Shown in pieces: positions 1-40,017 of a stretch of DNA of 40,017 nucleotides. How positions within the stretch are numbered: the stretch's first letter is position 1; each line of letters begins with the position of its first letter. The translations under genes were made by a program, and so were the position numbers. The stretch comes from Flavobacteriales bacterium (lineage in GTDB: Bacteria > Bacteroidota > Bacteroidia > Flavobacteriales > TMED113), in the NCBI GenBank assembly GCA_002715445.1, contig PAZG01000003.1, positions 26,445 through 66,461 of the forward strand, given 5' to 3'. A model generated the notes under the pieces. That model was not told where the DNA came from, made no database searches, and saw only the letters and a program-made list of their open reading frames with translations.

Positions 1-1976
1 CTTAAAGCAAAGTCATGACGAACATATCCGTGAATTTTTCTATCATCATTACTAGTGTTATCTGTAAATTGGTCACTTACATATTTTGTGTCAAAAATTA
101 ATTTTATTTTGGAGTTATAACTATTTATTTTTTTATCCATAACATTCCAAATAATTGATGAGCTACCTATAAAACTAGGTGAGAAAGAAATATTTGTTTT
201 TTCATATTGAATAATTTCTTGTGATCCGGTATCCCAATTATCAATAAATTCAGTGAATGAATTAATTTTGTTTTCACTAACATTAAAGTTAAAATTAAAG
301 TTCAAATCATTTGATATTTTAACTGCGCTACTAAATTCAATACCTATTCTGTAACTATCTTCAACATTTGTTCTTAGTGCGGCTCCAACATCATTTATTT
401 CTCCCGTTAGTACTAGTTGGTTTTTATACAGCATGTGATATAATGTTGTAGAAATATGAATATTTTCATTCATCAAAGAATATTGGATTTCGGTATCGAA
501 TAAGGTTTCATGTTTTGGTTTTCTATAACTATTAATAGCATCAATAAAGTCATTTCTGTTAGGCTCATTATTTGCAATAGAAAAAGATGCAAATACATTT
601 TGATTGTCGCTAGATTTATAAAGCAAACCTATTTTTGGATTGAAAAAATAAAATTTATATTCAGATTGTGGGATAATTAAATTATCATCGGTTCCACTAA
701 TTTTATAATTAATATATCTGTATTGTAAATCACTAAATAAGAAAAGTTTACCTAAATTAAATTTGGTTTGTGAGTATATATTACCATCAATCTTTTCTCC
801 TTTTCCATGATAATATTCGTTGTTTCCATTGATAAAATTAGAAAAGCCTTCAATTGAAATAATTTTTCCATAGTGTAAACCATCGTATTTACTTATTGAT
901 AATCCTGTTTGATTAGAATAAGAGGGCTTTATTAAGTCTGTTTTGAAAATAAACCCAAATAAGTCATTATTTAGCCATTTTCTATTTATAACATTTGTAG
1001 TTGTGTCATAATCAAATCCATAGTTTAATAATGATGCGTCAGAATCAAAGTTTTCATAATAACCTTTTCCTTTAGTATAGTAAAATGTTGATGATGCTTT
1101 AAATGATTCTGAAAAAATACGATGAAAATGCGCTTGATAGTGCATTTGCTTATAATTATCAATTTGATTTTCGTATGTATATGGATTAAAAGTACGTAGA
1201 TGTTTATTATTAATATAGGATGCAGGTACGCCATACCAAGCTTGTCCAGTCTTTTCATGACCTCCAAATGAAATAAGTTCAATCATAGTTTTCTGATTGT
1301 TAAACTTTGTAGATAAGTAATAAGATTTTAAATCAGAATTAGACCTATCTATATATCCGTCGCTTTGAATGTCAGAAATCCTACCGTTAAAAGAAAAATA
1401 ATTTTTTAGTTTACCTGTGCCAAAACCAATAGAACTTTTTTGTGTATTAAATGAACCACTGCTAAAATCAATATTACCATATGCATTTTCGTCATTTTGA
1501 AAAGTAGATATATTAATTTGACCTCCAAATGATCCGCTTCCAATAGTTGAAACCCCAACTCCTCTTTGAATTTGTATATAATTAGATGAACTAAAAATAT
1601 TAGGAATATCTACAAACCAAACGCCTTTTGATTCTGCGTCATTTAATGGAACCCCGTTAATTGTTACACTTATTCTAGTTTGATCAGACCCCCTTAATCT
1701 TAATGAAGAATAACCAATTCCATTTCCTGCATCAGATGTAAATAAAGTTGATGGTGTTAAATTTAATAGAGACGGTATGTCAGAACCCATATTTCTTTCA
1801 GAGTAATCTTCAATATAAATAGTTTCCTTTACTACTGGTTCATCTTCACCAACCTTATTGCTTATTAAATCAACTTTGTCTAAATAATAAATAGTGTCAG
1901 GTTGTGTAATTTCTATTTGTGAAAATAAATTAATGCTTAGTAGAAAGCATACAGATAATAAAAAATTTTGATACAT
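1..1976 (-). CDS. TonB-dependent outer-membrane receptor, 3' end cut by window edge (probable thiamine receptor)
   Basis: Reading leftward from an ATG at 1976 gives an open frame of 658 codons with no stop before the window edge, so the C-terminus is missing. An N-terminal signal peptide (MYQNFLLSVCFLLSINLFSQ) is followed by a TonB plug domain: residues read GYSSLRLRGSDQTRISVTIN, then a NGVPLNDAESKG segment and a GVGVSTIGSGSFGGQINIST stretch, all typical of plug domains. The rest is beta-barrel, including FASFSIANNEPNRNDF, a motif common in flavobacterial receptors. There is no carboxypeptidase-regulatory-like domain at the N-terminus. A TPP riboswitch immediately upstream implies repression by thiamine pyrophosphate, which makes thiamine or a phosphorylated form the likely substrate. 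The receptor class is certain; the substrate is inferred from the riboswitch and the nearby PnuC-type transporter. Confidence 0.93.
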   Translation of the reverse strand, partial: MYQNFLLSVCFLLSINLFSQIEITQPDTIYYLDKVDLISNKVGEDEPVVKETIYIEDYSERNMGSDIPSLLNLTPSTLFTSDAGNGIGYSSLRLRGSDQTRISVTINGVPLNDAESKGVWFVDIPNIFSSSNYIQIQRGVGVSTIGSGSFGGQINISTFQNDENAYGNIDFSSGSFNTQKSSIGFGTGKLKNYFSFNGRISDIQSDGYIDRSNSDLKSYYLSTKFNNQKTMIELISFGGHEKTGQAWYGVPASYINNKHLRTFNPYTYENQIDNYKQMHYQAHFHRIFSESFKASSTFYYTKGKGYYENFDSDASLLNYGFDYDTTTNVINRKWLNNDLFGFIFKTDLIKPSYSNQTGLSISKYDGLHYGKIISIEGFSNFINGNNEYYHGKGEKIDGNIYSQTKFNLGKLFLFSDLQYRYINYKISGTDDNLIIPQSEYKFYFFNPKIGLLYKSSDNQNVFASFSIANNEPNRNDFIDAINSYRKPKHETLFDTEIQYSLMNENIHISTTLYHMLYKNQLVLTGEINDVGAALRTNVEDSYRIGIEFSSAVKISNDLNFNFNFNVSENKINSFTEFIDNWDTGSQEIIQYEKTNISFSPSFIGSSSIIWNVMDKKINSYNSKIKLIFDTKYVSDQFTDNTSNDDRKIHGYVRHDFAL

Positions 1977-2000
1977 AATAGTTCATTTTGTGTTAAACAA

Positions 2001-2062
2001 TTTCTTTTCTAGAATTACCTAGCAGATTCAATGGGTATTATCTCAGCAAAAGCACCCCTCAT
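2001..2062 (-). ncRNA. TPP riboswitch (THI element)
   Basis: Read on the minus strand, the leader holds the conserved TPP aptamer blocks in order: GAGGGGTGC (2060-2052), GCTGAGA (2047-2041), TACCC (2037-2033), TGAATCTG (2030-2023), then a P5 hairpin CTAG-GTAATT-CTAG (2022-2009) with the conserved TAAT in its loop, and AAAAGAAA. P2 forms from GGGT and ACCC. P3 is minimal, with a GC/GC stem closed by TTTT. The aptamer ends about 25 bases before the receptor ATG and no terminator follows it, so control at translation initiation is more likely than attenuation. Base identities are visible directly; the fold was drawn by hand. Confidence 0.92.
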
Positions 2063-2070
2063 GAACGATT

Positions 2071-2078
2071 CAAATTTA
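2071..2078 (-). promoter_or_regulatory. Promoter -7 box for the riboswitch-receptor transcript
   Basis: TAAATTTG on the minus strand matches the Bacteroidota -7 consensus TAnnTTTG exactly. It would start transcription near 2064-2067, right at the first bases of the TPP aptamer. No perfect -33 TTG is present; the closest is TTA at 2099-2097, 18 bases upstream, which lies inside the end of the kinase gene. The receptor can therefore be transcribed separately from the kinase and transporter genes. Confidence 0.6.
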
Positions 2079-2090
2079 CTTGATTTTTTC

Positions 2091-2600
2091 CTAAGTTAAG
2101 TAACTGTTAATAATTTTTTTTGCCATTAAAAATCTTGATTTTTTATCCCCGCAAATTATTGTATAAGATTTATTTTGTAAATATTTTAAATGAATATTGA
2201 ATAATCTCTCTCTATCAAAAGGGTTTTCTCGTAAAGGATCAGGTTCCCATGGAATATCAGGCTTACATAGTAGATAATGGGTATAGTTATCTTTTGTATT
2301 TAATATCCATTCTTCACATTTATTAAATTTTTCTAGGCTCCAAATTTTAATTTCATTGAGAGTTGTGTCGCATATAATTAATTGACTATTTTCTTTGCTT
2401 GCTTGTATTTCTCTTTCTTTTTGTTCTTTTGCAATTTTAATTAAATCGGAATATGTGTATTTTCCATTTACTGTTTTTAAGTACTCTCTTGCAAATTCAT
2501 CTACCAAAATACTTTTTTTGAAATGTGTAGATAATTTTTTTGCTAATGTAGTTTTTCCACTAGACTCAGGACCCGTAATAGCGATTTTAATTTTTTTCAC
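2091..2600 (-). CDS. NadR-like P-loop kinase (AAA_28 family), probable vitamin salvage kinase
   Basis: This small ATP-binding protein resembles the C-terminal ribosylnicotinamide kinase domain of NadR. A Walker A motif (GPESSGKT) lies near the N-terminus, followed by DEFAREYL, IICDTT and PWEPDPLRE, which are signatures of that domain. The nicotinamide-nucleotide adenylyltransferase half of NadR is absent. I place the start at the GTG at 2600, which shares one base with the pnuC stop (TAGTG) and gives 169 residues; a TTG at 2618 is also possible and adds six. The tight junction suggests translational coupling to the transporter. The kinase would phosphorylate the imported vitamin and trap it in the cytoplasm. 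Nicotinamide riboside is the textbook substrate, but the neighbouring TPP riboswitch makes thiamine a serious alternative. Family confident, substrate open. Confidence 0.85.
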   Translation of the reverse strand: MKKIKIAITGPESSGKTTLAKKLSTHFKKSILVDEFAREYLKTVNGKYTYSDLIKIAKEQKEREIQASKENSQLIICDTTLNEIKIWSLEKFNKCEEWILNTKDNYTHYLLCKPDIPWEPDPLRENPFDRERLFNIHLKYLQNKSYTIICGDKKSRFLMAKKIINSYLT

Positions 2601-3259
2601 TATAAATGTTTTTTCCAACTTAAGTATCCATAAGTAGCGAATGGAATATAAAAGAAGAATAAAAAACAGTAAAAATAGTCCCCTGTATATAAATAAAAAA
2701 ATCCACTAATTATATCAATTACAATAAATATTACCCAGCTTTGTATTATTTTTTTTGTAGTCATATACATTGGGATAATATTAAACATAAACATTAGAGA
2801 GTCAAAGAAAGGATATCCACTTTCAATTAGCGTGCCTTGAAAATAATTTAAAATATAATTTAATTCTATTGTTAAGATTAGGCCAAACAATATCCAGAAT
2901 GTCAGATTCTTGTTTGATAAGGATTTGACAATAAATATATTTTCTTCTTTTTTGTTCCACGAGATCCAACCTGAAATTGCAACTACAATAAAAAATAATT
3001 GCATTATGCTCTGTAGGGGTAGATTAATTAAATAAAAAGCGTAACCATTAAGAGATGCAGCAACAATTAAAGCTGGCCAGCAAAGTTTATTTTGCTTGAT
3101 AGATAATATGACATAAATGATACTGAATGTTACACCTAGGAATTCATAAATATGATTTTGATTAATTAGATAATAATTTATACTGTCCCAATCTTTTATT
3201 ATCAAATATAATATTTGAGCAAGCACTATTGATAAGAAAAATCTATTAGTTTTTTTCAT
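2600..3259 (-). CDS. pnuC: PnuC/PnuT-family vitamin transporter
   Basis: A 219-residue integral membrane protein with about seven hydrophobic segments, the usual length for the PnuC family. Characteristic features are NGYAFYLINLPLQS running into a GWISW motif (residues 71-101), and a C-terminal block beginning IDIISGFFYLYTGDY and ending in GYLSWKKHL. PnuC proteins carry nicotinamide riboside by facilitated diffusion, driven by phosphorylation inside the cell; PnuT members carry thiamine. The gene overlaps the phosphopantetheinyl transferase by four bases (ATGA) and the kinase by one base, so the three are probably co-transcribed. The TPP riboswitch and receptor downstream favour thiamine, but the riboswitch does not precede this gene, so the substrate stays undecided. 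Confidence 0.88.
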   Translation of the reverse strand: MKKTNRFFLSIVLAQILYLIIKDWDSINYYLINQNHIYEFLGVTFSIIYVILSIKQNKLCWPALIVAASLNGYAFYLINLPLQSIMQLFFIVVAISGWISWNKKEENIFIVKSLSNKNLTFWILFGLILTIELNYILNYFQGTLIESGYPFFDSLMFMFNIIPMYMTTKKIIQSWVIFIVIDIISGFFYLYTGDYFYCFLFFFYIPFATYGYLSWKKHL

Positions 3260-3855
3260 ATTGATTTTATTGCAATAGATAAATATAAGTCATTAATTTT
3301 TTTACTTTCCAAGTTGTATTCAATCTTTACATTATTTTTTATAAAATATCCCTTTTTCATTTTTTTTTCAATGTAAATATTGTCCTTAATTGAGCAAGTG
3401 AGTCCATTAAGAGTTTTGTATAGGGCTTCTTTTGCTGTCCAAATAAAGTGCAAATCTTCTATTGAATAATTGTTTTTTTCTCTTTCCTTGCTAAGAAATT
3501 TATTTTTAAGCATAATGATTTTTTGCTCCTCTTTTTGTAAATCAATACCTATTTTTTTCTCACTTAATAAAATTGCGGCATAATTATCGGAATGTGTTAT
3601 AGAAATATTAGAAATTTCTTTGCAGTATGGGACTTTTCCATTGTAAAAAATGGTTGTTTTTTTTTGTAATATATTGTTTAGTAGTATTTTAGCCGCTATA
3701 GATTGATCTTTTCTTTTTTGGTTACTTATTTTATTAAGTAGTGTAAGTTCATATTTATTTGGTTTTAATAATTTTAGTAGAGTTTCACTATTTTCTTCTA
3801 TTTTCCAAATAGCATACGTATATTTTTCTGTTTTTTTTGTTTTTATTAATGGCAT
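3256..3855 (-). CDS. 4'-phosphopantetheinyl transferase superfamily protein
   Basis: A 199-residue protein of the Sfp type, which moves 4'-phosphopantetheine from coenzyme A onto a conserved serine of carrier proteins in fatty acid or secondary metabolite synthesis. Visible signatures are ITHSD (86-90), IGIDLQ (102-107) and FIWTAKEALYK (137-147). D105 and E143 fit the magnesium-binding acids of the family; the second acid of the usual GIDIE motif is glutamine here, so metal coordination may differ. It is divergent from ahcY with 52 bases between the start codons and is followed by the overlapping transporter gene. The carrier protein it serves cannot be told from this window. Confidence 0.88.
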   Translation of the reverse strand: MPLIKTKKTEKYTYAIWKIEENSETLLKLLKPNKYELTLLNKISNQKRKDQSIAAKILLNNILQKKTTIFYNGKVPYCKEISNISITHSDNYAAILLSEKKIGIDLQKEEQKIIMLKNKFLSKEREKNNYSIEDLHFIWTAKEALYKTLNGLTCSIKDNIYIEKKMKKGYFIKNNVKIEYNLESKKINDLYLSIAIKSI

Positions 3856-3880
3856 ATTATATTATAATAATTTAATGTAT

Positions 3881-3888
3881 TAAATTTG
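3881..3888 (+). promoter_or_regulatory. Probable ahcY promoter -7 box
   Basis: TAAATTTG matches TAnnTTTG exactly and lies 19 bases upstream of the ahcY ATG. Transcription would begin near 3893, leaving a leader of about 15 bases. No clear -33 TTG is visible in the AT-rich stretch upstream. Confidence 0.5.
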
Positions 3889-3907
3889 CATAATAAAAAA
3901 TAACAAT

Positions 3908-5227
3908 ATGTCAATAAAAATTAAAACAGAAAAAATGAGTTATAAAGTTAAAGATATATCTCTTGCTAAGTGGGGAAGAAAAGAAATTAGGTTAGCTGAG
4001 GCTGAAATGCCAGGTTTAATGTCTCTTAGAAAAAATCACGGTTCAAATAAACCTTTAAAAGGAGCTCGAATTGCTGGTTGTTTACATATGACAATTCAAA
4101 CCGCTGTTTTAATTGAAACTCTAGTTGATTTAGGAGCTGAAGTTTCTTGGTCTTCATGTAATATTTTTTCCACACAAGATCATGCCGCTGCCGCAATTGC
4201 AGAAACAGGTGTGCCTGTATTTGCATGGAAAGGCATGAATGAAGAAGAGTTTGATTGGTGTATTGAGCAAACTTTATTTGCATTCAAAGATAATAAACCT
4301 CTAAATATGATATTAGACGATGGGGGTGATCTTACAAATATGGTTTTAGATAAGTACCCAGAATTAACTAAGGACATAAGGGGTATTTCAGAAGAGACAA
4401 CTACTGGCGTTTTAAGGTTATATGAGAGAGAAAAAAATAATACTTTAAGTCTACCTGCAATTAACATAAATGATTCTGTAACAAAATCTAAATTTGACAA
4501 TAAATATGGATGTAAAGAATCTGCTGTTGATGCTATAAGAAGAGCTACAGATATTATGATGGCAGGAAAATCTGCTGTTGTAGCTGGTTATGGCGATGTT
4601 GGAAAGGGAACAGTTGCGTCTTTAGTAGGAGCTGGTGCGAGAGTAATTGTAACTGAGATAGATCCAATTTGCGCTCTTCAAGCATCCATGGATGGCTTTG
4701 AGGTTAAAAAAATGATTAATGCTGTCAAAAATTGTGAAATTATAATTACAGCAACGGGTAATAAAGATATAATCACAGGGGAGCATTTTATGGCAATGAA
4801 GGATAAATCAATTGTATGTAATATAGGACATTTTGATAATGAGATTGATGTAAAATGGTTGAATGAAAATTGTCTAAAAAAAGATGAGATTAAACCCCAA
4901 GTCGATTTGTATACCTTACCTAATGGAAATGAAATTATTTTACTTGCAGAAGGTAGGTTAGTAAATTTAGGGTGTGCTACAGGTCATCCATCTTTTGTTA
5001 TGTCTAATTCATTTACTAATCAAGTTATAGCTCAAATGGAGCTTTGGGCTAATTGCTCTAGCTATGAAAATAAAGTATATACATTACCCAAACATCTTGA
5101 TGAGCAAGTGGCTAGACTTCATCTTGAAAAACTCGGAGTTGAATTAGAGTCTTTGAATGATGAACAAGCAAAATATATAGGTGTTCAAAAAGAGGGCCCT
5201 TATAAACCTGATTATTACAGATATTAA
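3908..5227 (+). CDS. ahcY: Adenosylhomocysteinase
   Basis: This cytoplasmic, NAD-dependent enzyme splits S-adenosylhomocysteine into adenosine and homocysteine, removing the inhibitory product of methyltransferases. All hallmarks are present over 439 residues: the substrate-domain DDGGD (137-141), the NAD-binding GYGDVGKG (227-234), the [11 protein letters not shown] segment, and a C-terminus ending KPDYYRY. The ATG at 3908 fits the promoter position; an internal ATG ten codons later is less likely because family members carry a short leader before the [14 protein letters not shown] block. Its stop codon overlaps the stop of the convergent lipoprotein gene, with no room for a terminator between them. 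Confidence 0.98.
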
Positions 5228-5637
5228 TTATAAATAGATAGATTTTGTCCATCAAAATATGTATTATATCTATATAATCCATATGTTGCGGGCCCTTGAA
5301 TTACTGAGCCGTCAGTAATTAAGAATAGAGATTCGGAGCAAGGGTCACTTATTATTATATTGTCTTTATTAACTTCAGTTTTACAATCATCTATGGGATT
5401 AAATGGACTTGCTCTATCGTAAGCAATAAATTCATCAAAAGTTTTTCTATATAATAAAATTCCTCCAACACCGCCATTTAAGTAAATCCAACCACCTGGA
5501 GTGTTGACGCTGAAAAACTCGGGGTTGTTTGTGTAAATGTTAATATTAACATTTACTTGAGGAAATTGGTTGTTATCTCTTTCACAACTAAGCATTACAG
5601 ATATAATGAATAGTATAATGGTAATTTTTTTTTTCAT
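5224..5637 (-). CDS. Small lipoprotein with degenerate Rieske-like domain
   Basis: A 137-residue protein with a lipoprotein signal peptide: a hydrophobic segment ending MLSC puts the lipidated cysteine at residue 18. The mature part ([48 protein letters not shown], then [14 protein letters not shown]) follows the strand order of Rieske-type domains in flavobacterial envelope proteins. The CxH and CxxH cluster ligands are missing: after the lipobox only two cysteines remain and neither is followed by a suitable histidine. It therefore probably keeps the fold without a [2Fe-2S] cluster; the two cysteines might form a disulfide. The similarity to Rieske domains is by eye, and function is unknown. 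Confidence 0.72.
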
Positions 5638-5690
5638 ATGATGTTTAAAATAACTCTTTGGAATATATGAATTATATAATCTAAATTATA

Positions 5691-5698
5691 TATATTTA
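5691..5698 (+). promoter_or_regulatory. Possible -7 box upstream of the receptor/exported-protein/barrel cluster
   Basis: TATATTTA differs from TAnnTTTG at the last base and sits 38 bases before the ATG at 5737. No TTG lies at the right distance upstream, so this is only a candidate. The rest of the 5638-5736 gap is A/T runs with no other signal. Confidence 0.3.
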
Positions 5699-5736
5699 CC
5701 TTTCAAATTTTAGATTACACTAAAAAAAAAAAATAT

Positions 5737-8700
5737 ATGTATAGGTTTATTTCTAGTTTATTACTTCTGTTCTGTATATCAATTTCAGCTACTTTTTCTC
5801 AAAATGCCACTCTAAAAGGTAGGGTTATTGATAATTCAACAGGCGAGTCTATTCCTATGGCGAGTGTTGCTTTATTACAAGATGGAGTCATTATTAACGG
5901 AACATCTACAGATTTCGATGGATATTATACAATAAAGCCAATCCCACCTGGAACTTATAATGTAAGAGTTTCTTTTATTGGTTATCAAGCTCAAGAAATG
6001 GATAAAGTGGTATTATCCCCTAACAAAATTAGTGTTCAGAACTTTAATTTATCAGCTGGTGAGGAATTACAAGAAGTTGTGATTATAGAATCGGATGTAC
6101 CTTTAATTGATCCAGATAAATCTGGTTCTATTAAAACGAAAGAGCAAATAGCGGCTTTACCAACGAGAAATGTTCAATCTGTTGCGGCAACAACAGCGGG
6201 TGTTTTTCAAGCTGATTCGGATGGAGCGCTAAATATTAGAGGTAGTAGAAGTTCTGCTACTGACTTTTATGTTGATGGTGTGAAAATTACTGGTAATGTT
6301 AATGATATTTTACCTCAAGATGCCATTGATCAAATGACAGTTATAACAGGTGGATTGCCAGCACAATATGGAGATGCTACTGGTGGTATAGTTAGTGTAA
6401 CAACTAGAGGGCCATCTAGTATAACTAGAGGTGGCTTAGAGCTTGTAAGTTCATCATTAACAGATCCTTACAATTACAATCTTCTTTCTTTTAATTTATC
6501 AGGCCCATTGTGGAGAAAAAAAGATGAAAACAGAACTCCGATTTTAGGTTATTTGATCACAGGTGAATACTCATTTACTGATGATCCAGACCCATCAGCA
6601 GTTGGTGTTCCACAGTTAAAATCAGGAATCCTTGAAGATATCCAACAAAATCCTTCTGAGTTTGTTGGTATACCAAATTTCAGAGATTATACAACTGTAT
6701 ACTCAATTAATAGAGCAGAATATTTAAGGGAGTCTGATTGGGATATAGTTGATGTGAAGCCTAATGCTGGTGAAAAGAACTTAAGATTACAGGGTAAATT
6801 AGATTTTTCTATAAGCTCAGATATCAATTTAACTATTGGAGGTTCTTTTTCTAACAGAAAATTGATGGTTTCTGATGTTAGAAAATATCTTTTAAACTCT
6901 GATGCAAATTATGAATATCTCTTGGACAACTTTAATATTTATGGTCGAATCCAGCATAAATTAAGTGGTAATGATGAAGGAGCAGTTTTAAAAAATGTTT
7001 TTTACACATTACAGGCTGATTACTCTAAATACAGTGAGGTTTTACATGACCCGCGACATGGAGAAAACTACTTTGCATATGGCTATGTAGGTAAATTTTC
7101 TCCAGAAACGAACTATGATTATTCGAATACTCCCTTTGGTTGGGAGACTAAGGATATTATGGTAGTACAGGAAAATGGTGATACAATTTACGAAACTCAC
7201 ACAGGGGCTGTCTTACAGGAATATATTACATACGACTTTACACCCGGCTCTGACAATCCTAATGCTGCCAATTTTACTCAGCAATACTATGATTATTTTC
7301 ATCAATATTTACCTGGTCTGAACCCTTCAATGGATCATGTTGTATTTGGAGGAGGTCTTAGAAATGGTGATGATCCTCCTTATGTTTATTCTATGTGGTA
7401 TAACTCAGGACAGCAAAATTATACTTTTAGAGATATCGATGACATAAGAAGAAGAATTGTAGGTTCTGCTTCTGCGGATATAGGAAATCATGCTATTCAA
7501 TTTGGTTTTGAATATGAACGTTTTGAGAGATCATATTACTCTGTTTATGGGCCAGAGTTATGGGCTCTAGGTAGACAACTTGCAAATCAACATTTACAAA
7601 ATAAAAGGTACTTTATTGATGATCAACTTCAATGGCAATTTGGTGAAGATTTTTTAATTTTTTCAAGTGAATATATAGTATCACAAGAGCAATACTCAAC
7701 ATTTGGTCAGAATATTAGAGAGAAATTTAATATTCCGGATAATGAATGGGTATATATTGATGAATACACTCCGGATCAATTATCTATTGACATGTTTAGT
7801 GCGGATGAGTTGTTAGATAACGGAAATTTAAGTGTTTATTACTTTGGTTATGATTATAAAGGAAATCCTGTTTCAGGTCAAAGGGTATCTTTTGATGAGT
7901 TTTTGAATGATCAGGATAATGATGGTAATTTTACTAGAAGAATATCTCCTTTTGAGCCAATATATACAGCTGGTTACATTCAAGATAAATTTTTCTTTGA
8001 TGATATAGTTTTTAATGTTGGATTGAGGGTTGATAGATATGATGCAAATCAAGAGGTTTTAAAAGACAAGTACTCTCTTTTCCCAGTTAGAACTGCTCAA
8101 GAAGTGGACCCTTCTCTTAATCCAACAGTGGTTCCGGATGCTAGTACGGGGTCATACTCACATCCATCTAATATAGGAGATGATTTTGTTGTTTATGCAA
8201 ATTCAATTAATGATCAAAATCAAATAACAGGTTATAGAGATGGTGATAATTGGTATGATGCAACAGGTCTTCCAATTACAGATCCCTCAGTACTTAACTT
8301 AGGTAGTGGTGTTATACCATTTTTACAAGATCCAGATCATGTATCTAAGCCAAATGGAGGAATGACAGGAGAAGCCTTTGAAGACTATACACCACAAATA
8401 AGTGTTATGCCAAGAATATCCTTTAACTTTCCTATTTCTGACCAAGCAATGTTTTTTGCTCACTATGATATATTGACTCAAAGACCATCATCATCAGGTA
8501 GAATGAATCCTTATGATTATTTATATATAGCATCTAGATCTTCGGGTATTCAAAATCCTAATTTATTGCCTGAAAAGACAATTGATTATGAAGTTGGTTT
8601 CACTCAAGCATTAACGGATCACTCAGCAATCACAATAAGTGCATTTTATAGGAATTTGCAAGACATGATTCAAGCAACAAGAATTAATTATGCATATCCA

Positions 8701-9465
8701 ATTACCTATACTACATACGATAACATAGATTTTGGAAATGTTAAAGGCTTTTCGTTTGGTTATGATTTAAGAAGAACTAATAATGTGACTTTTAATGCCA
8801 ATTATACACTGCAGTTTGCAGATGGAACAGGTTCATCATCTACAACAGCTGCTGACTTAGTAAATGAGGGTTTTCCAAATTTACGTGTAACTCTCCCATT
8901 AGATTTTGATCAAAGACACAACCTTACTGCTAATATTGACTACAGATATGGTTCAGGAATTAACTATAATGGGCCTACTCTTTTTGGAGGAAAAAAAATT
9001 CTTTCGGATTTTGGTGTTAATCTAATGCTAACTGCAGGTTCAGGAACTCCTTACAGTCAGCAATCTAATGTTACACAAGAAGCACAGTTTGGTATTCCAA
9101 TCAAAACAACTCTTGAAGGTACTGTTAATGGATCAAGAAAACCATGGTCTTTCCGTGCAGATTTAAAAGTTAATAAAAAAGTTAATTTTTCTTTAGGTGA
9201 AATTGCTGGTGATGAGAGAAAACTGTCAATGAATGTATATGTTTGGGTTCAAAATTTACTTAACACAGATAATGTAATTAATGTATACAGATATACTGGA
9301 AATCCAGATGATGATGGATATGTTTCATCTGCTGAGGGTCAACAAGATATATCTCAACAGATAGATCCCGCTGCATTTGTTGATCAGTATGGGGTAAAAG
9401 TTAATAATCCAAATAATTATAGTAGACCAAGAACTATTAGAGTTGGTGTAACAATGAATTTTTAA
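5737..9465 (+). CDS. TonB-dependent receptor with carboxypeptidase-regulatory-like domain
   Basis: A 1242-residue outer-membrane receptor. It has a signal peptide ending ATFSQ and a carboxypeptidase-regulatory-like beta-sandwich at about residues 24-110 (ATLKGRVIDNSTGESIPMAS, DFDGYYTIKPIPPGTYNVRV). The TonB plug follows at about 125-240 (ALNIRGSRSSATDFYVDGVK, GGLPAQYGDATGGIVSVTT). The long barrel has SusC-like C-terminal strands such as LPEKTIDYEVGFTQAL and ends RPRTIRVGVTMNF with the terminal aromatic expected of outer-membrane barrels. No SusD partner follows. Instead the next gene, three bases on, codes for a giant exported protein, and a PorV-like barrel comes after that. The substrate is unknown; the context suggests a role with the exported protein rather than classic SusCD glycan uptake. 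Confidence 0.94.
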   Translation: MYRFISSLLLLFCISISATFSQNATLKGRVIDNSTGESIPMASVALLQDGVIINGTSTDFDGYYTIKPIPPGTYNVRVSFIGYQAQEMDKVVLSPNKISVQNFNLSAGEELQEVVIIESDVPLIDPDKSGSIKTKEQIAALPTRNVQSVAATTAGVFQADSDGALNIRGSRSSATDFYVDGVKITGNVNDILPQDAIDQMTVITGGLPAQYGDATGGIVSVTTRGPSSITRGGLELVSSSLTDPYNYNLLSFNLSGPLWRKKDENRTPILGYLITGEYSFTDDPDPSAVGVPQLKSGILEDIQQNPSEFVGIPNFRDYTTVYSINRAEYLRESDWDIVDVKPNAGEKNLRLQGKLDFSISSDINLTIGGSFSNRKLMVSDVRKYLLNSDANYEYLLDNFNIYGRIQHKLSGNDEGAVLKNVFYTLQADYSKYSEVLHDPRHGENYFAYGYVGKFSPETNYDYSNTPFGWETKDIMVVQENGDTIYETHTGAVLQEYITYDFTPGSDNPNAANFTQQYYDYFHQYLPGLNPSMDHVVFGGGLRNGDDPPYVYSMWYNSGQQNYTFRDIDDIRRRIVGSASADIGNHAIQFGFEYERFERSYYSVYGPELWALGRQLANQHLQNKRYFIDDQLQWQFGEDFLIFSSEYIVSQEQYSTFGQNIREKFNIPDNEWVYIDEYTPDQLSIDMFSADELLDNGNLSVYYFGYDYKGNPVSGQRVSFDEFLNDQDNDGNFTRRISPFEPIYTAGYIQDKFFFDDIVFNVGLRVDRYDANQEVLKDKYSLFPVRTAQEVDPSLNPTVVPDASTGSYSHPSNIGDDFVVYANSINDQNQITGYRDGDNWYDATGLPITDPSVLNLGSGVIPFLQDPDHVSKPNGGMTGEAFEDYTPQISVMPRISFNFPISDQAMFFAHYDILTQRPSSSGRMNPYDYLYIASRSSGIQNPNLLPEKTIDYEVGFTQALTDHSAITISAFYRNLQDMIQATRINYAYPITYTTYDNIDFGNVKGFSFGYDLRRTNNVTFNANYTLQFADGTGSSSTTAADLVNEGFPNLRVTLPLDFDQRHNLTANIDYRYGSGINYNGPTLFGGKKILSDFGVNLMLTAGSGTPYSQQSNVTQEAQFGIPIKTTLEGTVNGSRKPWSFRADLKVNKKVNFSLGEIAGDERKLSMNVYVWVQNLLNTDNVINVYRYTGNPDDDGYVSSAEGQQDISQQIDPAAFVDQYGVKVNNPNNYSRPRTIRVGVTMNF

Positions 9466-9468
9466 TTT

Positions 9469-12400
9469 ATGATTCTTATGTATAGAAAAAATATATATTT
9501 TTTAGTAGCAATATTTTCTCTTTTTATTTTTCAGAGTACGATTGCAAAAGATAATGTCCCTAATCCTAATAATAATAGTGATAATGGTTTAAGGGTTGTT
9601 GCTGCAGGTTGCTTACCTGCCACATCATCTACTGAACTCAATATTAATAATGTTCGAACATTAATTTTAGGAGGTGGTGATATGTGGTGGGATTTAAATA
9701 ATGCTGTTTATGAGATTCCTCAAGGAAGTAATAAACATTCAATGTTTGCAGGAGCTTTATGGATAGGTGGATTGGATGATCAAGATAATTTAAAAGTTGC
9801 TGCCATGACTTACAGGCAGGATGGAAATGATTTTTGGCCCGGCCCATTAAATGGCGATCAAATGAGTAACGAGTATGGATCAGTTTCTGCTTCTACATGT
9901 GCAGAATTTGATAAACATTATAAAATTACAAGACAAGAGGTTGAAGATTATGTAGCTTATACAAATTGTCTTTCTGATCCTGAATGTGATATGTCAACTT
10001 ACGCAGATTATGTTCAACCCTCTATTATTAGTGATTGGCCTGCTTCAAGAATTGATGTTGATGGGACATATGATTATTTAGCTCCTTACGTAGATGTTAA
10101 CGGAGATGGAGATTATACAGTAGGATTAGATTATCCAGGCTATGATTTAGAAGGGGTAGCAGATTGTAAAACTGATGATGTGCTTTTTGGTGATCAAACT
10201 CTGTGGTGGGTTTTTAATGATAATGGAAACATTCATACAGAATCTGGATCAGAATCTGCTATTGGATTAGAAGTTCAAGCCCAGGCATTTGGCTTTGCTA
10301 CGAATGATGAAATAAATAATATGACTTTTTATAGTTATAAAATTATTAATAGATCAACAGAAACCCTTAATGAAACTTATTTTGGTCAGTGGGTTGATCC
10401 AGATTTAGGTAATTATCAAGATGATTATGTTGGTTGTGATGTAGAATTAGGATTAGGTTATTGTTATAATGGTGATGCAGATGATGATGGAGCTTATGGT
10501 TACAATAATGATTCTGACGATCCTCCACCTGCGATTGGAGTTGATTTTTTCAGAGGACCCCTTGCTGACACGGGAGATCAGTTAGATAACGATATGGATG
10601 GTCAAATTGATGAACCGGGAGAGCAGATAATTATGTCAAAGTTTGTTTATTATAACAATGATTTTTCGGATCATGGTAATCCCGAGGATGCTATCCATTA
10701 TTATAATTATTTAAAAGGTATATGGAAAGATGGAAATCCTATGACTTATGGTGGTACTGGTTGGGAGTCTGGTAATCCTGAATGTAACTTTATGTTTCCT
10801 GGAGATACTGACCCTGATTTTAATGATGTTTGGACAGAAATCACAGCAGGAAATGATCCAGCAGATAGACGTTTTTTACAATCGGCTGGTCCTTTTACAT
10901 TAGAACCAGGTGCTGTAAACTATATAACAATTGGTGTTGTTTGGGCACGTGCTTCTGAAGGAGATAATTTTGCTTCCGTTGAAAAAATGAAGTTAGCTGA
11001 TAGAAAAGCTCAAACTTTATTTGATATTTGTTTTGAAGTAATTGATGGACCAAGTGCACCTGATGCTCAAATTGTTGAACTTGATGAAGAAATTATTATT
11101 AATTTAACTTACTCAGAAAATTCAAATAATTTTGCTGGTTCCTATGCGGAAGAAGATCCTTTTATTTCAGATGTTTTAGCTGATTTAGACGGAGATGGTC
11201 AGTTTGAAGATATACCTATTGATAGAACTTATAAATTTGAAGGATACCAAGTATTTCAGTTAAAAGATCAGTATGTTTCTGTTACAGATTTATATGATCC
11301 AAATAAAGCATATATGATTTATCAATGCGATATTGAGAACTATAGAGGTACAAATATAGATGGTTCTCCAACTTCTACATTTGAACCAGGTGAAAATCCA
11401 AATCCGATATCAGATTTAGTAAACTATAATTTAGATGAATCCGTAGGTCCCGGAATTTTTGTCCCTCAAAATATGACTTTAGGTGCAGGTAATGAAGGAG
11501 TATTTCATTCAATTCGAGTAACTGAGGATAAATTTGCTACAGGAAATACTGATCTAGTAAATAATAAACCTTATTATTTTACGGTAATTGCTTATGCTCA
11601 CAACGAATATATTGAATACGCTGCTGATGTTCCGTTTAATAGCCTAGATCCTTATGCTCCAAGTTCATTAGGTCAGAAAAAACCTTATTTAGCAGGTAGA
11701 AAAAATATCAGAACTTATACTGCAATCCCTCATAAAGTAGAGGCAAGCGGAAGTTTAGTTAACTCAGATTATGGAACTCGACCGTCTATAATTGGTGTTG
11801 CTGGAAGTGGAAATGGAGGTTTTAATTTAAGTATTACTGAAGAATGTAAACAAGAAATTGTTGAGAATTACTCTGTTAACGAAATACATTATGAAAAAGA
11901 TCGAGGTCCAGTTGATATTTCTGTGATAGATCCCTTGTCTGTTCCCTTGGGAGATTTTGTTTTTGAGATGCGAGATCCAATAATCAACGAAGAAGGTTTT
12001 GTTACTGATACAAGATGGGCTTTAATGCAAATTGATGGTACTGATACAATTGTTGTTGAATCTTCGAACACAATGCTTGAACAGGTTCAACAAGTTATTC
12101 CGGAGTGGGGCTTAGCTGTTAATTTACAGCCAATATTTTCACCTGCATCGGAAAGAGTGACAAATAAAGGTTTTATTGACATAGAATTTAGCTTTTCTGG
12201 ATTGGAGGATTTAGAACAATCTGATATATTAACTCAGATTAATCAGGAAAGTCCGTTTGTTCCTTTTGAAGACTTCGATGGTTTCCCCCAGTATTTTGCT
12301 TTAACTGGTGCCTTTGATTGGATAAGATCTGGAACACAGTCTTTTTCAGCTGATGACCCAGTTCTTTCTCAATATAGCATATTTAATGATATAGGGGCAC

Positions 12401-13629
12401 CAGATTCCCCTGAAGATAAAGATGCTGTTTATGAAGTTTTAACATCAGGCCTTATTGCGCCATACAAGTTAGTTTCAAGTGATTATAGACACGAATACGA
12501 AGCAAACGACTTCACTTTTAGAGATACTGTTGGTTGTGGTCCGGCTTTTAAAGATTTTAGAAGTGATTGCTCTCTTGATAGTCTAAATAATGTAGATATT
12601 ATTTTCACTTCTGATAAATCTCTTTGGACTAGGGTTCCTATTCTTGAGATGGCTGAGGGTATAATTGAAAATGACGGTACTTTAACTCCAGCGGGGTTAG
12701 GTGACGCTGAAAAGTGGGATATAAGAACTAGTAATTCTGTGGATAAAAATGGACAGGATGATGGTTCAGGAACTGGATGGGGTTGGTTTCCTGGTTATGC
12801 AATTGATGTTTCAAAAGGAATAAGGTTAGATTTAATGTTTTCTGAAGATTCTTCTTTCCCAGAACAAAATGGAGCAGATATGCAATTTAATCCAACCAAT
12901 ATAGTAGCTGAATCAATAAATCTGAATGACATTAGTTCTGGAATAGCTGATTGGTCCTTATTTTCTGATGTTAGTGGAGATGATATTTCACTTGGTGGTA
13001 AACACTGGATTTATGTTTTAAACACTCCTTATCAAGGTGATGATGAAACTTTAAATACTAATTATGATTTGTTTGAAAATTGGCACTTAGCTTCTAGAAA
13101 AAAGAAACTAATTCCTAAGATTACATGGGTAATGCCTGCCATGGGTAATTTCTCAAATAATCCACAAGAATGGACTGAATACGGTGTTAGTTTAAGAGTT
13201 ACTGAACCTTATGGTGTTAGAAATTCTGATGAGAATAATGGAGTTTCCAAATATAGATTTAACACATCTGACATCCTAACTGTTTTAAATGATGAGGCAA
13301 CTCAAAAGGAAGGTCTTGACATGGTCAACATTGTTCCTAATCCTTATTATGGGGTTTCTGGGTACGAAACTGGTCAAGTAGATAACAGAGTTAAAATAAT
13401 TAATTTACCTAAGAAATGTACGATTTCCATCTACTCTATAAATGGTTTATTAATTAGGCAAATAAAGAAAGATGCTGAAACTACTGAGTACGAATGGGAT
13501 CTTAAAAATAGATTTGGCATCCCTGTTGCTTCTGGAGTTTATATAATTCATATAGACGCCCCAGGAATTGGTGAAAAAGTTATTAAATGGTTTGGATCAA
13601 TGAGACCTATTGATTTAGATTCTTTTTAA
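9469..13629 (+). CDS. Giant exported protein with T9SS-type C-terminal domain
   Basis: A 1386-residue secreted protein (1383 if the ATG at 9478 is used, which gives MYRKN, much like the MYRF start of the gene before it). A signal peptide ends near TIAKD. The N-terminal region has GGGDMWWDLNNAVYEIP, HSMFAGALWIGGLD (around 90-103) and DFWPGPL, which I associate with large T9SS-exported Bacteroidota proteins of unknown function. Four Asp/Asn-rich loops resemble calcium-binding repeats: DVNGDGDY near 208, GDADDDGAYG near 334, DNDMDGQIDE near 373 and DLDGDGQFED near 573. From about residue 1284 a T9SS/FlgD-like domain starts (VPNPYYG, TISIYSINGLLIRQI, GIPVASGVYIIHI), followed by an unusual tail ending in MRPIDLDSF. 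Probably routed through SecA and then the T9SS. No enzymatic motif recognised. Confidence 0.85.
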   Translation: MILMYRKNIYFLVAIFSLFIFQSTIAKDNVPNPNNNSDNGLRVVAAGCLPATSSTELNINNVRTLILGGGDMWWDLNNAVYEIPQGSNKHSMFAGALWIGGLDDQDNLKVAAMTYRQDGNDFWPGPLNGDQMSNEYGSVSASTCAEFDKHYKITRQEVEDYVAYTNCLSDPECDMSTYADYVQPSIISDWPASRIDVDGTYDYLAPYVDVNGDGDYTVGLDYPGYDLEGVADCKTDDVLFGDQTLWWVFNDNGNIHTESGSESAIGLEVQAQAFGFATNDEINNMTFYSYKIINRSTETLNETYFGQWVDPDLGNYQDDYVGCDVELGLGYCYNGDADDDGAYGYNNDSDDPPPAIGVDFFRGPLADTGDQLDNDMDGQIDEPGEQIIMSKFVYYNNDFSDHGNPEDAIHYYNYLKGIWKDGNPMTYGGTGWESGNPECNFMFPGDTDPDFNDVWTEITAGNDPADRRFLQSAGPFTLEPGAVNYITIGVVWARASEGDNFASVEKMKLADRKAQTLFDICFEVIDGPSAPDAQIVELDEEIIINLTYSENSNNFAGSYAEEDPFISDVLADLDGDGQFEDIPIDRTYKFEGYQVFQLKDQYVSVTDLYDPNKAYMIYQCDIENYRGTNIDGSPTSTFEPGENPNPISDLVNYNLDESVGPGIFVPQNMTLGAGNEGVFHSIRVTEDKFATGNTDLVNNKPYYFTVIAYAHNEYIEYAADVPFNSLDPYAPSSLGQKKPYLAGRKNIRTYTAIPHKVEASGSLVNSDYGTRPSIIGVAGSGNGGFNLSITEECKQEIVENYSVNEIHYEKDRGPVDISVIDPLSVPLGDFVFEMRDPIINEEGFVTDTRWALMQIDGTDTIVVESSNTMLEQVQQVIPEWGLAVNLQPIFSPASERVTNKGFIDIEFSFSGLEDLEQSDILTQINQESPFVPFEDFDGFPQYFALTGAFDWIRSGTQSFSADDPVLSQYSIFNDIGAPDSPEDKDAVYEVLTSGLIAPYKLVSSDYRHEYEANDFTFRDTVGCGPAFKDFRSDCSLDSLNNVDIIFTSDKSLWTRVPILEMAEGIIENDGTLTPAGLGDAEKWDIRTSNSVDKNGQDDGSGTGWGWFPGYAIDVSKGIRLDLMFSEDSSFPEQNGADMQFNPTNIVAESINLNDISSGIADWSLFSDVSGDDISLGGKHWIYVLNTPYQGDDETLNTNYDLFENWHLASRKKKLIPKITWVMPAMGNFSNNPQEWTEYGVSLRVTEPYGVRNSDENNGVSKYRFNTSDILTVLNDEATQKEGLDMVNIVPNPYYGVSGYETGQVDNRVKIINLPKKCTISIYSINGLLIRQIKKDAETTEYEWDLKNRFGIPVASGVYIIHIDAPGIGEKVIKWFGSMRPIDLDSF

Positions 13630-13658
13630 ATAAATATTGATTTGTAAAAAATAAATAT

Positions 13659-14711
13659 ATGAGCAAAATAAATAAAATATTAGGGTTAATTAGTTTAATA
13701 TTTTTGTTAGTATTTCCTTTTCAATTGCATTCCCAAGAGGGTGAGGAAAGAGTTGGTCAAGCAGGAGCATTTGAATTATTAATAAACCCATGGGCTAGAA
13801 GTTCAGGTTTGTCTGGTGCTAATACAGCCTCGGTTAGAGGAATAGAATCAGTTTATTTAAATGTAGCTGGTTTAACTGGTACAGATAAAACAGAAATTAT
13901 GTTTTCAAGCGCGGCTTGGTTTGGTGATATTTCTATTAATAGTTTTGGTGTTGCTCAAAAAGTAGGAGATACAGGAGTTATGGGAATATCTTTCATGTCA
14001 TTAGATTTTGGAGATATTATGATTACTACAGAAGAAAACCCAAATGGTGGTGTTGGAACTTATTCACCACAATTTATGAATTTAGCCCTTTCTTATGCTA
14101 AAAAATTTACAAATAGAATTTCAGGTGGTTTTACTGTCAAATTGATTTCTGAATCCGTATCAAATTTATCAGCTAATGGTTTTGCGTTTGATACTGGAAT
14201 ACATTACGAGACAGGTTCTAGAAATCAAGCGAAATTTGGAATTACTTTAAAAAATATTGGCCCTGGAATGGCGTTTAATGGAGATGGAGATGATGTTACT
14301 CTAAACGGATCAAATGGTTATGATCAAACATATGAAATTCGTTCTGCAGAATTTGATTTACCTTCTTTATTAAATATTGGAGGATCATATGATTTTCTTT
14401 TTTCTACTGACCATAGGTTAACTGTTTCTGGTAATTTTACTTCTAATTCTTTCTCTAAAGATCAGATACTATTTGGTACAGAATATGGTTATAAAACTTT
14501 TTTGATGTTAAGAATGGGATATTCATATGAAAAAGGAATTTTTAATGACTTTGATAACGGAAGAACAACTGCCTTTACAGGATTTTCCACGGGTTTTTCA
14601 TTTGAAATACCTGTTTCAGAAAATGGGTCAAGTTTTGGTTTAGACTATTCATTTAGACCAGCCAGTCCCCTTAGCTCTGTACACACTATAGGTGCTCGTA
14701 TAGACTTATAA
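13659..14711 (+). CDS. PorV/PorQ-family outer-membrane beta-barrel protein
   Basis: A 350-residue protein with a signal peptide ending LHSQ. The mature start (GQAGAFELLINPWARSSGLSGANTASVRGIESVYLNVAGL) is the typical opening of PorV/PorQ (UPF0164-like) barrels, and amphipathic strands run to a terminal IGARIDL. True PorV is coded separately at 33328, so this is a paralogue. PorV carries C-terminal-domain cargo from the T9SS translocon to the PorU sortase. By analogy this protein may handle the large exported protein coded just upstream, 29 bases away. That role is inference from gene order; the family assignment is from visible motifs. Confidence 0.85.
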   Translation: MSKINKILGLISLIFLLVFPFQLHSQEGEERVGQAGAFELLINPWARSSGLSGANTASVRGIESVYLNVAGLTGTDKTEIMFSSAAWFGDISINSFGVAQKVGDTGVMGISFMSLDFGDIMITTEENPNGGVGTYSPQFMNLALSYAKKFTNRISGGFTVKLISESVSNLSANGFAFDTGIHYETGSRNQAKFGITLKNIGPGMAFNGDGDDVTLNGSNGYDQTYEIRSAEFDLPSLLNIGGSYDFLFSTDHRLTVSGNFTSNSFSKDQILFGTEYGYKTFLMLRMGYSYEKGIFNDFDNGRTTAFTGFSTGFSFEIPVSENGSSFGLDYSFRPASPLSSVHTIGARIDL

Positions 14712-14743
14712 AATAAATTACAAAATTTAGAGTTAAACATTAT

Positions 14744-15220
14744 ATGGCTAAAATATCTTATTACAGTCAAGAAGCATATGATAATCTAAAAAAAGATTTG
14801 GATAATCTTAAAAATGTGGAACGACCTAATATTTCAAATGAAATTGCTCAAGCTAGAGACAAAGGGGATTTATCTGAAAATGCGGAGTATGATGCAGCTA
14901 AAGAAGCCCAAGGTCTATTAGAAATGAAAATAGCTGATTTAGAAGAAAAATTGTTATATGCTAGGGTAATTGATACATCAAAACTTGATACGGATAAAGT
15001 TTTATTGTACTCAACTGTTACAATAAAAAATGTTAGCACTGGCTCTATTTTAACGTACACTTTGGTTTCTGACACTGAAGCTGATTTATCAAATAATAAA
15101 ATATCTGCAAACTCACCCATAGGAAAGGCTTTATTAGCGAAAAAAGTATCAGATACTGTAAATGTTACTGTCCCATCTGGTGAAATTTCTTTTGAAGTTT
15201 TAGATATTACTAGACAATGA
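14744..15220 (+). CDS. greA: Transcription elongation factor GreA
   Basis: At 158 residues the protein is the standard length of GreA, which rescues backtracked RNA polymerase by stimulating cleavage of the nascent transcript. The coiled-coil N-terminal domain carries the signature ARDKGDLSENAEYDAAKEAQ at about residues 36-55, including the acidic tip residues. The C-terminal FKBP-like domain has NSPIGKALLAKKVSDTV, ending in IsFEVLDI-type strands. It starts 32 bases after the PorV-like gene and overlaps the HIT gene by four bases (ATGA), so greA and HIT are translationally coupled. Confidence 0.97.
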   Translation: MAKISYYSQEAYDNLKKDLDNLKNVERPNISNEIAQARDKGDLSENAEYDAAKEAQGLLEMKIADLEEKLLYARVIDTSKLDTDKVLLYSTVTIKNVSTGSILTYTLVSDTEADLSNNKISANSPIGKALLAKKVSDTVNVTVPSGEISFEVLDITRQ

Positions 15221-15609
15221 GCAGTGTTTTTACAAAAATAATTAATAAAGAGTTACCTGCCTACATAGTTTCTGAAGACTCGGAAAACATTGCTTTTTTA
15301 GATATTTCTCCAGTCAAAAAAGGTCATGTATTAGTTGTGCCAAAATTAGAAGTTGATAATATTTTTGAATTGCCGTCAGAAAATTACCTTTCTTTGTTTT
15401 TATTTGCAAAAAAAGTGTCCAAGGGGATTGTCAAAGTAATCCCGTGTAATAGAATTGGAGTTTCTGTAATTGGCTTAGAAGTTCCTCACGCACATATTCA
15501 TTTGATACCCATTAACAAATTAGATGATATTAATTTTAACAATAGAATTAATATGAATTCAGATGAGTTGCATCATTTATCTCAAAAAATTTCTGAGCAA
15601 ATTAATTAA
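15217..15609 (+). CDS. HIT-family nucleotide-binding hydrolase
   Basis: A 130-residue histidine-triad protein. Family hallmarks are FTKIINKELPAYIV at the N-terminus, FLDISPVKKGHVLVVPK in the middle, and the triad PHAHIHLIP with histidines at 91, 93 and 95; the middle one is the expected nucleophile. HIT proteins hydrolyse nucleoside phosphoramidates, dinucleotides or aminoacyl-adenylates; the substrate here cannot be told. The start overlaps the greA stop (ATGA), and the 3' end overlaps the convergent ruvC gene by eight bases. Confidence 0.95.
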   Translation: MSSVFTKIINKELPAYIVSEDSENIAFLDISPVKKGHVLVVPKLEVDNIFELPSENYLSLFLFAKKVSKGIVKVIPCNRIGVSVIGLEVPHAHIHLIPINKLDDINFNNRINMNSDELHHLSQKISEQIN

Positions 15610-16159
15610 TTCTATCTGGGTTATCTTTAATAAAATCTGTCCAATTGGTTTTTTTCGCCTTCTTATTTAATATATCATTTTGTAATGCATGGCAAACAGC
15701 AACTGCTAAACCATCTGTTGAATCATATTCTTTGGGTTTAATTTTGATGTTTAGCATGTACATTAGCATAGTTGCTACTTGTTCTTTTGACGCTTGACCT
15801 CTCCCAGTTACAGCCATTTTAATTTTTTTTGGTGCGTATTCATAAACCGGAATATCGTAGTTAGCAGATGCAACAATTGCCACTCCTTGAGCTCTACCAA
15901 GTTTCAGCATAGACTGAATATTTCTTCCATAAAATGGAGCTTCTACAGCAACTTCACTGGGTTTATGTTTCCTAATCAATAAAGATATACATTCATAAAT
16001 ATGTTTCAATTTTATACTAGGTTCTTTTATTTTATCTATTCGTAAAATATCTAATTCAATTAGGTTTATTTTATTATCAAATACTTCTATTAACCCATAT
16101 CCCAATATATTTGTGCCTGGATCAATACCTAATATCTTTTTTTTCTTTAACAATTTCAC
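15602..16159 (-). CDS. ruvC: Crossover junction endodeoxyribonuclease RuvC
   Basis: RuvC cuts Holliday junctions in recombinational repair together with RuvAB. The 185-residue protein has the RNase H-like fold with the four catalytic acids in the expected order and spacing: D13 (LGIDPGT), E73 (VEAPFYGRN), D146 and D149 (YDSTDGLAVAVCHA). The start codon is GTG at 16159; no ATG lies between it and the first conserved strand. Its 3' end overlaps the HIT gene by eight bases on the opposite strand. It is divergent from the permease gene, with 53 bases between the starts. Confidence 0.97.
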   Translation of the reverse strand: MKLLKKKKILGIDPGTNILGYGLIEVFDNKINLIELDILRIDKIKEPSIKLKHIYECISLLIRKHKPSEVAVEAPFYGRNIQSMLKLGRAQGVAIVASANYDIPVYEYAPKKIKMAVTGRGQASKEQVATMLMYMLNIKIKPKEYDSTDGLAVAVCHALQNDILNKKAKKTNWTDFIKDNPDRIN

Positions 16160-16212
16160 TAATTATAAGTTGTATCTTTATTATGATATTTTACAATATA
16201 ATTCATTATTTA

Positions 16213-17286
16213 ATGAATAACATAAAAAAAGTTATATTTAATCCACTGGGATTCTTAAGTTCCCTAGTGATAGTTACTTTTACATTCCTATCAGTTTTTG
16301 CATATCATATAATTCCTGATTCAACTTATATGGCCAATGATCAGCATTTGTCTTTAATTAACAAAAAACCCGGTTTTAAAGTCGATTTTATTCATAAAAA
16401 AAAACGATTAAAACTTAATGCAAGTAAAAAAAACTTTTTTCAGAAATTTTATTTGGGTAAAGAAAATAATTTTATGAGAGTACCTATAAGTAAATATTTT
16501 TTTAAAAATGACACTATTTATTATAAAGAATATGGACTTGAAACTTTTGAAAAATACGAAGAATTACATATCAACGATCTAGTTAAAAATAAAGATAATT
16601 TTATTCATAGCTCGAATTATATTTTTGGTACCGATTCAAAAGGAAGAGATTATTTTAGTAGAATTGTATTAGGATCTAGAGTGTCATTATCAGTAGGGTT
16701 AATATCAGTACTTATTTCGTTGCTTATTGGACTAACTTTAGGATTAGTATCAGGATATTATGGTGGACGTGTTGATTTATTTATACAATGGTTAATTAAT
16801 GTTTTTTGGTCTATCCCAACTTTATTATTAGTTATTTCAATCAGCATAGCTCTTGGAGCAGGTTTTTGGCAAGTATTTATTGCAATAGGTTTGACAATGT
16901 GGGTTGAGGTAGCTCGTGTTACTAGAGGCGAAGTTTTGAAATTACGTGAGCTTGCGTATATAAAGGCGATAAAGTCAATAGGTTTTAATGATTATAAAAT
17001 TATAGTTAAGCATATACTTCCAAATATTTTAAATCCAATTATTGTTATATCAACTGCTAATTTTGCTACTGCAATATTATTAGAAGCAGGTTTGAGTTTT
17101 TTAGGATTAGGAATACAGCCCCCTGTACCATCTTGGGGAATGATGATTAAAAATCACTATTTATATATTCTTATTGATGACCCTTATTTAGCTATTTTAC
17201 CGGGATTCTGTATAGTTATTTTAGTACTGTCTTTTATGTCTTTAGGAAATGTATTAAGAGATGTGAAAGATATTAAATTAAGATAA
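16213..17286 (+). CDS. OppC/DppC-type ABC transporter permease
   Basis: A 357-residue inner-membrane permease of the peptide/nickel ABC class. A first membrane helix is followed by a long external loop, then the diagnostic GTDSKGRDYFSRIVLGSRVS and four or five further helices. The cytoplasmic EAA loop is visible (VARVTRGEVLKLRELAYIKA, then IVKHILPNILNPI), as is the LEAGLSFLGLGIQPP motif. I use the ATG at 16213; a longer frame from a TTG at 16111 would run 49 bases into ruvC and adds a segment without family resemblance. No OppB, ATPase or binding-protein gene lies alongside, so its partners are elsewhere. Its 3' end overlaps the convergent transporter gene by 14 bases. Confidence 0.92.
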   Translation: MNNIKKVIFNPLGFLSSLVIVTFTFLSVFAYHIIPDSTYMANDQHLSLINKKPGFKVDFIHKKKRLKLNASKKNFFQKFYLGKENNFMRVPISKYFFKNDTIYYKEYGLETFEKYEELHINDLVKNKDNFIHSSNYIFGTDSKGRDYFSRIVLGSRVSLSVGLISVLISLLIGLTLGLVSGYYGGRVDLFIQWLINVFWSIPTLLLVISISIALGAGFWQVFIAIGLTMWVEVARVTRGEVLKLRELAYIKAIKSIGFNDYKIIVKHILPNILNPIIVISTANFATAILLEAGLSFLGLGIQPPVPSWGMMIKNHYLYILIDDPYLAILPGFCIVILVLSFMSLGNVLRDVKDIKLR

Positions 17287-18631
17287 GGCTCATTAAGAAA
17301 ATAAAAAATCCAATTAACATTATAAGTAAAGTATAGGGTAATATATCCTGCGCTTTTAGTTCAGTAATATACAAAAGAGGTAAAGCCCAAAATGGTTGCA
17401 TCATATTTGTTAATTGGTCCCCATAAACTAATGCCATAATAGATTTTTGAATTGGAATACCTATTTCAGTACTAGCCTGTATTATCATTGGTCCTTGAAT
17501 TGCCCACTGGCCTCCGCCACTTGGTACAAAAATATTTACTATACCAGCGCTGAGCATAGTATATATTGGGAATGTTTTTTCATTAGAAATTTGCACAAAT
17601 AAATCTGACACCATTTCAATTAATCCGCTAGAAGCTAAAACAGCCATTATTCCAAAATATAGTGGAAATTGAATTAATATTCCTGCTGCATTTTTAATTC
17701 CTTCTTTTACAGCTTCAAGGAAAGATATTATTTTACCATGTAAAAGTATCGCTAAGCCAAATAATGTTAGATTAATAAAATTAGGGTCAATAAAAGATAA
17801 AGAGTTAGCTCTAATTCCTTTATTAATGGCAATAACTATGATGAATAAGCCAATAAATTGACCGAAACTTTTATTTAAATCAATTTTTTCTGCGCCAACA
17901 AGCATTTTAGAACTAAATTTTTTTTTCTTTATTTTAGCTGTCAAGTTAATTTCTTTTGTCTTAATTTTTTTACCAACTAAATAAAAAACTCCAGGAATTA
18001 AAATTATTAATATTGAGCAGACTATTATATTCATTGGAGAGAAAATGGTGTAGCTTAAATCTAAATTTTTAGGAATTTCGGATATAAGAGTTTTGTCATA
18101 TATTATATCAGATAAGTGATTTTGTTCAGCAATTTTTAAAGGAGCGGATCCAGATAGTCCGCCATGCCATACCATTAGTCCAGAGTATCCTGCGGCTCCA
18201 ATTAATGGATAATTAATTTTTATTTGTTTCTCACTAGCATGTTCTGCTACTTTTCTTGCTAAAATTGCACCAAATATTAAGCCTAAACCCCAATTTATTA
18301 GACTAACAAAAATTGAAAAAAATGAAACTAATGCTGCGGATTTAGAATTAGAAGAGCAATATTTAGTTATTTTAGATATAATTTGATTTGCAAAATTAGT
18401 TAAACCCAATACATACCCAAGAACAAGCATTAATATCATTTGAGTAGTAAATGTCATTAATTTTGGATTCCATAAGCCTTTTTCCCAGTCTTTTAAAATA
18501 GTATTTAAGCTACTTTCTGTAAATAGTAATGCTAAAATAAATGTAGAAAAAGTTAGTATAATTGCAATTGAAAATGGACTGGGTAAGAACCTTCTAAAGA
18601 TTAGTCCAATACTATTTGTTAATTTTAACAT
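17273..18631 (-). CDS. AtoE-like short-chain fatty acid transporter
   Basis: A 452-residue, highly hydrophobic protein with around a dozen membrane segments. The N-terminus (FRRFLPSPFSIAIILTFSTF) and the internal segments LINWGLGLIFGAILARKVAE, GLMVWHGGLSGSAPLKIAEQ and FVPSGGGQWAIQGPMIIQA match the AtoE/TIGR00366 short-chain fatty acid transporter family. It probably moves acetoacetate, butyrate or similar acids across the inner membrane. It follows the DUF3127 gene by 12 bases and is likely co-transcribed with it and the flavin reductase. Substrate is by family analogy only. Confidence 0.88.
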   Translation of the reverse strand: MLKLTNSIGLIFRRFLPSPFSIAIILTFSTFILALLFTESSLNTILKDWEKGLWNPKLMTFTTQMILMLVLGYVLGLTNFANQIISKITKYCSSNSKSAALVSFFSIFVSLINWGLGLIFGAILARKVAEHASEKQIKINYPLIGAAGYSGLMVWHGGLSGSAPLKIAEQNHLSDIIYDKTLISEIPKNLDLSYTIFSPMNIIVCSILIILIPGVFYLVGKKIKTKEINLTAKIKKKKFSSKMLVGAEKIDLNKSFGQFIGLFIIVIAINKGIRANSLSFIDPNFINLTLFGLAILLHGKIISFLEAVKEGIKNAAGILIQFPLYFGIMAVLASSGLIEMVSDLFVQISNEKTFPIYTMLSAGIVNIFVPSGGGQWAIQGPMIIQASTEIGIPIQKSIMALVYGDQLTNMMQPFWALPLLYITELKAQDILPYTLLIMLIGFFIFLMSLILI

Positions 18632-18643
18632 TAATATTAATTT

Positions 18644-18976
18644 TTAAAACGGTACTTCGTCTTCACTATTATCTATTTCAGAATTATTATTAATTGCTTG
18701 TTTACTTATTTTCCAAGCGTCAATATTGTGATAATATTTTCCATTATATTCTCTTGAAGATAAGTTAAAAAATACTTCAATTTTTTCACCTATTTCAATT
18801 TGATTCAAAATAGCCATTTTTTCTTCTCCAAATAACTGAAAGCATATTTCATTATTAAAAGTATTTTCAGTTTGTAAAATAAAATTTTGTTTTTTCCATC
18901 CCCTACCATCTTTTCTAACACCTGATTCGGGGTTTATTTTTTTTAATAATTTTCCTTGTATACTTAATTGATTCAT
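18644..18976 (-). CDS. DUF3127 domain protein
   Basis: A 110-residue soluble protein. The body (GKLLKKINPESGVRKDGRGW, KQNFILQTENTFNNEICFQL, VFFNLSSREYNGKYYHNIDA, WKIS) matches the DUF3127 family, whose pattern resembles an OB-fold nucleic-acid-binding protein, and the acidic C-terminus (NSEIDNSEDEVPF) recalls the tail of single-stranded DNA-binding proteins. DNA binding is therefore plausible but unproven. Its ATG shares one base with the stop of the flavin reductase gene (TAATG), so the two are probably translationally coupled. Confidence 0.85.
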   Translation of the reverse strand: MNQLSIQGKLLKKINPESGVRKDGRGWKKQNFILQTENTFNNEICFQLFGEEKMAILNQIEIGEKIEVFFNLSSREYNGKYYHNIDAWKISKQAINNNSEIDNSEDEVPF

Positions 18977-19599
18977 TATTTTATTTTTTTCTTAATTTCA
19001 AATAGAGAATTTGGGTCACTTTTTATATACCAATCAAACCCCAATCTTCCTACTAAATTAATTTTTTTAGGGTCAATATTTTTACTTTTATCAAGTATAT
19101 TTTTATCGATATGCATTAGAAGGATTTCAGAAACAATTAAGTTTCCAGCTCCTCCATTTTCACCTAAACTTATAATTTCATTAATTTTACATTCAAATTG
19201 TATTGGTGATTCTTTTACTCTAAATGGTTTAATCAATTCTGACTTTAGATGAGTAAAAGAAGCTTTAACGAATTCGTCTACATCTTTTTCATATTCTAAA
19301 CTAGTTATATTCATTTGATCTACAATATCGTAGGTTACAACATTAATTACAACTTCCTTAACTTCTTTAGCATTCTCAAGAGTATCTTTTGTTGTGTTGT
19401 CCCGAACCCTTCTTGCAGGGGAAAAAATTAGTATGGGTGGGTTACTACTAAATATATTAAAATAACTAAATGGACTTAAGTTAGGGCATCCATTTTTATC
19501 AATTGTACTTGCTAAAGCGATGGGTCTCGGCCCAATACTGCTTAAAAGGTATTGGTGTAATGATTTGGTAGATTCTTTTCTTGGATTAATTGTAATCAT
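18976..19599 (-). CDS. Flavin reductase family protein (FMN-binding split barrel)
   Basis: A 207-residue protein with the flavin reductase-like fold. LLSSIGPRPIALASTIDKNG, NLSPFSYFNIFSSNPPILIF and SPARRVRDNTTKDT are the FMN-binding segments of this family, and VINVVTYDIVDQMNITSLEY follows as expected. Such enzymes bind FMN and reduce flavin or act directly as oxidoreductases with NAD(P)H; the substrate is not evident. It is the first gene of a leftward set with the DUF3127 and fatty acid transporter genes. The 125-base gap to the tRNA-Leu gene holds only A/T-rich sequence on this strand, with no clear promoter. Confidence 0.92.
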   Translation of the reverse strand: MITINPRKESTKSLHQYLLSSIGPRPIALASTIDKNGCPNLSPFSYFNIFSSNPPILIFSPARRVRDNTTKDTLENAKEVKEVVINVVTYDIVDQMNITSLEYEKDVDEFVKASFTHLKSELIKPFRVKESPIQFECKINEIISLGENGGAGNLIVSEILLMHIDKNILDKSKNIDPKKINLVGRLGFDWYIKSDPNSLFEIKKKIK

Positions 19600-19700
19600 A
19601 TAAAATCAATATAAAGTGATTAATATATAAAATTATGTACAATTTATTGATTAAAATAATAATCTATGTTGTTTTATTATTAGAATTTGTTAAATAATTT

Positions 19701-19708
19701 TAGCTTTG
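19701..19708 (+). promoter_or_regulatory. Promoter -7 box for tRNA-Leu and possibly rmuC
   Basis: TAGCTTTG matches TAnnTTTG exactly and ends 16 bases before the tRNA. A start near 19714 would give a short 5' leader. No TTG lies 17-23 bases upstream; the nearest is at 19669-19671, which is too far. Confidence 0.5.
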
Positions 19709-19724
19709 TAAATAGTTTACTAAT

Positions 19725-19806
19725 GCGGATATGGTGGAATTGGTAGACACGCTAGATTTAGGATCTAGTGCCGAAAGGTGTGTGGGTTCGACTCCCTCTA
19801 TCCGCA
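19725..19806 (+). tRNA. tRNA-Leu (anticodon UAG)
   Basis: The acceptor stem GCGGATA pairs with TATCCGC, with discriminator A at 19806. The anticodon arm CTAGA-TTTAGGA-TCTAG gives anticodon TAG, reading CUN leucine codons. The long variable arm (TGCCGAAAGGTGTG) is typical of class II leucine tRNA, and the T-arm holds GGTTCGACTCC. CCA is not encoded. rmuC begins only 20 bases downstream, so the tRNA may be processed from a common transcript. Confidence 0.97.
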
Positions 19807-19826
19807 CTAAAATTGCACTTACTTTT

Positions 19827-20939
19827 ATGCCAGATTTTGTAACCATAACTTTACTTTTTTTGGTTTTAGTATCTTTAGTTATTATTTATATAAAACTGTC
19901 TCAAAAAAACTCCAATCAAGATTCAGCATTGATGATTCAGATGAACGAGCAGTTAAGGAATGAAATTGAAAAAATTCGTGAAACTTTTCATAAATCCTCC
20001 GGTGAACAACGTCGAGAGATACAAGAGCGATTAGATACTATTTCTAAAACAATAAATGTGTTTCAAAAATCATCTAGTGACGATATGCAAAAAAGATTTG
20101 ATGTTACTAGAAAAATCATTGTTGATTTAACTGAAAAACTAAAAGAGATTGAAGGTACTAATAAGCAGGTCTTAAGTTTCGCCCAGCAAATCAAAACACT
20201 TGAAAAAATACTTGGTAATCAAAAACAAAGAGGGATTTTAGGTGAGATACAGTTAGAAAATTTACTTGCTAATGTGCTTCCACCTGAACTTTTCACTATG
20301 CAGTATAAATTTGCTAATGGTGATACTGTTGATGCAGTCATAAGAGTTGGTGATTTTTTAATTCCAGTAGATGCAAAGTTTTCATTAGATAATTATAATA
20401 GGATGATTGAAACAAATGATGAGTTGATAATATCTGATTTGGAGAAAAAATTTAAGGAAGATATTAAAAATAGAATTGATGAAACTTCAAAATATATTAA
20501 ACCATCTGAAAAAACAACTGAGTATGCTTATATGTTTATTCCAGCTGATGGTTTATATCAAGATCTACTTAATAGTAGAGTTGGGTCATTAAAAATCAAT
20601 TCAAAAGATTTAGTTTCTTATGCATATACAAAAAAAGTTATGATAGTATCCCCAATGAGTCTTTTTCCGATGTTACAAATTACTGTTAAAGCTCTTCATA
20701 ATTTTAAAGTAGAAAAATCAATACAAGATATTTTTAGAAATATTGAAAAATTATCATCTCATCTAAATGCTTATGCGGTATATCATAATAAATTAGGTGC
20801 AACTCTAAGTACAACTGTTAATCATTATAACATTGCATCTAAAGAGTTTAAAAAAATCGATAAAGATATTTTAAAAATTAGTGATGGGAATTCAAAAATT
20901 AGTTTTGAAACGGATTTAATTGATAAGCCTAAAGAATAA
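19827..20939 (+). CDS. rmuC: DNA recombination protein RmuC
   Basis: A 370-residue RmuC-family protein. An N-terminal membrane anchor (about residues 3-23) is followed by a long coiled coil (FHKSSGEQRREIQERLDTIS and neighbours), then the RmuC core: ILGNQKQRGILGEIQLENLL, DAVIRVGDFLIPVDAKFSLD, AYMFIPADGLYQDLLNS and VSPMSLFPMLQ. The core resembles the PD-(D/E)xK nuclease fold and the family limits DNA inversions in E. coli. I choose the ATG at 19827 because the longer frame from 19731 is read through the tRNA. The gene ends five bases before the adenosyltransferase gene. Confidence 0.93.
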   Translation: MPDFVTITLLFLVLVSLVIIYIKLSQKNSNQDSALMIQMNEQLRNEIEKIRETFHKSSGEQRREIQERLDTISKTINVFQKSSSDDMQKRFDVTRKIIVDLTEKLKEIEGTNKQVLSFAQQIKTLEKILGNQKQRGILGEIQLENLLANVLPPELFTMQYKFANGDTVDAVIRVGDFLIPVDAKFSLDNYNRMIETNDELIISDLEKKFKEDIKNRIDETSKYIKPSEKTTEYAYMFIPADGLYQDLLNSRVGSLKINSKDLVSYAYTKKVMIVSPMSLFPMLQITVKALHNFKVEKSIQDIFRNIEKLSSHLNAYAVYHNKLGATLSTTVNHYNIASKEFKKIDKDILKISDGNSKISFETDLIDKPKE

Positions 20940-20944
20940 TAATT

Positions 20945-21499
20945 ATGAAAATTTATACAAAAACTGGAGATAAAGGAAAAACGTCAATAATTGGAGAGAA
21001 AGGTGTATTTAAGCATGATATAAGAATTGATGCATATGGAACTGTTGATGAGTTAAATTCATACCTAGGTCTCGTTAGATCTTTCCCTGAAGTGATAGAT
21101 AGTAGTTATGGTTTATTTATTATTGAAATACAAAAAAAATTGTTTCAATTAGGTTCGTATTTAGCTCAAGCTGATTATGATAAAATATCTAATAGTAATT
21201 TGATTATTACAAATAATGATATTTCAATAATTGAAAAGGAAATTGATAAAATGACTAAAGATTTGCCAGTATTGAAATCTTTTGTTTTGAACGGAGGTGA
21301 TATTTTAAGTTCTCATGTTCAAATATCTAGAACCATTTGTAGGCGTGCTGAAAGAAAGTTGACATTTGTAAAAGAAAAATATAATATTAAACCTATATGG
21401 ATAGTTTATTTAAACAGACTATCTGATTTTTTATTTGTTTTAGGTAGATTTTTTTTAAAAAAAAATGGTAAGCCAGAATTCTATTGGAAAGGTTCATAA
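20945..21499 (+). CDS. PduO-type cob(I)alamin adenosyltransferase
   Basis: This 184-residue enzyme moves the adenosyl group of ATP onto cob(I)alamin to make coenzyme B12. The N-terminal ATP loop (MKIYTKTGDKGKTSIIG), the DAYGTVDELNSYLG helix and SRTICRRAERKL near the C-terminal third are the standard PduO/MMAB signatures. Its presence implies that the organism uses adenosylcobalamin, for example for methylmalonyl-CoA mutase, and may take up and salvage corrinoids. It lies five bases after rmuC and is probably on the same transcript. Odd feature: two poly-A-rich stretches near the C-terminus give an unusual run of lysines, but the frame is intact. Confidence 0.95.
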   Translation: MKIYTKTGDKGKTSIIGEKGVFKHDIRIDAYGTVDELNSYLGLVRSFPEVIDSSYGLFIIEIQKKLFQLGSYLAQADYDKISNSNLIITNNDISIIEKEIDKMTKDLPVLKSFVLNGGDILSSHVQISRTICRRAERKLTFVKEKYNIKPIWIVYLNRLSDFLFVLGRFFLKKNGKPEFYWKGS

Positions 21500-21514
21500 G
21501 TTTATCTTAAAAAA

Positions 21515-21545
21515 TTGGAAAAAAGTATAAAAAAACTAATATTTG
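21515..21545 (+). promoter_or_regulatory. Probable promoter of the DUF2795-secA pair
   Basis: TTG at 21515-21517, 20 bases, then AATATTTG at 21538-21545. Spacing fits the Bacteroidota -33/-7 arrangement, with one departure at the first base of the -7 box. Transcription would start near 21551, just before the DUF2795 ATG at 21561. This argues against the upstream TTG at 21543 as a start, since it lies within the -7 box. Confidence 0.5.
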
Positions 21546-21560
21546 CAAAAAACATTGATT

Positions 21561-21785
21561 ATGTCTTATTGGACTCTAGAATTAGCCTCTTATCTTAGCG
21601 ATGCTCCTTTTCCTGCTAACAAAAATGAGTTAATTGATTATGCAATTAGAACTGGGGCCCCATTAGAAGTAATAGAAAACTTGCAATCACTCGAAGATGA
21701 GATAGAGATATATGATAGTATTGAAGATATTTGGCCAGACTATCCATCTGAAGAGGACTTTTTATGGAATGAAGATGAGTATTAA
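21561..21785 (+). CDS. DUF2795 domain protein
   Basis: A 74-residue protein starting MSYWTLELASYLSDAPFPAN and ending in a strongly acidic tail (DFLWNEDEY). The body (ELIDYAIRTGAPLEVIENLQ, IEDIWPDYPSEEDF) matches the small DUF2795 proteins of Bacteroidota; the function is unknown. It lies 15 bases upstream of secA behind a shared promoter, so it is probably expressed with it. A role connected to protein export is possible from position only. Confidence 0.88.
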   Translation: MSYWTLELASYLSDAPFPANKNELIDYAIRTGAPLEVIENLQSLEDEIEIYDSIEDIWPDYPSEEDFLWNEDEY

Positions 21786-21800
21786 TTTTAATCTCTTGAC

Positions 21801-24800
21801 ATGTCTTTTTTAAACTCATTTATAAATTTATTTGGAACAAAATCGGGAAGAGATTTAAAAAAACTATCTCCTCTAGTTTATAAAATAAATGATATATATT
21901 CTAAACTAGAAAATATAAGTAATGATGAATTAAGATTAAAGACTAAAAAGTTCAAACAAATTTTAAATGACGAAATCATTAAAGAAAAAAAGGATCTTGC
22001 TGAATTAAAGGAAATAGTTAAGTCTAAAGATTTTTTATTAAACCCTGACGATTCAGTATATATCAAGATAGATGATACCGAAAAAACTATTTATTCTAAA
22101 CAACAAAATGTATTAGAAAAAATAAAATTAGAAGCTTTTGCAGTCATGAAAGAAACTGCACGAAGATTTAGTATAAACGATCAAATAAAAACGTCATTAA
22201 CTGATTTTGATAAACATTTAGCAGAAAGTAAACAATACATAAATATTTCAGGAAATGACTCTATTTGGATGACTACATGGGAGTCTGGGGGTGTGTCAAA
22301 AAAATGGGATATGCTACACTATGATGTTCAGTTAATTGGAGGAATGGTTTTACATGAAGGAAAAATTGCCGAAATGCAAACTGGAGAAGGGAAGACCTTA
22401 GTAGCAACTCTGCCAATCTATCTCAATGCTTTAACATCTGATGGTGTTCATGTAGTTACTGTTAATGATTATTTAGCAAAAAGAGATTCTGAATGGATGG
22501 GTCCATTATTTGAATTTCATGGACTAAGTGTTGATTGTATTGACAAGTATTCACCGAATTCAAAAGAAAGAAAAAAAGCATACAAGTCTGATATAATTTA
22601 TGGCACAAATAATGAGTTTGGTTTTGATTATTTGCGTGATAATATGGCAATTTCATCTGATGATTTGGTGCAAAGAAAGTTAAATTTTACAATTATTGAT
22701 GAAGTTGATTCTGTATTAATTGATGACGCAAGAACTCCTTTAATAATTTCTGGGGCTGTTAAAAAAAATCAAGATCAAGAATTTCAAAATTTAAAACCAT
22801 ATATAGAAAAAATTGTTAAAGAACAGAGGGGGTTAGTTCAGAATGAACTTATTGATGCTAAAAGATTACTGGGTGAAGAAAACAAAAAAGATGGAGGAGA
22901 AAAATTATTTAGATGCTTTAGGGGATTGCCAAAAAATAAAGCATTAATTAAATTTTTAAGTGAAGATGGAATAAAAACTATTCTCCAAAAAACTGAAAAT
23001 TTTTATCTTAAGGATCAGTCAAGGGAAATGCATATAATAGATGAAAAATTATTTTTCACTATTGATGAGAAAAATAATTCAGTTGATTTAACTGATAAGG
23101 GAATAGATTATTTGTCAAACTTTTCGGATGATAAAGATTTTTTTATTTTACCTGACATAGGATCTAAAATAGCAGAATTAGAATCAATAGAAGATGAATT
23201 GGTTCAAAAAAAGAAAAAAGAAGACCTATTAAGAAATTTTTCAATTAAGAGTGAAAGAATACATACATTAAATCAACTTTTAAAAGCATATACGTTATTT
23301 GAAAAAGATATAGAGTATGTTATTTTAGAAAATAAAGTTAAAATAGTTGACGAACAAACCGGTAGAATTATGGAAGGTCGTCGTTATTCTGATGGTCTTC
23401 ATCAAGCTATTGAATCTAAAGAAAATTGTAAAATAGAATCAGCTACTCAAACTCTTGCATCAATCACTTTACAAAACTTTTTTAGGATGTATAATAAAAT
23501 ATCTGGAATGACTGGAACTGCTGTTACTGAGTCTGGAGAATTTTGGGACATCTATAAACTTGATGTAGTTGAAGTACCAACCAACAAAAAAGTAGTTAGG
23601 AAAGATGCAAACGATTATGTATATAAAACTAATAGAGAAAAATACAATGCTGTAGTTGATGAAATAATAAATTTAAATGAGCAAGACAGACCTGTTTTAG
23701 TAGGTACAACATCTGTTGAAATATCTGAATTAATTAGTAGATATCTAAAAAGGGCTAAAATAAGGCATAATGTTTTAAATGCTAAGTTGCATAAAAGTGA
23801 AGCTGATATTGTTGCTGAGGCTGGGGAAAAAAATGCTGTCACTATAGCAACTAATATGGCAGGAAGAGGAACTGATATAAAGTTAAGTGACGATGTTAAA
23901 AATGCTGGTGGGTTAGCAATAATTGGGACAGAAAGGCATGATTCTCGACGAGTTGATAGACAATTACGAGGCCGTTCTGGCAGGCAAGGAGATCCGGGGT
24001 CCTCTCAGTTTTTTGTTTCTTTAGAAGATAATTTGATGCGATTATTTGGGTCTGATAGAATAGCTAAATTAATGGATAGAATGGGTCATAAAGAAGGTGA
24101 GGTAATTCAACATGGTATGATAAATAGATCGATTGAAAGAGCTCAAAAAAAAGTAGAAGAGAATAATTTTGGAATTCGAAAGAGACTTTTAGAATATGAC
24201 GATGTTATGAATTCACAGCGTTCCGTAATTTATAAACGAAGAAGAAATGCATTAATAGGATTAAAGCTATCTTTAGATATATTAAATTCTTTTGAAGATT
24301 TTTCTTACAATTTATTGGCTCAGTTTCATGCTGATAAAGATTATTCAAATTTCACAAATGACTTTCTTAAGATATTTTCTTTAGAGTGTCCAATTTCACT
24401 TGAAGATTTTAACTCTCAAGATATAAGTTTTTTGCATGAAAAAATTTCAAAATATATTTTTAGTGAATATCAGCAAAGAACAGAAAATATTAAAAATGAG
24501 GCTCTACCAGTATTAAAGTCTATGTATGAAAATGATGAAAATCAGTTTAAAAATATTTTGATTCCTTTTTCAGATGGTTTAAAAAGTACTAACGTGATTT
24601 GTAACCTAGAAAAATGTGTTGCTTCTTCTGGTGAACAGATAATTAAAGATTTTGAACGAAGTATAGTTTTATCAACTATTGATCAGCACTGGAAAGATCA
24701 TCTTAGAGAATTAGATGACTTGAAACAATCTGCTCAAGGTGCTGTATATGAGCAAAAGGATCCTATTTTAATCTATAAGTTAGAATCATTTAAATTATTT

Positions 24801-25040
24801 GAGGAAATGATTAATAAAATTAATTTTCAAATAATTAATTTTTTGTTTAAATCTCGATTACCAATTAGAAAGAGTAACGAAATATCTGAAGCAAAATTAA
24901 GAACTACTCAAATTGGGACAGCTGGCAGAGGAAAAATTATGCAAAATCATAAAAAAAACCCAACTTCTAATAGTTCTGCAAATCAGCCTCAATTATCTAG
25001 AAGGCAAAGGCGAATGCGAGAGAGAGGAAGTAGAAGATGA
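21801..25040 (+). CDS. secA: Preprotein translocase motor subunit SecA
   Basis: SecA is the ATPase that drives signal-peptide-bearing proteins through SecYEG. The 1079-residue protein has Walker A (MQTGEGKT, near 192-199), VTVNDYLAKRDSEWMGP, the DEVD box (300-303), SGMTGTAVTESGEFWDIY, TNMAGRGTDI, the HDSRRVDRQLRGRSGRQGDP block and the DQHWKDHLRELD helical scaffold. It is longer than the E. coli protein (901 residues) because of inserted segments at about 75-110 and 330-450, a feature of Bacteroidota SecA. The basic C-terminus (SRRQRRMRERGSRR) has no CxCxSG zinc motif, so the usual SecB-binding tail is missing. The murF gene converges four bases downstream. Confidence 0.98.
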   Translation: MSFLNSFINLFGTKSGRDLKKLSPLVYKINDIYSKLENISNDELRLKTKKFKQILNDEIIKEKKDLAELKEIVKSKDFLLNPDDSVYIKIDDTEKTIYSKQQNVLEKIKLEAFAVMKETARRFSINDQIKTSLTDFDKHLAESKQYINISGNDSIWMTTWESGGVSKKWDMLHYDVQLIGGMVLHEGKIAEMQTGEGKTLVATLPIYLNALTSDGVHVVTVNDYLAKRDSEWMGPLFEFHGLSVDCIDKYSPNSKERKKAYKSDIIYGTNNEFGFDYLRDNMAISSDDLVQRKLNFTIIDEVDSVLIDDARTPLIISGAVKKNQDQEFQNLKPYIEKIVKEQRGLVQNELIDAKRLLGEENKKDGGEKLFRCFRGLPKNKALIKFLSEDGIKTILQKTENFYLKDQSREMHIIDEKLFFTIDEKNNSVDLTDKGIDYLSNFSDDKDFFILPDIGSKIAELESIEDELVQKKKKEDLLRNFSIKSERIHTLNQLLKAYTLFEKDIEYVILENKVKIVDEQTGRIMEGRRYSDGLHQAIESKENCKIESATQTLASITLQNFFRMYNKISGMTGTAVTESGEFWDIYKLDVVEVPTNKKVVRKDANDYVYKTNREKYNAVVDEIINLNEQDRPVLVGTTSVEISELISRYLKRAKIRHNVLNAKLHKSEADIVAEAGEKNAVTIATNMAGRGTDIKLSDDVKNAGGLAIIGTERHDSRRVDRQLRGRSGRQGDPGSSQFFVSLEDNLMRLFGSDRIAKLMDRMGHKEGEVIQHGMINRSIERAQKKVEENNFGIRKRLLEYDDVMNSQRSVIYKRRRNALIGLKLSLDILNSFEDFSYNLLAQFHADKDYSNFTNDFLKIFSLECPISLEDFNSQDISFLHEKISKYIFSEYQQRTENIKNEALPVLKSMYENDENQFKNILIPFSDGLKSTNVICNLEKCVASSGEQIIKDFERSIVLSTIDQHWKDHLRELDDLKQSAQGAVYEQKDPILIYKLESFKLFEEMINKINFQIINFLFKSRLPIRKSNEISEAKLRTTQIGTAGRGKIMQNHKKNPTSNSSANQPQLSRRQRRMRERGSRR

Positions 25041-25044
25041 GGGG

Positions 25045-26352
25045 TTATAAAATTCTTAATAATTTTTCAAGTTCTAATTTCCTAGACCCTTTAATTAAAA
25101 TCATCTTATTATTAAATTTATTTTCTTTGATATAATTAGAAAAAATTTCTCTTGTTTCAAATTTTAAAAATTCACTTTTAATTTTTGAGAAAATTGATCC
25201 AACTAAAAATATATTTTCAATTGGTAAAGGGCTTTTTTCTAGCATTTTAATTATGCTTTCATGTTCTTTTAATTCATAAAGACCCAGTTCAAGCATATCA
25301 CCTATAATTATAATTTTATTTTTAATATTATAATTATCAATTTCTATAAAATTTTCAATTGCAATCTTCATACTATTTGGGTTAGCATTATAGGCATCTA
25401 GAATAATTTTATTTTTAGTTGTTTTTATGAATTCTGATCTATTTTTAACCCCTATTTTAGGAAGTAACTTTATTATATTATTTCTTTTGATATCAAAGAA
25501 AGTTGCAACTTTAATTGCGCAAATTATGTTAATTAAATTGTATGTTCCTGAAATATTTGTGTTAATTGTCGATTTATTATATTTTATTTTTAGTAGATGT
25601 GATCCAGGGATTAAATCAACATTATTTTCTTTATTAAGATTCTTTCCATAAAAAAAATATTTTTTTTCGTGATTTTCTAGTAATAATTTTGATGCTTTCT
25701 TATTTAAAAGTATGTCATCTTTATTAATGAATATTATTCCTTTGTTTTTTATTAAAAAATCCCATAGTTCTGTTTTTGTTTCTAATATAGTTTCAATGTT
25801 TTTAAAGTCCTTTAAATGTGCTTTGCCAATATTTGTTATTAGTCCGTGAGTTGGTTTGGCAATTTCACATAGTTCTCTTATGTCTCCTTTTTTACTTGCT
25901 CCAAATTCAATTACTGCGATAGTATCTTCTTTTTTTATTTTTAATATTGTTAAGGGAACTCCAATATGATTATTTAAATTACCTTGAGTATATCCGACTT
26001 TGTATTTGTCACTAAGTAGAAGAGCAATAAATTCTTTTGTTGTAGTTTTTCCGTTACTCCCCGTAATTCCAATAATAGGTATATTTAATTGCTCTCTATG
26101 TTTTATAGCTAATAGTTGAAGGTAAGCTAAAGAGTTTTTAACATAAATTAATCTTTCATCTTTCTTTGCTATACTTTCATCATCAGTAATAGCTATTTTA
26201 GCACCTTTATTTAATGCTTCTTTTGCATATATATTTCCATTATAGTTATCTCCTTTAAGGGCGAAAAATATTCCTGTACCATTGACTTTTCTACTATCAA
26301 TAAATATTTTTGGATATTTTAAAAAGAGTGAATACAGTTTATCAATATTCAT
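25045..26352 (-). CDS. murF: UDP-N-acetylmuramoyl-tripeptide--D-alanyl-D-alanine ligase MurF
   Basis: This cytoplasmic ligase adds the D-Ala-D-Ala dipeptide to UDP-MurNAc-tripeptide, the last soluble step of peptidoglycan precursor synthesis. Over 435 residues it shows the N-terminal substrate domain (FIDSRKVNGTGIFFALKGDN), the ATP loop GITGSNGKTTTK (95-106), VIEFGASKKGDIRELCEIA, HGLITNIGKAHL, and ILDAYNANPNSMKIAIE with GDMLELG in the C-terminal domain. It lies downstream of gldJ with a terminator-like hairpin between them, so it may depend on read-through or on a promoter I cannot identify. Confidence 0.97.
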   Translation of the reverse strand: MNIDKLYSLFLKYPKIFIDSRKVNGTGIFFALKGDNYNGNIYAKEALNKGAKIAITDDESIAKKDERLIYVKNSLAYLQLLAIKHREQLNIPIIGITGSNGKTTTKEFIALLLSDKYKVGYTQGNLNNHIGVPLTILKIKKEDTIAVIEFGASKKGDIRELCEIAKPTHGLITNIGKAHLKDFKNIETILETKTELWDFLIKNKGIIFINKDDILLNKKASKLLLENHEKKYFFYGKNLNKENNVDLIPGSHLLKIKYNKSTINTNISGTYNLINIICAIKVATFFDIKRNNIIKLLPKIGVKNRSEFIKTTKNKIILDAYNANPNSMKIAIENFIEIDNYNIKNKIIIIGDMLELGLYELKEHESIIKMLEKSPLPIENIFLVGSIFSKIKSEFLKFETREIFSNYIKENKFNNKMILIKGSRKLELEKLLRIL

Positions 26353-26367
26353 TATTTAATTTTTGTC

Positions 26368-26407
26368 AAAAAAAAACCCTTCTAAATTTAATTAGGAGGG
26401 TTTTTTT
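26368..26407 (-). terminator. Rho-independent terminator between gldJ and murF
   Basis: A stem CCCTTCTAA (26377-26385) pairs with TTAGGAGGG (26392-26400), nine pairs with one G-T wobble and a six-base loop. On the minus strand it is followed by nine U (A-run 26368-26376); seven T on the other side make it symmetrical. It lies just after the gldJ stop and 16 bases before the murF ATG. Confidence 0.85.
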
Positions 26408-26424
26408 AATTTTCTTTTAAGAAT

Positions 26425-28236
26425 TTATTTTCTTTTAACTTTAGATTTTCTTCTAGGCTTTTTTGAATCTTGCGCTCCTTCAAATCCCATGTGATCAATA
26501 ACACATCTAAAGCCAATAAAATCGCTAGAAAGGTCTTGGTTTAAAAATTTTCTTGTTCCAGGCGATAACCAATAAGCGTCATCTTTCCAAGAGCCTCCTT
26601 TGTAAACTCTAGTATAATTATTAATCATAGTTGTTTGTCCATAATCATATTTACCAAAACTTTCTTCCCCAACATATATTCCACCATTATTTCCTTGTCC
26701 ATCTCTGTCCCCTGTATTATCTGCAGTGGTATAGTTTCTTCTTTGGGAATTTGGTTTGTTATAATCGTAAGATTCATCATTTGAATATAACTCATTGTCT
26801 GTTTCAGTGTAATCTTGATATGGGTTAACTAATACAAAATCACTAGGTTGAACATCTATTCCATAAAGAATTGTTTCGTTAATTGGGTCCCACTCATATC
26901 CAAATTGAAAAACTAAATCTTCGTCATCAGCAATATCGCTAATTCTAAGTGGTTCAGTTCTAGGTTCTCCAGAATCTGGTTCTTTATAGTATAGTTGTTT
27001 ATAGTGATTTCCCCTATGTGGATTTAGATCATCTAGTCTTTGTGTATTTTGTCTATAGACATCTAATGTCCATTCTGCGACATTCCCTGCCATATCATAT
27101 AAACCAAAATCATTTGCCATAAATGATCTTACAGGAGTTGTTAAGCTACCAATATCGTTATGAAATCCTCCATAGCCCATGTAGTCTCCTGAACTTAGTT
27201 TGAAATTAGCCATAATTTCACCTTGATTTGATTTTACATTGTCTCTAACGGAGTGTCTATTCCATGGATATACTTTATTTTCTTTAATGTAATCTTCATG
27301 AGAGTTACCTATTAATGCTAATGCTGCATACTCCCATTCAGCTTCTGTTGGTAATCTAAAATCGGGAATTAAAATTCCGTCTTCAATACGAACTTTCCTG
27401 GTTTTATTTTTTGCTTTATCCTTCTTTTTTCCTGTTTCCTGTGCTTGAAGATCCGCTTTAGGGTTTTTACCAGGAGCATTATTTTTTTTCTTTCTTTTCT
27501 TATCATCAACGTAGTTCTGAAGATTGTATTCTGGATCATTTAAATACCTCTCAGTTGTAAAGTATGTTTCAGGGTCATCTAAACCACCACCGTTATCTCT
27601 AAACTTTTCCATATCAATACCTAATTCCTCACACAATCTTCTTTCATTAACTCTATCAGTTCTCCATTGGCAATAAGCCATTGCTTGTTCCCAACTAATA
27701 CCCACAACAGGGTAATTATTGTAAGCAGGATGTCTAAAGTACATTTCAACTAATGGTTCGTTATAGCTGAATTTGCTTCTCCAGACAGTTGTATCAGGCA
27801 GGCTTTTTTCGTAAAGGCTATAGTATTCTTCATTATCTCTTGCTGCTCCTTCTGTTCCTGCACCTGCAAATACTAATTTCATCCAATCAGTATACTCTCT
27901 GTACTCAACATTTGTAATTTCGCTTCTATCCATCCAAAATGAGCTAACAGTAACAGGTCTAGGTTTAGTAGAGGTACCATCTAGCATTACATTTTCTTCT
28001 GTTTGTCCCATTACAAAAGTTCCTCCCTCGATGAATACCATACCTTTAACAGGTGGTTGGAAACCTTTGTACTTTAGATTTACTTCAAACCCCCCCCAGT
28101 CTCTATCATTGTAAGCCCATCCTGTTTTTGAGGATGCTGCTTTTTTTCCCGATTTTGGGCCTCTTTGTGAGTTTGAGCAACTTAAAATAAGCAGAGAGAA
28201 TATAATAAGACCAGAAATTAAGCTTTTATTTTTCAT
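26425..28236 (-). CDS. gldJ: Gliding motility / T9SS lipoprotein GldJ
   Basis: A 603-residue outer-membrane lipoprotein. The signal peptide ends LILSC, giving lipidated Cys20. TGWAYNDRDWGGFEVN is followed by a formylglycine-generating-enzyme-like (SUMF1) domain: GMVFIEGGTFVMGQ, SFWMDRSEITNVEYREYTDW, PVVGISWEQAMAYCQWRTDR, RLPTEAEWEYAALALIGNS, LYDMAGNVAEWTLDVY and VYKGGSWKDD. The domain is interrupted by a lysine-rich insert (about residues 233-278) and the C-terminus is very basic. GldJ is needed for T9SS function and gliding in Flavobacterium, where it stabilises GldK. The position beside murF and divergent from porU-porV supports GldJ over its paralogue GldK. It is probably co-transcribed with the PorP/SprF-like gene 69 bases upstream. 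Confidence 0.9.
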   Translation of the reverse strand: MKNKSLISGLIIFSLLILSCSNSQRGPKSGKKAASSKTGWAYNDRDWGGFEVNLKYKGFQPPVKGMVFIEGGTFVMGQTEENVMLDGTSTKPRPVTVSSFWMDRSEITNVEYREYTDWMKLVFAGAGTEGAARDNEEYYSLYEKSLPDTTVWRSKFSYNEPLVEMYFRHPAYNNYPVVGISWEQAMAYCQWRTDRVNERRLCEELGIDMEKFRDNGGGLDDPETYFTTERYLNDPEYNLQNYVDDKKRKKKNNAPGKNPKADLQAQETGKKKDKAKNKTRKVRIEDGILIPDFRLPTEAEWEYAALALIGNSHEDYIKENKVYPWNRHSVRDNVKSNQGEIMANFKLSSGDYMGYGGFHNDIGSLTTPVRSFMANDFGLYDMAGNVAEWTLDVYRQNTQRLDDLNPHRGNHYKQLYYKEPDSGEPRTEPLRISDIADDEDLVFQFGYEWDPINETILYGIDVQPSDFVLVNPYQDYTETDNELYSNDESYDYNKPNSQRRNYTTADNTGDRDGQGNNGGIYVGEESFGKYDYGQTTMINNYTRVYKGGSWKDDAYWLSPGTRKFLNQDLSSDFIGFRCVIDHMGFEGAQDSKKPRRKSKVKRK

Positions 28237-28305
28237 TTTTTTTATCTTATATTATTAATAATAACTATTATTTTTTTTAAAATATTTCACAATTTACTAA
28301 AATAA

Positions 28306-29295
28306 TTAAAACTTAGGACATTTTATAGGATTTAGAATAATCTTTTTTGGGATACATGGTAATTGTATCCTTAAGGATATTTCGTGAGCCCCGCCCGTCG
28401 AATTACTTAAACTTGAAATGGTAAAATCATAACTATATCCAATTTTTATTGCTTCCTTTTGGAATCCAATTACAAAAAACATAGCATCAGAATTAGCAAA
28501 ACTTCTTCTATAACCTAACCCACCAGAAACAATATTATTTGTAATGGTTGCGCCTAAATTTAATTGTTCAGTTTCGGCTTGTTGTTTAAATAAAAAATTT
28601 GGTATTAAATAGGTTGATCCAGAAAAAAGCCCAGTAGTTGATGTAATTGCTTCATTAATTTTTATAACAGCTCCTCCATGAACTGTTTTTTTCATTGAAA
28701 GGTTACCGTTAATTAAAAAAGCATCTTCAGGCTCTGTTATATGGTGTGCAACTAGGCCCAAGAAAAAGGAGTTTGATGATATCAACGTACCAATTGAAAT
28801 ATCAAGATAGTTTTTACTTATAATTCCTGAGTTTAAAATATCGTCTTGTGATGGGTAAACAAAACCTGCAATTGGGTCAATTTGGTCTCCAAACCATAAA
28901 TCTGGATTTAAACTTCTTTGGTTAGATCCGACTTGAAAACCAGTTAGTAAATCGATTTTTCTTGCGATTTTAGTATGATAAGAATAAATTAAATTTACAG
29001 AAGTACTTTTAATGACGCCATTGCCAGCATCATCATGAATCACACTTAAACCAATACCTCCGTGAATAGGTTCTAAGGTCAAGTCAAAAGAAAAACTGTA
29101 TGTCTCAAAACTTCCAGCCAGCATTGGCCATTGATTTCTGTAATTTGTAATTATTCTAGGACAATATTCCCCCCCTGCTAGTGCCGGATTTAAATAAACC
29201 GGATTAGCATAATATTGTGTAAAGTGTGGATCTTGGCCATATGAACATATAGAAAATCCGAAAATGGCTAAAAAAAATATTATATTTTTTTTCAT
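28306..29295 (-). CDS. PorP/SprF-family T9SS outer-membrane protein
   Basis: A 329-residue beta-barrel protein with a signal peptide ending CSYGQ. The mature start (DPHFTQYYANPVYLNPALAG) is the clear PorP/SprF signature, followed by YRNQWPMLAGSFETYSFSFD, GGIGLSVIHDDAGNG and repeated beta-hairpins. In Flavobacterium and Porphyromonas such proteins work with the T9SS: PorP in the core machine and SprF in export of the adhesin SprB. The C-terminal end after IQLPC is short (IPKKIILNPIKCPKF). No adhesin gene of the SprB type lies alongside; the neighbour is gldJ. Which subfamily it belongs to cannot be settled by eye. Confidence 0.9.
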   Translation of the reverse strand: MKKNIIFFLAIFGFSICSYGQDPHFTQYYANPVYLNPALAGGEYCPRIITNYRNQWPMLAGSFETYSFSFDLTLEPIHGGIGLSVIHDDAGNGVIKSTSVNLIYSYHTKIARKIDLLTGFQVGSNQRSLNPDLWFGDQIDPIAGFVYPSQDDILNSGIISKNYLDISIGTLISSNSFFLGLVAHHITEPEDAFLINGNLSMKKTVHGGAVIKINEAITSTTGLFSGSTYLIPNFLFKQQAETEQLNLGATITNNIVSGGLGYRRSFANSDAMFFVIGFQKEAIKIGYSYDFTISSLSNSTGGAHEISLRIQLPCIPKKIILNPIKCPKF

Positions 29296-29380
29296 TTATA
29301 AAGTTTCAGTAGGTACGTCGAACAATTATACAAAAAATAGGTCATCTATTAGCATTTTAAACTATAAAAAATTCAATCAA

Positions 29381-29415
29381 TTGTAAAAACTTATAATAGA
29401 ATTTTGTAATATTCG
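29381..29415 (+). promoter_or_regulatory. Weak promoter candidate for porU
   Basis: TTG at 29381-29383 and AATATTCG at 29408-29415 are 24 bases apart, similar in shape to the secA promoter but with two departures from the consensus. The whole 140-base gap (29296-29435) lies between divergent T9SS genes and shows no other clear signal on either strand. Confidence 0.25.
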
Positions 29416-29435
29416 TTTTCAATTAAATATTTTTT

Positions 29436-32400
29436 ATGTCACTAAAAAAAACAATTTTTTTTATTTTTTTCACAGTAAATCTTTTTGCTCAGAATTTTTA
29501 CAGAGAAATTGATATAAATGGATATTCAGAAATAATTTATCAAAATGACAAATTACTTGTGCCTACTTTTTCAAATGGGGTAAAGATTAATGATGAAAAC
29601 ATATATTTTCATTATTATGAGAAAATTCCTATTAATTCCTCTGATTTTGAGGTAACTTTAGAAAATCTAAAATTTGAAAACTTAAAAAGTTTTAATACGA
29701 GTATTAAAATTCCAGAAAATTTAGAACATGAATTTATTGTTTTATCTGAGAAGAAGAAAAATTATATTGGAGTAAAGATATATCCTTACATCAAAAAAGG
29801 GTCAGAGACTCTTATTTTAAAGTCTTTTACGATAAATGCAAAGCCAAAACAATTAAAATCAAAGTCCAAAAAAACAAATTTTTCATCTAATTCTAAATTA
29901 AATGAAGGCCAGTGGTTTAAAATAGCTGTAGAAGAAAATGGTATATATTCATTAGATTACAATTTTCTTTTAAACTTAGGTCTCGATTTAAATCAAATAA
30001 ATCCTAAAAACATAAGGATTTATGGTGGTCATGTTGGAATGCTTCCTGAAGAAAATAATATTTTTAGAGTGGACGATATTCAGGAGTTGTCCTTATATTT
30101 TGAGGGAGACGATGATAATAATTTTGAGCAAAATGAAAAAATATTATTTTATGGTCAAAGTCCTCATACGTGGGAACACAATGAAAAATTAAATGTGTTT
30201 AATCATACATATAATAGATATTCAGAACAGACCTACTACTTTCTTAAAATTGATAATGTAAATCATAAGATTGCACAGGAATCAGGTTATAGTTTAGATC
30301 AAATTAAATCGACACCTCAAAATGAAATAAATAATATATACAGTTTCAAAGAAAGAGTTTTTTATGAGAATGATTTATATAATTTAGTAAGCACAGGTCA
30401 ACAGTGGTTTGGTGAATATTTTGGAAGTATTAATCAACTTTCTATTTCTCTTGATGAGGGTCAATATAACTTAAGTGACTCCATTTATTTTAGAGCAAGG
30501 GTTGCTGCAAGATCATCTATTCTTTCAAAGTTTGAATTTAGTTTTTCAGCTGGATTAAATTCATTTTGTGAAATCTCAATTCCCCCAGAAACATCTGATG
30601 ATTATTATTATGAATCTAATGAAGCTGAATTTTTCTTAACTCCAAATAATAATCAAAATAATTGGCCAAATAGTTGGAATGGTAATGTTGTAGTTAATTA
30701 TCAAAATAATGGTAATCCATCAGCTCTATCTTGGTTAGATTTTATCGAAATTAACTTTAATAAAAATATTCAGTTCTCTGAAAATATTAACCAATTAAAT
30801 TTTAGATCTTTTCCTAAAAATGAATCTAACTTAGATATTACATATTTACCTAAAGAAACAAATTTAGTTTTTGATGTTACTGACCCATTTAATATGAAAA
30901 AAATTAAATTGTATGATTCATTTGACAATCAAAATTTAATTTTCGCTTTGGACTTGCAGTATTTATCTGAGTTTGTATGTTTAAAAGAAAACTCATATAA
31001 AACACCAATTTTTGTTGAGGAATTAAATAACCAAAATTTACATTCTATTAACCCAGCGGACTTAATTATTATTACTCACAATGATTTTATGCCTCAAGCT
31101 AATGAACTTGCTAATTTTCATCAAACTACAAATAACATTGATGTTATAGTTGTTTCTGTTGACCAAGTTTATAACGAATTTAGTGGAGGATCTCAAGACC
31201 CTGTTGCTATAAGAGACTTTGTAAGAATGTTATATAATAAAGCTGATAACGATGAACAATTGCCAAAGAATTTATTGTTATTTGGTGATGCCTCTTTTGA
31301 TTACAAAGACATAACTAGTAATAACACGAATTTTGTACCAACTTACCAGTCATATAGATCTGATAATATTAAATTATCATATTGCTCAGATGATTTTTTT
31401 GGGATGTTAGATGAAAATGAGGGTAGTGGCTCTACTTTAATTTATGATTTAATGGATATAGGTGTTGGCAGAATACCTGTTCAGTCAAGCACTGAGGCAG
31501 AGCAGATGGTTCAAAAAATTATTAATTATTCATCTATAAATAGTAGAGGTAATTGGAAGAACAAAGTGTGTTTTATTTCAGATGATGTTGATGACAATTG
31601 GGAGGTTAATCTTTTAATTCATGCCGATGCTTTGGCAACTAAAGTTGATACAAATCATCTTTGGATTAATATTGATAAAATATATACGGATTCTTATCAA
31701 CAAGTATCTACCGCTGGAGGAGAGCGTTATCCTGATGCTCAACAGGATATAATTGAGTTAATTGAAGAAGGAGCTTTAATTGTAAATTACATTGGGCATG
31801 GAGGGGAAGTCGGTTGGGCTTCAGAAAGAATTTTAGAATTAAGTGACATAAATGAATTTGAAAATTTCGATCAACTATCTGTTTTTGTTACAGCAACATG
31901 TGAGTTTTCTAGATATGATGACCCAAACAGAGTTTCTGCGGGTGAACAACTACTATTAAATCCTAATGGAGGAGCGATATCATTATATAGTACATCAAGA
32001 ACGGTTAATGAAAGTAGTGCGTATTATATTGTGGATGCCCTATATAATTATATTTTAAATTCGGATCTAAATTTAACTATGGGAGAAATAATGCGTCTTG
32101 CTAAAAATGACCCCTCATTAGGAATTACTGTTAACAAAAGAAAATTTGCTTTTTTAGGTGACCCTGCCATAAAAATATCTTATCCAAAATATGATGTTAA
32201 AAATAAACAAATAAGATTATTAAATAATAATCAAGATAAAGGGATCCCATCTGATACAATAAATGCACTTAGCATAGTTAAAATTACAGGAGAAACCACC
32301 TATGGGGGGTCTGATCAAAAAATCCCATTGAATGGAATTTTAAATGTAACTGTATTTGGAAAAGAAAATGTTCAAAATACTTTGAATAATAATGGATTAT

Positions 32401-33290
32401 TGGAATCTCCATTTTCATATATTTCACAAAAAGATGTTATTTATAAAGGAAAGACAACTGTTGTTAACGGTGAGTTTGAATATAGTTTTATTGTCCCTAA
32501 AGATATACCAATGGAATTTGGTAAAGGTAAATTAAGCTATTATGTGAATGATATTGAATTAGGAGACGGTGCAGGAAATTTTGAAAATTTTTATGTCGGA
32601 GGAGTTAACTTAAATGCAAAATCAGATAATTTAGGTCCAGAAATACAATTGTTTATTAATGATACCACATTTGTTTCAGGTGGATATACTGATGATTCTC
32701 CTAGTTTATTAGGCCTTTTGTTTGATGATTCGGGAATTAATACTGTAGGCACAGGTATTGGTCATGATTTAGTAGCTATATTGGATGGTGTAACTAATAA
32801 TCCCTACATTTTAAATGATAATTATGAGTCCGATTTAAATACTTATCAATCTGGAAGGGTTAATTTTGAATTTTCTAATATTGAAGAAGGTCCTCATACT
32901 TTAAGTTTAAAAGCTTGGGATGTTTATAATAATTCAAGTACTAAACAAATATCATTTATAGTTGCTAAATCAGAAGAAATAATAATTAAACACTTATTAA
33001 ATTATCCAAATCCATTTTCAAATTTTACTAGGTTTTCTTTTGAGCACAATAGACCTAATGAGATTATCGATGTTTTGATTCAAGTTTTCTCTGTAAGTGG
33101 AAAATTAGTAAAAACTCTATCCAGTGAAATAATTAATTCTGGCTTTAGAGATGATTCAATAGTTTGGGATGGTTTTGATGATTTTGGTGACAAATTAGGC
33201 AAAGGTGTTTATATTTACCGAGTTACTTTAAAATCAAAAAATGATGGCTCAAAGGCTGAAAAATTTGAAAAACTTGTAATATTGCAATAG
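29436..33290 (+). CDS. porU: T9SS sortase PorU (C25-like cysteine peptidase)
   Basis: PorU cuts the C-terminal domain from T9SS cargo at the cell surface and attaches the mature protein to the outer membrane. The 1284-residue protein has a signal peptide (ending NLFAQ), an N-terminal beta-rich region, and a gingipain-like catalytic domain at about 530-920. Its segments include LLFGDASFDYKD, the catalytic histidine in VNYIGHGGEVGWA (H788) and the nucleophile in TATCEFSRYDDP (C822), 34 residues apart as in gingipains. Its C-terminus carries its own T9SS-like domain (LNYPNPFSNFTRFSFEHNRP, GKGVYIYRVTLKS). porV follows 37 bases later, the conserved order in Flavobacteriales. Confidence 0.96.
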   Translation: MSLKKTIFFIFFTVNLFAQNFYREIDINGYSEIIYQNDKLLVPTFSNGVKINDENIYFHYYEKIPINSSDFEVTLENLKFENLKSFNTSIKIPENLEHEFIVLSEKKKNYIGVKIYPYIKKGSETLILKSFTINAKPKQLKSKSKKTNFSSNSKLNEGQWFKIAVEENGIYSLDYNFLLNLGLDLNQINPKNIRIYGGHVGMLPEENNIFRVDDIQELSLYFEGDDDNNFEQNEKILFYGQSPHTWEHNEKLNVFNHTYNRYSEQTYYFLKIDNVNHKIAQESGYSLDQIKSTPQNEINNIYSFKERVFYENDLYNLVSTGQQWFGEYFGSINQLSISLDEGQYNLSDSIYFRARVAARSSILSKFEFSFSAGLNSFCEISIPPETSDDYYYESNEAEFFLTPNNNQNNWPNSWNGNVVVNYQNNGNPSALSWLDFIEINFNKNIQFSENINQLNFRSFPKNESNLDITYLPKETNLVFDVTDPFNMKKIKLYDSFDNQNLIFALDLQYLSEFVCLKENSYKTPIFVEELNNQNLHSINPADLIIITHNDFMPQANELANFHQTTNNIDVIVVSVDQVYNEFSGGSQDPVAIRDFVRMLYNKADNDEQLPKNLLLFGDASFDYKDITSNNTNFVPTYQSYRSDNIKLSYCSDDFFGMLDENEGSGSTLIYDLMDIGVGRIPVQSSTEAEQMVQKIINYSSINSRGNWKNKVCFISDDVDDNWEVNLLIHADALATKVDTNHLWINIDKIYTDSYQQVSTAGGERYPDAQQDIIELIEEGALIVNYIGHGGEVGWASERILELSDINEFENFDQLSVFVTATCEFSRYDDPNRVSAGEQLLLNPNGGAISLYSTSRTVNESSAYYIVDALYNYILNSDLNLTMGEIMRLAKNDPSLGITVNKRKFAFLGDPAIKISYPKYDVKNKQIRLLNNNQDKGIPSDTINALSIVKITGETTYGGSDQKIPLNGILNVTVFGKENVQNTLNNNGLLESPFSYISQKDVIYKGKTTVVNGEFEYSFIVPKDIPMEFGKGKLSYYVNDIELGDGAGNFENFYVGGVNLNAKSDNLGPEIQLFINDTTFVSGGYTDDSPSLLGLLFDDSGINTVGTGIGHDLVAILDGVTNNPYILNDNYESDLNTYQSGRVNFEFSNIEEGPHTLSLKAWDVYNNSSTKQISFIVAKSEEIIIKHLLNYPNPFSNFTRFSFEHNRPNEIIDVLIQVFSVSGKLVKTLSSEIINSGFRDDSIVWDGFDDFGDKLGKGVYIYRVTLKSKNDGSKAEKFEKLVILQ

Positions 33291-33327
33291 TTTTATCGTT
33301 TTCAAATTCAATAAAATATTAAAATAA

Positions 33328-34605
33328 ATGAAAAAATTCTTGTTTTTAATTCTTGTTTTTAACAGTATTGATGCTTTTTCTCAAACAACCTCATTTGGTG
33401 AGAATTTAAATACTATAACTTCTGCCGTGCCTTTTTTAACTATATCTCCTGATTCTAGGGCAGGTTCAATGGGGGAGGTTGGTGCAGCTACATCTCCTGA
33501 TGTTCATTCTATTCATTGGAATTCCGCTAAACTTTCTTTTTTAGAGGAAGAAGGAGGTTTTTCAATTTCATATACTCCTTGGTTAAGTAAGTTAGTTCCT
33601 GATATATCTTTATCTCACATATCAGGATTTTACAAATTAAATGAAATAAGTACTTTGAGTTCAAGTTTACGATACTTCTCATTAGGAAATATTCAGTTTA
33701 CAAACGATCAGGGTGATCCAGTAGGTGAATATGATCCAAATGAATATGCTTTAGATCTTGCTTATGCAATGAAATTATCTAATAATTTTTCTACAGGATT
33801 AACAATGAGATATATTTATTCTAATTTGACTGGAGGAATTTTTGTTGAGGGACTTCAAACTGAGGCAGGTAAATCTGTTGCAGTAGATTTAGGAACTTAT
33901 TATCAAAGTAACTTATTTGATTTAAATGGCCTTGAATCTCAATGGGCTGTAGGAATGAATATTTCAAATATAGGAGGTAAAATATCTTATACTGAATCAG
34001 GAGATGATGATTTTTTACCTATGAATCTAAAGTTAGGTTCAAGATTTAGTACTAAAATTGATGATTATAATTCATTTGCGATTGCTTTTGATATAAATAA
34101 ATTGTTAGTTCCAACTCCTCCTGTATATGCTGTTAATGATAATGGTCAGCCTGTTGATATTAATGGAAATCCAGTTCAAATTGGAAGCCCTGAGCATCAT
34201 ATTCTGGCTGGAATGAATCCTAATGTTGGAGTTATTCAAGGTGTTTTTCAGTCTTTCTCAGATGCTCCAGGTGGATTTGAAGAAGAAATAAATGAGCTAA
34301 TGTACTCTATTGGGGGCGAATATTGGTATGATAATCAATTTGCATTTAGATTTGGATATTTTCATGAACATGAAACAAAGGGTAATAGAAAATATTTTAC
34401 AATTGGTTCAGCGTTAAAGTTAAATGTTTTTCAAATTGACTTTGCATACTTAATACCTGCTAATTCCAGTGTTAGAAGCCCTTTGGAAAACACTATGAGA
34501 TTTACTTTGGTATTTAACTTAGATCAATTTGATAAAGAAAAATTATTTCAACGAAATTCTCAGATTGATAATAACCAAAAAGAAACAAAGACAAATGAGT
34601 TATAG
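33328..34605 (+). CDS. porV: T9SS outer-membrane shuttle protein PorV
   Basis: PorV is the beta-barrel that collects cargo from the SprA/Sov translocon and hands it to PorU. This 425-residue protein has a signal peptide ending DAFSQ, the family opening ITSAVPFLTISPDSRAGSMG with GEVGAATSPDVHSIHWNSAK, and YTPWLSKLVPDISLSHISG-type strands typical of PorV. A GGEYWYDNQFAFRFGYFHE strand lies near the C-terminus. It lies directly behind porU and its last 11 bases overlap the start of ispF. A second PorV/PorQ-like barrel is coded at 13659. Confidence 0.95.
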   Translation: MKKFLFLILVFNSIDAFSQTTSFGENLNTITSAVPFLTISPDSRAGSMGEVGAATSPDVHSIHWNSAKLSFLEEEGGFSISYTPWLSKLVPDISLSHISGFYKLNEISTLSSSLRYFSLGNIQFTNDQGDPVGEYDPNEYALDLAYAMKLSNNFSTGLTMRYIYSNLTGGIFVEGLQTEAGKSVAVDLGTYYQSNLFDLNGLESQWAVGMNISNIGGKISYTESGDDDFLPMNLKLGSRFSTKIDDYNSFAIAFDINKLLVPTPPVYAVNDNGQPVDINGNPVQIGSPEHHILAGMNPNVGVIQGVFQSFSDAPGGFEEEINELMYSIGGEYWYDNQFAFRFGYFHEHETKGNRKYFTIGSALKLNVFQIDFAYLIPANSSVRSPLENTMRFTLVFNLDQFDKEKLFQRNSQIDNNQKETKTNEL

Positions 34606-35098
34606 AATTGGTGTTGGATTTGATGTTCATCAACTAGAAGAAGGAAATTCTCTTATTTTAGGTGGAATTAAAATTAATCACATAAAAGGCACAGTTGCTC
34701 ACTCTGATGGTGATGTGGTTATTCATGCTATTTGTGATGCAATGCTGGGTTCTTTATGTTTAGGTGATATAGGATTATTATTTCCTGACAATGATTCTCG
34801 ATATAAAGATATTGATAGTAAGTTTTTGTTTATTAAAGTCTTAGAAGAAGTTTATAATAAAGGATATAAAGTAGTTAATATTGATGTTTCTTTAGTTCTT
34901 GAAAAACCAAAAATTCAATCACATGTATTTAAAATGAGAAAGAAGATATCTGAGTATAGTGCTAATATTCATAAAAACATAAAAAAGATTTCTCATAATG
35001 ATATTAGTATTAAGGCAACTACAAACGAGAAGATAGGTTATATTGGAAGACAGGAAGGCGTAGCATGTCATGCGGTAGTCTTATTACATAAAATATAG
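34595..35098 (+). CDS. ispF: 2-C-methyl-D-erythritol 2,4-cyclodiphosphate synthase
   Basis: This enzyme of the non-mevalonate isoprenoid pathway makes MEcPP from CDP-ME 2-phosphate. From the ATG at 34595 it has 167 residues, the normal size. The metal-binding residues D10, H12 (GFDVHQ) and H44 (HSDGDVVIH) are visible, as is ATTNEKIGYIGRQEGVACHA at the C-terminus. A TTG at 34529 would extend it by 22 residues inside porV and is rejected because MSYRIGVGFDVH is the family's N-terminus. It overlaps porV by 11 bases, which suggests coupled translation. It indicates that the organism uses the MEP pathway. Confidence 0.97.
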   Translation: MSYRIGVGFDVHQLEEGNSLILGGIKINHIKGTVAHSDGDVVIHAICDAMLGSLCLGDIGLLFPDNDSRYKDIDSKFLFIKVLEEVYNKGYKVVNIDVSLVLEKPKIQSHVFKMRKKISEYSANIHKNIKKISHNDISIKATTNEKIGYIGRQEGVACHAVVLLHKI

Positions 35099-35185
35099 AA
35101 GCATTTACTTTTTCGTAAATTATATAATATAAATTCAACCATATTTTAATTATATTAGCTAGTATAAACATTTAAATCATCCTTA

Positions 35186-36166
35186 ATGAAAAATCACGAA
35201 TATCTTAACTGGTATGAAGATATGCTTCTTTGGAGAAAATTCGAAGAAAAGTGTGCAGCAATGTATATTCAACAAAAAATTCGTGGTTTTTTACACTTAT
35301 ACAGTGGACAAGAAGCGGTTTTAGCTGGTTGTGCCCATGCGATTGATATAAAAAAGGATAAAATGATTACCGCCTATAGATGTCATGTTCATCCAATAGC
35401 AATGGGTTTAGATCCAAAATATATAATGGCAGAACTTTTTGGAAAAGTTACTGGCTCTTCAAATGGAAAAGGTGGTTCAATGCATATTTTTTCAAAGGAG
35501 CATAATTTTTTTGGAGGTCATGGAATCGTTGGAGGTCAGATCCCTCTTGGAGCGGGCATGGCTTTTGCAGACCAATATAATAATAACAATGCTGTTACAT
35601 TGTGTTTTATGGGAGATGGAGCAGTTAGGCAAGGTTCTTTACATGAAACATTTAATATGGCAATGAATTGGAAGTTACCGGTAGTTTTTATTTGTGAAAA
35701 CAATGGCTATGCCATGGGTACATCTGTTGAAAGAACGGCAAATCATTCTGACATATGGAAATTAGGTTTAGGGTATGAAATGCCAAGTGAACCTGTTAAT
35801 GGAATGAATCCTGAAGAGGTTTATAATTCAGCGAAAAAAGCAGTTGAAAGAGCTCGAAAAGGTATGGGGCCATCATTTTTAGAAATAAGAACATATAGAT
35901 ATAGAGGACATTCTATGTCAGATGCCCAGCATTATAGGACAAAAGATGAAGTAAAGAAATATAAGGACAAAGATCCGATAGATTTTGTATTAAACATCTT
36001 ATACAAGAAAAAAATTGTAAATGAAAAAAAATTAGATGAAATACATAATAGAGTAAAAGAAAAAATACAATCATGTGTAGATTTTGCCGAATCATCTCCT
36101 TTTCCTCAAAAAGAGGATTTATATAAAGATGTATATAAAGAAGATTATAATTTTATAATTGATTAG
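35186..36166 (+). CDS. pdhA: Pyruvate dehydrogenase E1 component, alpha subunit
   Basis: The alpha subunit of the thiamine-pyrophosphate-dependent E1 enzyme that decarboxylates pyruvate and transfers the acetyl group to E2. The 326-residue protein shows AMYIQQKIRGFLHLYSGQEA, YRCHVHPIAMG, GKGGSMH, GGHGIVGGQIPLGAGMAFA and the TPP motif from GDGAVRQGS (about 142) to CENNGYAMGT. RYRGHSMSDAQHYRTKDEV contains the phosphorylation-loop region. It precedes pdhC by three bases. No E1 beta gene follows, so that subunit must be coded elsewhere. The 87-base gap upstream contains a weak 6-bp hairpin (35103-35120) without a U-run and no clear promoter. Confidence 0.96.
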   Translation: MKNHEYLNWYEDMLLWRKFEEKCAAMYIQQKIRGFLHLYSGQEAVLAGCAHAIDIKKDKMITAYRCHVHPIAMGLDPKYIMAELFGKVTGSSNGKGGSMHIFSKEHNFFGGHGIVGGQIPLGAGMAFADQYNNNNAVTLCFMGDGAVRQGSLHETFNMAMNWKLPVVFICENNGYAMGTSVERTANHSDIWKLGLGYEMPSEPVNGMNPEEVYNSAKKAVERARKGMGPSFLEIRTYRYRGHSMSDAQHYRTKDEVKKYKDKDPIDFVLNILYKKKIVNEKKLDEIHNRVKEKIQSCVDFAESSPFPQKEDLYKDVYKEDYNFIID

Positions 36167-36169
36167 AAA

Positions 36170-37378
36170 ATGGCCGAAGTTATTAAAATGCCGAGACTAA
36201 GTGATACAATGACCGATGGTGTTGTTGCTAAATGGCACAAAAAAGTTGGTGATGTAGTTAAAGAAGGAGATTTATTAGCTGATATAGAGACAGATAAAGC
36301 TACAATGGAATTTGAGGCATTTCAGGAAGGAGTTTTACTTCACATTGGAGTAGCCGAAACGGAATCAGCTCCTGTAGATTCAATATTAGCTATATTAGGT
36401 GAGAAAGGAGAAGATGTTAGTAATTTATTAGATTCTAATAATGAATCTGAAGAAACACCAAAAAAAGAAGAGAAAAATATATCTTCACCAGCTAATAATT
36501 CTGATAATTCTTCTTTTGAAACACCAAAAAAAAGTGTTGATAATCTTCTAATTAAAGCTTCTCCTTTGGCAAAAAAAATTGCAAAGGAAAAAGGAATTGA
36601 TATAAGCCAAATAAAAGGTTCTGGCGAAAACGGTAGGATTATTAAGAGAGATCTAAATAATTTTAATACTAAAACTACTGAAGAAAAGATAGTTAGCACA
36701 AATGACATGACTATGCAACCTTTATCTCAAATGAGAAAAACTATAGCTAGTAGGTTGTCTCAATCTAAATTTACTGCTCCCCATTTTTACTTAACTAGTG
36801 AAGTTGATGTAGAAAACCTTATAAGTTTAAGGCAAAATATAAATCAAACATTAGATGAAAAAATTTCATTTAACGATATTATAATTAAAGCGGTAGCTTT
36901 TTCTTTAAGAAAGCATCCAAATATAAATGTATCATGGAGTGAGGATAATATAATATTAAATGAAAACATTAATATTGGTGTAGCTATAGCTGTTGATGAA
37001 GGTTTACTTGTTCCTGTCATAAAAAACGCTGATAAAAATTCTATTCTAGATATTTCAAATAAAATTAAAGATTTTGCAGAAAGATCCAGAAATAAAAAAA
37101 TTAATTTAGAAGAACTTTCAGGAAACACATTTACTGTATCTAATCTAGGAATGTTTGGCATTGATGAATTTACAGCTATCATTAACCCTCCTGATGCATG
37201 TATTTTAGCTGTTGGTGCCATAAAACAAAAACCAATTGTAAAAAATAATGAAATAGCAATTGGAAACATAATGAAAGTTACCCTTTCTTCAGATCATAGA
37301 CTAGTTGATGGAGCTGAGGGTGCTAAGTTTTTAAAAACATTAAAAACTGTTTTAGAAAGTCCTTTTTTAATGATTTAA
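36170..37378 (+). CDS. pdhC: Pyruvate dehydrogenase E2 component, dihydrolipoamide acetyltransferase
   Basis: E2 forms the core of the pyruvate dehydrogenase complex and passes the acetyl group to coenzyme A. The 402-residue protein has a single lipoyl domain with the lipoylated lysine at K43 (ETDKATMEFE) and a Ser/Glu/Asn-rich linker at about 88-122. A peripheral-subunit-binding domain follows at about 126-165 (ASPLAKKIAKEKGIDISQIK), then the acyltransferase domain ending with the active-site motif SSDHRLVDGAEGAKFL near residue 376. One lipoyl domain is fewer than the two or three found in many E2 proteins. It is in an operon with pdhA. Confidence 0.96.
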   Translation: MAEVIKMPRLSDTMTDGVVAKWHKKVGDVVKEGDLLADIETDKATMEFEAFQEGVLLHIGVAETESAPVDSILAILGEKGEDVSNLLDSNNESEETPKKEEKNISSPANNSDNSSFETPKKSVDNLLIKASPLAKKIAKEKGIDISQIKGSGENGRIIKRDLNNFNTKTTEEKIVSTNDMTMQPLSQMRKTIASRLSQSKFTAPHFYLTSEVDVENLISLRQNINQTLDEKISFNDIIIKAVAFSLRKHPNINVSWSEDNIILNENINIGVAIAVDEGLLVPVIKNADKNSILDISNKIKDFAERSRNKKINLEELSGNTFTVSNLGMFGIDEFTAIINPPDACILAVGAIKQKPIVKNNEIAIGNIMKVTLSSDHRLVDGAEGAKFLKTLKTVLESPFLMI

Positions 37379-37387
37379 ATTTGTTTC

Positions 37388-39121
37388 ATGCTACCAAAAG
37401 AAATGGATAATTTTTTTTCCTCTAATGTACATTTACAAAAATTACCAAATCACTTACTACAGTACATTGTAGATCAGGATTATAGTAAATATACTAGTGT
37501 AGATCAAGCTGTTTGGAGATATGTAATGAAAAAAAATCTAGATTATTTACCGAAAGTTATTTTTGGTGATTATTTACAAGGATTAAATAAAGCCGGAATA
37601 ACAATTGAAAAAATACCAGATTTATATGGTATGAATAGAATACTTCAAGACGTTGGTTGGGCAGCAGTTTGTGTAGACGGTTTTATTCCTCCGCAAGCTT
37701 TTATGGAGTTTCAAGCATATAAAGTGTTAGTAATAGCAGCAGAAATAAGACAGTTAAAACACTTAGAATATACCCCTGCTCCTGATATTTTACACGAAGC
37801 TGCCGGGCATGCTCCAATCATACCAGATGAAAAATATTCTAGGTATCTTCAACTTTTTGGTGAAATTGGTTCTAATGCATTTTCATCATCAACTGATTTA
37901 GATTTATTTGAATCTATAAGAACCTTATCTATATTAAAAGAAGCCCCTAATTCTTCTTCACTAGAAATAGAAAAAGCTCAAAAGGAAGTAGAGAGAATCC
38001 AGAAAAAAGCTCAAAATGAAGAACTTTCTGAAATGTCTAAAATTAGAAATTTACATTGGTGGACTGTTGAGTATGGTTTAATTGGAAGCCTTGAAAAACC
38101 AAAAATTTATGGAGCAGGGTTACTATCTTCAATTGGAGAAAGTGAGTGGTGTATGAGTAGTGCTGTAAAAAAAATCCTCTATAATATAAATGCTAGTGTA
38201 GTAAATTTTGATATTACAAAGCCTCAACCCCAGTTATTTGTAACCCCAGATTTTGATCATTTAATTAATGTTTTAGAAGAATTTGCTTCAGAAATGGCTT
38301 ATAAAAAAGGAGGAATTGATGGGTTAAGAAAAGCAATTTCTTCTAACAGTATTTCGACTATACAATACGAAAATGGTATTCAGATCTCAGGTGTTTTTAC
38401 GGAACTTGTTTCTAAAAATAATGATTTAGTATATATTAAAACAAATGGACCAACTGCACTTTCATATTTAAATAAAGAATTAAAAAATCATAGTACAAAA
38501 AATCACCCTGAAGGATTTGGCGCTCCTGTTGGTAAGATAAAGAACTTTAATATTTCAAGTTTGTCAATCGATGTTTTAAGAAAAGGTAGCTATGTGACTT
38601 TTGAATATGAATCAGGTCTATTATTATCTGGAAAAGTTGTTGACTTTGTGTTAAATAATGATAAAATCTTAATTGTGACATTTATGGATTGCGAAATAAA
38701 ATATTATGACCAAATATTGTATGATAAATCGTGGGGAATATACGATCTTATTTGTGCTGAAAATATTATTTCATGCTTTCCTAAGGCTGCTGATAAAAAA
38801 TCTTTCCCTCCTAAAACTTATATGTATAAAAGCGAAACTATTAAAGTGAACTATTCTCAAAAAGAAAAAGATATTCATAGTTTATATAAGGAGGTAAGAG
38901 ATTATAGAGAGAATCAGCCTGACTTTAATAGGTTGAGAGTTATTTTTGATTCTTTAATTCAAAAATCTAGTTCAGAATGGTTAATTATTTTAGAGATTGC
39001 TCAATTAGCTCAAAAATTAGATAATAAGTTATTTATTGATGCTAAAAATTATTTAATTGACTTATCAAATAATAACCCAAATAACAAAAAATTAATTTTA
39101 GACGGTTTAAGGATTTTATGA
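37388..39121 (+). CDS. Aromatic amino acid hydroxylase with long C-terminal extension
   Basis: A tetrahydropterin-dependent, non-haem iron hydroxylase of the phenylalanine/tyrosine/tryptophan family. The catalytic part (about 1-310) shows WAAVCVDGFIPPQAFMEFQA, the iron ligands H136 and H141 (DILHEAAGHAP) and E228 (WWTVEYGLIG), then KIYGAGLLSSIGESEWC. Bacterial phenylalanine hydroxylases are usually 260-300 residues; this protein has 577. The additional C-terminal half has beta-rich segments (GFGAPVGKIKNF, GSYVTFEYESGLLLSGKVVD) and a helical end, with no domain I recognise. It lies ten bases after pdhC and overlaps the short-chain dehydrogenase by four bases (ATGA). Phenylalanine-to-tyrosine conversion is the most probable reaction; which amino acid is used is not certain. 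Confidence 0.92.
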   Translation: MLPKEMDNFFSSNVHLQKLPNHLLQYIVDQDYSKYTSVDQAVWRYVMKKNLDYLPKVIFGDYLQGLNKAGITIEKIPDLYGMNRILQDVGWAAVCVDGFIPPQAFMEFQAYKVLVIAAEIRQLKHLEYTPAPDILHEAAGHAPIIPDEKYSRYLQLFGEIGSNAFSSSTDLDLFESIRTLSILKEAPNSSSLEIEKAQKEVERIQKKAQNEELSEMSKIRNLHWWTVEYGLIGSLEKPKIYGAGLLSSIGESEWCMSSAVKKILYNINASVVNFDITKPQPQLFVTPDFDHLINVLEEFASEMAYKKGGIDGLRKAISSNSISTIQYENGIQISGVFTELVSKNNDLVYIKTNGPTALSYLNKELKNHSTKNHPEGFGAPVGKIKNFNISSLSIDVLRKGSYVTFEYESGLLLSGKVVDFVLNNDKILIVTFMDCEIKYYDQILYDKSWGIYDLICAENIISCFPKAADKKSFPPKTYMYKSETIKVNYSQKEKDIHSLYKEVRDYRENQPDFNRLRVIFDSLIQKSSSEWLIILEIAQLAQKLDNKLFIDAKNYLIDLSNNNPNNKKLILDGLRIL

Positions 39122-39825
39122 AAAATATTTTAATAACAGGTGCAAGTCAAGGAATTGGCTTTGAATTAGCTAAACAATTTGCGAAAAATGATAATTTTAA
39201 CCTTTACTTAGTTTCTAGAAACAAAAAAAAATTAGAAAAATTAAAATTAGAATTAAATAAAATTAATTCTAATGTAAACTCGTATTCATTATCAATAGAT
39301 TTATCAAAAGAAGGAGCTATTGATATTTTAGTTTCGGATATCAAAAATAAAATTAAACATTTAGACATTGTTGTAAATAATGCTGGATACCTTGTAAATG
39401 AAAAGTTTGATAATCTTTCTGAAAATCAATTATTACAATGTTTTAATGTTAATATTTTTGTTCCATTTTATTTAACACAAAAAACATTACCAATATTATC
39501 CCAAAATGCTCATACAATTTTTATAAGTAGTATTGGAGGAATAAATGGTACAAAAAAATTCCCAGGTTTATCTGCATATAGTTCAAGTAAAGGTGCATTA
39601 ATTACATTAACAGAATGCTTAGCAGAAGAATATCAAGATAAAAGCTATAAATTTAATTGCTTAGCATTAGGAGCAGTACAGACTGAAATGTTAGACCAAG
39701 CTTTCCCAGGATATAAAGCTCCACTATCAGCTAATGAGATTAGTCAATTTATTTTTGATTTTTGTGTTAATGGAAATAAGTACTTTAATGGAAAAGTGTT
39801 ACCAGTTGCTTTAACCACTCCCTAA
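39118..39825 (+). CDS. Short-chain dehydrogenase/reductase (SDR)
   Basis: A 235-residue classical SDR. The cofactor motif TGASQGIG (7-14), NNAG (87-90), the catalytic serine in ISSIGG, and YSSSK (Y154, K158) are all present. The arginine after the second strand (LVSRNKKKLEKL) suggests NADPH preference. It is coupled to the aromatic hydroxylase through an ATGA overlap. Sepiapterin reductase and other pterin reductases are SDRs, so a role in supplying or recycling the hydroxylase cofactor is possible; general ketoreductase function is equally compatible. Substrate unknown. Confidence 0.93.
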   Translation: MKNILITGASQGIGFELAKQFAKNDNFNLYLVSRNKKKLEKLKLELNKINSNVNSYSLSIDLSKEGAIDILVSDIKNKIKHLDIVVNNAGYLVNEKFDNLSENQLLQCFNVNIFVPFYLTQKTLPILSQNAHTIFISSIGGINGTKKFPGLSAYSSSKGALITLTECLAEEYQDKSYKFNCLALGAVQTEMLDQAFPGYKAPLSANEISQFIFDFCVNGNKYFNGKVLPVALTTP

Positions 39826-39832
39826 AATATTG

Positions 39833-39863
39833 TTGTGTAATATAAATCTTGGTTGTATATTTG
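39833..39863 (+). promoter_or_regulatory. Promoter of tRNA-Ile
   Basis: TTG at 39833-39835, 20 bases, then TATATTTG at 39856-39863, followed by CACC. This matches the Bacteroidota -33/-7 consensus completely and is the strongest promoter in the window. Transcription would begin near 39869, about 30 bases before the tRNA. Confidence 0.8.
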
Positions 39864-39899
39864 CACCCTTGTGTTATTTATATAATTTAAATATATTGA

Positions 39900-39973
39900 A
39901 GTCTCGTAGCTCAGCTGGTTAGAGCGCTACACTGATAATGTAGAGGTCGGCAGTTCAAGTCTGCCTGAGACTA
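39900..39973 (+). tRNA. tRNA-Ile (anticodon GAU)
   Basis: The acceptor stem AGTCTCG pairs with TGAGACT (the last pair is G-T), with discriminator A at 39973. The D-arm has AGCTCAGCTGGTTAGAGC, the anticodon arm CTACA-CTGATAA-TGTAG gives GAT, and the T-arm is GGCAG-TTCAAGT-CTGCC. CCA is not encoded. It starts with an unusual A1-U72 pair. No rRNA gene is visible next to it within the window. Confidence 0.96.
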
Positions 39974-40001
39974 CTACGTTTAGTTTTTATTACTAAATAA
40001 A

Positions 40002-40017
40002 ATGAGGATTTTAGTAG
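40002..40017 (+). CDS. Possible start of a further gene, cut by window edge
   Basis: An ATG 28 bases after the tRNA opens a frame reading MRILV before the window ends. The hydrophobic strand-like beginning is typical of many Rossmann-fold proteins, but five codons cannot support any assignment. Confidence 0.25.

Follow-up and report, generated by a model that had tools for sequence, protein, structure and literature searches.

Within the window (the whole stretch of Flavobacteriales DNA analysed, 40,017 nucleotides), three large genes follow one another on the plus strand. The first (5737..9465) encodes a TonB-dependent receptor of 1242 aa with a signal peptide, a CarboxypepD_reg-like domain (residues 25-116), a plug (residues 129-218) and a barrel; the second (9469..13629) encodes BIG, a predicted T9SS-exported surface protein of 1386 aa with a Sec-type signal peptide; and the third (13659..14711) encodes PVL, an outer-membrane barrel of 350 aa from the PorV/PorQ family (FadL-type) and the predicted carrier or anchor of BIG. 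An earlier note on this DNA gave precisely these open reading frame lengths, common strand and intergenic gaps (3 and 29 bases). The best-conserved part of BIG spans residues 28-750 (9550..11718, plus strand), where identity to relatives is 43-85%, and a C-terminal T9SS-type Ig-like domain (CTD) of the PorZ/PorU kind runs from about residue 1275 (13291..13626, plus strand). Downstream on the same strand, greA (14744-15220) and a HIT-family gene (15217-15609) are neighbours kept in Bacteroidia, and probably represent synteny rather than parts of the system. The window also encodes a PorU sortase (29436-33290, plus strand, 1223 bits), PorV (33328-34605, plus strand, 485 bits) and, by eye, a PorP-like protein (28306-29295, minus strand), with PorQ and SprA encoded elsewhere in the same genome (1.09 Mb, 68.65% complete, 39 contigs), outside the window. 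A separate row on the minus strand at positions 1-3259, comprising a TonB receptor (~743 aa), a NadR-like nucleotide/vitamin kinase (175 aa) and a PnuC-like transporter (219 aa), was judged by eye as likely to serve vitamin salvage (of thiamine or nicotinamide riboside).

Pfam models identified the CarboxypepD_reg (E 1e-17) and TonB plug (E 4e-11) domains of the receptor, and the SusC/RagA model TIGR04056 gave no match to the window copy; two distant trio receptors scored 52 and 74 bits against its cut-off of 368. No Pfam family covers the 1386-aa BIG outside its CTD, and the same search returned no SusD family match. BIG carries no SusD/RagB domain, in agreement with the earlier statement that none of the three proteins is a SusD, and its assignment as a SusD or a known enzyme was dropped for want of any family match. 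BIG was modelled with AlphaFold2 as two halves, both of good quality (mean pLDDT 81.5 for the N-terminal and 79.7 for the C-terminal half). A fold search with the N-terminal half returned weak similarity to beta-sandwich domains of GH15, GH94 and GH116 enzymes (E 2.5e-6 to 1e-3, TM-score ~0.25), and a solved-structure sequence search with BIG profiles gave no match. Read by eye, the signal peptide has no cysteine at the likely cleavage site, and the sequence AAGC (residues 45-48) is well removed from the hydrophobic core; BIG is apparently not a lipoprotein. Its closest relative, 95% identical, comes from a marine Flavobacteriales metagenome bin.

The T9SS-like C-terminal domain noticed earlier in the middle protein is real, though below standard model cut-offs. 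Against the type A models it scored 16.8 bits for PF18962 (cut-off 27) and 22.3 bits for TIGR04183 (cut-off 23), with 20 bits for a distant BIG copy against the latter, and the type B model TIGR04131 found no match in BIG. The PorZ model matches the same C-terminal stretch (E 1.2e-8 in the window copy, 1.1e-11 in the distant copy), and a fold search with the model of the C-terminal half recovered PorZ (E 3.7e-7, 28% identity over 116 columns), PorU (E 8.5e-4) and the translocon-bound NucA CTD (E 4e-3). By these profile and model comparisons, the BIG CTD appears to resemble the domains of PorZ and PorU more closely than those of ordinary cargo. It has a conserved extension (MRPIDLDSF) past the usual end, and 92 of the 107 complete BIG copies terminate in F or Y, whereas ordinary T9SS cargo of the same genome ends without an extension of this type. 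As far as sequence conservation can tell, such a C terminus fits, and suggests, a retained domain. Both marks of T9SS cargo, a Sec signal (by eye) and a C-terminal Ig-like domain, are present in BIG, and the phyletic pattern links the family to the secretion system: among 296 sampled Bacteroidota genomes, SprA was encoded by all 146 BIG-positive genomes and BIG by none of the 68 SprA-negative genomes, a pattern uncorrected for shared ancestry and in which many SprA-negative genomes belong to a few families.

That the last gene is a PorV paralogue, as previously proposed, was borne out by its match to the PorV/PorQ family model NF033709 (153.5 bits, cut-off 90). Scores against the equivalog models all fell below cut-off (67 bits of 250 for PorV, 81 of 220 for PorQ and 59 of 325 for PorV2), as did that against the PorP family (15.7 bits, cut-off 90.55), and a solved-structure sequence search with PVL found PorV. 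Since the genome has its own PorV and PorU in the window and PorQ and SprA elsewhere, PVL is a third paralogue and not the house-keeping carrier. Phylogenetic analysis of 109 barrel sequences (PVLs sampled through their link to BIG, PorV2 left out, and six PorQ rows dropped because the single-sequence search missed them) resolved PVL, PorV and PorQ as three separately branching groups, each supported by an SH-aLRT of 99, and the branching order inside the PVL clade mostly mirrors taxonomy. The three separate clades mark PVL as an ancient third branch rather than a recent copy of PorV. PVL relatives also showed weak matches to the FadL-type families Toluene_X and BamG.

A scan of bacterial and archaeal genomes for BIG returned 79 loci, all but one under titles of Bacteroidota groups; the exception, labelled Sphingomonadales, has an ordinary trio, and its label may be wrong. 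Among the 116 BIG genes of at least 900 aa obtained by profile searches over these loci and further loci from other families and classes, the receptor lay directly upstream of 110 and the barrel directly downstream of 103, with absences beyond contig ends numbering six for the receptor and four for the barrel; median gaps were 25 and 21 bases. The three families are thus anything but rare neighbours across Bacteroidota, the check that the earlier note had proposed, and the trio was complete at 102 of the 116 loci, most of the rest being truncated by contig ends. In Bacteroidia, greA follows the trio in 65 of the 67 loci with room downstream, which identifies the window copy as an old, vertically inherited locus, the Bacteroidia version. 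Natural BIG-PVL or BIG-receptor fusions, sought as proof of contact, were not found. BIG genes without partners are few (L050, extra copies in L068, and L136). At L136 (genome G124), two tandem, near-alike BIG genes have a receptor and a barrel nearby on the opposite strand, the sole clear rearrangement of the trio seen, and at L068 (9672-17872) a complete trio is followed by several more BIG-like fragments, apparently a decayed or frame-shifted extra copy.

The trio is no isolated case: it is widespread and often multi-copy. In five closed, distantly related genomes belonging to other Bacteroidota families, a gene with a BIG-type CTD stood directly upstream of 43 of the 66 PorV/PorQ-family genes, weak CTD matches included, against ~0.06 expected by chance. 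The receptor lay directly upstream in all 20 divergent BIG-barrel pairs inspected in five closed genomes, so that the trio as a whole constitutes a multi-copy module. Cross-genome best partners agreed for any two trio genes 60-66 times in 96, where 24.6 agreements would be expected, and within genomes the similarities of the three genes co-vary (rho 0.59-0.85), with receptor similarity tracking both PVL (rho 0.85) and BIG (rho 0.66). From this partner agreement and co-variation we conclude that the trio is inherited as a module. Copy numbers, based on loose candidate counts uncorrected for shared ancestry, were also correlated: a proxy for BIG copies rose with PorQ-model matches (rho 0.92, 61 genomes), and the number of BIG candidates was inversely related to that of SusD candidates (rho -0.75, 228 SprA-positive genomes), genomes with more trios having fewer SusD and those with at least 13 BIG candidates having a median of zero. 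The SusD model PF07980 had no match in the 68.65%-complete genome of the window.

As a raw count, T9SS tails occur in 14 of the 56 proteins that neighbour the 20 paralogous trios. Neighbours included two T9SS-tailed proteins, one with GH16 plus malectin and one with CBM9, and an SSF (sodium-solute) symporter at L229; a T9SS-tailed CBM20 protein beside the trios of L225 and L231; a T9SS-tailed CBM4_9 protein with the solute-binding SBP_bac_1 at L234; and DcuC carriers with S51 peptidases at L232 and L233. These paralogue loci resemble polysaccharide or peptide utilisation loci in which the trio takes the place of SusCD, and they point to a role in nutrient uptake, a function absent from the earlier note. 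Neighbours of this kind occur at some paralogues only, all in other classes; the window copy and the main copies of other classes adjoin house-keeping genes. ABC sugar transporters, guessed from gene sizes to be conserved neighbours, were discarded because the sequences look like house-keeping genes. Downstream of the main copy in other classes (L124, L128, L129, L132 and L149) we also observed, by eye, a conserved run of a GWxTD-type protein, a lipid A acyltransferase and a heptosyltransferase, which suggests synteny of house-keeping genes for the outer membrane or LPS.

The trio has components in common with several characterized systems, yet for SusCD, for the PorV/PorQ equivalogs and for type B pairs alike it lacks a defining feature that was tested. 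Like SusC/SusD, it comprises a TonB receptor with a CarboxypepD_reg domain and an adjoining gene for a cognate surface protein, is multi-copy, and in some copies lies beside glycan-binding and glycan-cutting proteins. Unlike SusC/SusD, its surface partner, neither a SusD nor, apparently, a lipoprotein, is predicted T9SS cargo accompanied by a barrel of its own, its receptor is not a SusC by the curated model, and its distribution is roughly complementary to that of SusD. The PorZ-PorQ and PorU-PorV pairs likewise combine a surface protein bearing a CTD of the same kind with a PorV/PorQ-family barrel, and porU lies directly upstream of porV in the window, matching the BIG-PVL order; PVL, however, belongs to a third clade, BIG has neither sortase nor PorZ body, and a TonB receptor is nearly always added. 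In SprB-SprF (type B with PorP/SprF), a cargo gene is also directly followed by that of a dedicated anchoring barrel, but the trio CTD is type A/PorZ-like and its barrel is PorV/PorQ-like rather than PorP-like. BamG-BamH of the Bacteroidota BAM offers a further parallel, a FadL-family barrel holding a surface canopy beside another outer-membrane barrel, although BamH is a lipoprotein, neither a TonB receptor nor the T9SS is involved, and the similarity of BamG to PVL is remote (E 6e-8 in a distant copy). Membership of the trio in the Bacteroidota BAM complex was rejected after literature comparison.

The reading we favour, with somewhat better than even confidence, is that the trio is an ancient TonB uptake module, analogous to SusCD, whose T9SS-exported surface partner is held by its own PorV-like barrel, and which looks like a stand-in for the SusC/SusD pair in genomes where SusC/SusD is rare. 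Sec would take BIG across the inner membrane, and the T9SS channel SprA across the outer. The CTD of BIG would then be received by the cognate barrel encoded directly downstream, in the way PorZ pairs with PorQ and PorU with PorV, and BIG would probably remain bound, with the barrel as its membrane anchor. So anchored, BIG may sit on or beside the receptor encoded upstream and capture or pass on ligand in the role of SusD. The precedents for this explanation come from published work (PMC5562754, PMC9143113, PMC12618676); in one of these papers, PorV and PorQ keep PorU and PorZ, respectively, at the cell surface (PMC5562754). PVL is a separate ancient clade that accompanies BIG, and the private PorV-like shuttle of the earlier note is plausible, but its closest precedents, PorZ-PorQ, PorU-PorV and SprB-SprF, point to a permanent anchor no less than to a shuttle.

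Alternatively, BIG and PVL could form a structural or adhesive T9SS cargo-anchor pair, with the TonB receptor a mere co-transcribed neighbour or a signalling receptor. The BIG-PVL link does rest on a strong analogy to PorZ-PorQ and PorU-PorV, the single-copy Bacteroidia trio adjoins greA rather than transport genes, and a 705-706-aa paralogue of the BIG N-terminal domain has a type A-like tail and no adjacent PVL. Under this explanation, which we regard as unlikely but the strongest of the alternatives, one would have to set aside the receptor at 110/116 BIG loci and 20/20 divergent paralogues, its similarity tracking PVL and BIG (rho 0.85 and 0.66), and the carbohydrate or peptide utilisation neighbourhoods of several paralogues. 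More doubtful still is PVL as a transient private shuttle that lets BIG go, with the BIG CTD cut by PorU and BIG attached to LPS or shed like type A cargo. Homology of this CTD to those of type A (TIGR04183, 22.3/23 bits) and the PorU/PorV pair encoded in the same window speak for such processing; against it, the CTD is nearest to PorZ and PorU, which are barrel-held at the surface (PMC5562754), it is conserved to its last residue (F/Y in 92/107), unexpected for a discarded tag, and as a shuttle PorV by itself would do. We regard as very improbable a scheme in which PVL, acting together with the receptor, transports a hydrophobic ligand as FadL-like proteins do, and BIG is simply a secreted protein of the ordinary kind: the weak Toluene_X and BamG matches of PVL relatives agree with it, but PVL falls within the PorV/PorQ family, its nearest relatives are carriers, and the strict BIG-PVL pairing and copy-number match would be left without explanation.

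The trio is a real, conserved and apparently undescribed system; a search covering the open-access literature found no description of it. We consider it about evenly balanced whether the trio is older and more widespread in the phylum than its single-copy Bacteroidia form suggests, and represents a third class of T9SS cargo-barrel pairs. The uptake module, if true, would join the T9SS and TonB uptake, two signature machines of the phylum, in one module, would account for the 10-18 PorV/PorQ paralogues and few or no SusD in many deep-branching Bacteroidota, and would supply a testable function for a very large family without a Pfam body model and for one functionally unassigned PorV/PorQ clade.

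Just left of the window, on the minus strand (G000:C3:23463-25580; L118:9464-11581), lies the 705-aa paralogue of BIG. It matches BIG at 63% identity over its first 500 residues, continues with calcium-binding-type DxDxDG repeats and an ordinary type A-like T9SS tail, and has no adjoining PorV-like barrel. The same short paralogue (705-706 aa) occurs near the trio in L012, L013 and L014, and provides a natural experiment on the contribution of the BIG-specific tail and barrel.
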